Source: Rhizobium sp. NLR16a
GTDB lineage: Bacteria; Pseudomonadota; Alphaproteobacteria; Rhizobiales; Rhizobiaceae
NCBI RefSeq assembly: GCF_017948245.1
Contig: NZ_CP072865.1
Span: 248,001-312,000, forward strand
Length of the DNA stretch: 64,000 bases
Direction: 5' to 3'
How positions within the stretch are numbered: the first letter of the stretch is position 1; the number at the start of each line of letters is the position of its first letter. The notes beneath the pieces are model-generated. The model saw only the letters and a program-made list of their open reading frames with translations. It did no database searches and had not been told where the DNA came from. Shown piece after piece: positions 1-64,000 of this stretch. A program made the translations under genes and the position numbers.

Positions 1-311
1 ATGACGACGCGCAGGACATTGCCGGGAACAAGCGCCGAGGTCGCCCAGCCGAGGGCAATGCCGAGAATTGCGCCCGGCAGCATGATCTTCAGCGTCGCCC
101 AATCGCCATGCCTGCGCCAGATGACAAGCGAGATCATGTCCATGAAGACCAGGATCGGCAGCAGGATTGCCGCCGCCTCGAGCGGCGAGACGACCAGGGC
201 GAGAAAGGGCAGGCCGATCAGCGACAAAGCGTCGCCCATGCCGCCTTTTGCGAGACCAACAAGCAGAACCGCGGGCACGGCGGCGTAGTAGAATGACAAG
301 TCCTGCGGCAT
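1..311 (-). CDS. TauE/SafE (TSUP) family membrane permease, N-terminal part
   Basis: The reverse strand encodes 103 codons that run off the left edge. The protein begins MPQDLSFYYAAVPAVLLVG and contains hydrophobic helices around residues 9-24, 28-58 and 78-95. A GLAKGGMGD-type loop after helix 1 is the glycine-rich signature of TSUP permeases, which export sulfite, sulfoacetate or related anions. The start at 311 is supported by AGGAGG about 11 bases upstream. The gene is divergent from the ThiE-like gene at 420. The family call comes from the first helices only, and the substrate cannot be told. Confidence 0.75.
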   Translation of the reverse strand, partial: MPQDLSFYYAAVPAVLLVGLAKGGMGDALSLIGLPFLALVVSPLEAAAILLPILVFMDMISLVIWRRHGDWATLKIMLPGAILGIALGWATSALVPGNVLRVV

Positions 312-419
312 GCTTTCGACGTCCTCCTCTTGCAAGCCTCCTCTAACGGAACTACTCACACAAAACGAGTGCGGATCCGTCTTTTCGAGAAGGGAATTCG
401 CAGGAAACGGAAAGACCTC

Positions 420-1073
420 ATGACCGAACCCGAAAACCGCTGCCGCCTGGTGCTCATCGTCCCTGATATTGCCGACGCCGATGAACAGGCAAGGATCGTC
501 ACCGATGCGCTGAAGGGCGGCGATGTCGCCTCCGTCATCGTGCCGCAATACGGGCTCGACGACGGCGCCTTCCAGAAACATGCCGAAAAGCTGGTGCCGG
601 TGATTCAGGATGCGGGGGCCGCCGCGCTAATTGCAGGCGACAGCCGCGTGGCGGGACGGGCGAAGGCCGATGGCCTGCATATAACCAGCAACGCGCAGGC
701 ACTGTCGGAGGCGATCGACAAACACGCTCCGAAGCTGATCGTCGGCGGCGGCAATGCCAGCGACCGGCACAATGCGCTGGAGATCGGCGAAGTCAGGCCG
801 GATTATATCTTCTTCGGCAAGCTTGATGGGGATATCAAGCCGGAGGCGCATCCCAAGAACCTCGCGCTCGGCGAATGGTGGGCCTCAATGATCGAAATCC
901 CCTGCATCGTCATGGGCGGCACCGATCCCGTGTCGGCTCTTGCCGTTGCCGAGACCGGAGCAGAGTTCGTGGCGCTGCGGCTGGCGGTGTTCGGGGAGCC
1001 CGGCCGAGCGCCATCCATCGTTGCCGAGATCAATGCTCTGCTTGACGAAAAAGCGCCACGGTTTGAGGATTGA
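420..1073 (+). CDS. ThiE-like thiamine phosphate synthase family protein
   Basis: 217-residue TIM-barrel protein related to thiamine-phosphate synthase, which couples the pyrimidine and thiazole moieties of thiamine. Visible landmarks are the N-terminal strand LVLIVPDI, the DGLHI segment near residue 100, a glycine-rich VGGGNASDRHNA loop that stands where canonical ThiE has its G-V-S-x-H-x loop, PDYIFFGKLDG, and a C-terminal phosphate-binding-type turn IVMGGTDP. The canonical GQ(E/D)D residues after LH(I/L) are replaced by TSNAQ, so activity on thiamine precursors is doubtful and it may be a divergent paralogue. The start at 420 was chosen because the upstream in-frame extension from 330 looks non-coding. 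The Sel1 gene follows after 10 bases, so the two are probably co-transcribed. Confidence 0.75.
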   Translation: MTEPENRCRLVLIVPDIADADEQARIVTDALKGGDVASVIVPQYGLDDGAFQKHAEKLVPVIQDAGAAALIAGDSRVAGRAKADGLHITSNAQALSEAIDKHAPKLIVGGGNASDRHNALEIGEVRPDYIFFGKLDGDIKPEAHPKNLALGEWWASMIEIPCIVMGGTDPVSALAVAETGAEFVALRLAVFGEPGRAPSIVAEINALLDEKAPRFED

Positions 1074-1083
1074 AATCCCGCTC

Positions 1084-2166
1084 ATGCCGATCCTGCCCGC
1101 CCGCCCTTTGAAATATCTGCTTGCCAGCATAGTCGCCCTCACTGCGGGCGGGTCTGATATCGCCGTGGCGCAGGCACCGGACAGCGTCATCAGCCAGCCC
1201 GGCGCTGCGCCGGCGTCAAGCTTTCGTACCGACCGGCACACCAACGGGGATGTGAAGCCCTCGGACGGTGTCGGCGTTTTTGATCGCATGGGCGCGAAGC
1301 TGCCCGACCTCCCGCCCGAGAAAGATTACAAAGGTCCGATCGACGAGGCGTACGGCGCCTATCAGCGCGGCTATTATCTGGCGGCGATGGACAAGGCGCT
1401 GCCGCGCGCGCAGCTCGGCGATCCGGCGGCGCAGACGCTGATCGGCGAAATCCTCTCGCAAGGCCTCGGCGTCAAGAAGGACGTGAAAGGCGCTGCCTTC
1501 TGGTACGGCAAGGCGGCCGAAGGCGGCGATCCTGCGGCGATGTTCAAATATGCGCTCATGCTGATGGAAGGCCAAGGTGTGCCGCGCGACAAGGTCAAAG
1601 CCGACGACTATATGCGCAAGGCGGCCGAAGCCGGCAATCCTTCGGCCGAATTCAACTGGGCGCAGATTGTTGTCGCCGACAATCCCGGCGAAAAGGGGCT
1701 GAAGCTCGCGCTACCGTTTTACGAGAAATCGGCCGAGCAGGGCATTGCGGATTCGCAATATGCCGTGGCGCAGATCTATGCGACGCTGAAGGATCTGCCG
1801 GAGGAAAAGAAGCAGCTCGCCCGCGAGTGGATGGCGCGCGCCGCGCGCGCCGGCTTCGACACAGCCGAGCTCGATCTCGGCATCTGGCTCGTCAACGGCG
1901 TCGGTGGTCCCAGGGATTACGTCAAGGGTTTCGAATGGCTGAAACTTGCCGCCAATGGCGGCAATGTCGTTGCCCAGAACAAGCTTGCGCATCTCTACAT
2001 CAACGCCATCGGCACGCCGCCGAATCCGATCGAGGCGGCGAAGTGGTATGTGCTGTCGCGCCGTGCCGGGCTTGCCGATCCGGCGCTGGAAGATTTTTAT
2101 CTCGGGATCGAGGACGATCAACAGAAGGCGGCGATCGATGCCGCCAACAAATTCCGGCGGCGATAG
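1084..2166 (+). CDS. Secreted Sel1-repeat (TPR-like) protein
   Basis: 360 residues starting MPILPARPLKYLLAS, a signal-peptide-like N-terminus ending near AVAQAP at about residue 29, so export is likely. From about residue 95 to 340 it contains successive 36-residue Sel1 repeats, seen as recurrent A-x-x-x-G/A-x-x-x-L-G-x-x-x-x-x-G patterns such as GLGVKKDVKGAAFWYGKAAEGG and GVGGPRDYVKGFEWLKLAANGG (each quoted from separate repeats). Sel1 proteins are alpha/alpha solenoids that act as protein-binding scaffolds, and in rhizobia some (ExoR-like) regulate exopolysaccharide and motility genes. Nothing here links this one to a specific partner. It lies 10 bases after the ThiE-like gene, probably in the same transcript. 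The upstream frame back to 940 overlaps that gene and was not used. Confidence 0.8.
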   Translation: MPILPARPLKYLLASIVALTAGGSDIAVAQAPDSVISQPGAAPASSFRTDRHTNGDVKPSDGVGVFDRMGAKLPDLPPEKDYKGPIDEAYGAYQRGYYLAAMDKALPRAQLGDPAAQTLIGEILSQGLGVKKDVKGAAFWYGKAAEGGDPAAMFKYALMLMEGQGVPRDKVKADDYMRKAAEAGNPSAEFNWAQIVVADNPGEKGLKLALPFYEKSAEQGIADSQYAVAQIYATLKDLPEEKKQLAREWMARAARAGFDTAELDLGIWLVNGVGGPRDYVKGFEWLKLAANGGNVVAQNKLAHLYINAIGTPPNPIEAAKWYVLSRRAGLADPALEDFYLGIEDDQQKAAIDAANKFRRR

Positions 2167-2242
2167 CCGCCGCGTGTTTCATTCTCTAAAGCATGTCGTG
2201 ATCCTTCAGATTCGCTTATCATGCTCTCGGTCTTTGGTTTTC

Positions 2243-2288
2243 CGCATGTCTTTATCGCAAACCGCTGCACAGTTTTGCGAGACATGCG
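2243..2288. repeat. Imperfect palindromic intergenic element
   Basis: CGCATGTC (2243-2250) is the exact reverse complement of GACATGCG (2281-2288). Inside it TCGCAAA (2255-2261) pairs with TTTGCGA (2274-2280), leaving a 12-base loop CCGCTGCACAGT. It sits between two convergent genes and touches the 3' end of the receptor-like gene. From memory this resembles a dispersed element common in R. etli / R. leguminosarum intergenic DNA, but that was not searched. It could also act as a two-way transcription stop, although no T-run follows. Confidence 0.6.
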
Positions 2289-4031
2289 CTAGAAAAGCGC
2301 GTCGGCGAAAAGATCCACGTCATTTTCGGTTTTGGCGGTCTCGGCGGGCGCTGTAATGTTTTCATTGCTTGCCGGGATGATGTCGCGATGAATGTTTCGC
2401 TCCTGGACCATCGTGTAGAGCTTGAAGATCTTGCGGTCGAGCGGTGCGATGGCCTCCGCGAGATCAGAAATATCGGCGACATCGATGCCGGCGACGCCTT
2501 TGAGCACATCGGCGCAGCGGGCAAGGACATCGCCGAGTTCGTGCTGGAAGTCGAGCTTGCCGATCAGCAGGCCGATCTTGGCGGCAACCTCGCGGCCGTT
2601 TTCGGCGAGCACCTTCAGCTCGTTTTCCATGACATTGGCCGCGGAACGGATGTTGCCGACAGCCGAGGTCAGGCTCTCGTCCAGTCCGCCGGCCGCAGCG
2701 TCCGTGGCGGGAGCCACGCGCCCGGCAGCGGCTTCGAGCGCCGGCAGGCCGTTGACGATGGCGTCGGCGGATTCATCGAGCTTGCCGGCGAAGATGCGCA
2801 GCTCGGCGGTGACGACATTGATCGACTTGCCTTCCTCGCCAAGCCGGCTGCAGCGCAGATTGGTGTTCAGAGCCATGTAATGGATGTCGGTCCTGACAAC
2901 GCGGATGTTGACGATGGCTTCGGAAAGCTTGGCGGCCGTGCCGATCGTCGAATGGCTTACCTGGTCAGCCTGCCGGCTTGCCGTGTCAACCTGTTTGACG
3001 ATCTCGTGGGCGGCGGAAACGCTGGATTCCAGCGCGCGCATGAAATTGCCGCCGGCTTCGCCGCTTTCGGTGCCCATTTGATCGCGCAGTTTGAGGATTT
3101 CCCGCATGTCGTGGTCGAAACTCGCAATCGTCTTGACGACGTTTTCCGAATCCCGCTGGAAATTGATCCACATGTCGTTGATCTGCGCCGCGGTCAGATG
3201 GTGAACGACATTCTGAAGACGCTGGCGCGCACCGGCGTCGAGCCTGGCGCCATCTTCGCCCGCGAGGAAATCTTCAAGCATCGAAAAGGTTGCCTGTACA
3301 TGTTCGATGCGCTGACGGGTGATGTCGCCGATCTGCAGGGCCGATAGAGTCGAGCTGACCTTGCTCTGGACGCCGCGTGCGATCGCGCCGACCTCGCGGG
3401 CGAGGACACCGAGGTTTTTGCGGTGTTCGGCGATCTTGGCGGCATCGTCGCGCAGGGCTCCGGCGACGGCCGGAACGGTATCGGCGTAACTCCTGGAAAC
3501 GTTGGCTCCGAAGGAGGCGGCGAACTTGACCTCTTTCTCAAGGCTGTCGAGATGGGCGGCGAAACGATTGACCTCATCGGTGCCCGAATAGATTCGCTCC
3601 AGAATCTCCTGAGCAAAGCCGGCGAATTCGGCGAGGCCGGCGCCAGTGATCTTGACAGTCACGGCAAAGGTTCTGAGATAGCGCATCGTCTCCTGCATGT
3701 CGGCGACGTGTTTGCGCAGATCCCTGCCGGTGTGCGCCAGCGAGATGAGCGCCTGCTGGCGATTTTCTTCGGTGACCGGCAATGCAGTCAGGATTTCCAC
3801 GGTGGCGCGGAGATCGGCGCCGGTATCGCTCGCCTCCTTGTCATCGAGTACCTTGGCGACACTTTCGAGCGAGTTCAGCAGACGGTTGAGGACATCCATC
3901 ACCGACAGCAGCACCGCTCCGCCCTCGAGAAATCGCTCCTCGACTTGGCTGCGGGCGGATTCCAGGATCTGACTGATCTCCCGCCCCGATGTGTAGGCTG
4001 CAGCGTTGGATGTTACCAGAGCGTGTGCCAC
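2289..4031 (-). CDS. Soluble methyl-accepting-chemotaxis-like protein, degenerate tip
   Basis: 580 residues, almost entirely helical and predicted coiled coil, with no transmembrane segment or signal peptide. The stretch around residues 382-415 (HYMALNTNLRCSRLGEEGKS followed by INVVTAELR) aligns with the receptor signalling-hairpin tip ([27 protein letters not shown]), but the canonical E-A-A-R-A-G residues are altered. It could therefore be a cytoplasmic receptor-like partner of the adjacent che products, or a protein that occupies receptor arrays without normal kinase control. The start is GTG at 4031 with AAGG about 8 bases upstream; no good in-frame ATG lies near. It is divergent from the STAS-cheY-cheA operon across a 340-base region. 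Function is inferred from the fold and from context only. Confidence 0.65.
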   Translation of the reverse strand: MAHALVTSNAAAYTSGREISQILESARSQVEERFLEGGAVLLSVMDVLNRLLNSLESVAKVLDDKEASDTGADLRATVEILTALPVTEENRQQALISLAHTGRDLRKHVADMQETMRYLRTFAVTVKITGAGLAEFAGFAQEILERIYSGTDEVNRFAAHLDSLEKEVKFAASFGANVSRSYADTVPAVAGALRDDAAKIAEHRKNLGVLAREVGAIARGVQSKVSSTLSALQIGDITRQRIEHVQATFSMLEDFLAGEDGARLDAGARQRLQNVVHHLTAAQINDMWINFQRDSENVVKTIASFDHDMREILKLRDQMGTESGEAGGNFMRALESSVSAAHEIVKQVDTASRQADQVSHSTIGTAAKLSEAIVNIRVVRTDIHYMALNTNLRCSRLGEEGKSINVVTAELRIFAGKLDESADAIVNGLPALEAAAGRVAPATDAAAGGLDESLTSAVGNIRSAANVMENELKVLAENGREVAAKIGLLIGKLDFQHELGDVLARCADVLKGVAGIDVADISDLAEAIAPLDRKIFKLYTMVQERNIHRDIIPASNENITAPAETAKTENDVDLFADALF

Positions 4032-4230
4032 ATTTATTACCTTTTCTTAAAACGCAGGCCATTTGACTCTATTTCTACGGGCAGGATGGAAATGTCCGGT
4101 AAACGCCCCAGACTCGCCTGCGTTGTGATTAATGAAAGGTGTGAGACGAGGCGGCCGGTGCACCGCATGCCGAAAGAGATCATTTAAGGTTCTGTTTTTA
4201 CTTAATTTATCTCTAAACATTGAGAGAGCG

Positions 4231-4294
4231 GTACAACTTATCCTGGATAAGAATTGGGAGTCGCGGACCGCGTTGTACGTCGGTTTTATACAAC
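4231..4294. promoter_or_regulatory. Candidate operator region upstream of the chemotaxis operon
   Basis: The 340-base gap 4032-4371 between the divergent receptor-like gene and STAS holds no gene. It contains a perfect inverted repeat CTTATCC-T-GGATAAG (4237-4251). Three copies of a GTACAAC-like word lie around it: GTACAAC at 4231-4237, GTTGTAC at 4272-4278 and ATACAAC at 4288-4294 (first base mismatched). The last two form an inverted pair. The region is AT-rich relative to its surroundings, as expected for a double promoter. No sigma-54, sigma-28 or CtrA (TTAA-N7-TTAA) site with correct spacing was found. The regulator is unknown. Confidence 0.4.
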
Positions 4295-4371
4295 CCCTGT
4301 TTACGCTGCATTAACGCTGTCGTGAGAGTCCTCTTAGGGTCACAAGTATTTCTCGGGCCCAGGAGGCTGCA

Positions 4372-4701
4372 TTGGATACTCAGAGCCAATATTGTGAATC
4401 TATAAATTTACCGGGCGTGCTAAGCATCCGCCATGTGGCCGAGCTACATTCGAAGCTTAGTGACGAGTTTAACAGTAAAGACGACATTGTCGTTAGCGTT
4501 ATCGCTGATGCTGAAGCTGACCTCAGTTTCATACAGCTTATCGAGGCCGCGCGTCGCCAAGCAAAGTCTGACGGAAAGACGTTCAGGCTTTTTTCTCCCG
4601 CCAGCGGCTCAGTGCTGAACGTACTTGAGCGTGCCGGTTTCATCGAATCCTTCGATCAAGAAGACTTAAAGTTCTGGTTGCATAAAGAGGTGACATTATG
4701 A
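4372..4701 (+). CDS. STAS-domain protein, first gene of the chemotaxis operon
   Basis: 109 residues with an anti-sigma-antagonist-like STAS fold. It has an N-terminal beta strand (LPGVLSIRHV), then VVSVIADAEADLSFIQLIEAA with a serine at the position phosphorylated in SpoIIAA-type proteins, then FRLFSPASGSVLNVLERAGF. In related chemotaxis clusters a small STAS protein precedes cheY and cheA; its role is not settled and may be to sit in the array or be phosphorylated. The start codon is TTG at 4372, chosen because AGGAGG lies exactly 5 bases upstream (4361-4366). The stop overlaps the cheY start (ATGA). Codon usage is visibly less GC-rich at third positions than in cheY and cheA. Confidence 0.75.
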   Translation: MDTQSQYCESINLPGVLSIRHVAELHSKLSDEFNSKDDIVVSVIADAEADLSFIQLIEAARRQAKSDGKTFRLFSPASGSVLNVLERAGFIESFDQEDLKFWLHKEVTL

Positions 4702-5066
4702 GTGCCAACATTCTGACGGTAGACGATTCCGCTAGCATCCGTCTGACAACAAAGGTCACCCTGACCAATGCCGGTTACAGCGTCACCGAAGCGGTGAACG
4801 GGGCTGAAGGTCTTATGGCGGCCAAGGCCAGCAGCTTCGATCTGATCGTAACCGATCTCAACATGCCTGTTATGGACGGGCTGACGATGATCGAAGAACT
4901 GCGCAAGCTGCCGGCGCAGGCCGGTGTTCCGATTATCTTTCTAACGACGGAATCTGACGCCGATCTCAAGGCACGTGCCAAGGCCGCCGGCGCGACCGGC
5001 TGGCTGACCAAGCCGTTCGACCCGGAAAGTCTCGTGAAGATCGTGAAGAAGGTCCTCGGCAGATGA
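4698..5066 (+). CDS. cheY: Chemotaxis response regulator CheY
   Basis: 122-residue stand-alone receiver domain. The acidic pocket D9-D10, phospho-acceptor D53 (LIVTDLNMPVMDG), conserved T83-T84 (FLTTES) and K105 (LTKPFD) are all present, so it should be phosphorylated by CheA and either signal to the motor or other output, or act as a phosphate sink. There is no output domain. It overlaps STAS upstream and cheA downstream by four bases each (ATGA), which indicates translational coupling. The target is unknown: no flagellar gene lies in the window. Confidence 0.92.
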   Translation: MSANILTVDDSASIRLTTKVTLTNAGYSVTEAVNGAEGLMAAKASSFDLIVTDLNMPVMDGLTMIEELRKLPAQAGVPIIFLTTESDADLKARAKAAGATGWLTKPFDPESLVKIVKKVLGR

Positions 5067-7117
5067 GTACGCTCGACCCCGTCGCCGTATTCCGCATGGA
5101 GGCTGCCGAATGCCTCGAAGCGATCGAGGCCGGTCTTCTCGACCTCACTCACCAACTCGACAATAAGGATCTCGTCGATGCGGTATTCCGCGGGCTTCAT
5201 ACGCTCAAGGGATCGGGCGCGATGTTCGGTTTCGAGGCGCTGGCGGCCTTCACCCACCATTGTGAAACCGCTTTCGACCGCGTCCGAAAAGGCGAGGTCG
5301 CGGCGACCAGCGAGCTTGTCGCCGCCGTTCTCGCCGCCCAGGACCATATGCGTGCCCTCGTCGACCAGCCCGACGCCGATTACGGCGATACCGGGCATAA
5401 GCTTCTGGCACAACTGCAGTCCGCGGTCGGCGCCAAGGCTGCGGCACCCGCCACAGCGACAGCCGCCGTCGCAGCGCCCGTGCAAGGAGCGTCGGCGAAC
5501 AAGACGAAGAACAGCTGGCGCATCCGATTCAGCCTGCCGGCCAATGCGATGGCCAACGGCACCAATCCGCTCGGTCTGCTGGACGAACTGCGCGATCTCG
5601 GCGAATGTACCGTACGCGCCGACACGTCGGCCATTCCGCCTCTCGACGAGCTCACTTCGACGGAACTCTACATTTCCTGGGATGTGACGCTGATGAGCGA
5701 ACAGGACCGTTCGGCGATCGACGATGTCTTCATCTTCGTGCTCGACGACATGGAACTCAGCGTCGAGGAGATCGGCAGTGCAGCAGCGGCAACGGCCGCT
5801 CCGGCTGTAGCAAGGCCGGCGCCTGCCGCTGCCGCCTCAGTATCGCCACCACCTGTCCCGGCGGCTGGTGTGCCGGAATTCCGTCCCGTCGAAGCGGTTC
5901 CCGTCAGGCGTGAGGCGCCCGCTGCCGTCAGCCAGGCGAAGGCTGCCGAGAACGTGCGCGTCCCGGCAGAGCGCTTGGACGAACTGATGGACCGTGTCGG
6001 TGAGCTCGTGATCGCGCAATCGCGCCTCAGCCAGCTCGCCAGCGCCAGCACCGATATCGCATTGCGCTCCGTCTCGGAAGAAATCGAACGTCTGTCCGGC
6101 GAATTGCGCGACACGATGATGGTGCTGCGCATGGTGCCCGTTGCGACCCTCTTCTCCCGCTTCCGCCGCCTTGTGCACGATCTTGCCCGCGAGACCGGCA
6201 AGGTGATCGAGCTGGTGATGGAGGGCGAGAGCACCGAGGTCGACAAAACGGTGATCGAGCGGCTGGCCGATCCGCTGGTGCACCTGGTGCGCAACTCGAT
6301 CGATCACGGCCTCGAAGTACCCGCCGACCGCCTTGCGGCCGGCAAGGCCAAGGCCGGCACGATCACGCTTTCGGCCCGTCAGGCCGGTGGCGAGGTGATC
6401 ATCTCGATCAAGGACGACGGCCGCGGAATCAACCGTGAACGGGTCCGCGCCAAGGCGGAATCCTCCGGCCTCATCCATCCGGGCCAACCGCTTTCGGACC
6501 CCGAGCTCTTGCAACTGATCTTTGCTCCCGGCTTTTCGACGGCCACCGCGATCACCAATCTGTCCGGCCGCGGCGTCGGCATGGACGTGGTCAAGAAGAC
6601 GGTTGAAGAGCTTCGCGGCGCAATCGATATCGTCAGTGTGCCCGGACAGGGTTCGGAAGTGTCGCTGCGCATTCCGCTGACGCTTGCCATTATCGACGGC
6701 CTGCTGGTGCGTGTCGGCTCGGGCCGTTACGTCATCCCGCTTTCGGCCGTCGAGGAATGCCTCGAACTGTCGCTCGAGGAGGATCTGCGCTCGCGCGGCC
6801 GTAGCTTCATCTCGTTGCGCGACAGCCTGGTGCCGTTCCTACGCCTACGCGATCTTTTCCGCACCGGCACGAAACCCGATGTGCACCAGAAGGTCGTGGT
6901 CATCTCGACCGGAACCGAGCGCGTCGGCCTCGTCGTCGACCAGATCATCGGCGACCACCAGACGGTCATCAAGTCGATGTCGAAACTGCACAATGACGTG
7001 GCGACCTTTTCGGGCGCCACCATTCTCGGCGACGGCAGCGTCGCACTCATTCTCGACGTCGGGCACCTGGTTGCCGCGGGTCAGCAACAGGAGGCGCAAT
7101 TGCGGGTAGCAGGATGA
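5063..7117 (+). CDS. cheA: Chemotaxis histidine kinase CheA
   Basis: 684 residues with the usual CheA order. The N-terminal Hpt domain has phosphorylatable H46 in GLHTLKGSGAMFG. An Ala/Pro-rich linker region (about 125-150) and a P2-like segment (about 150-240) follow, then a second Ala/Pro linker (about 240-285). The dimerisation helices start at RVPAERLDELMDRVGELVIA. The ATPase domain has an N-box (LVHLVRNSIDHGLE), a G1 box (DDGRGI) and a G2 box (LSGRGVGMDVVKKT). A C-terminal CheW-like regulatory domain begins near residue 540. It autophosphorylates under receptor control and passes phosphate to CheY and CheB. The start overlaps the cheY stop (ATGA) and its stop overlaps the cheW start. All catalytic motifs are intact. 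Confidence 0.95.
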   Translation: MSTLDPVAVFRMEAAECLEAIEAGLLDLTHQLDNKDLVDAVFRGLHTLKGSGAMFGFEALAAFTHHCETAFDRVRKGEVAATSELVAAVLAAQDHMRALVDQPDADYGDTGHKLLAQLQSAVGAKAAAPATATAAVAAPVQGASANKTKNSWRIRFSLPANAMANGTNPLGLLDELRDLGECTVRADTSAIPPLDELTSTELYISWDVTLMSEQDRSAIDDVFIFVLDDMELSVEEIGSAAAATAAPAVARPAPAAAASVSPPPVPAAGVPEFRPVEAVPVRREAPAAVSQAKAAENVRVPAERLDELMDRVGELVIAQSRLSQLASASTDIALRSVSEEIERLSGELRDTMMVLRMVPVATLFSRFRRLVHDLARETGKVIELVMEGESTEVDKTVIERLADPLVHLVRNSIDHGLEVPADRLAAGKAKAGTITLSARQAGGEVIISIKDDGRGINRERVRAKAESSGLIHPGQPLSDPELLQLIFAPGFSTATAITNLSGRGVGMDVVKKTVEELRGAIDIVSVPGQGSEVSLRIPLTLAIIDGLLVRVGSGRYVIPLSAVEECLELSLEEDLRSRGRSFISLRDSLVPFLRLRDLFRTGTKPDVHQKVVVISTGTERVGLVVDQIIGDHQTVIKSMSKLHNDVATFSGATILGDGSVALILDVGHLVAAGQQQEAQLRVAG

Positions 7118-7623
7118 GTGCAACAGCAGCAGCCGAACGTTTCGACAATCATTGGAGCTATGCCGAGGAAGTCGAGGTCCTGACATTCGATCTCAACGGC
7201 GAGACCTTCGCGCTGGAAGCGGTCATCGTCCAGGAAATCCTGGACCTGCTTCCGGAGACCGCGGTGCCGGGCAGTCAGCCCTTCGTCGCCAGCGTCATCA
7301 ACTTCCGCGGCAAGGTCATACCGCTCGCCGACCTGCGTCTCGCCTTCGGGATGGAGGCGGAGGAGGCAACGATCGATAGCCGTTTCATCGTCATCGAGAT
7401 CGATCTCCAGGGCGAGCCGACGCTCGTCGGCCTCAGAACCGATAAAGTGAACGAGGTGACGACGCTCGCAAAAAACGCGAGCGAGGCGCCGCCGAGCGTC
7501 GGGATGCGCTGGCGCGCCGACTACATCAACTGCCTGGTGAAGAGGGGCGGAGAGTTCATCATTCTCCCGAATCTGCAGGCGATTTTTTCATCCAGGCATG
7601 ATGCGGCGGGAGCCGGCAATTGA
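7114..7623 (+). CDS. cheW: Chemotaxis coupling protein CheW (first copy)
   Basis: 169-residue CheW adaptor that links receptors to CheA in the array. Recognisable segments are VEVLTFDLNGETFALEA at about 22-38, NFRGKVIPLADLRLAFGM (the two-subdomain junction with conserved N-x-R-G-x-x-x-P-x-x-D-L-R), and the C-terminal VKRGGEFIILPNLQAIF strand. There is an N-terminal extension of about 20 residues before the fold. The start overlaps the cheA stop (ATGA at 7114). A second cheW follows the three receptor genes, so the cluster has two adaptors of different sequence, perhaps with different receptor preference. Confidence 0.93.
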   Translation: MSATAAAERFDNHWSYAEEVEVLTFDLNGETFALEAVIVQEILDLLPETAVPGSQPFVASVINFRGKVIPLADLRLAFGMEAEEATIDSRFIVIEIDLQGEPTLVGLRTDKVNEVTTLAKNASEAPPSVGMRWRADYINCLVKRGGEFIILPNLQAIFSSRHDAAGAGN

Positions 7624-7653
7624 CGCAGATGGATTCAACTTGGGGTTAAACCG

Positions 7654-9357
7654 ATGCGACTGACAATCAAGACGAAGCTGGTGACCGCGTTCACCTTCAT
7701 CATCCTCATGCTCTTGGGCACCGCCGCTTACGGTATCTTCAGCCTCGGGTCGCTGAATGATACGATTGGCAATCTCCTCGCCGGCCCGGCAGCCCGCCTC
7801 GATCTTGCGCAGCAGATCAACATCGCGCAGCTCGAAGCGATCCGCCAGCAGAAGAACCTGCTTAATGCCCGTGGCGCCGATGAAGCGGCCGCGGCGATCG
7901 ACAAGGGCAATCAGGCCCGCAAGGACTTCAGTGATGCCTTCAATCAAGCGTTGGCGCTTGCCACGGAGGAAGGCAAGGCGCGTTGGGCTCGTATTGCCGA
8001 GTTTTCGAAGTCCTTCAACGCAGCTGACGACCAGATCCGTGACTCCGTGAAGACCGGCAACGTGGAAGGTGCAAACACCGTCTCGATCACGACCGCGCGC
8101 GCTGCCGCCAACGGGATCGACTCGACGCTCGCCGAAATTCTGGCGCTTGAGAAGCAGCGCATGAAGGCCGCCGACGCCGGTGCCGACGCGCAGTATGAGA
8201 CGACACGCACGACGATGGTCGCCGTCGCTGCCGTGGCACTACTGATTGCCGCGATAACCGCCTTCTGGATCGCCAGCACGATCAGCAAGGGCCTCAGCCG
8301 CGCCAACACCGTGGTTCGCGAAGTGTCTGAAGGCGACCTGACGAAAATGGCCGATATTACGAGCCATGACGAAATCGGCGAGCTTCTGGGTAATGTCAAC
8401 GTCATGATCGAACGCCTGCGGGGCGTCGTCGCCGACGCGATCTCGGCCGCCGAGAACGTCTCGTCCGGCAGCCAGCAGCTTTCGGCAAGTTCCGAACAGG
8501 TGTCGCAGGGCGCGAGCGAACAGGCGGCTTCTGCCGAAGAGGCGTCCGCCTCAATGGAAGAGATGGCCGCCAATATCAAGCAGAACGCCGACAATGCCGC
8601 CCAGACGGAGAAGATCGCCCGTCAATCCGCCAAGGATGCGGAAGCCAGCGGCGAAGCGGTAACCCGTGCTGTCGACGCCATGCGCACGATTGCCGAGAAG
8701 ATCGGCATCGTGCAGGAAATCGCCCGTCAGACCGATCTCCTGGCCCTCAATGCCGCCGTCGAAGCGGCACGCGCCGGCGAACACGGCAAGGGTTTTGCGG
8801 TCGTGGCCTCGGAAGTGCGCAAACTTGCCGAGCGTAGCCAGTCGGCAGCAGCCGAAATCAGCTCGATGTCGAGCGATACCGTCAAGGCCGCCGCCGATGC
8901 CGGTGAGATGCTCGGCCGCCTGGTGCCCGACATCCGCAAGACGGCGGAACTCGTTTCCGAGATCAGCGCCGCCTGCCGCGAGCAGGATATCGGCGCCTCT
9001 CAGATCAATGAGGCGATCCAGCAGCTCGACAAGGTGACGCAGCAGAATGCCGGCGCCTCGGAGCAGATGTCGGCAACGTCCGAGGAACTCGCCGCTCAGG
9101 CGGAAGAATTGCAGACGTCGATCGCCTTCTTCAAGGTCGATACGACGGGCAGCACGCGGCCCGGCGCCCAGAAGATGCCGTCGAAAGGCCCAACCAAGGT
9201 GGCCAAGGCCCCGGCCCGCAAGCCTGCACAGCAGGCCCAAAGCCAGGGCCGCGGTCAGACGGTTTCGGCTCAGCAGCAGCGTCTCAAAGGCTTTGCTCTC
9301 GATATGTCGATGGGCGGTCCGGACGCCAGTGACGATGATTTTCGGGAAAGCGCGTAG
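7654..9357 (+). CDS. Methyl-accepting chemotaxis protein, one HAMP unit (tandem receptor 1)
   Basis: 567 residues. TM1 is at about 8-29 and TM2 at about 187-207, flanking a roughly 155-residue helical periplasmic region of four-helix-bundle type. One HAMP unit (about 208-258, [20 protein letters not shown]) leads directly into the signalling domain through [18 protein letters not shown]. The hairpin tip has the canonical [19 protein letters not shown]. After it comes a basic, Ala/Pro/Gln-rich linker and the tail [19 protein letters not shown]. There is no NWETF-type CheR-docking pentapeptide. A GGGG-containing ribosome site precedes ATG 7654. The ligand is unknown. The signalling half is nearly identical in DNA to receptors 2 and 3. 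Confidence 0.92.
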
Positions 9358-9423
9358 GCGTTCCTGGGGACGCGCATAGCGTTCCCGGCGAGGCACCTGA
9401 GCGCCTTCGCCCTCATCGGATAT

Positions 9424-9479
9424 CTCGGGCCACTCCCGTGGCCCGAGGTGGAAATATCCCCAACGCGTGTAGGCGTTGG
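9424..9479 (+). other. Two strong hairpins between receptor genes 1 and 2
   Basis: CTCGGGCCAC (9424-9433) and GTGGCCCGAG (9438-9447) form a perfect 10-base-pair stem with loop TCCC. CCAACGC (9460-9466) and GCGTTGG (9473-9479) form a second perfect stem of 7 pairs with a 6-base loop. No T-run follows, so neither looks like an intrinsic terminator. An mRNA-stabilising or processing role within the operon is more likely. The full gap is 9358-9621. Confidence 0.55.
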
Positions 9480-9621
9480 CGCTGCGACCGATCGATGTCC
9501 GGCTGCCGGGAAGTGAATGCAGTCGCTTTCCCTCTTTCAGACACATCACTCTGAAGTTCGGCGTTCCCAGACCGGAACGTCTCTCTATCCAATCGTTTTG
9601 GCGCATAAAACGGGGTATCAC

Positions 9622-11547
9622 ATGCGTTTCACTATCAAACTGAAATTGGGTCTCGCTTTCGGGATCATGACGCTGCTGCTGATCGGCATTGCAGTTTATG
9701 GAAGCTTTAGCCTCGGCACATTGAACGAGGCGAGCGGCAACATGATCGACGGCCCGATGCGCCGGCTGGAACTGGCGCTGAACGCCAACATCGCCGAAGT
9801 CAACGCCATTCGGGCTCAGAAGAACGCGCTGCTTTCCACCGATCCGGACACGGCCGCCGGCTTCTACAAAGAGGCCGACCAGAACCTGCAGGCCATGTTC
9901 GACGCTGTCGACGCCGGCTTGGCCATCGCCTCTCCGGAAGGCAAGCCGCATTGGGAGAAGCTGCGGAGCGTTGGCGGGAAATTCCGCGAGAAGTCCGCCG
10001 AGCTGCAGCAACTCGATGCCAGGGGTGATAAGGCATCCGCGCTCGCGCTTTCACTTGGCGATCTCCGGGCGATGACCGGGGACATGGGCGATGCGATTGC
10101 CGCCCTCACGGAGATCCAGCGCAAAGGCATGCAAGCGACCGATCAGTCGAACAGCGATCTTTACAATTCGACCAAGCTCATCCTCACCACAGCATCCGGA
10201 ATCGCCGTGCTTGTGGCCCTCGGCGCCGCATTGTGGATCACGCTCGGCATCAACAATGGTCTGAGAAAGATCACGAGCGTCGCAAACGCCGTGGCAATCG
10301 GCGATCTCAATCAGAAAGTCGACGTCAGGACCAATGACGAGATCAAGGACCTCATCGATACGGTCAACACCATGACCGCCAATCTGCGATCGACCGCCGC
10401 CCTTGCCGACCAGATCGCCATGGGCGATCTGACCACCGATGCCAAGCCTCTCTCGGACAAGGACGCGCTCGGGATTGCGATGCAGAGCATGATCGCCAAT
10501 CTGAGGACCACGGCGGGGATTGCCAACCAGATCGCCAATGGCGATCTCACTGTGTCTCCGAAGCCGCTCTCCGACAAGGATGCACTGGGCCTTGCGCTGG
10601 AGCAGATGGTTGAGCGGTTGCGCGGCGTGGTCGCAGACGCGATTTCGGCCGCCGAAAATGTTTCGGCCGGCAGCCAGGAGCTTTCGGCAAGTTCCGAACA
10701 GGTGTCGCAAGGCGCCACCGAGCAGGCCGCGTCGGCCGAAGAGGCGTCGGCCTCGATGGAAGAGATGGCCTCGAACATCAAGCAGAATGCCGACAATGCC
10801 GCGCAGACGGAAAAGATCGCCCGGCAGTCTGCAAAGGATGCGGAAGCCAGCGGCGAGGCGGTGACGCGCGCCGTCGACGCCATGCGCACGATCGCCCAGA
10901 AGATCGGCATCGTGCAGGAAATCGCCCGTCAGACCGATCTGCTTGCCCTTAATGCGGCGGTGGAAGCAGCACGCGCCGGCGAACACGGCAAGGGTTTTGC
11001 GGTGGTGGCCTCGGAGGTGCGCAAGCTTGCCGAACGCAGCCAGTCGGCCGCCGCCGAAATCAGCGCCATGTCGAGCGATACCGTGACAGCCGCTCAGGAG
11101 GCCGGCGAAATGCTGGGCCGCCTGGTGCCCGACATCCGCAAGACGGCGGAACTCGTTTCCGAGATCAGTGCTGCCTGCCGTGAACAGGATATCGGTGCGG
11201 CCCAGATCAACGAGGCGATCCAGCAGCTCGACAAGGTCACGCAGCAGAACGCCGGCGCCTCCGAACAGATGTCTGCAACTTCAGAGGAGCTCGCCGCGCA
11301 GGCGGAAGAACTGCAGACGTCGATCGCCTTCTTCAAGGTCGATACGGCAGGCAACCGCCAGTCCCGCACGCCGGCCGTCAAGATGACGGTTCGGGGTGCA
11401 GCTCCCACCGCTGCGCGCAAGCCTGCGGCCAAGAAACCGGCTGCCGGCAGCGTGGCCGCCCAACAGGCTCGTGCGAAGGGGTTTGCTCTCGACATGTCGA
11501 TGGGCGGACCAGATATTGCGGACGAAGAATTCCGCGAGAGCGCGTAG
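9622..11547 (+). CDS. Methyl-accepting chemotaxis protein, three HAMP units (tandem receptor 2)
   Basis: 641 residues. TM1 is at about 8-28 and TM2 at about 187-208. The periplasmic domain resembles that of receptor 1 ([24 protein letters not shown] start). After TM2 a HAMP unit (about 209-256, [20 protein letters not shown]) is followed by two 39-residue HAMP-like repeats at 257-295 ([20 protein letters not shown]) and 296-334 ([20 protein letters not shown]), then the signalling domain with tip [19 protein letters not shown]. The tail is [19 protein letters not shown] after a Lys/Ala/Pro-rich linker. ATG 9622 ([10 protein letters not shown]) was chosen because it matches the starts of both neighbours; the upstream frame back to 9517 has no family resemblance. 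Confidence 0.92.
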
Positions 11548-11565
11548 TGCTCTTCGGACACAGGA

Positions 11566-11592
11566 CTGGGGCCGCGGCGACAGCGGCCCCAG
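11566..11592 (+). other. Strong hairpin between receptor genes 2 and 3
   Basis: CTGGGGCCGC (11566-11575) and GCGGCCCCAG (11583-11592) form a perfect 10-pair stem with a 7-base loop, 18 bases after the receptor 2 stop. No T-run follows. It sits in the same position relative to the stop region as the hairpins after receptor 1, which suggests a shared role in mRNA stability or in partial termination within the operon. Confidence 0.5.
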
Positions 11593-11716
11593 CATCGAAC
11601 CGGTGCATGGACGCACTTGGTCATGCCGGCTCTGCCGGCAACGCATGAAGCGTTTTCACGACGGCACTATGTGCGATTTCGCGGAATACCCGCTGCGGTA
11701 CTAACGAGGGCTTGAA

Positions 11717-13534
11717 ATGCGCTTCACAATCAAACTCAAACTAAGCTTGGTATTCGGTTTTATCGTTCTACTCACGTGCGGCATGGCGGGTCTTGCGATC
11801 TATACTCTTTCGGCGTTGAACAGTGAGATATCGATCATGGTCGCCGGTCCGGTCGCCAACCTGCGCGATTCGGGCGATCTTTCCGATGCCGTCATGCGCT
11901 CTATCCGCGCCGAAAAGGACGCGATCATCAATACGGATCCGGTCAAGATTACAGGCTATGTCGAGGAAATTGCGCAACAGCACGAAGTCATCAAGACACT
12001 GCAGGGCCGTCTCGCCGCCTCGAACGATGCGGAGATCAAGAAGGAGATGGCCAAGTTCGGTGATCTCTATAGTAAATGGACCACGTTGCAGGATCGCATC
12101 GCCGGTCTCGCCACCGAGAATACGACGGAATCAAATGCTCAAGCCGGCGTCATCTCAATGGGCGAAGGGCAGCAGGCGACGGCCCAGCTGCTCGGTATTC
12201 TCACCAAGCTGAACGACACCGTGACAGCCAATCTCGCGGAAACGGATGCGGCCACCAACGAGCAGTATGCCCAATCCCGTAATCTGCTTGTCATGATGAC
12301 GGTGGGTTTGATCTTTGTCTCGTCGGCGGCCGCGATCTGGATCCTGCTTAACATCTCCCGCGGCCTCAAGCGCGCCGTCAACCTCGCCGACGCGGTCAGC
12401 ATCGGGGATCTCGAGCAGAAGATAGAGCATAAGAGCAATGACGAAATCCGCGATCTCGTCGATTCGATGAGCAGGATGACGGCAAATCTGCGCAACACCG
12501 CGACGATCGCCAACCAGATTTCGAACGGCGACCTCATGGTATCCCCGAAGCCCCTTTCAGAGAAGGATACGCTCGGCATTGCGCTCGAACAGATGGTCGA
12601 GCGGCTGCGCGGCGTCGTCGCCGACGCGATCTCGGCAGCCGAGAACGTCTCGTCCGGCAGCCAGCAGCTTTCGGCAAGTTCCGAACAGGTGTCGCAGGGC
12701 GCGAGCGAACAGGCGGCTTCGGCCGAAGAGGCGTCGGCCTCGATGGAGGAGATGGCCGCCAATATCAAGCAGAACGCCGACAATGCCGCCCAAACGGAGA
12801 AGATCGCGCGGCAGTCGGCCAAGGACGCGGAAGCGAGCGGTGATGCGGTGACGCGTGCCGTGCAGGCGATGCGGACTATTGCCGAGAAGATCAGCATCGT
12901 TCAGGAAATCGCTCGTCAGACGGATCTTCTCGCTCTCAATGCCGCTGTGGAGGCGGCGCGTGCCGGCGAACACGGCAAGGGCTTTGCAGTGGTCGCGTCG
13001 GAAGTGCGCAAGCTTGCCGAACGCAGCCAGTCGGCCGCGGCCGAAATCAGCGCCATGTCGGGCGATACGGTCAAGGCCGCCCAAGAAGCCGGCGACATGC
13101 TCGGCCGCCTGGTGCCCGACATCCGCAAGACGGCGGAACTCGTTGCCGAAATCAGCGCGGCCTGCCGCGAGCAGGATGTCGGTGCGGCCCAGATCAACGA
13201 GGCGATCCAACAGCTCGACAAGGTGACTCAGCAGAATGCCGGCGCCTCCGAACAGATGTCGGCGACCTCGGAAGAACTTGCCTCCCAGGCGGAAGAACTG
13301 CAGACCTCGATTGCCTTCTTCAGGGTCGATACGGCAGGCAACCGCCTGTCACGCGCGCCGGCCGTCAAGATGACGGCCCGCAGCCCGGCTCCCAGCGCCG
13401 CCCGCAAACCGGCGATCAAGAAACCGGCGGCCGGCAGTGTCGCCGGCCAGCAGGCGCGGGTGAAAGGTTTCGCACTCGATCTCTCCATGGGCGGTCCCGA
13501 TGATGGCGACGCCGAATTCAAGGAAAGTGCATGA
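11717..13534 (+). CDS. Methyl-accepting chemotaxis protein, two HAMP units (tandem receptor 3)
   Basis: 605 residues. TM1 is at about 8-30 and TM2 at about 189-209 around a helical periplasmic domain. HAMP 1 (about 210-259, [20 protein letters not shown]) is followed by one 39-residue HAMP-like repeat at 260-298 ([20 protein letters not shown]), then the signalling domain with the canonical tip. The tail is [19 protein letters not shown]. The repeat is close in sequence to the third unit of receptor 2, so the units were probably gained or lost by recombination between the paralogues. The stop overlaps the start of the second cheW (ATGA at 13531). Confidence 0.92.
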
Positions 13535-14013
13535 TCATGGCAACGACATCTCTGGAAGCGCAATTCGTGACCTTCAGCCTCGGTGAGGAAATTTTTGCCG
13601 TGCCGGTCGAGGTCGTGCGGGAAATCCTCGACTATGCGGAAGCGTTCAAGATTCCGAATGGTCCCGACTATCTGCTCGGCCTGCGCGACGTGCGTGGGCA
13701 GGGCGTGCCGACCATCGATCTTCGATTGAAGCTCGGCATGACGAAGACGGTGCCGACGCCACATACGCGGGTGCTCGTGCTCGACGTGCCGATGGAAAGC
13801 CGGCTGCTAACGCTCGGCCTCGTCGCCGACCGCGTCTTCGAAGTTACACCGTTCCGGCGTGACCAGATCGAGGCGGCGCCTGACATCGGTGTGCGCTGGC
13901 GCTCGGACTATATCGCCGGCGTCGTTCGCCGTGAAAAAGGCTTTGTCGTCATCATCGATCTCGCACGTCTCTTGTCGCGCGAGGATGCTTCTGCACTGCA
14001 ATCGGCGGCATGA
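13531..14013 (+). CDS. cheW: Chemotaxis coupling protein CheW (second copy)
   Basis: 160-residue CheW adaptor with [40 protein letters not shown] and [12 protein letters not shown] strands in the CheW order. It differs clearly from the first CheW. The first ATG (13531) overlaps the receptor 3 stop. A second in-frame ATG at 13537 gives [10 protein letters not shown] and is an equally plausible start. The stop overlaps the cheR start (ATGA at 14010). It probably pairs the three tandem receptors with CheA. Confidence 0.92.
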
Positions 14014-14900
14014 TCGCGCGTCAACCCGGAGTAATGCGTTCCATGAGTATGGCAGCAGCGGTGGAAACCCAATTGCCGGGGGACCGGATCAGCAAGCGGA
14101 ATTTCGAAAAGCTTGCCCGGTTCATCTACGACTATAGCGGCATCAAGATGCCGCCGACCAAGCTGACGATGCTCGAAGGGCGGCTGAGACGCCGCCTTCG
14201 TGCGACCAATCATTCGACCTTCGACGATTATTGCGACTTCCTGTTCAATCATGATGGGCTTGCCCAGGAAACCGTCTACCTGATCGACGTGGTGACGACC
14301 AACAAGACCGACTTCTTCCGGGAAGCCAAGCATTTCGATTACCTGCAGACCGTGGCGCTGCCGGCGATCGCCAATAGCGGGGTGCGCACCATTCGTACCT
14401 GGAGCTCGGCCTGTTCGACGGGGGCCGAACCCTATACGATGGCGATGGTGCTGGCTGAATTCGCGGAAGGCCGCAATGACGTTTCCTATAGCGTGCTTGC
14501 CACCGATCTTTCCACCGACGTGCTGCAGACGGCGCGCCGGGGCATCTATCCGGAAGACCTGATCGCACCCGTGCCGCGCGACCTGCAGCGCAAATATGTG
14601 CTGGTCGCCAAGCAGCCGGGCCGCAAGGAGGTGCGCATAAGCCCTAAACTGCGCAGCAGGGTGGGGTTTGCACGGATGAACCTGATGGACGACAAATATC
14701 CGGTCGGCGACTTGATGAACATCATCTTCTGCCGCAACGTGCTGATCTACTTCGACAAGCAGACGCAGGCGGGCGTGCTCAACCGCCTCTGCAATTGCCT
14801 GGCGAAGGGCGGCTACATGTTCATCGGCCACTCCGAGTCGATCACCGGTTTCGACCTGCCGCTGAAACAGGTTTCGAACACGGTGTTTCAGCGTATCTAG
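14010..14900 (+). CDS. cheR: Chemotaxis protein methyltransferase CheR
   Basis: 296 residues. The N-terminal helical domain carries the substrate-binding basic helix ([10 protein letters not shown]). The SAM-binding domain begins with [16 protein letters not shown] (motif I) and continues with [15 protein letters not shown] (motif II), [15 protein letters not shown] (post-motif) and MFIGHSESI. It methylates glutamates of the receptors, opposing CheB. There is no TPR extension. The start overlaps cheW (ATGA). In-frame ATGs at 14034 and 14043 are alternatives and would remove a weakly conserved N-terminus. All SAM-binding motifs are intact. Confidence 0.94.
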
Positions 14901-14908
14901 AGGCGGTT

Positions 14909-16006
14909 ATGCGCAAGAAAATCCGCGTTCTCATTATCGACGATTCCGCCAGCGTCCGACAGACGCTGGCCCATGTGCTTGAGCAGGATCCCGACATCGA
15001 GATCATGGCGGTGGCGTCTGATCCCTTCGTCGCGGCGCGCAGGCTGCTGGACGAGATCCCCGATGTCATCACGCTCGACGTGGAGATGCCGCGCATGGAC
15101 GGCATCACCTTCCTGCGCAAGCTGATGGCACAGCGGCCGATCCCGGTCGTGATGTGCTCGTCGCTGACGGAGGCGGGTTCGGAAACGTTGATTCAGGCTT
15201 TGGAGGCGGGCGCCGTCGACGTCATCCTGAAATCGAAGATCGGCGCCGCCGACAGCCTTGCCGATGACGCCATGCGGATTCGCGAAGTTGTCAAGAGCGC
15301 TTCGCAGGCGCGGCTTTCGACCGTGCGCCGCGCCGCGGGAACCATTCGTTCCGCTTCCGCCGAGGGGCCGGCCAAGAAGCTGACGGCGGATGCCATGCTG
15401 CCGCCGCCGACGGGGCGGGCGATGGCGAAGACGACGGAGATGGTTGTCTGCGTGGGTGCCTCCACCGGCGGCACCGAGGCGCTGCGCGAATTCCTGGAGG
15501 AACTGCCGGCCAATGCGCCCGGCATGGTGATCGTCCAGCATATGCCGGAGAAATTCACTGCCGCCTTCGCCAAACGTCTGAACGGGCTCTGCGAGGTCGA
15601 GGTCAAGGAGGCCGCCGACGGCGATCCGGTGCTGCGCGGCCATGTGCTGATCGCGCCTGGTGACAGGCACATGCTGCTCGAACGCCAGGGTGCGCGCTAT
15701 CATGTCAGTGTGAAGAGCGGGCCGTTGGTTTCCCGCCACCGGCCTTCCGTCGACGTGCTCTTCCGTTCGGCGGCGCGCTCGGCCGGCTCGAACGCCATGG
15801 GGATCATTATGACGGGCATGGGCGACGACGGTGCGCGCGGCATGTTGGAGATGCATGAAGCCGGCGCCTACACGGTGGCGCAGGACGAGGCGAGCTCCGT
15901 TGTCTTCGGCATGCCGAAGGAGGCGATTGCCAAAGGCGGGGTCGACCGCATTCTGCCGCTCGATCAGATCGCCCGCGAAGTCCTGATAACGCAGCAGAAG
16001 TTCTAA
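14909..16006 (+). CDS. cheB: Chemotaxis methylesterase CheB
   Basis: 365 residues. The receiver domain has D11-D12, phospho-acceptor D57 ([13 protein letters not shown]) and a conserved KSK at about 105. A linker follows, then the C-terminal esterase. The catalytic serine is in [13 protein letters not shown], the histidine in IVQHMPEKF and the aspartate in [14 protein letters not shown]. It demethylates or deamidates receptor glutamates when phosphorylated by CheA. ATG 14909 lies 8 bases after the cheR stop. It is the last gene of the cluster; no cheD, cheZ or cheX accompanies it. Confidence 0.94.
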
Positions 16007-16205
16007 GGCCGGTTCCGGGTTCCGATGGAAAATAAGGCGGCGCTTTTCAGGCCTGCGGGCAGCCATGTGTGCCTCCCCTTGAAATTTCCGCGATTTTGTG
16101 GTCTTGAGGCCGCCAATCTTTGCAGCGCTGCCTGTCATGCATGTTCAGGGACATTTCCCGCCCCTGGCAGCGCGCGTCCCGTATCAGTCCCAAGGAAATG
16201 CGCCG

Positions 16206-17006
16206 ATGGCCCGTTCAGCTCTTCTCAATGTCATGGTTCAGGCTGCCCTCAAGGCAGGAAAATCGCTGGGGCGTGATTTCGGCGAAGTGCAGAACCTGCA
16301 GGTTTCGGTGAAGGGACCGGGCGATTTCGTTTCCGCTGCCGACCGCAAGGCCGAGAAGATCGTCAGGGAAGAGCTGCTAAAGGCGCGGCCGACCTATGGC
16401 TTTCTCGGCGAGGAAACCGAAGAGATCAAGGGCACCGACGGAGCACATCGCTGGATCGTCGATCCGCTCGACGGCACGACGAACTTCCTCCACGGCATCC
16501 CGGCCTTCGCCGTCTCGATCGCACTCGAACGCAACGGCGAGATCGTGGCCGCCGTCGTCTTCAATCCTGCGACCGACGAGCTCTATACCGCCGAGCGCGG
16601 CGGCGGCGCCTTCCTCAACGACCGGCGCCTGCGCGTCGCTGCGCGCCGCGTGCTGTCGGATTGCGTCATCGGCTGCGGTGTGCCCGCGCTCGGCAAGCGC
16701 AATCACGGCAAGTTCCTGGTCGAACTGCGCCACGTGATGGGCGAAGTGGCCGGCATCCGCCGCCTGGGCGCGCCGACCCTCGATCTCGCCCATGTCGCCG
16801 CCGGACGTTTCGACGGCTTCTGGGAGGCGGAGCTTGCACCCTGGGACATGGCGGCCGGTATCCTGCTCATCCGTGAAGCCGGCGGCTTCGCCACCGATTG
16901 GGATGGCGGAGCGGCCATTCTGGAGGGCGGTGCGATCGTCGCCGGCAACGAACACATCCATAAGGCGTTGATCGAGGTCATCAAGCGGCCGATTCCCGCC
17001 AAGTGA
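16206..17006 (+). CDS. suhB: Inositol-1-monophosphatase family protein (SuhB-like)
   Basis: 266 residues, the usual length for SuhB/IMPase. The metal-binding motifs are intact: GEETEEI (about 69-75), WIVDPLDGTTNFLHGIP (motif A, about 82-98) and WDMAAGILLIREAGG (motif B, about 215-229). It hydrolyses inositol monophosphates in a Mg-dependent way. In gamma-proteobacteria SuhB also takes part in rRNA transcription antitermination; whether that holds here is unknown. ATG 16206 (MARSALLNVMVQAAL) matches the family start. It stands alone about 200 bases after cheB and about 110 before the MotA-like gene, so it is probably not part of the che transcript. Confidence 0.88.
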   Translation: MARSALLNVMVQAALKAGKSLGRDFGEVQNLQVSVKGPGDFVSAADRKAEKIVREELLKARPTYGFLGEETEEIKGTDGAHRWIVDPLDGTTNFLHGIPAFAVSIALERNGEIVAAVVFNPATDELYTAERGGGAFLNDRRLRVAARRVLSDCVIGCGVPALGKRNHGKFLVELRHVMGEVAGIRRLGAPTLDLAHVAAGRFDGFWEAELAPWDMAAGILLIREAGGFATDWDGGAAILEGGAIVAGNEHIHKALIEVIKRPIPAK

Positions 17007-17118
17007 GCGCATGAAAAACCGGCTGTTGTAAAGTCACGGTTTTCGCCCCGGGATACTTCAATTCGGCACAATGTTGCTCTAGTCTCCGCCAGCAATGAGT
17101 TCGGAGGCTGCTGAACCT

Positions 17119-18222
17119 ATGGAAAATGTGAATGTGGCGGAGATCGGCTCCACCGAAAAGACGGCCGGCGGTTATACCTACAGGCTCTCGAGCCCCATGC
17201 CCTTCCTCTGGACGATGCTGCTTTTTCTCGTCATTGTCGGGTTCATTGCCGCGATCCTCTTTCGGCAGACGCAGACCGCCTTCATGCACAATCCGGGCCT
17301 CAACGGCCTGATCCTCGGCGTTCTCGCAGTCGGAATCGTCCTTGTTTTCAATCACGTGCTGGCGCTTCGCCCCGAAGTGCGCTGGTTCAATTCCTTCCGC
17401 GCTGCCGGCAGCGCGGATAAGGTCAACCGTAACCCACGGCTGCTTGCGCCGATGCGGGCGCTGATCGGCAGCCGCAAGGCGTCGGTGGCGCTGTCGACGA
17501 CCGCGCTGCGTTCGATTCTCGATTCGATCGCCACCCGCCTCGACGAATCGCGTGACGTTTCGCGCTACCTGATCGGCCTCCTGGTCTTCCTTGGCCTGCT
17601 CGGCACGTTCTGGGGTCTCATTGGCACGATCGGCTCGATCAGCACCGTTATCCAGTCACTCGATCCCGGTTCGAACGGCACGGCGGACGTGCTCTCTGCA
17701 CTGAAGGAGGGGCTGTCGACGCCGCTTTCAGGCATGGGGCAGGCCTTCTCGTCGTCGCTGCTCGGCCTTTCCGGTTCGCTCATTCTCGGCTTCCTCGACC
17801 TACAGGCCGGTCGCGCGCAGAATCGCTTCTACACGGAACTGGAAAACTGGCTCTCCTCGGTCACCGATGTCGGCTCCGATCTTGCGCCGGCGCTCGATGC
17901 CGTTGCCGGGTCTTCCTCGGACGACATGCGCGCACTCTCCGAGTATCTGCGCAAGGTCTCCGAAGAAGGCGGTGTCGGAAGCCAGCGCTCTGTCGCCGCC
18001 ATGGCAAGCCTTGCCGAAGGCATTCAGGGTCTGGTCAAGAATATGCGCAACGAGCAGCAGATGCTGCGTGACTGGATCGAGGCACAGCAGGACGAGGCGA
18101 AAGCCATGCGCCGCACGCTCGATCGGTTGGCCGAGCGCATCGGCCTGCAGGAGCGGGGCGGCGAGCGGGCCGAGCGCCTGCGCGAGCGCACGAGCCATGC
18201 AGAAAAGAGCGAGGGCAAATAA
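17119..18222 (+). CDS. MotA/TolQ/ExbB-type proton channel protein
   Basis: 367 residues from ATG 17119 (GGAGG 11 bases upstream); an in-frame ATG at 17095 would add eight residues but has no ribosome site. Four membrane segments can be seen: about 22-44, 62-84, 150-175 and 195-225. The TM3 sequence LLGTFWGLIGTIGSIS and TM4 GMGQAFSSSLLGLSGS are the pore-lining signatures of the ExbB/TolQ/MotA superfamily. After TM4 comes a long cytoplasmic coiled coil (about 240-360) ending in a charged, Arg/Glu-rich tail. With the downstream MotB/OmpA-like gene, 3 bases away, it should form a proton-driven stator-like complex. It is not TolQ or ExbB proper, since no tolR/tolA or exbD/tonB is present, and the driven process is unknown. 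Confidence 0.8.
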   Translation: MENVNVAEIGSTEKTAGGYTYRLSSPMPFLWTMLLFLVIVGFIAAILFRQTQTAFMHNPGLNGLILGVLAVGIVLVFNHVLALRPEVRWFNSFRAAGSADKVNRNPRLLAPMRALIGSRKASVALSTTALRSILDSIATRLDESRDVSRYLIGLLVFLGLLGTFWGLIGTIGSISTVIQSLDPGSNGTADVLSALKEGLSTPLSGMGQAFSSSLLGLSGSLILGFLDLQAGRAQNRFYTELENWLSSVTDVGSDLAPALDAVAGSSSDDMRALSEYLRKVSEEGGVGSQRSVAAMASLAEGIQGLVKNMRNEQQMLRDWIEAQQDEAKAMRRTLDRLAERIGLQERGGERAERLRERTSHAEKSEGK

Positions 18223-18225
18223 GCC

Positions 18226-19257
18226 ATGGCACTTGCCCGCAACCGCCGCCGCGAACGCACGGTGGATTACTGGCCGGGCTTCGTCGATGCGTTGTCGACG
18301 CTGCTCATTTCGATCATGTTCCTGCTGACGGTCTTCGTCGTCGGGCAGTTCATCCTCAGCCGCGAAATCACTGGGCGCGACGAGGTGCTCAATCGTCTCA
18401 ATAGCCAGATCAACGAGTTGACGCAGCTTCTGGCGCTCGAAAAGGGCAGCAATCAGGATCTCCAGGATTCAGTCGCCAACCTACAAGCCTCGCTCGCGAC
18501 TGCTGAAAGCGACCGGTCGCGGCTTCAGGCGTTGCTGAACGCCGGCTCGGGCGGCCAGGATGCGGCTCAGAAGCGGATCGGCGCAATGACGCAGGAGCTC
18601 GACGAGCAGAAGCAGGTGAGCGAACGGGCGCTGAGCCAGGTCGAACTCTTGAATCAGCAGATTGCCGCACTTCGCAGCCAAATCGCCGCGGTCGAAGCGG
18701 CACTGCAGGCATCCGAGGAGAAGGACCGGGTCTCGCAGACCAAGATCGCCGATCTCGGCAGTCGCCTCAACGTGGCGCTGGCGGCGCGCGTGCAGGAACT
18801 GAACCGTTACCGTTCCGACTTCTTCGGCCGGTTGCGCGAGATCCTATCGGATCGCGAGAATATCCGCATCGTCGGCGACCGGTTCGTCTTCCAGTCGGAA
18901 GTGCTGTTTCCCTCGGGCGGCGCGGATCTCAATCCGGACGGGCAGACGGAAATGGCGAAGCTCGCCGCCGCTCTCCTTGATCTCGCCAAGGAAATTCCCC
19001 CGGAGATCAACTGGGTGCTGCGTGTCGACGGCCATACCGATAATGTGCCGCTTGCCGGGACCGGCCGCTATCGCGACAACTGGGAACTCTCCTCAGAGCG
19101 CGCCATTTCGGTCGTCAAGTTCCTGATTGGCCAGGGCGTCCCTGCCGACCGACTCGTCGCCGCCGGCTTCGGTGAGTTCCAACCGATCGCGCCGGGCGAT
19201 ACGCCGGATGCGCGCGCCACCAACCGCCGCATCGAGCTGAAGCTGACCGAGAAATGA
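18226..19257 (+). CDS. MotB/OmpA-type peptidoglycan-binding stator partner
   Basis: 343 residues. The N-terminus is basic, then one membrane helix (about 20-43) contains D21 in FVDALSTLL, the proton-accepting Asp position of MotB/ExbD/TolR proteins. A long periplasmic coiled coil (about 50-190) follows. The C-terminal OmpA-like domain (about 215-343) carries VDGHTDNVPL, LSSERAISVVKFL and ATNRRIEL, the diaminopimelate-binding OmpA/MotB signature. The gene starts 3 bases after the MotA-like stop. The coiled-coil length is greater than in usual MotB. The pair should pump protons and anchor to the cell wall. Canonical flagellar motA/motB would sit in a flagellar cluster, which is absent here. Confidence 0.82.
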   Translation: MALARNRRRERTVDYWPGFVDALSTLLISIMFLLTVFVVGQFILSREITGRDEVLNRLNSQINELTQLLALEKGSNQDLQDSVANLQASLATAESDRSRLQALLNAGSGGQDAAQKRIGAMTQELDEQKQVSERALSQVELLNQQIAALRSQIAAVEAALQASEEKDRVSQTKIADLGSRLNVALAARVQELNRYRSDFFGRLREILSDRENIRIVGDRFVFQSEVLFPSGGADLNPDGQTEMAKLAAALLDLAKEIPPEINWVLRVDGHTDNVPLAGTGRYRDNWELSSERAISVVKFLIGQGVPADRLVAAGFGEFQPIAPGDTPDARATNRRIELKLTEK

Positions 19258-19263
19258 TCAGCT

Positions 19264-20508
19264 TCATGTTGTCCGCCGCGCTTCGGCGAGCCGGTCGGCA
19301 AGAAAGGCGCGGACCGAGGGGCTGTCGCTGAGGCCGAGCGCCGTCATGTAGGCGTCGGCCGCGGCAGCATCGTTGCCGGCTCGCGCCAGAAGAAAAGCAC
19401 GTACAGCCCAGTAGGGCTGATAGGCTGCAATCACGCGGGGATCAACCTTGTCGAGCAGGGTCAGGCCCTCGGCGGGGCTTAAAGCCCGGCCAATCACCGC
19501 CGCTTGGGCGACGCGCGCGCCGAGCGTCGGCTTCATCGTCAGCAACGCGGCATAGAGCGTCGTCAGTGCCTGCCAGTCGGTCGTCCCCGAGAGGCGGCGC
19601 GCCGTATGTACCGATTGAATCGCCGCCTGACACTGATAGGGGCCGAAACGGTTGAGGCCTCCTGCGTTGCGCAGCAGCGCGTCTGCCTCCGCGATCATGG
19701 TGGCGTCCCAGCTGGCCGGGTCCTGCTCGTCCAGCGGCACATAGCGACCGGCGCGGTCACGACGGGCGCTGCGGCGGGCTTCGCAGTAAAGCATCAGCGA
19801 GACGAGGCCGATCGCTTCCGGCTCATCCGGCAGCACCGTCAGAAGCGCCCGGCCGAGCCAGATCGCTTCGCCGGCAAGCGAATGGTGCGCTTCCTCGCCA
19901 TCGAGACCGTCCCATCCGAGGCCGTAGGCGGCGTAGATCGCCGAAAGCACGGCGGCAAGCCGACCAGGCAGCGCGGGCCGAGGCGGTATGGTGAAGGGAA
20001 TGCCGGCCTCGCGGATCTTCACCTTGGCCCGCACCAGCCGCTGGCTCATAGCTTCCGGTGACACGACGAAGGCCCGCGCGATGGTCCTCGCTTCGATGCC
20101 GAGAACCGTCTGCAGCATCAGCGCCGTATGCACCGAGCTGTCGATGGCGGGATGGGCGCAGGCGAAGAGCAGCTTCAGCCGTTCATCGGGAAAGACGGAA
20201 TTGCCGGCTTCGTTCATCCGTTCTTCGGCTTCCTCCAGGGCGACCGATATCGTCGTTTGTGCGTTGGCCTCGACGGCGCGGTGGCGGGCCGCCTGCATCA
20301 GGTTGCGGCGGGCGGCCACCAGCAGCCAGGCTTCCGGATTGGCAGGAACGCCGCGCTCCGGCCAGACCCGCAGGGCTGACGCCAGTGCTTCCGACAATGA
20401 GTCCTCTGCCGCCGGCACGTCGCGCGAACGGGCCGCAAGAAAGGCGATCAGCTTGCCATAGGACTGTCGCGCCACCTGCTCGGCGGCGCGTCCTGCATCG
20501 GGTGACAT
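19264..20508 (-). CDS. ECF sigma factor, ECF42-type with C-terminal TPR-like extension
   Basis: 414 residues. Sigma region 2 lies at about 5-75 (RDVPAAEDSLSEALASALRVWP, then NPEAWLLVAARRNLMQAARH). Region 4 is at about 115-170 (LMLQTVLGIEARTIARAF, SPEAMSQRLVRAKVKIRE). These are followed by about 230 residues of helical-repeat sequence, the DUF6596/TPR extension typical of the ECF42 group, which has no anti-sigma factor. ECF42 genes are normally next to a DGPF/YCII-domain gene, and exactly that gene lies 6 bases upstream here, but frameshifted. It presumably directs its own operon. Convergent with the MotB-like gene, with a 6-base gap between their stops. Confidence 0.85.
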   Translation of the reverse strand: MSPDAGRAAEQVARQSYGKLIAFLAARSRDVPAAEDSLSEALASALRVWPERGVPANPEAWLLVAARRNLMQAARHRAVEANAQTTISVALEEAEERMNEAGNSVFPDERLKLLFACAHPAIDSSVHTALMLQTVLGIEARTIARAFVVSPEAMSQRLVRAKVKIREAGIPFTIPPRPALPGRLAAVLSAIYAAYGLGWDGLDGEEAHHSLAGEAIWLGRALLTVLPDEPEAIGLVSLMLYCEARRSARRDRAGRYVPLDEQDPASWDATMIAEADALLRNAGGLNRFGPYQCQAAIQSVHTARRLSGTTDWQALTTLYAALLTMKPTLGARVAQAAVIGRALSPAEGLTLLDKVDPRVIAAYQPYWAVRAFLLARAGNDAAAADAYMTALGLSDSPSVRAFLADRLAEARRTT

Positions 20509-20514
20509 CCTTCC

Positions 20515-20854
20515 TCACATCTGCAGGCGAGGGCGCACTTCGACGGAACCCTTGTCGGAAATCGGAATGCGCGTCGCCCATTCGAGCGCGGCGTCCAAAT
20601 CGGGAACCTCGATCAGATAGAAGCCGCCCAGTTGTTCCTTGCCTTCCGGATAGGGACCGTCCTGGACATCGTGATCCTCGCCTTTGCGGCGTATGACCGT
20701 GCCGGTCTCGGGCGCTGTCAGCCCGGCGCCGCCGGTCATGATTCCCCGCCTGGACAAGCGCCTGCGTGTAGGCGACCCAGCCATCGCGATAGGCTGGATC
20801 GCTACGGCGGGCGAAATCCTCCGGCGCTTCGCGAATGATGAGGGCATATTGCAT
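20515..20854 (-). pseudogene. DGPF/YCII-domain protein, frameshifted
   Basis: Two reading frames together make one complete DGPF-domain protein of about 112 residues. Frame A gives MQYALIIREAPEDFARR, then WVAYTQALVQAG. Frame B continues IMTGGAGLTAPETGTVIRR, then QDGPYPEGKEQLGGFYLIEV and RPRLQM, with the family's D-G-P-x-x-E-x-K-E-x-L-G-G-F core. The break is at a run of four Cs (20744-20747, GGGG on the coding strand); one base less restores the frame. AGGAG precedes ATG 20854. Either a real mutation or a sequencing error in the homopolymer. It lies 6 bases before the ECF42 sigma gene, its usual operon partner. Confidence 0.8.
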
Positions 20855-21060
20855 GGAAAACTCCTGATCTCGTTGTTGGCTTTGATCCAGGCCGCCGACG
20901 AAAGCCGGTCTAGCCTGGTGGAGCGGCTCAGCCGTTCCAAGACAATGAGGCGCGATCGCCGGTCGTTTCGACATGGCTCTGAAGAAATATTTGAAAAACA
21001 GCGCCGGAAATCACCAGCAGGCGCGCCGGTCTCAAAGACACCCGCGCCGCTCGAGGGCGC

Positions 21061-21090
21061 AAAAAAAGCAGGGCGGCATCGATGCCGCCC
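21061..21090 (-). terminator. Intrinsic terminator of the YegP-like gene
   Basis: On the minus strand a perfect 20-base palindrome (GGGCGGCA-TCGA-TGCCGCCC, 21071-21090) is followed by TGC and seven Ts (21061-21067). It lies 11 bases beyond the YegP-like stop. Confidence 0.85.
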
Positions 21091-21101
21091 GGCCATGCCG
21101 C

Positions 21102-21290
21102 TCAGGCTTCGGCCTTCGTCTGGTCGACGATCTCGGCGCCGGAGGTATTCTTCTTGATGGATTCGATGGCGTTCAGGGCGGACGCTTTCGCCTTGTAGCC
21201 CTCGGAACTGAACATTGTTTCCCCGTTCGATGCCTTGAAGCGGAAACGGAATTCGCCTGATTTATCCTTGTAGACTTCGAATTTGTACAT
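21102..21290 (-). CDS. YegP/DUF1508 family small protein
   Basis: 62 residues: MYKFEVYKDKSGEFRFRFKA, then SNGETMFSSEGYKAKASALN and IESIKKN. This is one copy of the DUF1508 (YegP) beta-alpha unit, with the family's F-R-F/W-R-x-x-A-x-N-G and S-E-G-Y-x-x-K-A motifs. E. coli YegP has two such units; single-unit forms are common in alphaproteobacteria. The function is unknown. It stands alone and is followed by a strong terminator. Confidence 0.85.
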   Translation of the reverse strand: MYKFEVYKDKSGEFRFRFKASNGETMFSSEGYKAKASALNAIESIKKNTSGAEIVDQTKAEA

Positions 21291-21434
21291 GGATGTCTCC
21301 CGAAACGCTGAATTGCACGATCAGCGTCGAGGAGGCTAGATCAAAATGGCGAGCTTTTCCACTACCTTAATGAGAATCGTAGTGCGGTCGTTTCCATCGG
21401 ACGCAGGCACGGGAGACAGACGAACGTCTTCGCA

Positions 21435-22427
21435 TCACTCCATCTGAATGTTCGCGCCCTTGACGACCGGCCCCCATTTGGCGAGCTCGGATTTTACATG
21501 GACGGCGAGTTCTTCCGGTGTCGAGCCGACGATGGTGGCGCTGAACTCCTTCATCCGTTCGGCAACGGCGGGGTCAGTGAGCGCCTTTCTGGCCGAGGCG
21601 TTGAGGCGCGTGACCGCCTCGCTCGGCGTTTTTGCCGGAGCGAAGAGCGCGTTCCAAGTATAGGTCTCATAGCCTGGAATGCCTGACTCGGCGATCGTCG
21701 GCACGTCGGGGAAGGAGGGTGCGCGCTCGGCCGTCGTCACCGCCAGCGCCCGCAGCGTGCCTGCCTTGATATGGCTGGACGATGAGGGCAGGTTATCGAA
21801 CATGATCGGCACCTGGTTGCCGATGACGTCGTTCAATGCAGGCCCCGCGCCCTTGTACGGGATGTGCTGCATGCTGACGCCGGCCATCGACTTGAAAAGT
21901 TCGCCGGAAAGATGCAGCGGCGTGCCGTTGCCCGACGAGGCGTAACTGTATTTATCGGGCTCGGCCTTCAAGAGCGCGATCAGCTCCTGCACCGTCTTTG
22001 CCGGCAATTCCGGATTGACGACCAGCACGTTCGGCACGACGACGAGCAGCGAGACCGGCGCGAAATCCTTCTCGGGATCGTAGGGGGTCGATTTGAGGAT
22101 CAGCGGGTTGAGGGCGTGGGTCGCGACCGTGCCCATCAGAATGGTGTAGCCGTCGGGCTCAGCGCGGGCGACGTTGCCGGCGCCGAGGTTACCGCCGGCG
22201 CCTGCGACGTTCTGGACGATCACCTGCTGGCCGAGATCCTCCGACATCTTCTGCGCGACGATGCGCGCGACGACATCGGTTGAGCCGCCGGCGGCGAAAG
22301 GCACGACCATGGTGATCGCGCGATCGGGAAAATCCGTGGCAACGGCAGGCCTGCCAAGCGCCAGCATTGCAGTGAGGCCAAGAGCGAGCGCGAGGCCCGT
22401 GCGTCGCGTGATGTTGGAAAGCGCCAT
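21435..22427 (-). CDS. Bug/TctC-family periplasmic solute-binding protein (orphan)
   Basis: 330 residues starting MALSNITRRTGLALALG, with a signal peptide cleaved near AVATDFP (about residue 25). The mature protein begins with FPDRAITMVVPFAAGGSTDV, the hallmark of Bug (TctC) receptors of tripartite tricarboxylate transporters, which bind carboxylates. QHIPYKGAGPALNDVIGNQV around the pocket is also typical. GGAGGAGATAGGA precedes ATG 22427. No TctA/TctB membrane genes are adjacent, so this is one of the orphan Bug proteins. The ligand is not known. Confidence 0.87.
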   Translation of the reverse strand: MALSNITRRTGLALALGLTAMLALGRPAVATDFPDRAITMVVPFAAGGSTDVVARIVAQKMSEDLGQQVIVQNVAGAGGNLGAGNVARAEPDGYTILMGTVATHALNPLILKSTPYDPEKDFAPVSLLVVVPNVLVVNPELPAKTVQELIALLKAEPDKYSYASSGNGTPLHLSGELFKSMAGVSMQHIPYKGAGPALNDVIGNQVPIMFDNLPSSSSHIKAGTLRALAVTTAERAPSFPDVPTIAESGIPGYETYTWNALFAPAKTPSEAVTRLNASARKALTDPAVAERMKEFSATIVGSTPEELAVHVKSELAKWGPVVKGANIQME

Positions 22428-22564
22428 TCCTATCTCCTCCCATGAATTCAACAGCAATCCCCACCCAGGGCATGAAGAGGGTAGGGCAGGGGGCGGGAAA
22501 GACAACCGCGGGAAGGCGCAGCGAAGTCCGACTTTAGTAGCGTGCGGCCAAGGGCGCCTGCCGG

Positions 22565-24433
22565 CTATTTGGCCGCGAGCACATCCTCCTTGGCGGCGTC
22601 GAATTGCAGCCGGGCGAGGCGGGCATAGATGCCCCCGTGGCGGATCAGAGTTTGATGCGTGCCTTCCTCGACGACGCGCCCCTGATCCATGACGAGGATG
22701 CGGTCGGCCTTCAGCACGGTTGCCAGGCGATGGGCGATGACGAGCGTCGTGCGGCCATCCATTAAGCCGTCGAGCGCCTTCTGCACCAGGGTCTCGCTTT
22801 CGGCGTCAAGCGCGGAGGTCGCCTCGTCGAGCAGCAGCACGGGCGCGTTCTTCAGAATGGCGCGGGCAATGGCGATGCGCTGTCGCTGGCCGCCGGAGAG
22901 GGTGACGCCACGTTCGCCGACCTCCGTCTCATAGCCGTTCTCCAGTCGGGCGATGAATTCGTCGGCCTGGGAGGCAAGCGCTGCAGCGCGGACTTCCTCA
23001 CGCGATGCACCAGGGCGGCCGAAGGCGATGTTGTCATGGATCGATGCGGCGAAGATCGTGACGTCCTGCGGCACGATGGCGATGCGCTGGCGCAACTCGT
23101 CGGGCGTCGTCAGCCGGGCATCGACACCGTCAATCGTCACGCTGCCCTGCTGCGGATCGTAGAAGCGCAGCAGCAACGAAAAGACTGTGCTTTTGCCGGC
23201 GCCGGAGGGGCCGACGATGGCGACGGTTTCGCCTGGAGCAACGGCGAAGCTCAAGCCATGCAGGGCCGATTTTCCGGGGCGCGAGGGATAGGCGAAATGC
23301 ACGTCGGAAAACTCGACGCGGCCGCGGCTCGGCGAAGGGAGGGCCTCGGGGTTGGTGGGGGCTGATATCGGCGACACCTCGTCAAGAAGTTCGGTCAACC
23401 GGTCGGCGGCGCCGGCCGCCTGCGAGAGTTCGCCCCAGACCTCCGACAGCGCGCCGAGCGATCCCGCGGAGATCACGGCGTAGAGCAGGAACTGGCCGAG
23501 CGTGCCGGCAGACAGCGTGCCGGCCAGCACGCTGTGGGCGCCGACCCAGAGTACGGCGACGACGCTGCCGAAGATTAGGGTGATGGCGATGCCCGTCAAG
23601 AGTGCGCGTGAGCGGATGGCGGCGCGGGCGGCTTCGTAGGCGGATTCGACGGCGCCGGCGTATCGCGTCGCCGCGGCATCCTCGCCGTTGAAGGCCTGTA
23701 CCGTACGGGTCGCGGCGATCGTCTCATTGGCGAAGGCGGACGCTTCGGCAAGCGTATCCTGAGCGGCGCGAGATCGCCTGCGCACCGAGCGGCCAAAGGC
23801 GACGAGTGGGAAGACGATCAGCGGGATCGCTCCGATGACGAGGCTCGAAAGTTTCGGCGAGGTGACGACCATCATGCCCATGGCGCCGAGACAGAGAATG
23901 AGGTTCCTGAGCGCCACCGAGGCGGTGGCGCCGACGGCGGACTTGATCTGCGTCGTATCGGCGGTCAGACGCGAGACGATCTCGCCGGACTGGTTGACGT
24001 CAAAGAAGGAGGGAGACAGCCGCGTCACATGGCTAAAGACGTCGCGGCGAAGATCGGCGACGATGCGTTCGCCGATGGTGATAACGAAATAATAGCGCAG
24101 CGCGCTGGCGACCGCGAGCACGATGGCCATGACCATCAGCATGGCGAAGTAGCTGTTGATGAAGCTGCCGTCAGACTGGTTGAAGCCATGATCGATCATG
24201 CGGCGCACGGCGAGCGGCAGGGCCAGCGAGGTCATGGCGGCAAGCGCCAACGAAATCAGCGCGCCAGCCACCAGCCCGCGATAGCGCATGACATAAGGCG
24301 TCAGCCTGCCGAGCGGCCGCAGCGACCGTCTCTTGTTTTCCTCAGCCTGTGCCTGATCTGCCAAATCGTCTCCATTCGCCCGCAGGACCACGCAATGCGG
24401 CCTGTTGGCTCTTGTTATCCCGGCGTCCTTCAT
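22565..24433 (-). CDS. ABC exporter with fused membrane and ATPase domains
   Basis: About 620 residues. An N-terminal six-helix membrane domain (about 50-330) precedes an ATPase domain with Walker A GPSGAGKST, signature LSGGQRQRIAIARA, Walker B VLLLDEATSALD and the switch histidine in VIAHRLATV. The type is MsbA/LmrA-like, probably a homodimer exporting lipid or drug. The start is uncertain: ATG 24433 (MKDAGITRA) or 24448 lie in poorly conserved sequence. TTG 24364 has GGAGA close upstream and would give a start just before ADQAQAEENKRR, nearer the usual beginning of the family. Divergent from rpmE. Confidence 0.88.
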   Translation of the reverse strand: MKDAGITRANRPHCVVLRANGDDLADQAQAEENKRRSLRPLGRLTPYVMRYRGLVAGALISLALAAMTSLALPLAVRRMIDHGFNQSDGSFINSYFAMLMVMAIVLAVASALRYYFVITIGERIVADLRRDVFSHVTRLSPSFFDVNQSGEIVSRLTADTTQIKSAVGATASVALRNLILCLGAMGMMVVTSPKLSSLVIGAIPLIVFPLVAFGRSVRRRSRAAQDTLAEASAFANETIAATRTVQAFNGEDAAATRYAGAVESAYEAARAAIRSRALLTGIAITLIFGSVVAVLWVGAHSVLAGTLSAGTLGQFLLYAVISAGSLGALSEVWGELSQAAGAADRLTELLDEVSPISAPTNPEALPSPSRGRVEFSDVHFAYPSRPGKSALHGLSFAVAPGETVAIVGPSGAGKSTVFSLLLRFYDPQQGSVTIDGVDARLTTPDELRQRIAIVPQDVTIFAASIHDNIAFGRPGASREEVRAAALASQADEFIARLENGYETEVGERGVTLSGGQRQRIAIARAILKNAPVLLLDEATSALDAESETLVQKALDGLMDGRTTLVIAHRLATVLKADRILVMDQGRVVEEGTHQTLIRHGGIYARLARLQFDAAKEDVLAAK

Positions 24434-24556
24434 GTATAGGCACCGCATCCTAATGGGAAGCCGTAGCCATCACGACTGCGGCTTCATTTATTCAATCGGT
24501 TCGGTGGCCGCAACTGCATGCGGCAAATTGAACTCCGGTATCGCAGGAAGATTGTT

Positions 24557-24778
24557 ATGAAGGCAGGCATCCATCCCGACTATCACACGATCAAGGTAGT
24601 CATGACCGATGGCACCGAATACGAAACCCGCTCGACCTGGGGTTCGGAAGGCGCTGTCATGAACCTCGAAATCGATTCCAAGTCGCATCCGGCCTGGACG
24701 GGCGGCAACCAGCAGCTCATGGACCGCGGTGGCCGCGTTTCCAAGTTCAATAAGCGTTTCGGCGGCCTCGGTCTCTAA
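24557..24778 (+). CDS. rpmE: Ribosomal protein bL31
   Basis: 73 residues: [20 protein letters not shown], then [14 protein letters not shown] at the C-terminus. This is the zinc-free (C-minus) form of 50S protein L31, since none of the four cysteines of the C-plus form is present. CAGGAAG precedes ATG 24557. A clear intrinsic terminator follows at 24808-24831, so it is a single-gene transcript. Divergent from the ABC exporter gene. Confidence 0.95.
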
Positions 24779-24807
24779 TCGCTTCTGCTTGACGACGTTT
24801 CGCAAGG

Positions 24808-24831
24808 AGCCCGGTTCTGCCGGGCTTTTTT
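24808..24831 (+). terminator. Intrinsic terminator of rpmE
   Basis: AGCCCGG (24808-24814) and CCGGGCT (24820-24826) form a perfect 7-pair stem with loop TTCTG, followed by Ts at 24827-24831. It lies 30 bases after the rpmE stop. Confidence 0.9.
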
Positions 24832-24860
24832 GCGTTTGCAGAACGGTGCGCAGCGGCAAC

Positions 24861-24892
24861 AAAAAACCGGCCGCGCACTGCGCAGCCGGCCC
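24861..24892 (-). terminator. Intrinsic terminator of rcdA
   Basis: On the minus strand CCGGCTGCGC and GCGCGGCCGG pair with one G-T wobble around loop AGT, followed by TTTTTT (24861-24866). It lies about 20 bases after the rcdA stop and faces the rpmE terminator. Confidence 0.85.
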
Positions 24893-24913
24893 AAATGAAT
24901 TTAGCAGGTTTGG

Positions 24914-25429
24914 TCAGTTGTTGCCGAAGGCGGTCTGCAGCAGGGAAAGCTGCGCCTGGACGCTGTTCTGATTGTCATGAACGATCACGGCTTCAGCCGG
25001 ACGATAGATTTCGCGATCCAGCAGCGCGATGCGGTTCTGCAGGCGCAAGGAGCGCTCGACGAGGTCGCGGAAGGATTCCGGCAGGTCGCCCCAGCCGGGT
25101 GCCGCGCGGTCGACGTTGAAGCCGTCGAGGCGGACCTTGTTCTTCTCGGCCAGCACCTGGTCACGCGACATCTCACCATTGTTGACGGCGCGCTGCAGCA
25201 GCAGCCACGAGGCCATCTGCATCAGGCGGGTGGTCAGCCGCATCGATTCCGCGGCGTAGAGGACGGATGCCATGCGCGGCAGAACCTTGGAGGCTGCGCG
25301 GCCTTGGCCATCGAGATAGGCGGCGGTCTCTTCGACCAGTGACATGCCTTCGGCATAGAGTGCCTTGAACTGTGAGGATGCAGCCGCGCGGCCCGCAAAA
25401 CTGATCGTGTTCAATCCAACTTCCGACAT
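24914..25429 (-). CDS. rcdA: RcdA, regulator of CtrA degradation (DUF1465)
   Basis: 171-residue helical protein: FAGRAAASSQFKALYAEGM, then SKVLPRMASVLYAAESMRL, then ASWLLLQRAVNNGEMS. These match the DUF1465 family. In Caulobacter RcdA works with CpdR and PopA as an adaptor that delivers the cell-cycle master regulator CtrA and other substrates to ClpXP. An equivalent role is expected in rhizobia, where CtrA control of the cell cycle also affects bacteroid development. AGGG lies about 9 bases before ATG 25429. A perfect CtrA-type site lies about 126 bases upstream. A terminator follows at 24861-24892. Confidence 0.88.
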   Translation of the reverse strand: MSEVGLNTISFAGRAAASSQFKALYAEGMSLVEETAAYLDGQGRAASKVLPRMASVLYAAESMRLTTRLMQMASWLLLQRAVNNGEMSRDQVLAEKNKVRLDGFNVDRAAPGWGDLPESFRDLVERSLRLQNRIALLDREIYRPAEAVIVHDNQNSVQAQLSLLQTAFGNN

Positions 25430-25554
25430 CGCAATAGTCCCTGTTGCACGCAGCTACTTATGGTCAGGTAACGCCGGGCTTAACGGAAAAGTTTCCGCGT
25501 CCGGTCTTTATGACTTTAAGATGGTATCATTAGCGCAAATGCGCAAGCCGTTTC

Positions 25555-25569
25555 TTAAGAAAGGGTTAA
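25555..25569. promoter_or_regulatory. CtrA binding site upstream of rcdA
   Basis: TTAA-GAAAGGG-TTAA on the plus strand (TTAA-CCCTTTC-TTAA on the rcdA strand) is an exact TTAA-N7-TTAA, the core CtrA box of alphaproteobacteria. It lies in the gap between the candidate sRNA and rcdA, about 126 bases before the rcdA start. Caulobacter rcdA is known to be CtrA-controlled, which would make a feedback loop. One match of eight fixed bases can occur by chance. Confidence 0.6.
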
Positions 25570-25603
25570 TCTCCACAGTTTCATGGAAATGCGCCGGCCG
25601 CAG

Positions 25604-25710
25604 CAAAAAGAAGAGCCGCAAAAGCGGCTCTCAAGGTAAAACAGGGAGAAAAATCAGACCAATTCACCGCTTGGAAAACTGTCTGAGATCCAGAGAAAGC
25701 CTGGATGAGT
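25604..25710 (-). ncRNA. Candidate trans-acting small RNA with three stem-loops
   Basis: Read on the minus strand the region folds as follows. Hairpin 1: ATCCAG/CTGGAT (25701-25706 with 25688-25693), 7-base loop. Hairpin 2: TCAGAC/GTCTGA (25681-25686 with 25654-25659), with an inner CCAA/TTGG pair. A single-stranded TTTTTCTCCC stretch follows. Then comes a perfect terminator stem GAGCCGC-TTTT-GCGGCTC (25613-25630) and TTCTTTTT (25605-25612). AT-rich sequence with TATAAC-like words lies just upstream, near 25715-25735. The layout (two stems, an unpaired CUCCC, a terminator) is that of many rhizobial sRNAs, including AbcR-like ones; the family was not identified. It does not overlap a credible ORF. 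The alternative is a long trailer of the DUF1192 transcript. Confidence 0.55.
25605..25630 (-). terminator. Intrinsic terminator of the candidate sRNA
   Basis: Perfect 7-pair stem GAGCCGC/GCGGCTC with a four-base loop, followed on the minus strand by TTCTTTTT. It would also stop read-through from the DUF1192 gene, 190 bases upstream. Confidence 0.85.
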
Positions 25711-25820
25711 ACAGTAATACGTTATAAAGCTTAATAATTTATTAACATTGTGCCGAATGAAGACTTGAGGTTGGCTCATTTTTCCTGCCTATGGCCTTGT
25801 TTTTGGAGGCTTTTAGCGGT

Positions 25821-26012
25821 TCACGAACGGAAGAAGCTTTCGGCGGCCTGTCGCCCGGACGCCTTGCGGGCGGCTTCGGCTTCGAGCCGGGCGATCTCGG
25901 TTTTCAGCAATTCCACTCGCGCCTTCAGCTCATCCACCGAAAGCATGGAGAGATCGGCGCCGATCTCGTGGGCGGTTTTCTTCTGCGGCCGGTCGTCATC
26001 GATAAAGCTCAT
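25821..26012 (-). CDS. DUF1192 family small protein
   Basis: 63 residues: MSFIDDDRPQKKTAHEIGAD, then LSMLSVDELKARVELLKTEI and a basic Ala-rich tail. It has the DUF1192 pattern of an acidic N-terminus, E-I-G-x-D-L-S-x-L-S-V-x-E-L, and a short helix pair, probably coiled coil. The function is unknown. AAAAGGAGGAGAACCG gives a strong ribosome site before ATG 26012; the longer frame upstream was rejected. Confidence 0.8.
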   Translation of the reverse strand: MSFIDDDRPQKKTAHEIGADLSMLSVDELKARVELLKTEIARLEAEAARKASGRQAAESFFRS

Positions 26013-26169
26013 CGGTTCTCCTCCTTTTGCTGCCGGCAGCATAATGCCGAAAAATGCGGCCGATACGGAATCGGAATTTAGGCCGATCCGGCCCAAATCC
26101 AGTCTCGCCTCCCCATTTTTCGTTTTTCGCGAACCACGGAGAAAACCGCAGTGCGGTTTGCAGGAAGGC

Positions 26170-27450
26170 CTAACCGAATTTTACAGCAGGATCGCTGCTT
26201 TCGGGAGATTTGCCGGTGCCACGATCGGCCAGCGACATGCTCTGGGGTGTCAGCATCGGCGACGTGCCGGTCGGGATCGTCGTATAGGCGTCGCGGTCGC
26301 TGGCCGGGACGGCGGCGCGGATGCGGCTTCTGATAATCGCATAAACGGTGATCAACACATGGGCGACGGCGGTGACCAGGAAAAGCGCGTGCGGGGTGAT
26401 TGCCGACATGACGGGGCCGCCGAGCGTCGGGCCGATGACTGTGCCGATGCCGTAGAGCAGCAGCAGGCCGCCGGAGACTTTGACGAAATCCTCCGACGCC
26501 GCGAAGTCGTTCGCGTGAGCGACAGCGATCGGGTAGAGCGTATTGGCAACCGCGCCGTAAAGGACAACGAGCCCGATCAGCAAGCCCGGTGATGTCGGGT
26601 GAAGCAGAAAGATGAGCAAGCCGGCGATCGCGGCAATGGCCGACAAGGCGGCGAGCACGTAGCGTCGGTCGATGCGATCAGAAAGCCGGCCGGCCGGGAG
26701 CTGCATCATGGCGCCGGCGAAGATGGTGGCGCTCATCATGACGGCGATACTGGTGTCGGAAAGGCCGGCGCCGGCGCCGAAGACGGCCCCCAGCGTGCCG
26801 TAAGCGCCGTTGGCAATGCCGACGAGCAGAATGCCGAGGCAGGAAACGGGCGAATTGCGGTATAGCGCCGGCAGGTCGAGGCGCACGGCCTTCAGCGGCT
26901 GCGGTGACGCCGCGGTCGATAGCGTCGTCGGCAGCATGGCGATGCAATAAAAGATGCCGCAGATCATGAACAGCACAGGCGTGCGTACATCCTCGAGCGG
27001 GATCATCATCTGGCCGCCGACGACACCGAGCAGGGTGATGCCGATATAGAGCGAGAAGATCGCACCGCGGCTCTCGTTGCTGGCGCGCTCGTTCAGCCAG
27101 CTTTCGATGATCATCGACGTGCCGGCGGTGGAGAAGCCGGTCACCGCGCGCAGGATCACCCACCAGAACGGATCGATGATTATGCCGCTGACCAACGCGA
27201 TAATGGCGATGATCGAGATGAAGCCGGAGAAGGCTCTGACATGGCCGACGCGGCGCACCAGTTTCGGCGCCACCAGGCAGCCGATGACGAAGCCGCCAGC
27301 CCACGAGGTGCCAAGCAGGCCCAGCGTCGTCGTGGCGTAGCCTTCGAGATTGCCGCGCACGGGAAGCAGGATACCCTGCAAACCATTGCCCATGAAAAGG
27401 AAGAGCGTGCCAAAGAGCAGCGCGGCGACGGACAGCAGATTTCTCTTCAT
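26170..27450 (-). CDS. Major facilitator superfamily permease (YcaD-like)
   Basis: 426 residues with about 12 hydrophobic helices between residues 5 and 385 and a polar C-terminal tail. Loop 2-3 has VAPKLVRRVGHVRAF, the G-x-x-x-D/R-R-x-G-R-R-type motif A, and the second half repeats it at AGRLSDRIDRRYVL. The sequence style matches the YcaD/MFS-1 subset. The substrate is unknown, and no regulator lies next to it. Alternative starts downstream were not preferred because MKRNLLSVAALLFGTL makes a proper first helix. Confidence 0.85.
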   Translation of the reverse strand: MKRNLLSVAALLFGTLFLFMGNGLQGILLPVRGNLEGYATTTLGLLGTSWAGGFVIGCLVAPKLVRRVGHVRAFSGFISIIAIIALVSGIIIDPFWWVILRAVTGFSTAGTSMIIESWLNERASNESRGAIFSLYIGITLLGVVGGQMMIPLEDVRTPVLFMICGIFYCIAMLPTTLSTAASPQPLKAVRLDLPALYRNSPVSCLGILLVGIANGAYGTLGAVFGAGAGLSDTSIAVMMSATIFAGAMMQLPAGRLSDRIDRRYVLAALSAIAAIAGLLIFLLHPTSPGLLIGLVVLYGAVANTLYPIAVAHANDFAASEDFVKVSGGLLLLYGIGTVIGPTLGGPVMSAITPHALFLVTAVAHVLITVYAIIRSRIRAAVPASDRDAYTTIPTGTSPMLTPQSMSLADRGTGKSPESSDPAVKFG

Positions 27451-27623
27451 TTCCCCAGACTCGGTCTCAAGCGATTATGAACGGACATAAGGCAAGACCT
27501 GCGCCTGCCCAGCCTCAAGATGATTGATTGTGCCCCGGAATGCCTTTACGGCGTGTGTGAACCTCTTGTTCGCGCGGAAAAATGTCCGTCCTGTGACATT
27601 CCGAAAAACGGAAAAAATAAAGC

Positions 27624-27788
27624 ATGACAAAGTTGATAGCCTTGCTGCTCATCCTTGCCATGGCGATACAGGTGATCAAGCCGCTCGAGCTTCCCGGCCT
27701 CAGGCGGCGGATGGATTTCTGGAAAATCGCGCTGATCGCCTTCGCCATATGGGCAATGGCGCTGCTGTCGCGCGACTTCGTGATGTAA
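27624..27788 (+). CDS. Small two-helix membrane protein, 54 residues
   Basis: MTKLIALLLILAMAIQVIKP, then LELPGLRRRMDFWKIALIAF and AIWAMALLSRDFVM. Hydrophobic helices at about 3-16 and 33-47 flank a basic loop with proline (LPGLRRR). It lies in a gap between the divergent MFS gene and the PhzF-like gene that would otherwise be about 365 bases long. Third-position GC is high, as in real genes here. The ribosome site is weak (GGAAAAAATAAAGC). It looks like a conserved rhizobial small membrane protein, but no function can be given. Confidence 0.6.
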   Translation: MTKLIALLLILAMAIQVIKPLELPGLRRRMDFWKIALIAFAIWAMALLSRDFVM

Positions 27789-27816
27789 GCTTCGGATTCA
27801 AGCCTCGATGTGGCCG

Positions 27817-28740
27817 TCAGTCCTGCAGGATGGTTTCGCCGCGCATTACGGCAACACAGCTTCCCGAGATGATGACATCGGTGACGATACCGCCGGATTT
27901 TGCCACGTCGAGGGTGATGACGCTGCGCCGCCCCATTTCAATGCCCTGTTCGATGGTGATGCGGACGTTCATATCGGCCTCCGGCGTCAGCGTGACGAGA
28001 TAGGCGCCGAGAGCGGCCGAAGCGCTGCCGGTCGCGGGGTCCTCAGGCACGTTGTCCAGCGGCGCGAACATGCGGGCGCGGATAGCCCACGGATTTTCGG
28101 GTGTCCTGGCATAGACGAAGAGGGAGAAGTCGTGGCCGCTCGTCGTCTGCCGGCCGGCAGCGGCCTGGAAGCCGGTAAGATTCGGACGGGCGGCGGAGAG
28201 CGCCTTGAGCCCGTTCAACTCGGCAATGGCGAAGTTCAGGCCGACCGAGGCAAAGACCGGGGCGTGGGCGGTTTTGACGATGGCGCCGGGTTCGAGCCCG
28301 ATGCAGCGGGCGATGATTTCTTCGGCAATGGTATCGCCGACCGTCAGTGGCTGCGGTGCGCGGATGGCGGCGGCCGCGACCTTTCCGCCGCTGCGTCTCA
28401 GGTCGACCTCGACGATGCCGGCTTCTTCCTCGAAGCGCAGCTTCTCGCCGACCTGCTTACCGAAGATCTCCGCCTGCTGGCCGAGCACGTAGGCGGTGCC
28501 GACATTCGGATGGCCGGCAAAGGGGATCTCCATAGTCGGGGTGAAGATGCGCACGCGGGCGGAATTCTCGGGGTCTTCAGGTGGCAGGACGAAGGTCACT
28601 TCGGAATAGTTGAACTCGGTGGCGATCTTCTGCATCGCCGCATCGCTCAGACCGCGGGCATCCGATATGACGGCAAGCGGATTGCCCTCGAAACGGGTGG
28701 ACGTGAAGACATCGACGGTGACGTAGGAGAGGGTGTTCAT
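27817..28740 (-). CDS. PhzF-family isomerase/epimerase
   Basis: 307 residues, a two-domain diaminopimelate-epimerase-like fold. The catalytic Glu is in FNYSEVTFVLPP (about residue 46). Other family motifs are FEGNPLAVI at about 17-25, TPTMEIPFAGHPNVGTAYVL (about 67-86) and PEDPATGSASAALGAYL near residue 245. Family members catalyse proton shifts on hydrophobic amino-acid-like substrates. Phenazine synthesis is not implied, because no phz genes are present. Single gene. Confidence 0.88.
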   Translation of the reverse strand: MNTLSYVTVDVFTSTRFEGNPLAVISDARGLSDAAMQKIATEFNYSEVTFVLPPEDPENSARVRIFTPTMEIPFAGHPNVGTAYVLGQQAEIFGKQVGEKLRFEEEAGIVEVDLRRSGGKVAAAAIRAPQPLTVGDTIAEEIIARCIGLEPGAIVKTAHAPVFASVGLNFAIAELNGLKALSAARPNLTGFQAAAGRQTTSGHDFSLFVYARTPENPWAIRARMFAPLDNVPEDPATGSASAALGAYLVTLTPEADMNVRITIEQGIEMGRRSVITLDVAKSGGIVTDVIISGSCVAVMRGETILQD

Positions 28741-28903
28741 GGCGGCTCCTGTTGTGGCAGGTCGCTATGAGTAATCACGGTATTCGACGGAACGAAGCGG
28801 TTTCTTGTCGCCATGACAATGACGGGGCTGTCTCGCGTCGAGCTGATTTCTTACGAAACCTTGCTGGCGATTCGTCGGATGCGAAGGACGGCGCCTCTCC
28901 GAA

Positions 28904-28940
28904 CTCCCTCATTCCTGTGACGAGCACAGGAATGAGGGAG
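28904..28940. repeat. Perfect 16-base inverted repeat
   Basis: CTCCCTCATTCCTGTG (28904-28919) and its exact reverse complement CACAGGAATGAGGGAG (28925-28940) flank ACGAG. A second hairpin, GCAGCAAC/GTTGCTGC (28957-28964 with 28971-28978), follows in the same 262-base gap upstream of the PhzF-like gene and downstream of fbaB. From memory the first resembles a repeat seen many times in Rhizobium intergenic DNA. Neither has a T-run, so a terminator role for fbaB is only possible. Confidence 0.65.
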
Positions 28941-29002
28941 GAGAGATTGGGCTAGAGCAGCAACGTTGCGGTTGCTGCCCGCCAAATTTCAAGCGCTAAA
29001 AC

Positions 29003-30028
29003 TCAGGCCGCCTTTTCCAGGTCTTTCTTCCAGCTGCCCTTGGCGGCGAGGCTGTTCATCTCGGCGCGGTGGGTGAATTCACGCTGGCCGGCGGCGACGT
29101 TTTCCGGCTTGCCGTTCCAGGCCTTGAGCGCGCTGTCCTGCAGGGCGCGACCGTAGGAGAAGGTGACGAACCAGGGCAGGCCGGCCGTGGCATTGATCGC
29201 CGAAAGGTGCGCGGTCGCCTCTTCGGTCGACTGGCCGCCGGAGAGGAAGGCGATGCCGGGAACCGCAGAGGGAACCGTGCGCTTCAGCACCTGCACGGTG
29301 CGTTCGGCGACTTCGGCGACCGAGGCCTTGCGGGCGTTCTTGCCGTCGATGACCATGTTCGGCTTCAGGATCATGCCTTCGAGGCTGACGCGGGCATCGG
29401 CCAGCTCCTCAAAAACGATGCGCAGGGTGGATTCGGTGACTTCGGCGCAGCGGTCGATATTATGGTCGCCCGGCTTGCCGTCCATTAGGCATTCCGGCTC
29501 GACGATCGGAACGATTTTGGCTTCCTGGCAGAGGGCCGCGTAGCGGGCAAGCGCCTGAGCGTTGGCGCGAACCGAGCCGCGGGTCGGCAGCGTCGAGGAG
29601 ATCGCGATGACGCCGCGCCACTTGGCGAAACGGGCGCCGGCTTCATAATATCGAGCCAGACGTTCGCCGAGGCCATCGAGGCCTTCGGTGATGGTTTCGC
29701 CTGGAAATTTGGCCATCGGCTTGGCGCCGGTATCGACCTTGATGCCGGGAATTGAACCAGCGGCGCGGATGATGTCGACGAAAGGCGTGCCGTCGGCGGC
29801 CTTCTGGAAAAGCGTCTCTTCGTAGAGGATGACGCCGGAAATATACTTCTTCATCGCCTCGTCGGAGCGGAAGAGCATTTCGCGGTAATCGCGACGGCTG
29901 ATTTCGGTCGATTCGAGATTGATCGTGTCGAAACGCTTCTTGATGGTGGAGGTCGATTCATCGGCCGCAAGCAGTCCCCGGCCGCCTGCAACCATCTGCA
30001 CTGCAATGTCTTCCAGTCGTTCGCTCAT
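29003..30028 (-). CDS. fbaB: Class I fructose-bisphosphate aldolase
   Basis: 341 residues. LAADESTSTIKKRF at about 21-34 and EGMILKPNMV, with the Schiff-base lysine, identify the class I (metal-free) type. It cleaves fructose 1,6-bisphosphate in glycolysis and forms it in gluconeogenesis. ATG 30028 (MSERLEDIAV) has GGAGA upstream; the six-residue longer frame lacks support. It follows pgk on the same strand across a 223-base gap that contains a striking operator-like cluster (30116-30150), so it probably has its own regulated promoter. Confidence 0.93.
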   Translation of the reverse strand: MSERLEDIAVQMVAGGRGLLAADESTSTIKKRFDTINLESTEISRRDYREMLFRSDEAMKKYISGVILYEETLFQKAADGTPFVDIIRAAGSIPGIKVDTGAKPMAKFPGETITEGLDGLGERLARYYEAGARFAKWRGVIAISSTLPTRGSVRANAQALARYAALCQEAKIVPIVEPECLMDGKPGDHNIDRCAEVTESTLRIVFEELADARVSLEGMILKPNMVIDGKNARKASVAEVAERTVQVLKRTVPSAVPGIAFLSGGQSTEEATAHLSAINATAGLPWFVTFSYGRALQDSALKAWNGKPENVAAGQREFTHRAEMNSLAAKGSWKKDLEKAA

Positions 30029-30115
30029 TCGTTCTCTCCACAGCATGAAACATCGGCGGTTTAAGAATATAGGACGGCGATAACAGAAGTTTATAGGGAG
30101 GAAAATGGAAGGCTA

Positions 30116-30150
30116 AATCGTTGAAACGATTGAAATCGTTTCAATCGTTT
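30116..30150. promoter_or_regulatory. Cluster of AATCGTT half-sites, candidate operator of fbaB
   Basis: Four copies of one seven-base word in alternating orientation with two-base spacers: AATCGTT (30116-30122), AACGATT (30125-30131), AATCGTT (30134-30140) and AATCGTT (30143-30149). The first pair and the middle pair are perfect inverted repeats; the middle one extends to TTGAAACGATT-GA-AATCGTTTCAA (30121-30144). It looks like overlapping sites for a LacI-family-type dimer. The site is about 90 bases upstream of the fbaB start. The regulator is not in the window. Confidence 0.6.
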
Positions 30151-30251
30151 GAAAAACTGGGATTTTTTCCGGCGCTTGAGCAAAAGACCGCGCAAGGCTA
30201 CTCGCCGCCGCGGTCTATCCCCATATAAAACCTGTCAAATCCGCTTAGCAG

Positions 30252-31454
30252 TCATTTGCCGGCATTGAGGACGGCGACGCCGGGCAACTCCTTGCCTTCC
30301 ATCCATTCGAGAAAAGCGCCGCCGGCAGTGGAGACATAGGTGAAGTCGTCGGCAACGCCGGCATGGTTCAGTGCTGAGACGGTGTCGCCGCCGCCGGCAA
30401 CGGAGGTCAGCTTGCCGGTCGCTGTGCGCTCGGCGGCGTATTTCGCGGCAGCTACCGTTGCGGTATCGAAGGGCTCGATCTCGAAGGCGCCGAGCGGACC
30501 GTTCCAGACGAGCGTCGAGGCACGCTCGATCCAGGCATTGATGGCCTGAATGGATTTCGGCCCGACGTCGAGCACCATGGCATCGGCGGGAATGGCGTTG
30601 ATATCGACCGTCTCATTGGCGGCGCCCGCCTTGAACTCGCGGGCGACGACGCCGTCTTCCGGCAGGATGATGGCGCAGCCTGATGTCGCGGCCTCGATCA
30701 TGATCTGCTTGGCGGTTTCAGCAAGATCATGCTCGCAGAGCGACTTGCCGACACTGGTGCCACGCGCGGCGATGAAAGTATTGGCCATGCCGCCGCCGAT
30801 GACGAGTGCATCGACCTTCTTCACAAGATTCATCAAAAGGTCAATCTTGGTCGAGACCTTGGCGCCGCCGACGATGGCGACGACGGGACGGGCAGGATTA
30901 CCGAGACCTTTTTCCAGCGCTTCCAGCTCGGCCTGCATGGTGCGGCCGGCATAGGCCGGCAGGTGGTGGGCAAGGCCTTCGGTGGAAGCATGGGCGCGGT
31001 GGGCGGCGGAGAAGGCGTCGTTGACATAGATATCGCCGTTGGCGGCGAGCGCCTTGGTGAAGTCGGGATCGTTCTTTTCCTCGCCCTTGTGAAAGCGGGT
31101 GTTTTCCAGCAGCAGAATATCGCCATTATTCATTCCGGCTACGGCGGAGGCGGCGGCCTCGCCGATACAGTCGGAGGCCGTCAGCACCGCATGATCGAGC
31201 ACCTCCTCGACGGAAGGGGCGATCAGCGACAGCGACAGATCCGGCGACGGACCGTCCTTCGGCCGGCCGAAATGGGCAAGCAGGATCACTTTGGCGCCCT
31301 TGCCCGATAGTTCGAGGATCGTCGGCGTCACGCGCTCGATGCGCGTCGTATCGGTGACCTTGCCGTCCTTGACCGGGACGTTGAGGTCGACGCGGATGAG
31401 CACGCGCTTGCCGCTGATGTCGGAGAGATCGTCAAGGGTCTTGAAAGAAGGCAT
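30252..31454 (-). CDS. pgk: Phosphoglycerate kinase
   Basis: 400 residues, the standard length. [19 protein letters not shown] at about 17-35 is the PGK signature. [24 protein letters not shown], the hinge and ADP-binding [12 protein letters not shown], and [10 protein letters not shown] are all present. It interconverts 1,3-bisphosphoglycerate and 3-phosphoglycerate. The family start [10 protein letters not shown] sets ATG 31454. The gene is separated from gap by the antiporter and two small genes but lies on the same strand. Confidence 0.95.
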
Positions 31455-31524
31455 GGGGAAGATCCAGTCTTGGTTGGCGGAAGTCGCGCCGACCATAGCA
31501 AGGATCATTCGAGACGCAAGGCGT

Positions 31525-33399
31525 TCAACGGCCGTTTTCGCGCCTGGCTTCGTCGCCTCCGGCCGATGCTTTCGGCATGGTTTCGGAGGCCGCCGCTTCG
31601 CGGTTGCGACGTCCGTTCAACCTGTCGCGGATGCGCTGGATAATGTCCTTGAGATTGATGAAGATCGGCAGCGTTGTGGCCGGTTCGACCGCTTCGAGCG
31701 ACATGCCGACGGAGGTGACGTGGTCGTGCTCGTCGAGATCACGGACGATGAGGATGATCGACCCGAGACGGACGCGATCGGCATAATCGGCCTTGCCGCC
31801 GAGGCGCTGCCGCATCAGTTCGGCGATCGTCAGGCCTTTCTCGGATTCGTTGAGCAGGCCGGGCCCATAGGCGGCATCGAGATCGGCCGCGGGACGGGCG
31901 GGTGAGAGCGCGAAGGCGCCGAAGAATTCGGCATCATCCTCGTCCACCGGCGCACGACTGGCGAAGAGCCGGTCGAGCAGCCGGGAATAACTCGGCACGA
32001 TGAAGAGATAGACTAGATCGTTTTCGCGCAGCCGCCCGGCATACTGGTAGCGCATCGATTTACCGTCGCGGATGACGAGCGAGGGGGTTGCCCAGCGCGG
32101 AATGCGCTCGCCGCGCAGCACCGGACTATCCTTGATCACGCGATAGGAGAGCAGTTCGTGGTTGGCGGCACCCGGCAGGTCGACCTCGACCTTATCGACG
32201 GCGCCGATGCGTGGCGGAATGATCAGGCCGAGCTTCTTGGCGACGGGTTTGATCGTCCAGCCCTGCACCAGCAGGGAGACCAGCACGATAATGAAGGCGG
32301 TGTTGAAAAAGATCTGGCCGTTTTCCAGCCGGCCGAGGATCGGCATGATGGCAAGCAGGATGGAGACGGCACCGCGCAGACCGACCCAGGCGACGAAGCC
32401 GATTTCCTGCTGGGTGTAATCGAATGGGAGCAGCGACAGCCAGATCGCCAGCGGCCGGGCGACGAAGATCAGGAAGAGGGCAAGCAGGATCGCTGGCACG
32501 ATGATGACGGGGAATTGCGACGGTGTCGCGAGCAGGCCGAGCACCAGAAACATGATGATCTGCGCCAGCCAGGTCATGCCGTCCTGGAAGCGTTTGATGG
32601 TGCCGATCGCCTGCATCTTGCGATTTCCGGCATAGATGCCGGCGACATAGACGGCGAGAAAGCCGCTGCCCCCGACCGTGCCGGCAAAGGAGAAGACGAG
32701 AAGGGCAAGCGCCAGCACGAAGATCGGCGTCAGGCCGCGATCGGTGTCGAGCCTGCTGACGATCAGCACGATCATCATGCCGCCCAGCAAGCCGAGGATG
32801 ACGCCGAGCCCCATCTGCTGCACGAACATGGCGAACATGCCGATATTGATGCCAGCATAACGCTCGCCGCTCGCCAGGACCTCTACAAGGGCGATGGTGA
32901 GGAAGATCGCCATCGGATCGTTGGTGCCGGATTCGACTTCCAGCGTCGAGCGCACCTTATCGCGGATGTTGATGCCGCCGATGCGCAGCAGGAAGAAGAC
33001 GGCGGCGGCATCCGTCGAGGCGACGATCGAGCCGAGCAGCAGGCCTTCGAGCCAGGTGAAGTCCAGCAGCCACATGGCGGCGACGGCAAAGAGCGAGGCG
33101 GTGATCAGCACGCCGACCGAGGCGAGCGTGAGGGAGGGAACGGCTGCCAGCCGGAAGGCCTGCATCGGCGTGCCGAAGCCGGAATCGAACAGGATGACGG
33201 CAAGGGCAATGGAGCCGAGGATGTAGGCCAGATAATTGTTGCTGAATTCGATGCCGAGGCCGTCGACGCCGGCGGCGAGGCCGATCATCAGGAAGAGCAG
33301 CAGCAGCGGGGCGCCGAAGCGGAAGGCGAGCAGGCTTGAAAAAGCGGCAAGAAGCACGAGCGCCGTCGCGACCAGCACCACGATATAGAACGCTTCCAT
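31525..33399 (-). CDS. K+/H+ antiporter, CvrA/NhaP2 type
   Basis: 624 residues. About 12 membrane helices at 4-400 form a CPA1-type sodium/proton exchanger core, with acidic membrane residues in [12 protein letters not shown] and [14 protein letters not shown] (the ND/TD pair of the transport site). After the helices there is a cytoplasmic RCK-C/TrkA-C domain (about 405-490) and a further C-terminal region like CorC-HlyC. That matches NhaP2/CvrA, which exchange potassium for protons in osmotic or pH adjustment. ATG 33399 has AGGGG 5 bases upstream; GTG 33405 is the alternative. Confidence 0.88.
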
Positions 33400-33725
33400 G
33401 CCCACCCCTTTTCATCGACTGCCTTGCGGATGCGGCCACCCCTAGCCGATCCGTCTATTCCAACCCTCCACCACGCGCGTCGATTCATCAGTAAACGGCA
33501 AAACGACAGAGAAGGGTAGGCCTTGCGGCTTAACCTCGTCTCGTGCTGCATCATGCTGCTGAACGGCTGCCGGACGGCCACCGACACGGAAATGCTACGG
33601 GAGAAACTCTCTACAAAGAATGTATAAGAAAATCAGGCAAGAGCAGGGCGAACGGCAGGAAAATCGATTTTTCTGCGGGTATTCGCAAACCGCAGCAGGA
33701 TAGACATATTCCTACATGCGGCCCG
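33400..33725. other. Intergenic stretch with no recognisable content
   Basis: This 326-base region upstream of the antiporter gene holds no ORF with ribosome site and family resemblance, no clear hairpin and no terminator. It presumably carries the antiporter promoter and the trailer of the 58-residue gene. Confidence 0.5.
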
Positions 33726-33902
33726 TCAGAACACTGCCTGAAGTATGATGACGGCGAGGAACGAAAGACCGATGAACGCTGCAACCCGAATGGCCAGACG
33801 ATTAGCCTTTGCCAACACGGCGGGTTTGACGTCCCGCTTGGGATGAAACCGCTGCCGCCGCTTGAGGGTGGTTTGGGACAAGCGTTTTTGCGCCTCTGCC
33901 AT
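33726..33902 (-). CDS. Small single-helix membrane protein, 58 residues
   Basis: MAEAQKRLSQTTLKRRQRFH, then PKRDVKPAVLAKANRLAIRV and AAFIGLSFLAVIILQAVF. A strongly basic cytoplasmic half is followed by one C-terminal membrane helix (about 39-57). GGAGG sits 6 bases before ATG 33902, an excellent ribosome site. The protein ends right after the helix. The pattern suggests a small membrane regulator or assembly factor, but the family was not recognised. Confidence 0.7.
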   Translation of the reverse strand: MAEAQKRLSQTTLKRRQRFHPKRDVKPAVLAKANRLAIRVAAFIGLSFLAVIILQAVF

Positions 33903-34045
33903 TTATCGCCTCCACTTGGATCATCTCAGCCATTGTGCAGCTTTATTGCATTTCCTCAGTTTATCACGCTTGGCCAGCGGATTGCCAACCGTGATTCCGT
34001 CCTTGCGGCTGCACCGAACCCGTCGATTCGAAATGGCTTTCACTG

Positions 34046-34360
34046 TCAGTTTTCGGTGTCCTCGCCCTCGTCAGTCAGGTCTTCGACCGGGACCAGGAAA
34101 ACCACGAACTCGTCGTCGATGGTCCGTTCGGGATCGTCGTCGAATTCATAGGCGTGCTCGACTTCGCTGGCTTCCTCAGCCGTCGCCTTGCGCAGGCTGA
34201 GCGTCGCCTTGCGGTCCCAAAGCGGCTTGCCTTCGGACTCGAGAATGGTCAGGTCGTCGCGAAAATCTTCCGCCTCGAAGAAATGCGTCGCTTCCTCATG
34301 GTTCTTCGAGCGAAAGCTGGCGATGGCGCGGCCGGCGATTTCAACGGTAAAGTAATCCAT
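34046..34360 (-). CDS. Hypothetical acidic protein, 104 residues
   Basis: MDYFTVEIAGRAIASFRSKN, then HEEATHFFEAEDFRDDLTIL, ending with an acidic tail (VEDLTDEGEDTEN). It is soluble and alpha/beta. AGAGGGATGG lies before ATG 34360. It sits between gap and the 58-residue gene on the same strand and may share the gap transcript's upstream region, although the gap terminator at 34436 separates them. No family is recognised. Confidence 0.7.
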   Translation of the reverse strand: MDYFTVEIAGRAIASFRSKNHEEATHFFEAEDFRDDLTILESEGKPLWDRKATLSLRKATAEEASEVEHAYEFDDDPERTIDDEFVVFLVPVEDLTDEGEDTEN

Positions 34361-34435
34361 CCATCCCTCTTTATCTTCCCGGTGCGACGGTGCTCCGGGT
34401 TGTCAACAATGCCACGACCGGCTTCAGACGCCTAT

Positions 34436-34462
34436 AACAAAACGGCCCGGTTTCCCGGGCCG
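34436..34462 (-). terminator. Intrinsic terminator of gap
   Basis: On the minus strand CGGCCCGG and CCGGGCCG (34455-34462 with 34443-34450) pair perfectly around GAAA, a stable tetraloop, followed by TTTTGTT. It lies about 25 bases after the gap stop. Confidence 0.85.
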
Positions 34463-34487
34463 CCTGCGATATTCGGTGGTCGAGCCC

Positions 34488-35498
34488 TCAGATGAGCTTG
34501 GCGAAGGCCACGGCCGTGTCCGACATGCGGCTGGAGAAGCCCCACTCGTTGTCGTACCAGGACAGGACGCGCACGAAATTGCCTTCCATGACCTTGGTCT
34601 GATCGGTTGCGAAGATCGAGGAGTGGCTGTCGTGGTTGAAGTCGCGGGAGACGAGCGGCTCGTCGGTGTAGCCGAGGATGCCCTTCAGCTTGCCGTTGGA
34701 GGCAGCCTTGATGGCTTCGTTGATCTCGCCGACCGTCGTGCCCTTCTTGGAAACGAACTTGAAGTCGACGACCGAGACGTTCGGCGTGGGAACGCGGATC
34801 GAGGTGCCGTCGAGCTTGCCCTTGAGGTGGGGCAGCACGAGGCCGACGGCCTTGGCGGCGCCCGTCGAGGTCGGGATCATGGAGAGAGCGGCAGCGCGGG
34901 CGCGATACAGATCCTTATGCATTGTGTCGAGCGTCGGCTGGTCGCCGGTGTAGGAGTGGATCGTCGTCATAAAGCCGTGGTCGATGCCGACGGCGTCGTC
35001 GAGAACCTTGACGACCGGCACCAAGCAGTTGGTGGTGCAGGAGGCGTTGGAGATGACCATGTGCTCCTTGGTGAGCTGGTCATGGTTGACGCCGAACACG
35101 ACCGTCAGGTCAGCGCCGTCGGCGGGAGCCGAGACGATAACGCGCTTGGCGCCGGCCGTCAGATGGGCAGCGGCCTTGTCGCGGGCGGTGAAGATGCCGG
35201 TGCATTCCATGGCGATGTCAACGCCGAGCTCGCGGTGTGGCAGCGTTGCCGGGTCCTTGATCGCGGTGACCTTGATCGGCTTGCCGCCGCCAACGATGAT
35301 CGTGTCGCCTTCGACCTTCACTTCGGCCGGGAACTTGCCGTGGATCGAGTCGTAACGCAGGAGATGGGCATTGGTCTCGACCGGGCCGAGGTCGTTGATG
35401 GCGACGACCTCGATATCGGTGCGGCCGGATTCGACGATAGCGCGGAGGACGTTACGGCCGATGCGACCGAAACCATTGATGGCAACCTTGACTGTCAT
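34488..35498 (-). CDS. gap: Glyceraldehyde-3-phosphate dehydrogenase
   Basis: 336 residues. The NAD-binding start [19 protein letters not shown] and the active-site [12 protein letters not shown], with the catalytic cysteine, are intact, as is the [10 protein letters not shown] region near the C-terminus. It oxidises glyceraldehyde 3-phosphate to 1,3-bisphosphoglycerate. ATG 35498 (MTVKV) is 9 bases after GGGAG; ATG 35504 would sit too close to it. Transketolase ends 84 bases upstream on the same strand, so the two are probably one transcript ending at the terminator at 34436. Confidence 0.95.
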
Positions 35499-35581
35499 GT
35501 TCATTCACTCCCGATAGAATAGGGCCCGATAGGCGGGCGGCCTGGAATTGAGGAGATGGAGAGCGCCTCAAGGCGCCCTCT

Positions 35582-37555
35582 TTAAAGCTTTGCTTCGGCA
35601 GCCGCAACGACGGCGTCGGCGGTGATGCCGAAATGCTTGTAGACGTCCTTGACCGGGCCGGACGCGCCAAAGCCCTTCATGCCGATGAAGCTGCCTTCCG
35701 GTCCGATAAAGGCGTCCCAGCCTTCGCGGACGGCGGCTTCGACGGCGATCTTGACCGGCGAGTTGCCGAGCACGTCCCTGCGGTAGGCCTCCGGCTGCTC
35801 GAAGAACAGTTCGGTGCAGGGCACCGATACGACACGCACCGAAACGCCCCTGGCTTCCAGAGTTGCGCGGGCGGCAACGGCGATTTCGACCTCGGAGCCC
35901 GAAGCGAAGATCGTCACCCTGGCATCGGCATTGCCGGAGAGCGTATAGGCGCCGAGTTCGCAGAGGTTCTTCGCATTATACTCGGTGCGGACGGTGGTCA
36001 GGTTCTGGCGGGTGAGAGCCAGGGCAGACGGACGATTTGTACTCTTCATGGCGATCTGCCAGCATTCCGCCGTTTCGACGGCGTCGGCCGGGCGGAAGAC
36101 CTGCAGGTTCGGGACGGCGCGCAGGCCGGCGATCTGCTCGACCGGTTGATGTGTCGGGCCATCTTCGCCAACGCCGATCGAATCATGCGTCAGGACGTGG
36201 ATGACACGAATGCCCATCAGAGCCGAGAGGCGGATCGGCGGGCGGCAATAATCCGAGAAGATCATGAAGCCGCCGCCATAGGGGATGAGGCCGCCGTGCA
36301 GCGAGATGCCGTTCATGGCAGACGCCATGCCGTGCTCTCGGATGCCCCAGTGCATGTAGCGGCCCTTGAAATCCGTCGGGGTGATGGAGATCATCTGGCT
36401 GGTCTTGGTATTGTTCGACGGGGTCAGGTCGGCAGAGCCGCCGAGCGTTTCCGGCACGAAACCGTTGATTATTTCGAGTGCGTCTTCGGATGCCTTGCGT
36501 GTCGCAACCGTCGGCTTGGTCTCGGCGAGCTTCTTCTTGTAATCATCGATCGCCTTGTCGAAGCCTTCAGGCAGATCGCCTGAAAAACGCCGAGTGAACT
36601 CGGCCTTGGCAGCAGACTTGGCAAGGGTTTCCTCCCAGGCTCTGACGATATCTTCGGAGCGGGTGCCGGCTGCGCGCCATGCATCGAGAATATCCGAGGG
36701 AACGACGAAGGGCTCGTAATCCCAGTTCAGCGCCTTACGGGTGGCGGCGATCTCGTCGGCGCCGAGCGGGCTGCCGTGAACCTTGTGGCTGCCGGCCTTG
36801 TTCGGGGCGCCGAAGCCGATCACCGTCTTGCAGGCGATGAAGGTCGGGCGATCAGACTTGTGGGCGGCTTCGATCGCATCGGCGATGGCGGCCTGATCGT
36901 GGCCATCGATCTCAATCGTGTTCCAGTGAACGGCCTTGAAGCGGGCAATCTGATCCGTCGAATCCGACAGCGAAACGGCGCCGTCGATGGTGATCGAGTT
37001 GTTATCCCAGAAAAGGATCAGCTTGTTGAGCTTCAGGTGGCCGGCAAGGGCGATGGCTTCATGGCTGATGCCTTCCATCAGGCAGCCGTCGCCATTGATG
37101 ACATAGGTGTAGTGGTCCTGGAGGTCCGCACCGAATTCCTCGCGCAGCTTGCGTTCGGCGATCGCCATGCCGACCGCATTGGCGATACCCTGACCTAGCG
37201 GGCCGGTGGTGGTCTCGATGCCGGTTGCGTGGCCGTATTCAGGGTGGCCGGCGGTCTTGGAGCCGACCTGACGGAACTGCTTCAGGTCCTCGATCGTCAT
37301 ATCGGGATAACCGGTCAGATACAGCAGCGAATAGAGCAGCATCGAGCCATGGCCGGCCGACAGCACGAAGCGGTCGCGGTTCGGCCAATGCGGCTTCTTG
37401 GGGTCGAAGCGCAGATATTTGGTGAACAGGACCGTCGCCACGTCAGCCATGCCCATCGGCATACCAGGGTGGCCGGAATTCGCCTTTTCAACGGCGTCCA
37501 TGGCGAGGAAACGGATCGCGTTCGCCATCCGGTCGTTTTGTTGGAGAGAGGTCAT
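35582..37555 (-). CDS. tkt: Transketolase
   Basis: 657 residues, the full family length. [16 protein letters not shown] near residue 30, [18 protein letters not shown], the thiamine-diphosphate motif [13 protein letters not shown] to FWDNNSIT, and the pyrimidine-domain [17 protein letters not shown] are all intact. It transfers two-carbon units in the pentose phosphate pathway. ATG 37555 ([16 protein letters not shown]) has AGAGAGG upstream; the longer frame to 37720 was rejected. First gene of the tkt-gap group, divergent from DUF4164-zapA. Confidence 0.95.
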
Positions 37556-37795
37556 AGCTTTTCTGCAAGCTCCGGGTGTCGGGGGATGGCCTCGAGCCTC
37601 CAAGACCATCGAGTGAAAGCGGCTGACACATAGCAGTTGGGGCTGGCGAGTCAATAAATGGCGGGGCAAATCCCAGCGGCCTGCGGCAATTTTTTGACAT
37701 TTGATCGCTTGACTATACAAAAGACCAAACTGGCGCGGCGGGCCTGTCCAAAACGTTCATCCACAGATAGGCAGGCTGCCGGGTGACGGGATTTA

Positions 37796-37824
37796 TTGAC
37801 GGGCCGTTGGCGAGCTGCATATCC
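37796..37824 (+). promoter_or_regulatory. Candidate promoter of the DUF4164-zapA operon
   Basis: TTGACG (37796-37801), a 17-base spacer and ATATCC (37819-37824) give a housekeeping-type alphaproteobacterial promoter. Transcription would begin near 37831, about 58 bases before ATG 37889. The remainder of the 333-base gap (37556-37888) carries a TTGACA word at 37697 but no second element at good spacing, and no gene. Confidence 0.4.
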
Positions 37825-37888
37825 TCTTGAAATCACAAGATCGGCAGATGTGGCCGATTCGCAGGTCCTGCACGGGAATCGGAAAGGC

Positions 37889-38164
37889 ATGATGCCCACA
37901 GGCAAAACCATGGAAGCAGCGCTCGACGAATTGAGACAGGCGATTTCGAGCCTCGAAAACGCCGTCGACATGCGTGTCGAGCGGCAGCGCGAGCAGGGGG
38001 AGATCGAGGGCGAGGTGCGACGTGTGCATGCCGACCGCTCCCGTCTGGCCCAGGAGCTCGACCAGGCCGAATTTCGCGCCAACCGGCTGGAAGAGGTCAA
38101 TCGTGAGGTATCGCGGCGGCTGGTGACGGCCATGGAGACGATCCGCGCGGTTCTGGACCGCTGA
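37889..38164 (+). CDS. DUF4164 family coiled-coil protein
   Basis: 91 residues, almost all one coiled coil: MMPTGKTMEAALDELRQAIS, then SSLENAVDMRVERQREQGEI and NRLEEVNREVSRRLVTAMET. DUF4164 proteins are small, coiled-coil and usually located directly before zapA in Rhizobiales, which suggests a link to division or cell-shape factors. AAAGGC precedes ATG 37889; ATG 37892 is possible too. zapA follows after 16 bases. Confidence 0.82.
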   Translation: MMPTGKTMEAALDELRQAISSLENAVDMRVERQREQGEIEGEVRRVHADRSRLAQELDQAEFRANRLEEVNREVSRRLVTAMETIRAVLDR

Positions 38165-38180
38165 TGAGAGAGAATTTGAT

Positions 38181-38558
38181 ATGGCGCAGGTGACGGTAAC
38201 GATCGACGGCAAGGCCTATCGCATGGCCTGCGAGGAGGGGCAGGAGGATCATCTGACCGATCTCGCCACGCGTTTCGACCGCTATGTCGGCCATCTCAAG
38301 GGCCAGTTCGGAGAGATCGGCGATCTCAGGATCACCGTCATGGCCGGCATCATGATCATGGACGAGATTGCCGAGCTGACGCGCCGCATCGCCGGGCTGG
38401 AAACCGAGCTCGAGTCGCTGCGCGGCAACCGCGACACCGTGCTTGCCGCGACCGCCCGCACCGAGGAAACGTTGGCGGCAGCGCTCGGCGAGGTTTCGAG
38501 CCGTATTCGCGGCATCACCGACAAGCTGAATGGCCGGGCCGCACCCGAACTCAATTGA
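38181..38558 (+). CDS. zapA: Cell division protein ZapA
   Basis: 125 residues: MAQVTVTIDGKAYRMACEEG, then DHLTDLATRFDRYVGHLKGQ and LRITVMAGIMIMDEIAELTRR-like helix. The N-terminal beta-strand domain and the long C-terminal coiled coil fit ZapA, which bundles FtsZ filaments at the division site. The 6S RNA gene follows on the same strand, an arrangement known in many proteobacteria. Confidence 0.9.
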   Translation: MAQVTVTIDGKAYRMACEEGQEDHLTDLATRFDRYVGHLKGQFGEIGDLRITVMAGIMIMDEIAELTRRIAGLETELESLRGNRDTVLAATARTEETLAAALGEVSSRIRGITDKLNGRAAPELN

Positions 38559-38625
38559 TGTCAATTAAATAAAAACGGCTGGCCGTCGCCACTGGCGCGT
38601 CGATGCAAACGGCCTTATATATCGC

Positions 38626-38790
38626 GATGCGGTCTGCGCCTCTCGACAGGAACCACAATCCCTGGGGCCATACTCGATCCAAAGGGAGCTGTCCCTGTCC
38701 GGGCTCGTGGGCCTGGACACACGGTGCCCACCTACGTTTGTAGGCGCCCAGGATCGTAAACATCCATCGGTCGTCGTGGATCGCACCTTT
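38626..38790 (+). ncRNA. ssrS: 6S RNA
   Basis: About 160 bases between zapA and the next gene. The ends close: GATGCGGTCT (38626-38635) pairs with GGATCGCACC (38778-38787) through seven or eight Watson-Crick or G-U pairs, followed by TTTTCC. The interior is the 6S pattern of two long imperfect arms around a central bubble, with GGGAGCTGTCCC and GGCGCCC elements. A TTATAT -10-like box lies at 38615-38620. Position after zapA is the classical place for ssrS. 6S RNA binds RNA polymerase holoenzyme in stationary phase. The exact ends are approximate. Confidence 0.8.
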
Positions 38791-38865
38791 TCCTTTCATC
38801 GTTGAAGACGAAGCCGGGTGTATAGGGCGAACGCGGCTTGCGCGTCCGCCCCTCGTGGCGCGCAG

Positions 38866-40338
38866 TTACTTCTTCAAGCCGGGAAGCGTCACCTGGAAGA
38901 CCTGGAACATGGTGTCGACATCGGCGCCGCCGTCAGCCTTATAGGCTGCGCCAACCTGGAAGCCATCCTGCGTCAAGAAGTCGTTGTCGTTGGCGACGAA
39001 CAGGAAGTAATCGTCCGGCAGCTTCGTGTCGAGGACACTTGCCAGACCCATCGCTTCCCATTTTTCCGATAGATCGTTCCTGTCGTTCGGCGCACCGTTG
39101 TGCAGGCCGAAGCGGCCAAGCTCGGCCTCGTCGTTGAGGTCGATGAACGGTGTCAGCGTAGCCGGTGTGAGCGACGGGTCGAGGACACCTTTCGGTGCAG
39201 CCGCCTTGCCGGCGTCGAAATCGCTGCCGGCGATATCGGTTGCGGCGGATAGGTCGACGATGTCGATCTTGCGATACAGAGACGTGTCGCCCTTCACGCC
39301 CTGGCCGTTGCCGCTGTCACGGGCAAGCATCAGGAAGGTCTTGTCGGAAAGGGCGACGATCTCGCTCTCGGCGGCGATCGTCGTCTTGCCCTTAGCGTCC
39401 TTGAAGATCGGCAGCGGCACGACATATTCGTGCACCAGCTTCAGATGATCGGGATCGGCGGCGTCATAGATCATGGCGCGGGTATTCTGGCGGGTCGAGC
39501 CGGAATCGCCGCCGTCCTGGCGGGCCGCCGACTGCAGTACGGCAACGATAAACTTGCCGTCGGGCGTCATTGCCATGCCTTCGAGGCCCTGGTTATTCTG
39601 GCGGCCGGTTTCGGGGTCCTTCGGATCGGGAGCGGACCCGCCGGGACCGGGATTGTTTGAAGCGAAGCTCAGCGCGCCCTTGCGCATCGGCAGAAGCGCC
39701 TTGGGCGGCTGGGTGGCTGAAAGCAAGTGGCCATCGGCGGAGAAGCGATAGATATAGGGGCCGTATTCGTCGCTGACGAACATAGTGCCGTCGGCCATGC
39801 GGATGATCGCCTCATCGTCGAGGGCGATCTTGCCGTTCGCCGCCTGCGGCAGCGGCGGGAAGTTGCCGGCAGCGGCGCGGACGCCGGATTCCGGGTCGAG
39901 ACCGGTCGTGTCCGCGCCCTTGTCGTCAACAAAGAGCATGGACTCGACGAGTTTCGCCTCGACGCCCGATTGCTCATTGCCGGCCTCGGGGGTCGCGCCT
40001 GGCGCTGTCGGGGTCAGAATGATCGAAAGGGTGTTCAGGCGCGGGCGGTAGTCGACAGTGCCGGCGGCATTGTAACCGCGGTCGGGCAGCAGGTAGAGCG
40101 TGCCCCTATAGCTGGCGCCATCCCGAGTCCAGGCGGCGGGGTCGATCGCCATCCCGGAGCCGGAGCCGAAGGTTTCACCGAATTTGTCGCGCTGGTTGGC
40201 CGGAATGCGGCCGACGCCGACCAGGCCCTTATTGACGAAAGTGGCGGAATTCTCCGACCTTGCCAAGGCGGGAATGGCGGCGGATGCTGCGAAAACTGCG
40301 GCGAACAGCCGCGATGCATATGATCTGACGTTCTTCAT
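38866..40338 (-). CDS. Secreted phytase-like esterase (PF13449 type)
   Basis: 490 residues with signal peptide MKNVRSYASRLFAAVFAASA cleaved near ALARSEN. The mature part is a beta-propeller-like region with FGSGSGMAIDPAAW, LYLLPDRGYNAAG, FVSDEYGPYIYRFSADGHLL and GMAMTPDGKFIVAVL, the features of the esterase-like activity of phytase family. The substrate is likely a phosphate ester or sugar lactone in the periplasm, but this cannot be settled. No PhoB box with correct spacing was found upstream. Confidence 0.75.
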   Translation of the reverse strand: MKNVRSYASRLFAAVFAASAAIPALARSENSATFVNKGLVGVGRIPANQRDKFGETFGSGSGMAIDPAAWTRDGASYRGTLYLLPDRGYNAAGTVDYRPRLNTLSIILTPTAPGATPEAGNEQSGVEAKLVESMLFVDDKGADTTGLDPESGVRAAAGNFPPLPQAANGKIALDDEAIIRMADGTMFVSDEYGPYIYRFSADGHLLSATQPPKALLPMRKGALSFASNNPGPGGSAPDPKDPETGRQNNQGLEGMAMTPDGKFIVAVLQSAARQDGGDSGSTRQNTRAMIYDAADPDHLKLVHEYVVPLPIFKDAKGKTTIAAESEIVALSDKTFLMLARDSGNGQGVKGDTSLYRKIDIVDLSAATDIAGSDFDAGKAAAPKGVLDPSLTPATLTPFIDLNDEAELGRFGLHNGAPNDRNDLSEKWEAMGLASVLDTKLPDDYFLFVANDNDFLTQDGFQVGAAYKADGGADVDTMFQVFQVTLPGLKK

Positions 40339-40538
40339 GAAATAGCCTCTCGGTCAAAAGCGTTCCTGCAACGGTTCCCGCCCGCAAGCTGGACACCGTT
40401 TCGAATGACATTCCTCGGCTTTGGGATCGATTCCTCAGAACCGAACACACCCGGATTTCGCCCCTATCCCGGCTAAACGTCTAGGATGGGATCGTGATAA
40501 CTGGATGACACCCTCGGAGCCTGCAATCAGCTCATTGC

Positions 40539-41522
40539 CTAATCGACCGGATAGGGTCCTTCGGCGAATACTTCCTCGTGGTAGCCCTTGGAGCCGACAT
40601 CGATCGCCAACGGGCTTCGCCATTCGCGACACTCGCGCAGGCAATCGAGCACGAAGCGGAAATCATAGCGCGGCCGCCAGCCAAGTTCGCGCCTTGCGCG
40701 TTCGTTGACGTAGACGCGATCGAGCGTCGGGAACATTTTCCAGCCGCGTTCGGCGTAAAGCGTGTTTGCACCTGGAAACAGCCGCTCGACGACAGCAGGC
40801 GCATCACGCCTGAGCTCTGCGCGATCGCCCGGTAGAAAGGGCGTCGTGGCCGAGATGATATAGCGGCCGAAGCCGATTGCCGGCGCCTTTTCGAGCGCCA
40901 GAAAATGGGCGTCGACCACGTCGCTGATATCGACGCGGCGATGAAGCAGCTCGTTGGCCTGCGCATTTCCCGCCGAATAGCTGTTGCGAATCTCGGGATC
41001 ATCATCACTTTCGGGAAAGAAGCGCGACGTCCTGAGGATGACGACAGGCAGGCGGGATTTGCGGGCGAAGAGTTCCGAAATTCCTTCGGCAGCGAGCTTT
41101 GTCACGCCGTAGATATTCTTCGCGACAGGAAGCACGTCCTCGGTGACCCACGCTGCGGGCTCGCCGGCCGCCGGCGTCAACGCCGCGCCGAAAGCGCTGG
41201 TGGTGCTGGTGAAGACGAAGCTTGCAACGCCCGCGGCAGTCGCCTCTTCGAGCAGGTTCAGCGTGCCGCCGACATTGGTGTCGAGGAAATCGCGATTGCC
41301 GTGGGTCGCCACATGCGGCTTGTGGAGCGTGGCGGCATGGATGACTTGGCTGATGCCCGACATCGCTCGCCTGATAAAGCCGCGGTCACCGATGGAGCCG
41401 ACCATATCGGTAAAAGCCGAAGGCTTGATGTCGATGCCGCGCGCCCACCGGCTCTGAGCACTCAAGCTGCGCATCAGCGCCTCGCCGAGGTGGCCGGCGC
41501 TTCCCGTCACCAATATCGTCAT
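40539..41522 (-). CDS. NAD-dependent epimerase/dehydratase
   Basis: 327-residue extended SDR. The NAD-binding MTILVTGSAGHLGEALMRSL opens the protein. The catalytic Ser/Thr is in FVFTSTTSAFG and YxxxK in NIYGVTKLAAEG. The substrate is probably a nucleotide sugar or related hydroxy compound. No sugar-synthesis neighbours give a clue. A related but different epimerase is cut by the right edge at 63437. Confidence 0.85.
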   Translation of the reverse strand: MTILVTGSAGHLGEALMRSLSAQSRWARGIDIKPSAFTDMVGSIGDRGFIRRAMSGISQVIHAATLHKPHVATHGNRDFLDTNVGGTLNLLEEATAAGVASFVFTSTTSAFGAALTPAAGEPAAWVTEDVLPVAKNIYGVTKLAAEGISELFARKSRLPVVILRTSRFFPESDDDPEIRNSYSAGNAQANELLHRRVDISDVVDAHFLALEKAPAIGFGRYIISATTPFLPGDRAELRRDAPAVVERLFPGANTLYAERGWKMFPTLDRVYVNERARRELGWRPRYDFRFVLDCLRECREWRSPLAIDVGSKGYHEEVFAEGPYPVD

Positions 41523-41620
41523 CGCGTCGTCTCCTGACTGCGTTGGCGGCGGACGCTATAAAGACCGGTGTCGTGGGACAACGCATAAATTATGCATGGG
41601 CATGCAGGAAGGCTGCAGGC

Positions 41621-42157
41621 TCAGCGGATTGTGGTGACGAGGCGGCCAGCGGTGCCATCGGAAAGCCTGATCCGCTCCCAAGTGACGCGGCCCGGGGTAA
41701 TCGGCAGGCGCACATTGCCGTTGGCGCCGGTATCGAAGGTCAACGATAGCAGCCTGTCCTCATGCCAGCCGCGCTCCTCCAGAGACAGTTCGGCGGCGGC
41801 GATCTCGGCGGAGGCGTAGGAAAAAAGAGAGCGGCCGAGAAAAGCGCCGAGCGGTGCACGCCATTCCGCCTGCCGCGGTCGGGAAGCAGACAGAAGCCGA
41901 TGCGTGCTATCGCAGATCAGATGCACAGACCGGACGGAATCCTCGACCAGCCGCTTTAAGGCCGCATCGGCCGCAGCATGTTGCGGCGTGGCGAAAATCC
42001 GTTCCAGCTTGACGGCTTGGTTGGGCGAGGGATCAAGCTGGCCGCGCTCCCAGCGCGAAACGGTCGCCTGGTTGACGCCGAGGAGTTCCGCGAGGTGTTG
42101 CTGCTTCATGCTGCGCAGCAACCGCATGCGGCGTATGCCGGCTCCTGATATCGTCAT
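41621..42157 (-). CDS. XRE-family transcriptional regulator with PAS-like C-terminal domain
   Basis: 178 residues. An N-terminal helix-turn-helix lies at about 8-60: RRMRLLRSMKQQHLAELLGV, then NQATVSRWERGQLDPSP. The C-terminal region (about 75-178) has PAS-like alternation of strands and helices (HLICDSTHRLLSASRPRQAE, LFSYASAEIA). It may sense a small molecule. The target is unknown; the nearest same-strand gene is the epimerase downstream. Confidence 0.8.
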   Translation of the reverse strand: MTISGAGIRRMRLLRSMKQQHLAELLGVNQATVSRWERGQLDPSPNQAVKLERIFATPQHAAADAALKRLVEDSVRSVHLICDSTHRLLSASRPRQAEWRAPLGAFLGRSLFSYASAEIAAAELSLEERGWHEDRLLSLTFDTGANGNVRLPITPGRVTWERIRLSDGTAGRLVTTIR

Positions 42158-42245
42158 TTGTCCTGAGCTCCCACGCTTCTTTTGCCAGGATAGGAGTTCG
42201 GCGGGCCGGAGGGCAAGCCGATCCTCACGCCGGTCATTGTTCCGG

Positions 42246-42569
42246 CTAGCCTTCGAGGTCGCTTCTCAGCCGATCAAGGATCGACAGGGCATGACCTGCA
42301 TAGGCGCTGATCCAACGGTCGTAGATGTGTTTGATCGGCAGACTGTTCAGGTGGTTCCAGCGTTCGCGGCCCTCCTTTCTGGCGACGATCAGCCCCGCTT
42401 CCTCAAGCACCTTCAGATGCTGCATCACCGTGCAGCGGTCCATCCCGGAAAACATCTCGCAGAGCGCGCCCGTTGTGCGGGGGGCCTCCTTGAGCAGGTC
42501 GAGGATTTCGCGGCGGCGATGATGCGCCAGTGCCTTGAAGACAGGGTCGTCGGTTGATTCGCTTGACAT
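42246..42569 (-). CDS. ArsR-family regulator paired with SRPBCC protein
   Basis: 107 residues. Winged-helix sequence: VFKALAHHRRREILDLLKEA, then TGALCEMFSGMDRCTVMQHL and KVLEEAGLIVARKEGRERWN. ArsR members divergent from an AHSA1/SRPBCC gene are a recurrent pair in bacteria. The start codon (42567-42569) overlaps a perfect inverted repeat (42568-42587) and has no ribosome site, so the message may be leaderless and auto-repressed. No metal-binding cysteine pair typical of ArsR sensors is present (one C in LCEMF and one in DRCTV). Confidence 0.82.
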   Translation of the reverse strand: MSSESTDDPVFKALAHHRRREILDLLKEAPRTTGALCEMFSGMDRCTVMQHLKVLEEAGLIVARKEGRERWNHLNSLPIKHIYDRWISAYAGHALSILDRLRSDLEG

Positions 42570-42587
42570 GTTATATTTTTATAACAT
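42568..42587. promoter_or_regulatory. Inverted-repeat operator in the ArsR/SRPBCC divergent promoter
   Basis: ATGTTATA (42568-42575) and TATAACAT (42580-42587) are exact reverse complements separated by TTTT. The element covers the first bases of the arsR-like gene and lies 37 bases before the SRPBCC start. It includes TATAAC/TATAAT-like words that can be -10 boxes in both directions. Confidence 0.65.
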
Positions 42588-42624
42588 AATGGCCTCAGGC
42601 ACAATGGAGAAGAGGAGAAGTGCA

Positions 42625-43107
42625 ATGTCTCTCGGAATCCGCGTTTCCGGCCGGATCGGCCGTCCTGTTGCCGAAGTGTTCGATGCCGTCGTCAACCCGA
42701 AGAAACTCAGCAGCTATTTCACCACGATCGGCGGGGCGAGCGCCCCGCTCGTTCAAGGCACGACAGTAACCTGGTGGAAGGATGCGCCGGTCGAGGTTGT
42801 CGAGCTTGTGCCGGAAAGCCGCATCGTGCTTCGCTGGGACGGCGGCACTGCCGAGGACAAGACAAGGTATAAGACGCTGGTGGAAATGAATTTCAAGACG
42901 CTGGAGGATGGCGGCACGCTGGTGACGATTGCCGAGAACGGCTGGCGCGAGGACGAGGCCGGCCGGCGCGGCACCTATCTCAACTGCGAAGGCTGGACAC
43001 AGATGCTTTGCAGCATGAAGGCCTTCGTCGAATACGGCATCAATCTGCGCGAGGGCATGTATCTCAGCGAGATGAAAGGCGAGCCGGCCAGCGCCCCGGA
43101 TGTTTGA
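42625..43107 (+). CDS. SRPBCC (AHSA1-like) domain protein
   Basis: 160 residues: VSGRIGRPVAEVFDAVVNPK, then LSSYFTTIGGASAPLVQGTT, and LVTIAENGWREDEAGRRGTY at the C-terminal half. The order of motifs fits Activator of Hsp90 homologue 1-like/START-type ligand-binding cups. AGAGGAGAAG precedes ATG 42625. It is divergent from the ArsR-like regulator that presumably controls it. The ligand is unknown. Confidence 0.85.
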   Translation: MSLGIRVSGRIGRPVAEVFDAVVNPKKLSSYFTTIGGASAPLVQGTTVTWWKDAPVEVVELVPESRIVLRWDGGTAEDKTRYKTLVEMNFKTLEDGGTLVTIAENGWREDEAGRRGTYLNCEGWTQMLCSMKAFVEYGINLREGMYLSEMKGEPASAPDV

Positions 43108-43221
43108 CGAGGCCTGTCTCGAAGGAGATCGGCGGCCCATCGCCAGACTTTGCTTGCCTGTCACACTGCGGGTGCTAGTTTCCGGAGTCGATACTTCATC
43201 TCGGTTTCCAGGAGATTCATT

Positions 43222-44253
43222 ATGCAGCTTGGTATGGTCGGTTTGGGCCGAATGGGCAATTATATGGTCCAGCGCCTGATGCGGGGCGGTCACGAATGCG
43301 TCGTCTACGACACCAGGCCGGAAAGCGTTGCTGAGCTCGCAGGTCTCGGCGCGACCGGCAGCGCTTCGATGGAGGAATTCGTCTCCAAGCTCACGCATCC
43401 GCGTGCGATCTGGCTGATGCTGCCGGCGGCGATCGTCGACAAGGTGCTGGCCAGCCTGGTGCCGCTGCTTCAGAACGGCGATATCGTCATCGACGGAGGC
43501 AATTCCTATTACCACGATGACATCCGCCGTGGCGCCGAACTCATCACCAAAGGCATCCATTATGTCGATGTCGGCACCAGCGGCGGCGTCTTCGGCCTGG
43601 AGCGCGGCTATTGCCTGATGATCGGTGGCGAGAAGGGCACCGTCCAACATCTGTCTCCGATTTTTGCGACGCTCGCCCCCGGCGTCGGCAAGACGGAAGC
43701 ATCGCCGAACCGCACCGCCGAAGCGGCGGCGGCCAGCACGGCGGAGCAGGGTTATCTGCATTGCGGCCCACACGGCGCCGGACATTTCGTCAAGATGGTG
43801 CATAATGGCATCGAATACGGCCTGATGGCTGCCTATTCCGAAGGCCTCAACATTCTGAAACACGCCAATATTGGCGCCGCCTCGCACGATGCCGATGCGG
43901 AAACCGCGCCGCTCGCCCATCCCGAACATTTTCAATACGACTTCAATCTGCCGGATGTCGCGGAAGTCTGGCGCCGCGGCAGCGTCATCACCTCCTGGCT
44001 GCTCGATCTCACCGCCGATGCCCTGCATGTCGACCCCGCACTTTCGAAATATGCCGGCCGCGTCTCGGACAGCGGCGAGGGCCGCTGGACGATCATGGCG
44101 GCAATCGACGAAAGCGTGCCGACACCGGTGCTGAGTGCGGCGCTCTACGGCCGCTTCTCCTCGCGCGACAATGACGAGTTCGCCAACAAGGTGCTGTCGG
44201 CAATGCGCGCGGGTTTCGGCGGCCACGTGGAAAAGCCGGCGCCGAAATCCTGA
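43222..44253 (+). CDS. gnd: 6-phosphogluconate dehydrogenase, decarboxylating (short type)
   Basis: 343 residues. MQLGMVGLGRMGNYMVQRLM gives the dinucleotide-binding GxGxxG. DVGTSGGVFGLERGYCLMIGG is the substrate-binding region and GAGHFVKMVHNGIEYGLMAAY contains the catalytic Lys/Asn/His. It is shorter than the E. coli type (about 470) and corresponds to the short, mostly NAD-dependent class. It oxidises 6-phosphogluconate to ribulose 5-phosphate. ATG 43222 follows an AGGAG-containing leader. Single gene. Confidence 0.88.
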   Translation: MQLGMVGLGRMGNYMVQRLMRGGHECVVYDTRPESVAELAGLGATGSASMEEFVSKLTHPRAIWLMLPAAIVDKVLASLVPLLQNGDIVIDGGNSYYHDDIRRGAELITKGIHYVDVGTSGGVFGLERGYCLMIGGEKGTVQHLSPIFATLAPGVGKTEASPNRTAEAAAASTAEQGYLHCGPHGAGHFVKMVHNGIEYGLMAAYSEGLNILKHANIGAASHDADAETAPLAHPEHFQYDFNLPDVAEVWRRGSVITSWLLDLTADALHVDPALSKYAGRVSDSGEGRWTIMAAIDESVPTPVLSAALYGRFSSRDNDEFANKVLSAMRAGFGGHVEKPAPKS

Positions 44254-44461
44254 AGGCCAGGTCACTCCCTTCACTGAGCAGAAGGCGACCGTCACCCGTA
44301 AATGGCGGGCTTGACGGCCGGCCTCGGTAGGCGGCGCCAGCGGTCTTTCCTGGCCATCGGTATGGCTTTCCTACCGCTTGCTGGCGGCAGCAGTCGCGAG
44401 TATCCAATGCAAGATGTCAGCCTTGTTTTGTGCAAGCGCGACACTTGATTGGAGGGCGGTC

Positions 44462-46571
44462 GTGAAGCGTGACAGGGCAGGAGGCTTGAAGGCCGCCATA
44501 TCGGGCATATTCATTGTGCTTCTTTCCGCGGCTTCGCCCAGCTTTGCCCAGACGCAGCCGGCACAAGCGCAGGCCGCGGCCGCTCCGCCGGCCCAAGTGC
44601 GTGAGATGATGCAGCTCATGCAGACGCCCGAGGTCAAGCAATGGATGTCGGCCCAGATGGCGGCGACGTCTGCGGGCGATACAGCGGTGGAAAACCCAGA
44701 TGTCTATCCTGTCGGGTTTGCTGCAGCATGCCCGTCGTCATGTCTCGATGGTTTCCGATGCCGCGATGACGCTGCCCTTGCAGATCAACAATGCATTCTC
44801 GCTGCTTTTCGGCGAAATCGCGGCCACCGGCCGAATGCGTATGGCCGGCCAATTCCTGGCGATCTTTCTGCTGGGCGCGATCATCGAAAGCATTGCCCGC
44901 TATGCCTTCCGTCGCCGCCGTCGCCGTCTGGCTGCGATGGCAGGCATGCATCTGGCGCCGCGTGTCATCCCGGCGCTGATCTTCGCGGCGGCGACGGTGC
45001 TGACGCTGCTCAGCCTCTACTGGCCGCCGATCAGCCAGAGCATCGCCATCGTCTGCGTCGTCGCACTGATCGTCCAGCGTTTCACGATCTGCCTCGGCGG
45101 TGTGCTGGTCGATCTCATCGCACTGGCGCGGGCCGAGGAAGAGCGGCAGGGCATCCCCGCGCCGACCATGCCGGGCCGTGCCATCGCACTCTTCTGGTAT
45201 CGCCGCTCTGCAACCTTCATCATCTACTTTATCTTCGGCTGGGCGGCCATTCAGTCGATGGAGCCGCTCGGCCTTTCCCCGAGTGCCCGCCTGTTCGTGG
45301 GTTACATGCTCGGCATTGGGCTGCTGCTGATCGCGATCGAGGCGGTCTGGTCGCGGCCTCATAAGGACGAGAAGCGTGGTCACGAAATTTCCTGGGCGCT
45401 CACCGTATATTTTCTTCTGCTCTGGGGCCTCTGGGTCACCGGCTTCAACTGGCTGCTCTGGCTCGGCATCTATGTGTTGATGCTGCCGCGGGTACTCGCC
45501 GTCGCGACGATCGCGGTGAAATCGCTGCGGCAGACCGAGGCGAGTTTCCTTGCCACGCGCCGCATCGCCACCGTGTTGCTCGACCGCGGCGTTCGGGCGC
45601 TGATCATCGCAATCGCGGCAATCTGGCTTGGTCGACTGCTTGGCGTCGGGGCCGATACAATGGCCGCCGGCGACAAGATGGTCGACAAGATTGCGCGCGG
45701 GGTCATCGGCGGCATTGTCATCCTGCTTGCGGCGGATCTGCTCTGGCACGTCGTCAAAGCCTATATTGACGGCAAGCTGCTCGATTCACCTCTGGACGGT
45801 ACCGCGACGGACGAGGAGAAGGCCAAACACGCGCGGATCCAGACGCTGCTGCCGATCTTCCGCAATATCCTCGCCGTGGTCATCGCCGTCATCGCGGTTC
45901 TGATGGTGCTCTCCGGGCTCGGCATCGAGATCGGGCCCCTGATTGCCGGAGCCGGCGTTGTCGGCGTTGCCGTCGGTTTCGGCGCCCAGACGATCGTCAA
46001 GGACGTCATCAGCGGCATGTTCTACCTCTGGGACGATGCTTTCCGTGTCGGCGAATATATCGAAAGCGGCAGCCACAAGGGCGTCGTCGAAGCCTTCAGC
46101 CTGCGATCGGTGAAGCTCAGGCATCATCGCGGACCGCTGACAACAGTGCCGTTCGGTGAACTCGGCGCGGTGAAGAACTTGAATCGCGACTGGACGATCG
46201 ACAAGATCAGCCTCAACGTCAAATACGACACTGATCTCGTCAAGGCCAAGAAGGTGATCAAGCAGATCGGCCAGACACTGCTCGAGAACCCCGAATTCGG
46301 CCCGCACATCATCGAGACGCTGAAGATGAAGGGTGTCGAGCAGTTCGGCGAATTCGCGATCGAGATCCGCCTGTCAATGATGACGAAGCCCGGCGAACAG
46401 TTTGTTATCCGACGCAATGCACTGGCGATGATCCGCAACGCCTTCAAGGAAAACGGCATCGAGTTCGCCGTGCCGACGGTGCAGGTGGCGGGCGATCGCG
46501 AGGCCGATTTGGGGGCTGCCGTCGCGCCTTATGCCTCCCATATGCGAGCCAACGGCGAGCCGGCTGCATGA
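44462..46571 (+). pseudogene. MscS-family mechanosensitive channel, N-terminal frameshift
   Basis: Frame 1 starts at GTG 44462 (GGAGG 6 bases upstream) and gives VKRDRAGGLKAAISGIFIVL, a signal peptide, then REMMQLMQTPEVKQWMSAQM and VENPDV. The frame breaks at about 44699-44703 and frame 2 continues with SILSGLLQHARRHVSM to the end at 46571, giving six or more membrane helices and an MscS core (GAGVVGVAVGFGAQTIVKDV, then GTVVEAF-like beta domain with LTTVPFGELGAVKNLNRDW). One base too many or two too few separates the parts. The ATG at 44700 could also give a 623-residue protein without signal peptide, so some function may remain. Mutation or sequencing error. Confidence 0.7.
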
Positions 46572-46794
46572 ATGCCGCCACCTGAACCTCATTATCGCTG
46601 CAAGGCATTCGCAAGCTTACGAAAATGCAATGTGCCATCACGTATTCCTGCGCAAATTCGCCCCAATTGAGGATGATTGAGGCGCAGGCGGCGGGGTTGG
46701 GTAGCGTCGGCATGGCTTCATAGAGCGTATATGCCCGTCATGTTACGTCTTCGAAAAATGATTCCCGCCGAATTGGAAGCTGCGCAGGTACGAG

Positions 46795-49398
46795 ATGTCG
46801 GATCACGGCAATTTGGAAGAGATGGAAGCGACGGACGGTTTTTCTTTTCGCACGCTTTTCAGACGTTACAGGACGCCGCTTACGGCAGCCGCGACGCTCA
46901 TCGTCTTCTGTCTCGTCGGTTATGCGATCATGCAGCTCACGAACGAGGTGCGCTATGACGATGTCGTCGCAGCGCTGGCGGCGACCAGGCCGAGCGCGAT
47001 CCTGCTTGCTCTGTTCTTTACGGCGCTGAGTTTCCTCTCGCTGGTCTTCTACGATCTCAATGCGATCGAATATATCGGCAAGAAGCTTCCCTTTCCGCAT
47101 GTGGCGCTGACGGCATTCAGCGCCTACGCGGTCGGCAACACCGCCGGCTTCGGTGCGCTGTCGGGCGGCGCAATCCGCTACCGCGCCTATACGCGTCTGG
47201 GGCTCTCACCCGAGGACATTGGCCGGATCATCGCCTTCGTCACGCTCTCCTTCGGCCTCGGGCTCGCGGCCGTCGCATCGATCGCCCTCATCATCATCGC
47301 CAGCGAGATCGGTCCGCTGATCGGTGTCAGTCCGTTCCTGCTCCGGCTGGTTGCCGGCTCGATCATCGCCATTCTCGGGGCTGTAATGATTATCGGCCGC
47401 GAGGGTCGTGTGCTCGATTTCGGCGCCGTGGCGATCCGCCTGCCGGACTCGCGCACCTGGTCGCGCCAATTCCTCGTTACCGCCTTTGATATTGCCGCCT
47501 CCGCGTCGGTGCTCTACGTGCTCTTGCCGCAGACGGCTATCGGCTGGCCGGTCTTCCTCGCCGTCTATGCGATCGCCGTCGGTCTCGGGGTGCTCAGCCA
47601 CGTTCCGGCCGGGCTCGGCGTCTTCGAGACCGTGATCATCGCTTCGCTCGGCAGCGCGGTGAATATCGACGCGGTGCTGGGATCGCTGGTGCTTTACCGG
47701 CTGATCTACCATGTATTGCCGCTGTTGATCGCCGTGCTCGCGGTCTCGGCGGCGGAGTTGCGCCGTTTTGTCGACCACCCGGCCGCCTCCAGTGTCCGCC
47801 GTATCGGCGGACGGCTGATGCCGCAGCTGCTGTCGACCCTGGCGCTGCTGCTCGGCGTGATGCTGGTGTTTTCGAGCGTCACGCCGACGCCGGACCAGAA
47901 TCTGGAATTCCTCTCCAACTATCTGCCGCTGCCGCTGGTCGAAGGCGCGCACTTCCTCTCCAGCCTGCTCGGGCTTGCGCTGGTGGTCGCGGCGCGCGGC
48001 CTCGGTCAGAGGCTCGACGGCGCGTGGTGGGTGGCCGTATTCTCGGCCGTTGCCGCATTGACCCTGTCGCTTCTGAAGGCGATCGCCCTTGTCGAAGCTG
48101 CCTTTCTCGCGTTTCTCATCTTCGGGCTCTTCGTCAGCCGGCGGCTCTTCACCCGGCATGCGTCGCTGCTCAACCAGGCGATGACGGCGTCCTGGCTGAT
48201 GGCGATCGCGGTCATCGTCGTCGGCGCCATCGTCATCCTGCTCTTCGTCTATCGCGATGTCGAATACAGCAACGAACTCTGGTGGCAGTTCGAATTCACC
48301 GCCGAGGCGCCGCGGGGACTGCGCGCCCTGCTCGGCATCACCATCATCTCCTCGGCGATCGCCATTTTCAGCCTGCTCCGACCGGCGACTTTCCAGCCGG
48401 AGCCGGCGACGGAGGAGGCGCTGACGCGTGCCATCGAGATCGTCAGGAAGCAGGGCAATGCCGATGCCAATCTGGTGCGCATGGGCGACAAGAGCATCAT
48501 GTTTTCGGAAAAAGGTGACGCCTTCATCATGTACGGCCGGCAGGGCCGTTCATGGATCGCGCTGTTCGACCCGGTTGGCGATCATCGTGCCGTGCAGGAA
48601 CTCGTCTGGCGCTTCGTCGAAGCGGCGCGGGCCGCCGGCTGCCGCGCCGTCTTCTACCAGATCTCGCCGGCGTTGCTTTCCCATTGCGCCGATGCCGGCC
48701 TCCGCGCCTTCAAGCTCGGCGAACTGGCGGTGGCCGACCTCCGGACCTTCGAAATGAAAGGCGGCAAATGGGCGAACCTTCGCCAGACGGCGAGCCGAGC
48801 CCAGCGCGACGGGCTGGAATTCGCGGTGGTCGAACCCGAGGACGTGAGCGGGATTATCGATGATCTCGCCGCCGTTTCCAAGGCCTGGCTGGAACATCAC
48901 AATGCCAAGGAAAAGGGCTTCTCCCTCGGTTCCTTCGATCCCGATTACGTTTCCTCGCAACCGGTCGGCATCCTCAAGAAGGATGGCAAGATCGTCGCCT
49001 TCGCCAATATCCTCGTCACCGAATCCCGCGAGGAGAGCACGATCGATCTCATGCGCTTCTCGCCGGACGCGCCGAAGGGCTCAATGGACTTTCTCTTCGT
49101 GCAGATCATGGAATATCTGCGTAACCAAGGTTTCACGCACTTCAATCTCGGCATGGCGCCTCTCTCCGGCATGTCGAAACGCGAAGCGGCGCCCGTCTGG
49201 GACCGTATCGGCAGCACCGTCTTCGAACACGGCGAACGCTTCTATAACTTCAAAGGCCTTCGGGCATTCAAATCCAAGTTTCATCCGCACTGGCAACCGC
49301 GCTATCTTGCGGTTTCCGGAGGAGGCAATCCGATGATCGCGTTGATGGACGCGACATTTCTGATCGGGGGCGGATTGAAAGGGGTAGTGAGAAAATGA
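46795..49398 (+). CDS. lpiA: Lysyl-phosphatidylglycerol synthase (LpiA/MprF)
   Basis: 867 residues. The N-terminal half has about 14 membrane helices (flippase-type domain, with NTAGFGALSGGAIRYRAYTR and LGVLSHVPAGLGVFE). The C-terminal DUF2156 catalytic domain (from about 560) has MGDKSIMFSEKGDAFIMYGR, then FNLGMAPLSGMSKREAAPVW. It transfers lysine from Lys-tRNA to phosphatidylglycerol, reducing the negative charge of the membrane. In Rhizobium tropici lpiA is acid-induced and forms an operon with atvA/acvB; here the next gene is that partner, overlapping by ATGA. Confidence 0.92.
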   Translation: MSDHGNLEEMEATDGFSFRTLFRRYRTPLTAAATLIVFCLVGYAIMQLTNEVRYDDVVAALAATRPSAILLALFFTALSFLSLVFYDLNAIEYIGKKLPFPHVALTAFSAYAVGNTAGFGALSGGAIRYRAYTRLGLSPEDIGRIIAFVTLSFGLGLAAVASIALIIIASEIGPLIGVSPFLLRLVAGSIIAILGAVMIIGREGRVLDFGAVAIRLPDSRTWSRQFLVTAFDIAASASVLYVLLPQTAIGWPVFLAVYAIAVGLGVLSHVPAGLGVFETVIIASLGSAVNIDAVLGSLVLYRLIYHVLPLLIAVLAVSAAELRRFVDHPAASSVRRIGGRLMPQLLSTLALLLGVMLVFSSVTPTPDQNLEFLSNYLPLPLVEGAHFLSSLLGLALVVAARGLGQRLDGAWWVAVFSAVAALTLSLLKAIALVEAAFLAFLIFGLFVSRRLFTRHASLLNQAMTASWLMAIAVIVVGAIVILLFVYRDVEYSNELWWQFEFTAEAPRGLRALLGITIISSAIAIFSLLRPATFQPEPATEEALTRAIEIVRKQGNADANLVRMGDKSIMFSEKGDAFIMYGRQGRSWIALFDPVGDHRAVQELVWRFVEAARAAGCRAVFYQISPALLSHCADAGLRAFKLGELAVADLRTFEMKGGKWANLRQTASRAQRDGLEFAVVEPEDVSGIIDDLAAVSKAWLEHHNAKEKGFSLGSFDPDYVSSQPVGILKKDGKIVAFANILVTESREESTIDLMRFSPDAPKGSMDFLFVQIMEYLRNQGFTHFNLGMAPLSGMSKREAAPVWDRIGSTVFEHGERFYNFKGLRAFKSKFHPHWQPRYLAVSGGGNPMIALMDATFLIGGGLKGVVRK

Positions 49399-50777
49399 TC
49401 AGGACAATCCTTCTTGCCACGGCATGCGTCTGCATGCTCGCGGCCGCACCGGCTAATGCCGCCGAGGAAACCACGCAAAGATTCGAAAGCGGCCTCATCC
49501 CATCGCCGCACATCTTCCTGCCGGAAGGGGAGGTGAAGGGCACCGTGATGCTGATCTCGGATGCCGCCGGCTGGGGCGATTATGAGAAGGCCGAGGCGGA
49601 CAGGCTGGTCGCCGAAGGCGCTGTCGTCATCGGCGTCGACTTTCCCTCTTATATCCAGGCGCTCAGCCGCTACGACGTCAGCCTCAACGACGGCTGCATC
49701 TACATGGTCTCGGATATTGAATCGCTGAGCCAGCAGGTGCAGCGCGCGACCGGCAACAATGCCTATCATTTGCCGATCGTCGCCGGCATCGGCGAGGGCG
49801 GGGCCCTGGCGCTGGCGATCGCCGCTCAGACGCCGGATGCGACGATCGGTCAGACGCTTGCTGTCGATCCGCTGGCCGGTATTCCGCTGACCAAGGAGCT
49901 TTGCACGCCGGCTTCCAAGAAGGTGATCGGCCAACGCACGGTGTATGGTCTCAGCGACGGCGCCCTGCCGGATCCGATCATATCAGTCTTCACGCCTAAG
50001 GCTGACAAGGACGGCCGGGCGCATGTCGAGGCGCTGCAGAAAGCCCATTCCGAGATCGAGATCCGCGATTCCACAGACGATGCACAGACGGTATTCGGCG
50101 ATACGCTCGACGACCTCGTCACCGCTTCCGGCGCCTTCGGCAATCCGCTTGGCCTGCCGCTGGCGGTGCTCGAGGCAACGCCTGCCTTCGATACGATGGC
50201 GGTGATCTATTCCGGTGACGGCGGTTGGCGCGACATCGACAAGGAGGTCGGCGGCACGCTGCAGAAGGAAGGCATTCCCGTCGTAGGCGTTGATTCACTT
50301 CATTATTTCTGGTCGGAGCGCAAGCCGGAGGAGACGGCCAGCGATCTTTCAAAGATCATCGATTTCTATCGTAAGCAGTGGAAGGTGAAGCATGTTCTGC
50401 TCGTCGGCTACTCTTTCGGCGCGGATGTCGTACCCGCAACCTATCAGTTGCTCAAACCGGCCGAGAAGTCCTCGGTGGTGCAGTTGTCGCTGCTGTCGCT
50501 CTCGCACCAAGTGGACTACGTCATCTCCGTTCTTGGTTGGCTCGGTCAGAAGACGGAAGGGGCGGGGGGCGATCCCGTCGCCGATCTGAAGAACGTCGAT
50601 CCGAAGCTCGTGCAGTGCGTCTATGGCAAGGACGATGACGACGATGTCGCCTGTCCGGCGTTGAAGGATAGTGGTGCTGAAGTCGTTGAACTGCCCGGCG
50701 ACCATCACTTCGACGAAAATTACGACCTTCTCACCAAGACGATCATCGACGCGCTGAAGAGACGTCTGCAGGATTAA
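49395..50777 (+). CDS. acvB: AcvB/VirJ-type lysyl-phosphatidylglycerol hydrolase
   Basis: 460 residues with signal peptide MIRTILLATACVCMLAAAPA, so periplasmic. There are two alpha/beta-hydrolase-like halves. The C-terminal (VirJ) half has the nucleophile serine in LLVGYSFGADVVP and the catalytic histidine near LPGDHHFDENY. The N-terminal half has GIGEGGALA at the equivalent turn, with Gly instead of Ser, so it looks inactive. In Agrobacterium AcvB degrades lysyl-PG; in R. tropici AtvA is needed for acid tolerance. The start overlaps the lpiA stop (ATGA), giving a synthesis-degradation pair. Confidence 0.9.
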   Translation: MIRTILLATACVCMLAAAPANAAEETTQRFESGLIPSPHIFLPEGEVKGTVMLISDAAGWGDYEKAEADRLVAEGAVVIGVDFPSYIQALSRYDVSLNDGCIYMVSDIESLSQQVQRATGNNAYHLPIVAGIGEGGALALAIAAQTPDATIGQTLAVDPLAGIPLTKELCTPASKKVIGQRTVYGLSDGALPDPIISVFTPKADKDGRAHVEALQKAHSEIEIRDSTDDAQTVFGDTLDDLVTASGAFGNPLGLPLAVLEATPAFDTMAVIYSGDGGWRDIDKEVGGTLQKEGIPVVGVDSLHYFWSERKPEETASDLSKIIDFYRKQWKVKHVLLVGYSFGADVVPATYQLLKPAEKSSVVQLSLLSLSHQVDYVISVLGWLGQKTEGAGGDPVADLKNVDPKLVQCVYGKDDDDDVACPALKDSGAEVVELPGDHHFDENYDLLTKTIIDALKRRLQD

Positions 50778-50816
50778 GCGCTGCTGCCTTGCGGTATGCT
50801 TTGACAGTTCGATTGG

Positions 50817-50855
50817 CGCATAACCCCAAAATCGATTTCGATTTCGGGTTATGCG
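50817..50855. repeat. Palindromic intergenic element between convergent genes
   Basis: CGCATAACCC (50817-50826) pairs exactly with GGGTTATGCG (50846-50855). Inside, AAATCGA (50829-50835) pairs with TCGATTT (50838-50844). Together they make a nearly perfect 39-base palindrome. It touches the DinB stop and lies 39 bases after the acvB stop, so it can serve as a two-way terminator. From memory this AAATCGATTTCGATTT core is a frequent rhizobial dispersed repeat. Confidence 0.65.
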
Positions 50856-50856
50856 T

Positions 50857-51420
50857 TTAATGCATCAGCTTTTCTTCGCGCCAGCCGAGTTCGGCGAGTT
50901 CCTTGCCGCGAAACCGCGCGTCGTCGGCGACGATGAATTCGTCGAGCTGCGGCGGGGCAATGCTGGTGCCGGCAAGCATCGCATGGACCTGGCCGCGATG
51001 ATGGGTCTGATGCTGGAAAAGATGGGCGAGCACGTCGTCCATCCGCTCCTGCTGAATACGATTGCCGCGATGGAGATTTACGATCGAGATCAGCCTTTCC
51101 GGCGTCAGGGCTTCGCAAAGGTCGATCAGGCGCTGATCGACCTTTGCCTGTGCTTGCATCAGTGACTCGACGTCATCGAAGGGTTCGTCCACCTCGAAGG
51201 CCTGGAAGCCGAGCGTGCCGCCTTCCATGCCGTCGACATAGAACCAGTCGACCGTGATGATATGATTCAGCGTCTCCTTGATCGACGGAAAGAAGCTCGT
51301 GCGCGGCGCTTCGAATTCGCCGGGCTTCAATGCCGCGCAGGCGTGAAGCAGCCGGTGATTGGCAAGGGCGTTGTTATAGGCAAGCTTGCGAAAGGCCCTG
51401 GCGGGATCGAAGGTCGACAT
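50857..51420 (-). CDS. DinB-family protein
   Basis: 187 residues, four-helix bundle: LAYNNALANHRLLHACAALK at the start, then TLNHIITVDWFYVDGMEGG, and LAHLFQHQTHHRGQVHAMLA. Three histidines (HI in TLNHI, and HQTHH) form the DinB-type metal triad. Family members include metal-dependent thiol transferases and damage-inducible proteins of unknown role. A metal-dependent enzyme is likely; the substrate is unknown. Confidence 0.87.
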   Translation of the reverse strand: MSTFDPARAFRKLAYNNALANHRLLHACAALKPGEFEAPRTSFFPSIKETLNHIITVDWFYVDGMEGGTLGFQAFEVDEPFDDVESLMQAQAKVDQRLIDLCEALTPERLISIVNLHRGNRIQQERMDDVLAHLFQHQTHHRGQVHAMLAGTSIAPPQLDEFIVADDARFRGKELAELGWREEKLMH

Positions 51421-51453
51421 CGGCGGCTTTCCTCTTCCAGCATTCCGGTGTTT

Positions 51454-51842
51454 TCAGTCATCGAGATTACCGTCGCGCCAGGCGAGATGACATTGTAGCC
51501 CGGGCAGGTTCTCGATTTCATCAGCGATGAAATAGGGCGGGATGTCGAGCGCGGTCAGGGCCGCGCGCGTTGTCGGCACCCATTTGAATTCGAGATGGTT
51601 GTCGCCATCTTCGACGCGGTGGATAATTTCATATGGCTGAAAGGGGAAATTCCGGCGGAATTTCCAATCAGCGTTTCCTCCGACGTCCCGCCGATTTCCG
51701 CCCGACCGCCAGGAAAGATCCAGAAGGGCTCGTGCACGGCGCGATGAACAAGCACATGCCCATCGCGAAAGCCGAGGCCGGCAATGCGATAGTTGAAACG
51801 CGCAGCGCCCTGAGTCAGGCGGATAGGAGTGCGCTTGCTCAT
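51454..51842 (-). pseudogene. Nudix hydrolase, internally deleted
   Basis: From ATG 51842 the first part reads MSKRTPIRLTQGAARFNYRI, then HEPFWIFPGGRAEIGGTSEE up to TLI, exactly as a Nudix protein. The next frame resumes with NFPFQPYEIIHRVEDGDNHL and KWVPTTRAALTALDIPPYFI, a normal C-terminus ending LAWRDGNLDD. The REUxEExGU half of the Nudix box and the following strand are missing, and the frame changes. The scar is marked by a perfect inverted repeat GGAAATTCC-GGC-GGAATTTCC (51645-51665). The product cannot bind the catalytic metal. Confidence 0.85.
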
Positions 51843-51849
51843 GTCGTGC

Positions 51850-52752
51850 TTATCCGAGATCGATCACGACGATTTCCGGCGGGACGCCGAAGCGCACCGG
51901 TGCAATGGAGCAGCCGAGCCCGCCGGAGACGATGATGTTACGCCCCTCCTCGACGATATGGCCATAGGCGTAGCGATTGCCGTAACGCGAGGGGACGATC
52001 GGCGATCGGCCGAGGAAGCGGATCTGTCCGCCATGGGTGTGGCCCGACAGCGTCAGCGAGACACGCTCGGGCACGCGCGGAAAGATATCGGGCTCATGGG
52101 CGAGCAGGATAACCGGTGCATCGTCGCTAATCTGTGCCATCGTTCCATCGAGGTCGTCGAGGCCGAGCATGTGCGTGCGGTCCCACTTCCTGCCGGGCAG
52201 CAGCGCCAGCTGATCTTCGAGGCCTGCGAGCCAGAAGCCGCGGCCGTCCTTTTCGAGCCGAACGGCGCGGTTGCCATAGACCGGGATTCCGACATCGGCG
52301 AGCGCCCGATGGCCGAAGGTTTCCATTCCGCCGTTCTTCTGGGCCGTCCTGTCCTCCCACCAGTCGTGGTTGCCCATGATCGCATGGACGCCGAGCGGGG
52401 CCTGCAGGGTGGCGAGCGCCTTCGACCATTGGCTCGAATGCACATATTGCGTCACCATGTTCATGCCGGAGGCATAGTCGCCGAGCAGAACGGTCACGTC
52501 GGCTTCGAGTTCATTGGCCCGGCGGCAGATCGCGGCAATGCGGCTTGCCGACATCCAGGGTTCGCAGGCATGGATATCGGCGAGCGCGACGACGCGGAGC
52601 TTCAGTCCCGGTGTCCATCCCGGCGGCGTCAGCCGGTAACGGGCGATGCCGAACCGCGCCAGCGGTTCATAGGCAAAGGCATAACCGCCGAGCGCCATGA
52701 CGCCTGCGAAACCGCCGCCAAGAACCTTGAAAAATCCGCGGCGGGTGATCAC
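51850..52752 (-). CDS. Tat-exported metallophosphoesterase (YkuE/LpxH-like)
   Basis: 300 residues. ITRRGFFKVLGGGFAGVMAL is a twin-arginine signal. The calcineurin-like core has VALADIHACEPWM (D-x-H), VTVLLGDYASG (G-D), IMGNHDWW (GNHD) and LLAHEPD, SGHTHGGQIRF (G-H-x-H). The predicted location is outside the cytoplasm. Related proteins hydrolyse phosphoesters such as UDP-diacylglucosamine, but this one may act on other substrates. The GTG start at 52752 directly follows the ruvB stop without a gap, so it is translationally coupled to the ruv operon. Confidence 0.87.
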   Translation of the reverse strand: MITRRGFFKVLGGGFAGVMALGGYAFAYEPLARFGIARYRLTPPGWTPGLKLRVVALADIHACEPWMSASRIAAICRRANELEADVTVLLGDYASGMNMVTQYVHSSQWSKALATLQAPLGVHAIMGNHDWWEDRTAQKNGGMETFGHRALADVGIPVYGNRAVRLEKDGRGFWLAGLEDQLALLPGRKWDRTHMLGLDDLDGTMAQISDDAPVILLAHEPDIFPRVPERVSLTLSGHTHGGQIRFLGRSPIVPSRYGNRYAYGHIVEEGRNIIVSGGLGCSIAPVRFGVPPEIVVIDLG

Positions 52753-53793
52753 TCAGTCGTCCTCCTGGAACAGCCGGAACTGCGCAGCCTCCATTTCCTT
52801 GGGCGGTTGCATTCCCAGATGTTTCCACGCGATTGCGGTGAGAACACGGCCGCGCGGCGTGCGCTGAATGAAACCCTGCTGGATCATATAGGGCTCGATG
52901 ATATCCTCGATCGCGTCGCGCGGCTCGGAAAGGCCGGCGGCGATGGTTTCGATGCCGACCGGGCCGCCGCCGAAATTGACGGCGATCATGTTGAGGTAGC
53001 GTTTGTCGAGTTGATCGAAGCCGACATTGTCGACCAGCAGGCGGGTCAGCGCTTCGTCGGCGATCTCGCGGGTGACGGCCTCGGCCCGTGCCACCTCGGC
53101 GAAATCACGCACGCGCCGCAGCAGCCGGCCGGCGATGCGCGGCGTGCCGCGGGCGCGCCTGGCGATCTCGCGGGCGCCCTCTTCGGTCATCGGCAGGTTC
53201 ATCAGCCGTGCGCCGCGGCGCACGATCAGTTCCAGTTCCTCGACGGTATAGAAGCTGAGCCGCACCGGGATGCCGAAACGATCGCGCAGCGGCGTCGTCA
53301 GCAGGCCGAGGCGGGTGGTGGCGGCGACAAGCGTGAATTTCGAGAGGTCGATCTTCACCGAGCGCGCGGCAGGGCCTTCCCCGATGATGAGGTCGAGCTG
53401 GTAATCCTCCATGGCGGGATAGAGGATTTCCTCGACGGCCGGATTGAGGCGGTGGATCTCATCGATGAAGAGCACGTCGCGCTCCTCGAGATTGGTGAGG
53501 AGCGCGGCGAGATCGCCGGCCTTGGCGATGACAGGGCCTGAGGTTGAGCGGAAGTTGACGCCGAGCTCCTTCGCCATGATCTGCGCCAGCGTCGTCTTGC
53601 CGAGGCCGGGAGGCCCGACGAAGAGCACGTGATCCAGCGCCTCGCCGCGGTTCTTCGCCGCCTCGATGAAGATCTTGAGATTGGCGCGCGCCTCCGCCTG
53701 GCCGGTGAATTCGTCCAGCGATTGCGGGCGCAGCGTCACATCAAGATCTTCGCCCCGCTTTTCCGGCGATATCAGGCGGGCGGGCTCACTCAT
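52753..53793 (-). CDS. ruvB: Holliday junction helicase RuvB
   Basis: 346 residues. [20 protein letters not shown] opens the AAA+ domain. Walker A is [15 protein letters not shown], Walker [11 protein letters not shown]. Sensor-type [10 protein letters not shown] and arginine-finger regions and the C-terminal winged helix ([12 protein letters not shown]) are present. It drives branch migration with RuvA. The order in the window is ruvC-vapBC-ruvA-ruvB. An 83-base gap separates it from ruvA. Confidence 0.96.
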
Positions 53794-53875
53794 GCTCTCA
53801 TTCCGTTTTGAAACCTGTTACAGCAATACACCAAACGTCGGGTGCCTCGACACCCATTCATTGGTTTTCCGGTTT

Positions 53876-54490
53876 TCACCGTGCCAGCTCTTTCAATCCG
53901 AGCCTTATCAGCTTGGCGCTATCGGCGCCGTCGCCGGCCGTCTTCATCGCCGCGGCAACGGCATTTGCCGCCTGGTCTCTGCTGTAGCCGAGATTGGTCA
54001 GCGCGGACACTGCATCGGCAACCGGTGCGGCGGCGACGCCTTCGCCGAGTTCCTGCTTGAGGCCGATGTTGATTGCCTCGCCGGCATGGGCCGGTGCGCG
54101 GTTCTTGAGTTCGGTCACGAGGCGCATCGCCACTTTCGGGCCGACGCCCGGTGCGCGCGAGACGGCGGCGCGGTCCTGCAGGGCGATCGCATTGGCAAGC
54201 TCGCCCGGCGTCAGCGTCGAGAGCACGGCGAGCGCCACCTTGGCGCCGACGCCCTGGACGCTCTGCAGCAGGTTGAACCATTCCCGCTCCAATGCGGTCA
54301 TGAAGCCGAAGAGTTTCAGTTGATCCTCGCGCACATAGGTTTCGATGAAGAGCACGCAGGCTTCGCCCGCCGATCCGAGCTTTGACAAAGTGCGGGCCGA
54401 GCAATAAGCGACGTAACAGACGCCGTGCACATCAACGAGCACATAATCTTCGCCGATCTCGTCTATGGTGCCTTTCAGCTTGCCGATCAT
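53876..54490 (-). CDS. ruvA: Holliday junction-binding protein RuvA
   Basis: 204 residues. The N-terminal OB-fold [20 protein letters not shown] fits the family start and sets ATG 54490. The helix-hairpin-helix pair is at about 70-125 ([20 protein letters not shown], then [20 protein letters not shown]). Domain III (about 155-204) binds RuvB. The stop of the toxin gene lies 13 bases upstream of ATG 54490, so toxin and ruvA are probably on one message. Confidence 0.95.
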
Positions 54491-54503
54491 GAGTCGCGGT
54501 CTT

Positions 54504-54917
54504 TCAAGGGTGCGTTTCGGGCGTAATGAGTTCAACGGAAGGAAAATAGGAACGATAACCGCCGGCATCGCGGGTTAAAATTCTGTAGCCCCTTATCGCC
54601 GCATGCGCGCCGATGAGGAAATCCGACAATATCCGTTCGCGTCCTCCGCCCGCGCGGCGGTAAAGCCGGAAGGCTTGAGCCGCGGCAAATGCGGCCGGCC
54701 ACGGCAGGTTCTCGCGGCGGAATTCATCCTGCGGAAGCAGGCGATCGACTTCATCCACATCGTCATACCGAACGGAAAATTCGGAATAGATGATCGGATT
54801 TATAAGGACCGGTCCATCTCTGAAGATATCGAGTATCTTCCGGCGCGACCAATCGTGCCAGTCCGAGCTGATCATGGCCAGATCGACGAGGACGTTCGTG
54901 TCGACAAGCGTCGCCAT
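54504..54917 (-). CDS. PIN-domain toxin (VapC-like)
   Basis: 137 residues. The acidic PIN residues are D6 (LVDTNVL), E46 (IIYSEFS), D99 (ILSDFLIG) and D117 (ILTRDAGGY), all present, so it should be an active ribonuclease. It shares one base with the antitoxin stop (TGATG at 54915-54919). It lies between ruvC and ruvA, an unusual place that interrupts the usual ruvCAB order. Sequence is visibly less GC-rich than ruvA and ruvB. Confidence 0.88.
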
Positions 54918-55168
54918 CAGCGATCACGCGTCATCGACATGAGATCTTCGGCATCGATTTCCTGATCGCCGGTTCCCTCCAGACGACGGATCGTCTCGAT
55001 GAAACGGTCCAGCCGACCTCTATCCTCGACTTCCTGCTTGCCGTTCTTCGGCGAGAGAACGAGCTTGCCGCCCTCAATCGAGAAAATGACCTCGCTGTTG
55101 GTCTCGATGCCGGCAAGCTCCCTGAGATCGCGGGGAATAGTGACCTGACCTTTGGATGTGACACGCAT
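54917..55168 (-). CDS. AbrB/SpoVT-type antitoxin
   Basis: 83 residues. MRVTSKGQVTIPRDLRELAG is the swapped-hairpin AbrB DNA-binding motif. The C-terminal half (about 45-83, acidic with RRLEGTGDQEIDAEDLMSM) would wrap the toxin. GGAG precedes ATG 55168. Order antitoxin-toxin with a one-base overlap is the usual module arrangement. It lies 56 bases after the ruvC stop and probably also controls its own promoter. Confidence 0.87.
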   Translation of the reverse strand: MRVTSKGQVTIPRDLRELAGIETNSEVIFSIEGGKLVLSPKNGKQEVEDRGRLDRFIETIRRLEGTGDQEIDAEDLMSMTRDR

Positions 55169-55224
55169 TAGAGGCTCCTTCAAAGTAAGAATTATCCTTA
55201 CCGCAGGAACATGTCAAGAACGCG

Positions 55225-55734
55225 TTATCCTGCCAACGCTTGGCGCATCCGGTGGCCGCCGCGATTGTGGGCATGGCAAATGGCGATCGCCAAGGCGTCG
55301 GCGGCGTCATCGCCCTTGAACTCGGCCTTCGGCATCAGAATCTTCAGCATCATGTGAATCTGCTGCTTTTCTCCGTGCCCGACGCCGATGACCGCCTTCT
55401 TCACGGCGTTGGGCGCATATTCAGAGACCGGCAGTCCCGCGCGTGCAGGTACCAGCATGGCGATTCCGCGGGCCTGGCCGAGCTTCAGTGTCGCCACGGC
55501 GTCCTTGTTGACGAAGGTCTGTTCGACGGCGGCTTCATCGGGCCTGTGAGCGTGGACGATATCGGCGAGCCCGTCATGCAGCTGGCAGAGGCGGGAGGCG
55601 AGGTCCGTGTCGCCATCGGAGGTCACCGTTCCCGATGCCACGAATTTCAGGGAATTGCCTAAAGTGTCGATGATTCCCCAGCCTGTGCGGCGGAGGCCGG
55701 GATCAATGCCAATGATGCGAATCGTATTTTGCAT
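55225..55734 (-). CDS. ruvC: Holliday junction resolvase RuvC
   Basis: 169 residues. The first acidic residue is in [14 protein letters not shown] (about D11). [20 protein letters not shown] carries the second; [16 protein letters not shown] carries the last ones near residue 145. It cuts Holliday junctions as a dimer after RuvAB branch migration. First gene of the ruv group; a LexA-like half-conserved site lies 44 bases upstream. Confidence 0.95.
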
Positions 55735-55777
55735 GGTTCAACCTATAGCGATTGCGAAATAAGTGCCATCGATATGT

Positions 55778-55792
55778 GAACAAACCGAAAAC
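55778..55792. promoter_or_regulatory. LexA-like site upstream of ruvC
   Basis: GAAC-AAACCGA-AAAC on the plus strand (GTTT-TCGGTTT-GTTC on the ruvC strand) differs by one base from the alphaproteobacterial LexA box GTTC-N7-GTTC. It lies 44 bases before ATG 55734, a good position for SOS control of ruv genes. Confidence 0.4.
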
Positions 55793-55976
55793 ACCTGCGG
55801 TTTTAGAGCGCGCATTTACCGCGAATTAAAAGAGATGCCTGAATTCTAGTTCATCGAATGTGCGAGGGGCTTCGTTCCACAAGAATAAGTCCCCGATGTT
55901 CTGTTGACAGGTCAGCCGGCCGGGGATGCACCGCGTGCCCAGGCTGGCAGGCGCCGTTCAGAAGGGTTCATTGTAT

Positions 55977-58292
55977 ATGGCTCAGAGATTTCAGTCCCTG
56001 TCCTTCAAGGTCATTGCCACTTTCATCCTGCTGACCGTGCTGTCGATCGCGGTCATCGACGTGCTTGCCTATTTCGCCAGCAGCCGCATATCCGACGAGC
56101 AGGCGCTGAAGGCCAAGGAAAGCGTGCTGATCTTCCGTGGCGACATGTTGCAGGACCAACTGGCGCAGCTTGAGAACCAGGCCAATTCCATCGCGCGCAT
56201 CGAGGCGCTGCAGATGTCGATCACCAGCTTGAAGAGCGGCTGGAAGACAATCCAGAAGACTTCGGGGGATGCCCGCGCCGAGCTGAAGAAGGTTTTCATC
56301 ACGGGCAATCCCAACCCGGCCGACCAGCGCGAGAAGCTGATGAAGCCGGAAGGGCCGAGCGGGTTCTATTATTCAAACCATGAGCAGACGCAGGGCGAAG
56401 TTGCCCGCGACCTCGAAAACACCGCTTTCAGCGATCTGCTGATCGCCGATCTCGACGGTAGCGTGCTCTATTCCTACAAAAAGGACGACGACTTCGCGGA
56501 GAATCTGAAGTCGGACGCCTGGAAGACAACCGGCGCCGGCATCGCATTCGCCAAGGCGGTCGAGAATACCGCCAAGGCGACGGATGACGCCGCGCCGACG
56601 GGCTTCTCCGGCCTTCGTGTCGATGCGGCAAGCGGTAAACCCGCGATCTTCTATGCCGTGCCCATCGTCAAGCTCGGGGCCGCCAAGGGCATCATCCTGT
56701 TCAAGGTGCGCGACGACATCATCTCGAGCATTCTTGCCAAGGGCATCGTGCAGGGCAGCACCGCGCGGGCTGCGATCGTCTCCAGCGATGGCTCCGCTAT
56801 CGCCCTCGATGCCGGGGGGAAGCTTGCGACCCTCGATGCCACCCCCTTCACTTTCATCAAGGACGCGCTTGCTAGCTCCGCGATGATCGTGGCTGATTTC
56901 GACCGGGCGGATGGCGCGGCCCGCGCCTATGTCCGTGGCATCGACTATCGCGGCGACCGCTTCCTCGTGGTCGAGAGCGTCCTGCTCAGCGAGCTCAATG
57001 CCGGCTCGATCGAGATCGCCACTTTGCTGACGATGATCGGCATCGGCGTGCTCGTCGTCATGGCCATCGCGACCGGGCTCGTCACCAATTTCCTGTTTTC
57101 GCCGCTGGCGCGGCTTGCCGGTGTGACTCGCGACGTCGCCGACGGCAAGCTCGACAGCGAGATCGGCAGCCTGAACCGCAAGGATGAGATCGGCACGATG
57201 GCCAACGCACTTGCCCGCTTCCGCCAATCGCTGATCGAAAGCCGCGCACTCGAAGCCGCCAGCGAAGAGACGCGCCTGCAGGCCGAGCACGACCGTCAGC
57301 AGAACCTCGCCCATCGCGAGGCCGAAGCGAGGACGCTGCAGCAGGTGGTCGAGGCGATTGACGAGGGGTTGCATCATCTGGCGAGCGGCGATCTCGCCTA
57401 TCAGATCGATACGCGCTTCCCGAACGAACTCGAAAGCCTGCGCATCAATTTCAACGAGGCACTCGCCACGCTCAGCGAAACCATGACGGCGATTGGCGGT
57501 AACTCGATGGCGGTACGCGCCGGCTCCGAGGAGATGCGCACCGGCGCCGACGAGCTTGCCGGGCGCACCGAGCGTCAGGCCGGCTCGATCACCGAGACGG
57601 CGAATGCGATCAGCGCCATCACCCAGTCCGTTCGCCGCCAGATCGAGCGGGCAGAACAGGCCGAGCGCATCGCGCGCGACGCCAAAAAGGAGACGACCGG
57701 CTCCAGCCAGATCATGCGCGAGACGATCGCGGCGATGGAGGCGATCCAGACCTCCTCGCGCCAGATCAACACGATCATATCGGTCATTGACGACATCGCC
57801 TTTCAGACCAATCTCCTGGCGCTCAACGCCGGCGTCGAGGCGGCACGCGCCGGTGAATCGGGCAAGGGCTTCGCCGTCGTCGCCATGGAAGTCCGGGAGC
57901 TCGCCCAGCGCTCATCGAGCGCGGCCAAGGAAATCTCCAGCCTGCTGCAGAAATCGACGCATGAGGTCGAAAGCGGCGTTGCACTTGTGGAAAGGGCCGG
58001 CGTTGCCCTGACCGGCATCGGCGCCCATGTCGAGGCGATAAACGGGCAGATCAACGAGATCATGGAGTCGACCCGTGAGGAAGCCAGTACGTTGCGTGAG
58101 ATCAACAGCGCCGTGTCCGAACTCGACGCGATGACGCAGCAGAACGCCTCGATGGTCGAGGAGACGACGGCGGCGATCCACCGGCTGGCGACGGAAGCTC
58201 TGGAAATGGACCGCCAGCTCGGCAATTTCACGCTGCCGCAGGGGCAACACAGGCCAAGTGCCGAGGTGCATGTGTTGCGTCGTCACCGCTGA
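55977..58292 (+). CDS. Methyl-accepting chemotaxis protein, long form
   Basis: 771 residues. TM1 is at about 8-30, then a periplasmic sensor of about 320 residues (double-Cache-like, with FYYSNHEQTQGEVARDLENT and VRGIDYRGDRFLVVESVLLS), TM2 at about 350-375. HAMP follows TM2. A second HAMP-like unit (EGLHHLASGDLAYQIDTRFP, about 460-510) lies before the signalling domain, whose tip is [19 protein letters not shown]. The tail lacks the EFRESA-type end of the tandem receptors, and the region is unrelated to them outside the tip. ATG 55977 has AAGGG about 12 bases upstream. Between ruvC (divergent) and the LLM gene. Confidence 0.9.
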   Translation: MAQRFQSLSFKVIATFILLTVLSIAVIDVLAYFASSRISDEQALKAKESVLIFRGDMLQDQLAQLENQANSIARIEALQMSITSLKSGWKTIQKTSGDARAELKKVFITGNPNPADQREKLMKPEGPSGFYYSNHEQTQGEVARDLENTAFSDLLIADLDGSVLYSYKKDDDFAENLKSDAWKTTGAGIAFAKAVENTAKATDDAAPTGFSGLRVDAASGKPAIFYAVPIVKLGAAKGIILFKVRDDIISSILAKGIVQGSTARAAIVSSDGSAIALDAGGKLATLDATPFTFIKDALASSAMIVADFDRADGAARAYVRGIDYRGDRFLVVESVLLSELNAGSIEIATLLTMIGIGVLVVMAIATGLVTNFLFSPLARLAGVTRDVADGKLDSEIGSLNRKDEIGTMANALARFRQSLIESRALEAASEETRLQAEHDRQQNLAHREAEARTLQQVVEAIDEGLHHLASGDLAYQIDTRFPNELESLRINFNEALATLSETMTAIGGNSMAVRAGSEEMRTGADELAGRTERQAGSITETANAISAITQSVRRQIERAEQAERIARDAKKETTGSSQIMRETIAAMEAIQTSSRQINTIISVIDDIAFQTNLLALNAGVEAARAGESGKGFAVVAMEVRELAQRSSSAAKEISSLLQKSTHEVESGVALVERAGVALTGIGAHVEAINGQINEIMESTREEASTLREINSAVSELDAMTQQNASMVEETTAAIHRLATEALEMDRQLGNFTLPQGQHRPSAEVHVLRRHR

Positions 58293-58415
58293 GATGTGCT
58301 TTCGCTATTCGACAAGGGCCGCCATCGCGCGGCCCTTTTGTTTGCGTGCACGGTTTGGAATGGGTCAGGCGCCAACCTACATAGACGGCATCGTTCAACA
58401 GCCCGGCAGGTTTCC

Positions 58416-59417
58416 ATGGTTCCCTTCTCCATACTCGACCTTTCTCCCGTTGCCGAAGGCAGCACCGTGCGCCAGTCGCTCGAAAGCTCGGCGCGAATGG
58501 CTCAGAAGGCTGAAGAATTCGGCTACAAGCGCTTCTGGCTCGCCGAGCATCACGGCATGCCTGCCATTGCCAGTGCGGCGACCGCCGTTGTCATCGGGCA
58601 TGTCGGGGCTGCGACAAAACGCATCCGCATCGGTTCCGGCGGCATCATGCTGCCCAATCACTCGCCGCTTGTCATCGCCGAGCAGTTCGGCACACTGGAG
58701 GCGCTTTTTCCCGGCCGCATCGATCTCGGCCTGGGACGGGCTCCGGGGACGGACATGCGCACGGCACAGGCGCTGCGGCGTAACCTCGAAGCCGGCGCGA
58801 ACAGCTTCCCGAATGATGTGGTGGAATTGCAGCAGCTTCTCGGTACCCCGCTCGAGAATCAGGCGATCCTTGCGGTTCCAGGCAATGGCTCGCATGTGCC
58901 GATCTGGCTGCTCGGCTCCAGCCTCTACAGCGCCCAACTTGCGGCGATGCTTGGGCTTCCCTACGCCTTCGCCTCGCATTTTGCCCCCGACATGCTGCTC
59001 GACGCCATCGCGATCTACCGCGAGCGCTTCCAGCCCTCGGCGACTCTCGACAAGCCCTATGTCATGGTCGGCGTCATGGGCGCGGTGGCAGCGACGGACG
59101 AGGAGGCGCGCTACCATTTCACGTCCGCCCAGCAGCAATTCGTCAACCTGCGGCGCAATGTGCGCGGTCCTTTCCCGCGCCCTGTCACCGATATGGAGAG
59201 CTTCTGGTCGCCGATGGAGAAGATGAACGTCGAACACACACTGCGCTACGCCGTGGTAGGGTCGCCGGCGACGACTGAGGCGAAACTGGCGGAGTTTCTC
59301 AAGGAAACGGCGGCCGACGAGGTGATCATCTCGATGCCGATCCATGATGTCGAGGCGCGGCTGAAGTCGGTGGAACTGTTCGCAGGTCTTGGAAATTTCA
59401 TGCGGGTCGCTGCGTAG
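58416..59417 (+). CDS. Luciferase-like (LLM class) flavin-dependent oxidoreductase
   Basis: 333 residues. It is a TIM barrel with [20 protein letters not shown] at the start, [40 protein letters not shown], and [17 protein letters not shown], which are the YhbW/MsnO-type LLM signatures. It uses reduced flavin from a partner reductase to oxidise a small molecule, and the substrate is unknown. ATG 58416 matches the family start. A terminator at 59442-59470 follows; convergent with yebC. Confidence 0.88.
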
Positions 59418-59441
59418 GATTGTAAGCGGCGCCCGAGAGAC

Positions 59442-59470
59442 AAAAAACCCGGCGTCGCGGCCGGGTTTTT
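59442..59470. terminator. Two-way terminator between the LLM gene and yebC
   Basis: AAAAAACCCGGC (59442-59453)-GTCGCG-GCCGGG (59460-59465)-TTTTT (59466-59470). The stem of six GC pairs is flanked by A-run and T-run, so it can stop transcription from either side. Confidence 0.88.
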
Positions 59471-59490
59471 ATGGGCGATCGCTGCAAGGT

Positions 59491-60237
59491 TCAGGCTGAA
59501 AGCTTCGCCAGAACCTCTTCCGAGACCTCGAAGTTGGAATAGACGTTCTGTACGTCATCGTCGTCTTCGAGCGAGTCGATGAGTTTCATCAGCGACTGGG
59601 CTTTTTCCTCGTCCACCGGCACGTTGTTCTGGGCGCGCCAGACAGCCTTGACGGTTTCGGCTTCGCCGAGGCTAGCCTCCAGGGCTCTCGATACTTCGCC
59701 AAGCGCTTCGAAAGCGCAGGTAATGTAATGGCCTTCCTCGTCGGTCTCGACGTCATCGGCGCCGGCTTCGATCGCGGCTTCCATCACCTTGTCGGCGTCG
59801 CCAGCAGAAAGCTTATAGGTGATTTCCCCGACATGGTCGAACGAGAAGGAAACGGAACCGGTTTCGCCGAGGGCGCCGCCGGCCTTGGTAAAGATCGAGC
59901 GGACGTTGGAGGCAGTGCGGTTGCGGTTGTCGGTCAGGGCCTCGACGATGATCGCCGTGCCGCCCGGACCATAGCCTTCGTAGCGGACTTCATCATAGTT
60001 TTCGCCGTCGGCGCCGGCTGCCTTCTTGATGGCGCGGTCGATATTGTCCTTCGGCATGGACTGGGCCTTGGCATTCTGGATCGCCAAGCGAAGACGGGCG
60101 TTCATCGTCGGGTCGGGCAGGCCGGCCTTGGCTGCCACGGTGATTTCGCGCGCAAGCTTGGAGAACATTTTCGACCGCACGGCGTCCTGACGGCCCTTGC
60201 GGTGCATGATGTTTTTAAACTGTGAATGGCCAGCCAT
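59491..60237 (-). CDS. yebC: YebC/PmpR-family transcriptional regulator
   Basis: 248 residues: [40 protein letters not shown], and [20 protein letters not shown]. These are the canonical YebC sequence. The family acts as a DNA-binding regulator and, in more recent work, as a factor that helps ribosomes through stalls. yebC is commonly next to ruvC; here a receptor and an LLM gene have been placed between them. ATG 60237 agrees with the family start. Confidence 0.93.
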
Positions 60238-60378
60238 GGCACCCCTGTTCACGTCTCATTGTTCGGAATGGGCCGCCTTATAAGAGCGAAACGACACCCA
60301 TTCAAGGAAAAAGCAGTTCGGAACAAAGGCAGGAGGATGACGTTTCAACCGAACTCCACCCAACGGAAAGGAACGGTC

Positions 60379-60882
60379 ATGGCAAGTCTCAGCGAGGCGC
60401 GGGAGCAACCAGCTCGTCAGCTTTGGGATCAGGTCAACGATGTTCATGCCGGCATGCTCGGAATTTCCGGGCTTGATATGCACATGCAGCCGATGGCGCC
60501 GCATGCCGATCCGACCACCAACACGATCTGGTTCTACACCAAGACCGACGCCGACATCGTGCGCGCCATCAAACCCGGCAGTCGGGCGCATTTCTGCGTC
60601 ATCGGCAAGGATCACGACTATCACGCCTGCCTTTCCGGCGTCATCGAGGTACGCCCCGACCCTTCCAAGATCGAGGAATATTGGAGTTCGATGGTGGCGG
60701 CATGGTATGACGGCGGCAAGAAGGACCCGAAACTTACCATGCTTTCCCTGCATGTCGATGATGCCGAGATCTGGGTTTCGACAGGCAGCACGCTAAAATT
60801 CGGTTGGGAGATCGCCAAGGCCAATCTCGATGACGACAAGATGCCCGAGGTCGGCGTCAAACGTCACCTGCAATTTGCTTGA
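60379..60882 (+). CDS. Pyridoxamine-5-phosphate-oxidase-like (general stress 26) protein
   Basis: 167 residues. Split-barrel flavin fold with QLWDQVNDVHAGMLGISGLD, TIWFYTKTDADIVRAIKPGS, and YWSSMVAAWYDGGKKDPKLT. The last segment, with W-x-x-x-V-x-x-W-Y/F-x-x-G, is typical of the YdaG/GS26 subset, which binds FMN or F420-like flavins. It is not the real PdxH. ATG 60379 follows AGGAAC at 7 bases. Downstream gene on the opposite strand. Confidence 0.85.
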   Translation: MASLSEAREQPARQLWDQVNDVHAGMLGISGLDMHMQPMAPHADPTTNTIWFYTKTDADIVRAIKPGSRAHFCVIGKDHDYHACLSGVIEVRPDPSKIEEYWSSMVAAWYDGGKKDPKLTMLSLHVDDAEIWVSTGSTLKFGWEIAKANLDDDKMPEVGVKRHLQFA

Positions 60883-60919
60883 TCAGCAAGGTTTGGAGGG
60901 ACCCGCCGGGCTTTTGCTT

Positions 60920-61765
60920 TTACTGCGCGCCTTTCATCACATAGATCAGCGGCTTCTTGGGAAGCGTGCGCATGGAGACGGTGAGGCTGTCATCAGGCGC
61001 ATAAGTGATATCGAAGCCCTTTCCGAACATGGAGACGAAGGCATTGACCGGCGGACCACGGCGGTGCATCGGCAGGATCAGCGACGAGCGCAGCCGCTTG
61101 ATAACGCGGCTCATGCTGTCGGCGCCCATGGTCAGGCCGCCGTCGACGGGCACCATGACGACGTCAAGGCGGCCGATTTCGGTATAATGGCTATCCGTCA
61201 GCTCGTAGTGCAGATGGCCGAGATGGCCGATGCAGAGACCGGCAATTTCGAAGATGAAAATCGAGTTTCCATCCGCCTGGGAGCCGCCGAGGCCGTAGCT
61301 GAAGCGGATGTCCGTGGTAACATTGCGGATATAGGCATCGCCGACGACGAGATTGATGCTGGCCTTCTCGCCCGGCACGTCGCTCCAGCCGTGGAGCACA
61401 TGCTTGATGTCGGGCTCAGGCGTTAGGGTGAAGTGGGTCGTATGAGCTTTGTTCATCGTGACGACATCGGGCGTCGTCGCCGGCCTGTACCAGCCATTAT
61501 AATCCGTCGCGATGATGATGCCGCCGGGTGTCTCGATTTCGAAGGTGGAATGGCCGAGATAGGTGAATCTAACATCCTCGCCCTCGGACACGGCCGGCAC
61601 CAGCGCCGGGACGCCAGAAAAACTGGCGAAGGTTACATTGGGCATTTTCTCGGCGATCGCGTGGCACTGGCTGGCTCGCTGGCGCTGCTCCTGTGCCTGG
61701 GCAGGATCTGATGCGGGGAAGGCCGCCAGGCATGTGATAGCGAGGATAAGATAATGCGGCTTCAT
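60920..61765 (-). CDS. Secreted metallo-beta-lactamase-fold hydrolase
   Basis: 281 residues with signal peptide MKPHYLILAITCLAAFPASD cleaved near AQAQEQ. YLGHSTFEIETPGG (the G-H-S/A start of the L-ascorbate-6-phosphate-lactonase/UlaG-like subset) and ATDYNGWYRPA are seen. A second metal region is GHLGHLHYEL; the C-terminal part has LPMHRRGPPVNAF. The canonical HxHxDH motif of beta-lactamases is not seen; the metal set appears reduced (HTTHF, GHLGHLH). It is likely a periplasmic hydrolase of unknown substrate. Confidence 0.75.
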   Translation of the reverse strand: MKPHYLILAITCLAAFPASDPAQAQEQRQRASQCHAIAEKMPNVTFASFSGVPALVPAVSEGEDVRFTYLGHSTFEIETPGGIIIATDYNGWYRPATTPDVVTMNKAHTTHFTLTPEPDIKHVLHGWSDVPGEKASINLVVGDAYIRNVTTDIRFSYGLGGSQADGNSIFIFEIAGLCIGHLGHLHYELTDSHYTEIGRLDVVMVPVDGGLTMGADSMSRVIKRLRSSLILPMHRRGPPVNAFVSMFGKGFDITYAPDDSLTVSMRTLPKKPLIYVMKGAQ

Positions 61766-61865
61766 GCCACCCCTCCGGCGCTTTCATTTAGCGGCGGAGG
61801 ATGCGTCATGAGGTCGCAGCGGTCCAGAGCAGCGATGCTCACAATTGCGTGTTGGAGCGGCTGGA

Positions 61866-62690
61866 TTACCTCCAGAACTCCGGTACCGTCTCCGCCAGCC
61901 GCGGCCCGAGCCGCAGCGGCGCGATCTTTTCGGCCAGTCCGGTGGCATCGGAAATCTCCACGCCGACGCCGCAGATCGTCGCCGGCCCGCTCGCCGCTTC
62001 CATGCGGCCCTTCGGCATCTTGGAGATGAAGCGGTTGAGCGGCTCCTCCTTGTCCATGCCGAGGGAGGAATCGTAATCGCCGCACATGCCGGCATCCGAC
62101 ATATAGGCGGTGCCGCCGTTCAGGATCTGCGCGTCGGCGGTTGGCACGTGAGTGTGGGTGCCGACGACGAAGCTGGCGCGGCCATCGACGAAATGTCCGA
62201 AACATTGCTTCTCGCTGGTCGCTTCCGCGTGGAAATCGAAAATGATCGCATCGGCCTGCTCCTTCAGCGGGCAGGCGTCGAGGATCACTTCGGCCGATTT
62301 GAAGGGGTCGTCGAGCTCCGGATGCATGAACACCCGGCCCATGACATTGGCAACGAGCACGCGCGCGCCGTTCCTGGCATAGAAAAGTCCGGAGCCGCGG
62401 CCGGGTGTGCCTTGCGGATAATTGGCCGGCCGCAGGAACTGATCATGCCGCCCGGCAAAAGCGACGGCCTCCTTCTGGTCCCATACGTGATTGCCGGTCG
62501 TCACCACATCGGCGCCGGCATTGATCGTTTCGAGAAAGATGTCCTCGGTGATGCCGAAACCGCCGGCGGCATTCTCGCCGTTGACGACGACGAAATCGAG
62601 CCTGAGGTCGGAGATCAGACCGGGTAGCCGGTCCCAGACCGCCGTGCGTCCCGTCTTGCCGACCATGTCACCCAAAAAAAGCAGCCGCAT
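61866..62690 (-). CDS. ymdB: YmdB-type cyclic-nucleotide phosphodiesterase (TIGR00282)
   Basis: 274 residues. MRLLFLGDMVGKTGRTAVWD carries the first metal ligands (GD). VNGENAAGGFGITEDIFLET, TTGNHVWDQKEAVAF (GNH), DFHAEATSEKQCFGHFVDGR and VVGTHTHVPTADAQIL (H-T-H) are the family motifs. In Bacillus YmdB hydrolyses 2',3'-cyclic nucleotides and affects biofilm and motility. The 5-formyl-THF cyclo-ligase gene ends 3 bases upstream, so both form an operon. Confidence 0.88.
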   Translation of the reverse strand: MRLLFLGDMVGKTGRTAVWDRLPGLISDLRLDFVVVNGENAAGGFGITEDIFLETINAGADVVTTGNHVWDQKEAVAFAGRHDQFLRPANYPQGTPGRGSGLFYARNGARVLVANVMGRVFMHPELDDPFKSAEVILDACPLKEQADAIIFDFHAEATSEKQCFGHFVDGRASFVVGTHTHVPTADAQILNGGTAYMSDAGMCGDYDSSLGMDKEEPLNRFISKMPKGRMEAASGPATICGVGVEISDATGLAEKIAPLRLGPRLAETVPEFWR

Positions 62691-62693
62691 TCC

Positions 62694-63281
62694 CTATCCA
62701 ATCCAAGAGGCAAAAAAGCGAAGGCCGCTTTCTGTCAGGATGGCATCCAGGCTTATGTCATGCGGCTCGTCGGGCACATGTGCCACTTCCTGGCAGTCGA
62801 ATGCAATGCCGATCAGCTTGGGATGCAGGTCTTTCTCTCTTAGCCGGCTGATGGCGCGGTCGTAGTAGCCGGCGCCGTAGCCGATGCGATGGCCTCTGAC
62901 ATCGAAGGCCGAAAGCGGCACGAGCATGATCTCGGGATCGAGGACGGCCGCGTGTTCGGTGGGGCCGACCGTGCCGAACCCGGTCGCGACAAGCGGTGCG
63001 TCTTCCGCCAGTTCGCGAAAGACGATGGTCTGCTTGTCGAGGATCGCCGGCACGCAGAGCCGCGCACCGCGTGCTGCAAAGCGCGCCATCAGCGGCCTGA
63101 GATCGGCCTCCGATCGGATCGGCAGGAAGCCGGAGATGATGGTGCCTGGCTCGAAAGCAACCGCCTCGCCGGCGTGATCGGCCATTGCGAGGCTTTTGGC
63201 GGTGCGCTCTTCAGGAGTGACGGCATCGCGGGCGGCCAGGCGTTCGTTGCGCAGCTGCGCTTTCAGTTCTTTTGCGGTCAT
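62694..63281 (-). CDS. fau: 5-formyltetrahydrofolate cyclo-ligase
   Basis: 195 residues. ELKAQLRNERLAARDAVTPE at the start, ISGFLPIRSEADLRPLMARF, and the ATP-binding GHRIGYGAGYYDRAISRLRE, the family signature. It converts 5-formyl-THF to 5,10-methenyl-THF. In many proteobacteria this gene (ygfA) lies next to zapA-ssrS; here it is some 24 kb away from them. ATG 63281 was chosen by the family start. Translation continues into ymdB 3 bases later. Confidence 0.9.
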   Translation of the reverse strand: MTAKELKAQLRNERLAARDAVTPEERTAKSLAMADHAGEAVAFEPGTIISGFLPIRSEADLRPLMARFAARGARLCVPAILDKQTIVFRELAEDAPLVATGFGTVGPTEHAAVLDPEIMLVPLSAFDVRGHRIGYGAGYYDRAISRLREKDLHPKLIGIAFDCQEVAHVPDEPHDISLDAILTESGLRFFASWIG

Positions 63282-63436
63282 ACGATCTGCCGGATTGAGA
63301 GGTTCGACCGAGCATAACCGGCCGGAGACCCGATGCAAATGCCGGCTGCGACAGGGCTGCGCCCGTTTCACGTCGTATCGGTCTGCGGTTGCCGATCGTC
63401 AGACGAGGATGTCCATCGACTCGGCGCAGATTCGTG

Positions 63437-64000
63437 TCACGGCGACACCGGCAAGGCAGCCGCCAGCCGCCGCATCGTTTCCTCGAACAAGGGGGCTCCA
63501 CCTGGCATCCAGCCGAGAGCGCGGATTTTTGCAGTGCTCATCGGATTAAGGGCAGCCTTGTCGGCGGGAGGCGGCAACGCGTGACGACAGCCCGTTTCAC
63601 GGCGGATAGGCGCAAGAATGTCGCGTGTGTCTACCGATATGTCCGATATGTTAAAGACCTCGCCCGAGATGCGGGTGCTTTCCGTCTCCAGCATCAGTCG
63701 CACCGCGCGGCCGATGTCGCGGCCATGAACCTCCGTCCCGGCGCGCGCAGCAACCGGCCGACCGGCGAGATAATCGGCGATGAGACCATCCCATTTGTTC
63801 GGCGTGAGATCGCCATAGACACCGGTCGCCCTCAGGCTTACGCCGGCAAAACCCGGCGTCGAGAGATGGCTAAGCGCACCTTCGGCGTCGAATTTGATCT
63901 GGCCGTAGAGCGTCTCCGGCTTTGGCAGCATCGTTTCGACAAGCTCGGTTCCCGGTGGGTGGTCGCCATAGGCAGCGCGGCTGGACAGGAAGACGCAACG
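63437..64000 (-). CDS. NAD-dependent epimerase/dehydratase, C-terminal part (runs off right edge)
   Basis: The minus-strand frame is open from the window edge (FLSSRAAYGDHPPGTELVET) to the stop at 63437. The catalytic YxxxK appears in LYGQIKFDAEGALS, then LRATGVYGDLTPNKWDGLIA and VHGRDIGRAVRLML. It is an extended SDR. The N-terminal Rossmann part lies beyond the right edge. It is different in sequence from the epimerase at 40539. Confidence 0.82.
   Translation of the reverse strand, partial: RCVFLSSRAAYGDHPPGTELVETMLPKPETLYGQIKFDAEGALSHLSTPGFAGVSLRATGVYGDLTPNKWDGLIADYLAGRPVAARAGTEVHGRDIGRAVRLMLETESTRISGEVFNISDISVDTRDILAPIRRETGCRHALPPPADKAALNPMSTAKIRALGWMPGGAPLFEETMRRLAAALPVSP

Follow-up and report, generated by a model that had tools for sequence, protein, structure and literature searches.

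In the loci examined, chemoreceptors encoded next to one another almost always differed in their number of HAMP domains, and the pattern was strong. The three tandem receptors R1, R2 and R3 of Rhizobium sp. NLR16a carried one, three and two HAMP units, respectively. The preliminary description of this DNA had noticed the series in one operon, where it was indeed present; its recurrence as a rule in the loci of relatives had been missed.

The window, which is the whole stretch of 64,000 nucleotides that was analysed, belongs to a genome of 6.58 Mb on 8 contigs. It contains a compact che operon on the plus strand, in the order STAS, CheY, CheA, CheW, R1, R2, R3, CheW, CheR and CheB:

4372..4701, + strand: STAS-domain protein, first gene of the operon (Pfam STAS_2)
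4698..5066, + strand: CheY-type response regulator (Pfam Response_reg)
5063..7117, + strand: CheA kinase (read from its translation and the gene order)
7114..7623, + strand: CheW, upstream copy (Pfam CheW)
7654..9357, + strand: R1, with a 4HB_MCP ligand domain, one HAMP and a short signalling domain
9622..11547, + strand: R2, with 4HB_MCP and three HAMP units (ORF open from 9517)
11717..13534, + strand: R3, with 4HB_MCP and two HAMP units
13531..14013, + strand: CheW, downstream copy (Pfam CheW)
14010..14900, + strand: CheR methyltransferase (Pfam CheR)
14795..16006, + strand: CheB methylesterase frame (Pfam CheB_methylest and Response_reg)

The three receptor ORFs were all intact. R2 more likely starts at the methionine of MRFTIK at 9622 than at 9517, as suggested by alignment with R1 and R3, and CheB probably starts near 14897, a position guessed from the overlap with CheR. 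Each receptor matched 4HB_MCP_1, HAMP and MCPsignal above the Pfam cut-off; sensor domain, HAMP and MCPsignal hairpin were all present, and R1 to R3 are methyl-accepting chemotaxis proteins. Their signalling domains were 91-92% identical to each other, which bore out the near-equality claimed earlier, and mutual identity of the ligand-binding domains was merely 21-33%. The MCPsignal match spanned 143 aa in R1 to R3; in the 23 receptors of this genome that scored better, it spanned 150-158 aa. Among the matches listed, which may omit the nearest kin, the closest named R2 was that of R. aethiopicum (94%).

The orthologous operon in R. johnstonii (leguminosarum) 3841 is che2, with McrA, McrB and McrC (RL4031-4033; locus L111), whose receptors were identical to those of locus L089 and carried 1, 3 and 2 units. 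According to the main text of PMC7617929, Che2 of that strain is of the F8 class with 34H receptors McrA-C, and it affects the development of bacteroids and the maturation of nodules, with no effect on motility in the free-living state or on competitive nodulation; that main text names HAMP once, without numbers per receptor. Judged by gene order, the short signalling class and this orthology, the window operon is assigned to the Che2/F8 type with 34H receptors, the class names being taken from PMC7617929 rather than from heptad counts of R1 to R3.

The unit coordinates in the three receptors were as follows:

8281..8409, + strand: R1, sole HAMP, complete DExG motif (DEIG)
10249..10371, + strand: R2, HAMP unit 1, membrane-proximal, NDEIK
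10378..10494, + strand: R2, HAMP unit 2, 39 residues, divergent (DKDALG)
10495..10611, + strand: R2, HAMP unit 3, 39 residues, divergent (DKDALG), abutting the signalling domain
12353..12475, + strand: R3, HAMP unit 1, NDEIR
12482..12598, + strand: R3, HAMP unit 2, 39 residues, divergent (EKDTLG)

These coordinates confirmed the 1/3/2 series that had been proposed for R1, R2 and R3. The 39-residue repeats described earlier (residues 257-295 and 296-334 of R2, 260-298 of R3) were the same units, with their phase set off by 4 residues. The profile search suggested in the preliminary description returned one, two and one Pfam HAMP stretches for R1, R2 and R3; some units fell below recognition, and the curated profile therefore sees the divergent units only in part. 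An AlphaFold2 model of an R2 fragment (pLDDT 85.9) had helices at 2-28, 41-68, 84-107 and 123-204, with a connector predicted inside each of the three units in the helix-connector-helix (AS1-CTR-AS2) layout. This predicted layout ruled out plain linker helices. When the model was compared by Foldseek with 350,542 chains, the three best matches, at modest scores, were Aer2 poly-HAMP structures (E 0.03-0.07, none at or below 0.001). Neither result refuted the earlier identification of the repeats as HAMP. The model predicts that R2 is a concatenated HAMP stack. The last R2 unit together with the signalling helix aligned to Tsr, and hhalign matched the middle units with single HAMPs at E 0.00025 and a probability of 43; the middle units alone gave no match to PDB sequences. 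The later repeats behave as HAMP units.

The motif carried by a unit followed its position. A single HAMP had the full DExG motif in 80 of 81 cases; the first of several HAMPs had DEx[K/R] in 157 of 164 and DExG in 4; and later units had [x]DxLG without the glutamate in 237 of 240. In 41 wider loci (L213-L252, L154, L159, L177), the signature was weaker for first and single units: the 34 first units comprised 24 with DEx[K/R] and 10 with DExG, DExG was found in 17 of 23 single HAMPs, and the later-unit motif was found in 45 of 45. The later units have lost DExG and kept one glycine, as divergent (poly-)HAMP units do. PMC3570549 states that DExG is the mark of HAMPs associated with the membrane, and that divergent HAMPs are marked by a lone glycine; the position signature agrees with that statement and refines it.

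Among the relatives (335 receptors with 1-7 units, from 137 distinct loci), receptor length rose in steps of whole 39-residue units. TM2-to-tip distances peaked at 149/151, 188/190, 227/229, 266/268 and 383 residues, with 109, 95, 64, 26 and 1 rows, respectively, which together held 295 of 340 rows, duplicates included. Most off-peak rows missed a peak by a few residues, the hydropathy window having placed the TM end elsewhere, and a few were fragments or other receptor types. A unit number taken from length alone agreed with the motif walk in all 391 counted receptors, the motif count of 9 receptors having been inspected by hand. In 334 of 340 rows, the signalling-domain anchor stood 105 residues ahead of the tip, and this constancy ruled out length compensation within the signalling rod. 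Among the 120 proteins listed out of 3,441, the unit number rounded to 2, 3, 4, 5, 6 and 8 in 28, 33, 46, 3, 9 and 1, respectively.

The census drew on genus loci (59 other genomes searched), named genomes (74 loci), and samples at the order, class and family levels, and comprised 391 receptors in 157 loci, or 335 receptors in 137 distinct loci. Loci were collected by similarity to R2, P0043, P0037 and P0124, and one step kept 80 of 513 candidates; the frequencies of the sets are therefore biased. Receptors of this class were counted within each fetched stretch, the ends of which may cut others off. Some loci share a genome on different contigs, and near-identical loci persist among the 137. 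The contig-end fragments L094 and L159 and receptor 2 of L180 (HAMPs deleted) were dropped before counting, as were 6 of 400 matches that scored below 380 bits or had no tip motif (two pieces in L225, one each in L230, L242 and L251, and the receptor at window position 55908). Loci L104-L108, L236 and L237 stood outside the census, as did two groups of short pieces, L001-L059 and L183-L212.

One unit was found in 125 of the 335 receptors, two in 114, three in 71, four in 24 and seven in 1. The numbers formed exactly {1..k} in 97 of 113 distinct multi-receptor loci ({1,2,3} in 46, {1,2} in 36, {1,2,3,4} in 15); the remaining 16 loci had {1,3} (7), {1,2,4} (5), {2,4} (2), {1,2,3,4,7} (1) and {1,1,2} (1). 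All numbers were different in 67 of the 68 loci with at least three receptors. Equal numbers occurred in 1 of 301 within-locus pairs, while 10,000 shuffles over receptors gave a mean of 91.2 and a minimum of 65; the loci are related, and independent events are therefore far fewer than pairs. The length-only count, which involves no hand settings, again gave 1 of 301. With loci alike at 95% collapsed, there was 1 equal pair among 217, and {1..k} held in 66 of 78 loci. In a 112-locus subset with a ligand-domain tree, none of 274 pairs was equal, against a mean of 95 and a minimum of 15 in 5,000 permutations over uniform ligand-domain clades, a clade-block scheme that keeps part of the relatedness and is less than a full phylogenetic null. 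When the same permutation of this subset was confined to pairs with more than one unit each, 0 of 99 were equal, against a mean of 41 and a minimum of 11. Before two receptors were recounted, the subset had 2 of 274 equal pairs (mean 96, minimum 17).

The sole real exception was L242, with units 2, 1 and 1, whose two one-unit receptors had ligand domains 52% identical. Receptor 4 of L161 and receptor 2 of L224, first counted at 2 units, were rejected as collisions: both are receptors of the CHASE3 type, their canonical HAMP lies further upstream, and their TM-to-tip length matches 3 units. With the first counts of these two, equal pairs would be 3 of 301. Receptor 2 of L216, which appears to resemble these two, was set to 3 units by inspection and length, and the six variant-HAMP receptors in L214, L218, L221, L224, L227 and L232 were set to 1 in the same way.

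The clearest record of a change in unit number was found in L214, where a 2-unit and a 3-unit gene are duplicates with ligand domains 89% identical. With one 117-bp unit removed, the two showed 87-100% DNA identity per 150-bp window in a 1.5-kb comparison reaching from the ligand domain into the signalling domain; a longer stretch including the tail was 86% identical in an ungapped comparison. Unit 2 of the shorter gene is a hybrid that switches from unit 2 to unit 3 in the GDL codons, with 94% identity to unit 2 of the longer gene before them and 96% to unit 3 after them. Read from the sequences, this is the footprint of an exact one-unit loss by unequal recombination after gene duplication. 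L218 and L221, of the same genus as L214, each had one receptor of the class, with one unit, within the stretch read.

The L214 hybrid demonstrates recombination of the kind that could by itself make new paralogues differ in number, with no function attached. We regard such a mutational bias as very improbable as the cause of the rule: equal numbers should also arise over time, the filling of {1..k} in 97 of 113 loci is not predicted, and recent unit gains appear rare, with adjacent unit pairs above 85% DNA identity in just 3 of 116 cases.

Inheritance without selection is the main rival, although we consider it unlikely. An ancestral Che2 locus would have had one receptor per height, and later losses and swaps would have kept to the old slots. 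Consistent with this, 90 of 100 one-unit receptors fell in one ligand-domain clade, all sets used 1-4 units save for one 7-unit receptor, the nearest signalling domain lay in another locus with an equal number for 212 of 283 receptors, and the gene order (1,3,2) was found again in 33 of 113 distinct loci. However, the L214 genes arose by duplication and unit loss, the 7-unit receptor of L134 and the approximately 92% DNA identity of adjacent units in L129 and L152 showed numbers changing, and neutral duplication would be expected to leave equal numbers in at least a few close paralogues. The paralogue pairs nearest to each other (ligand identity 89%, 83%, 82% and 78%) had 2/3, 3/2, 3/2 and 4/2 units. 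In FastTree trees of 292 rows, run with no shuffled control, the number changed at least 34 times along the ligand-domain tree and 62 times along the signalling-domain tree; because the signalling domain is short and conserved, the second figure may be inflated. Ligand domains 97% identical sat on 2 units in L122 and on 4 units in L132, and the number is therefore not bound to a single ligand lineage. Inheritance alone is contradicted to some degree by L214, by the 7-unit receptor and by this re-association of ligand domains, but it may still suffice for most loci.

The same re-association bears on a tuning of gain or polarity, in which each HAMP would damp, amplify or invert the signal and the set would give graded or opposite-sign responses. 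According to PMC3570549, different HAMP conformers can pass on signals of opposite sign, and tandem HAMPs are proposed to alternate in state along the chain; a graded set would likewise want different numbers. However, ligand domains 90-97% identical occurred with 2 and 4 units, and those 82-89% identical with 2 and 3, and therefore neither number nor parity follows ligand lineage. A gain model alone also does not forbid equal numbers in one locus, and we consider tuning quite improbable as the source of the rule.

The reading that we prefer, at a probability of roughly 45%, is that HAMP number would act as a code of height and register that prevents co-expressed receptors of almost identical sequence from entering one another's dimers or arrays. 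The signalling rod is the same in every Che2-locus receptor, so each added 39-residue unit would lift the membrane anchor by one bundle, by about 2 nm in our own estimate (up to 3.5 nm is quoted for a HAMP). The earlier suggestion that unit number should set the membrane-to-kinase distance was judged right. Two subunits, one with n units and the other with n+1, could not come together in register, and dimers that differ in height would be ill-suited to one flat array patch; co-encoded receptors with near-identical signalling domains would thereby stay separate, forming homodimers and homotypic clusters that all signal to the same CheA and CheW. A new paralogue would persist only if its number were free, which would yield the sets {1,2}, {1,2,3} and {1,2,3,4}. 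We infer both the segregation by height or register and the selection that keeps numbers different. Insulation would be the simplest functional reading, as it would account for the rule, for the recurrence of the same numbers on different ligand domains, and for the way in which the lowest free number is taken.

The other receptors of the genome are consistent with such a role for height. MCPsignal matched 29 proteins, three of them R1 to R3, and of the remainder 20 were measured (six were left out, three that had no tip motif and three more). The TM2-to-tip distance was 233-241 residues in 19 of these 20 and 270 in one, versus 149, 187 and 229 residues in the three window receptors. The closest other pair, L013 and L015, which lie 2 kb apart, measured 241 and 233 residues. 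In the main text of PMC7617929, all receptors of R. johnstonii 3841 besides those of Che2 are classed as 36H, and by analogy the 20 are taken to be 36H as well. With 19 of 20 sharing a length, receptors plausibly of the main array therefore have one length, while those of Che2 are stepped.

A precedent for segregation by height comes from the A. brasilense 36H and 38H arrays. PMC6759762 reports that the height of an array depends on the length of its receptors, and cites from earlier work that inserting 14 residues, or about 2 nm, is sufficient to segregate receptors. As in the window, the A. brasilense receptors have one to three HAMPs, and height is taken to decide which array is joined; receptors predicted to share an array are equal in predicted height there, whereas loci of the window type are systematically unequal. 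Against a height code, that precedent concerns insertions within the signalling rod, while the rods here are equal and the tips could align. The 21-33% identity of the ligand domains in the window may alone prevent mixed dimers, and loss from an old {1,2,3,4} set yields different numbers without selection.

A stronger form of the height and register reading, which we find on balance doubtful, would make HAMP copy number a self-recognition barcode. Only receptors with the same number would form dimers and clusters with each other, and one kinase would therefore serve as many insulated arrays as there are receptors. An added paralogue would take the lowest free rung, and exact loss or gain of a 117-bp unit would re-barcode any ligand domain.

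Neither poly-HAMP chains nor variation in HAMP number is new in itself. Aer2 of P. aeruginosa (PDB 3lnr, 4i3m, 4i44) likewise has concatenated units with continuous AS2-AS1 helices, and divergent units that lack DExG yet keep a glycine (PMC3570549). However, Aer2 is soluble, with three HAMPs, a PAS domain and two HAMPs (PMC7184735), whereas the window encodes membrane 4HB receptors with 39-residue units that vary in number between neighbours. FrzCD, a di-HAMP protein, fungal class III histidine kinases and the HAMP-array kinase 9trk also have tandem HAMP arrays but, as far as titles and the starts of abstracts show, no co-encoded stepped series. Most chemoreceptors have one or two HAMPs and few have more, according to PMC6628036. 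No description of stepped HAMP numbers or of an all-different rule among co-encoded receptors was found in titles, abstract starts and passages, a body of text with subscription journals mostly outside it; within that literature, the all-different rule was not found described.

The Che2-type loci offer a matched series of receptors, from 1 to 7 units on an almost constant signalling chassis, under a sharp rule with one exception in 113 loci. Some of these receptors belong to laboratory strains that can be cultured. If height or register is the reason for that rule, HAMP number would represent a general way of insulating paralogous receptors from one another, and would provide a design rule for chimeric receptors.

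Among the loci counted, an equal number of HAMP units in two receptors of one locus was found only in L242, a relative's receptor locus with 2, 1 and 1 units; the long ligand domains of its two one-unit receptors shared 52% identity. High unit numbers were also encountered, with seven HAMP units in the fifth receptor (14126-16546) of the five-receptor locus L134 and eight in the metagenomic protein P0043.

The R2 orthologue of R. leguminosarum Tri-43 (receptor 2 of locus L180, frame from base 6100) was missing about 97 residues, including all complete HAMPs, with GDLNQK of HAMP 1 joined directly to VERLRGVV. This protein is either a natural HAMP-less receptor or the product of an assembly fault. 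Receptors of the R1-R3 signalling class were also present on separate contigs of two genomes (L104 and L105 in G037 and G057); a hydropathy scan found no transmembrane segment in them, and they are possibly soluble members of the class.

In the window, the following further features were observed:

2292-4031, minus strand, possibly receptor-like ORF of 580 aa, immediately upstream of the operon
9340-9357, F(R/K)ESA tail of R1
11530-11547, F(R/K)ESA tail of R2
13517-13534, F(R/K)ESA tail of R3
17095-19254, MotA/ExbB-like protein followed by a coiled-coil OmpA-family protein, 3' of the operon
55908-58289, further receptor (L019)

In profile searches, the upstream ORF gave an MCPsignal match that did not reach the cut-off (E 1.4e-4), and its product is perhaps an unusual receptor-like protein. 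The MotA/ExbB-like assignment rested on a match just under the cut-off. For the L019 receptor, HAMP was above the cut-off and dCache under it; its TM2-to-tip length was 241 residues, and it therefore belongs to the uniform class of this genome's other receptors. The shared short tail closing R1, R2 and R3 lay behind a variable linker and, by analogy with the E. coli pentapeptide, might tether CheR or CheB.
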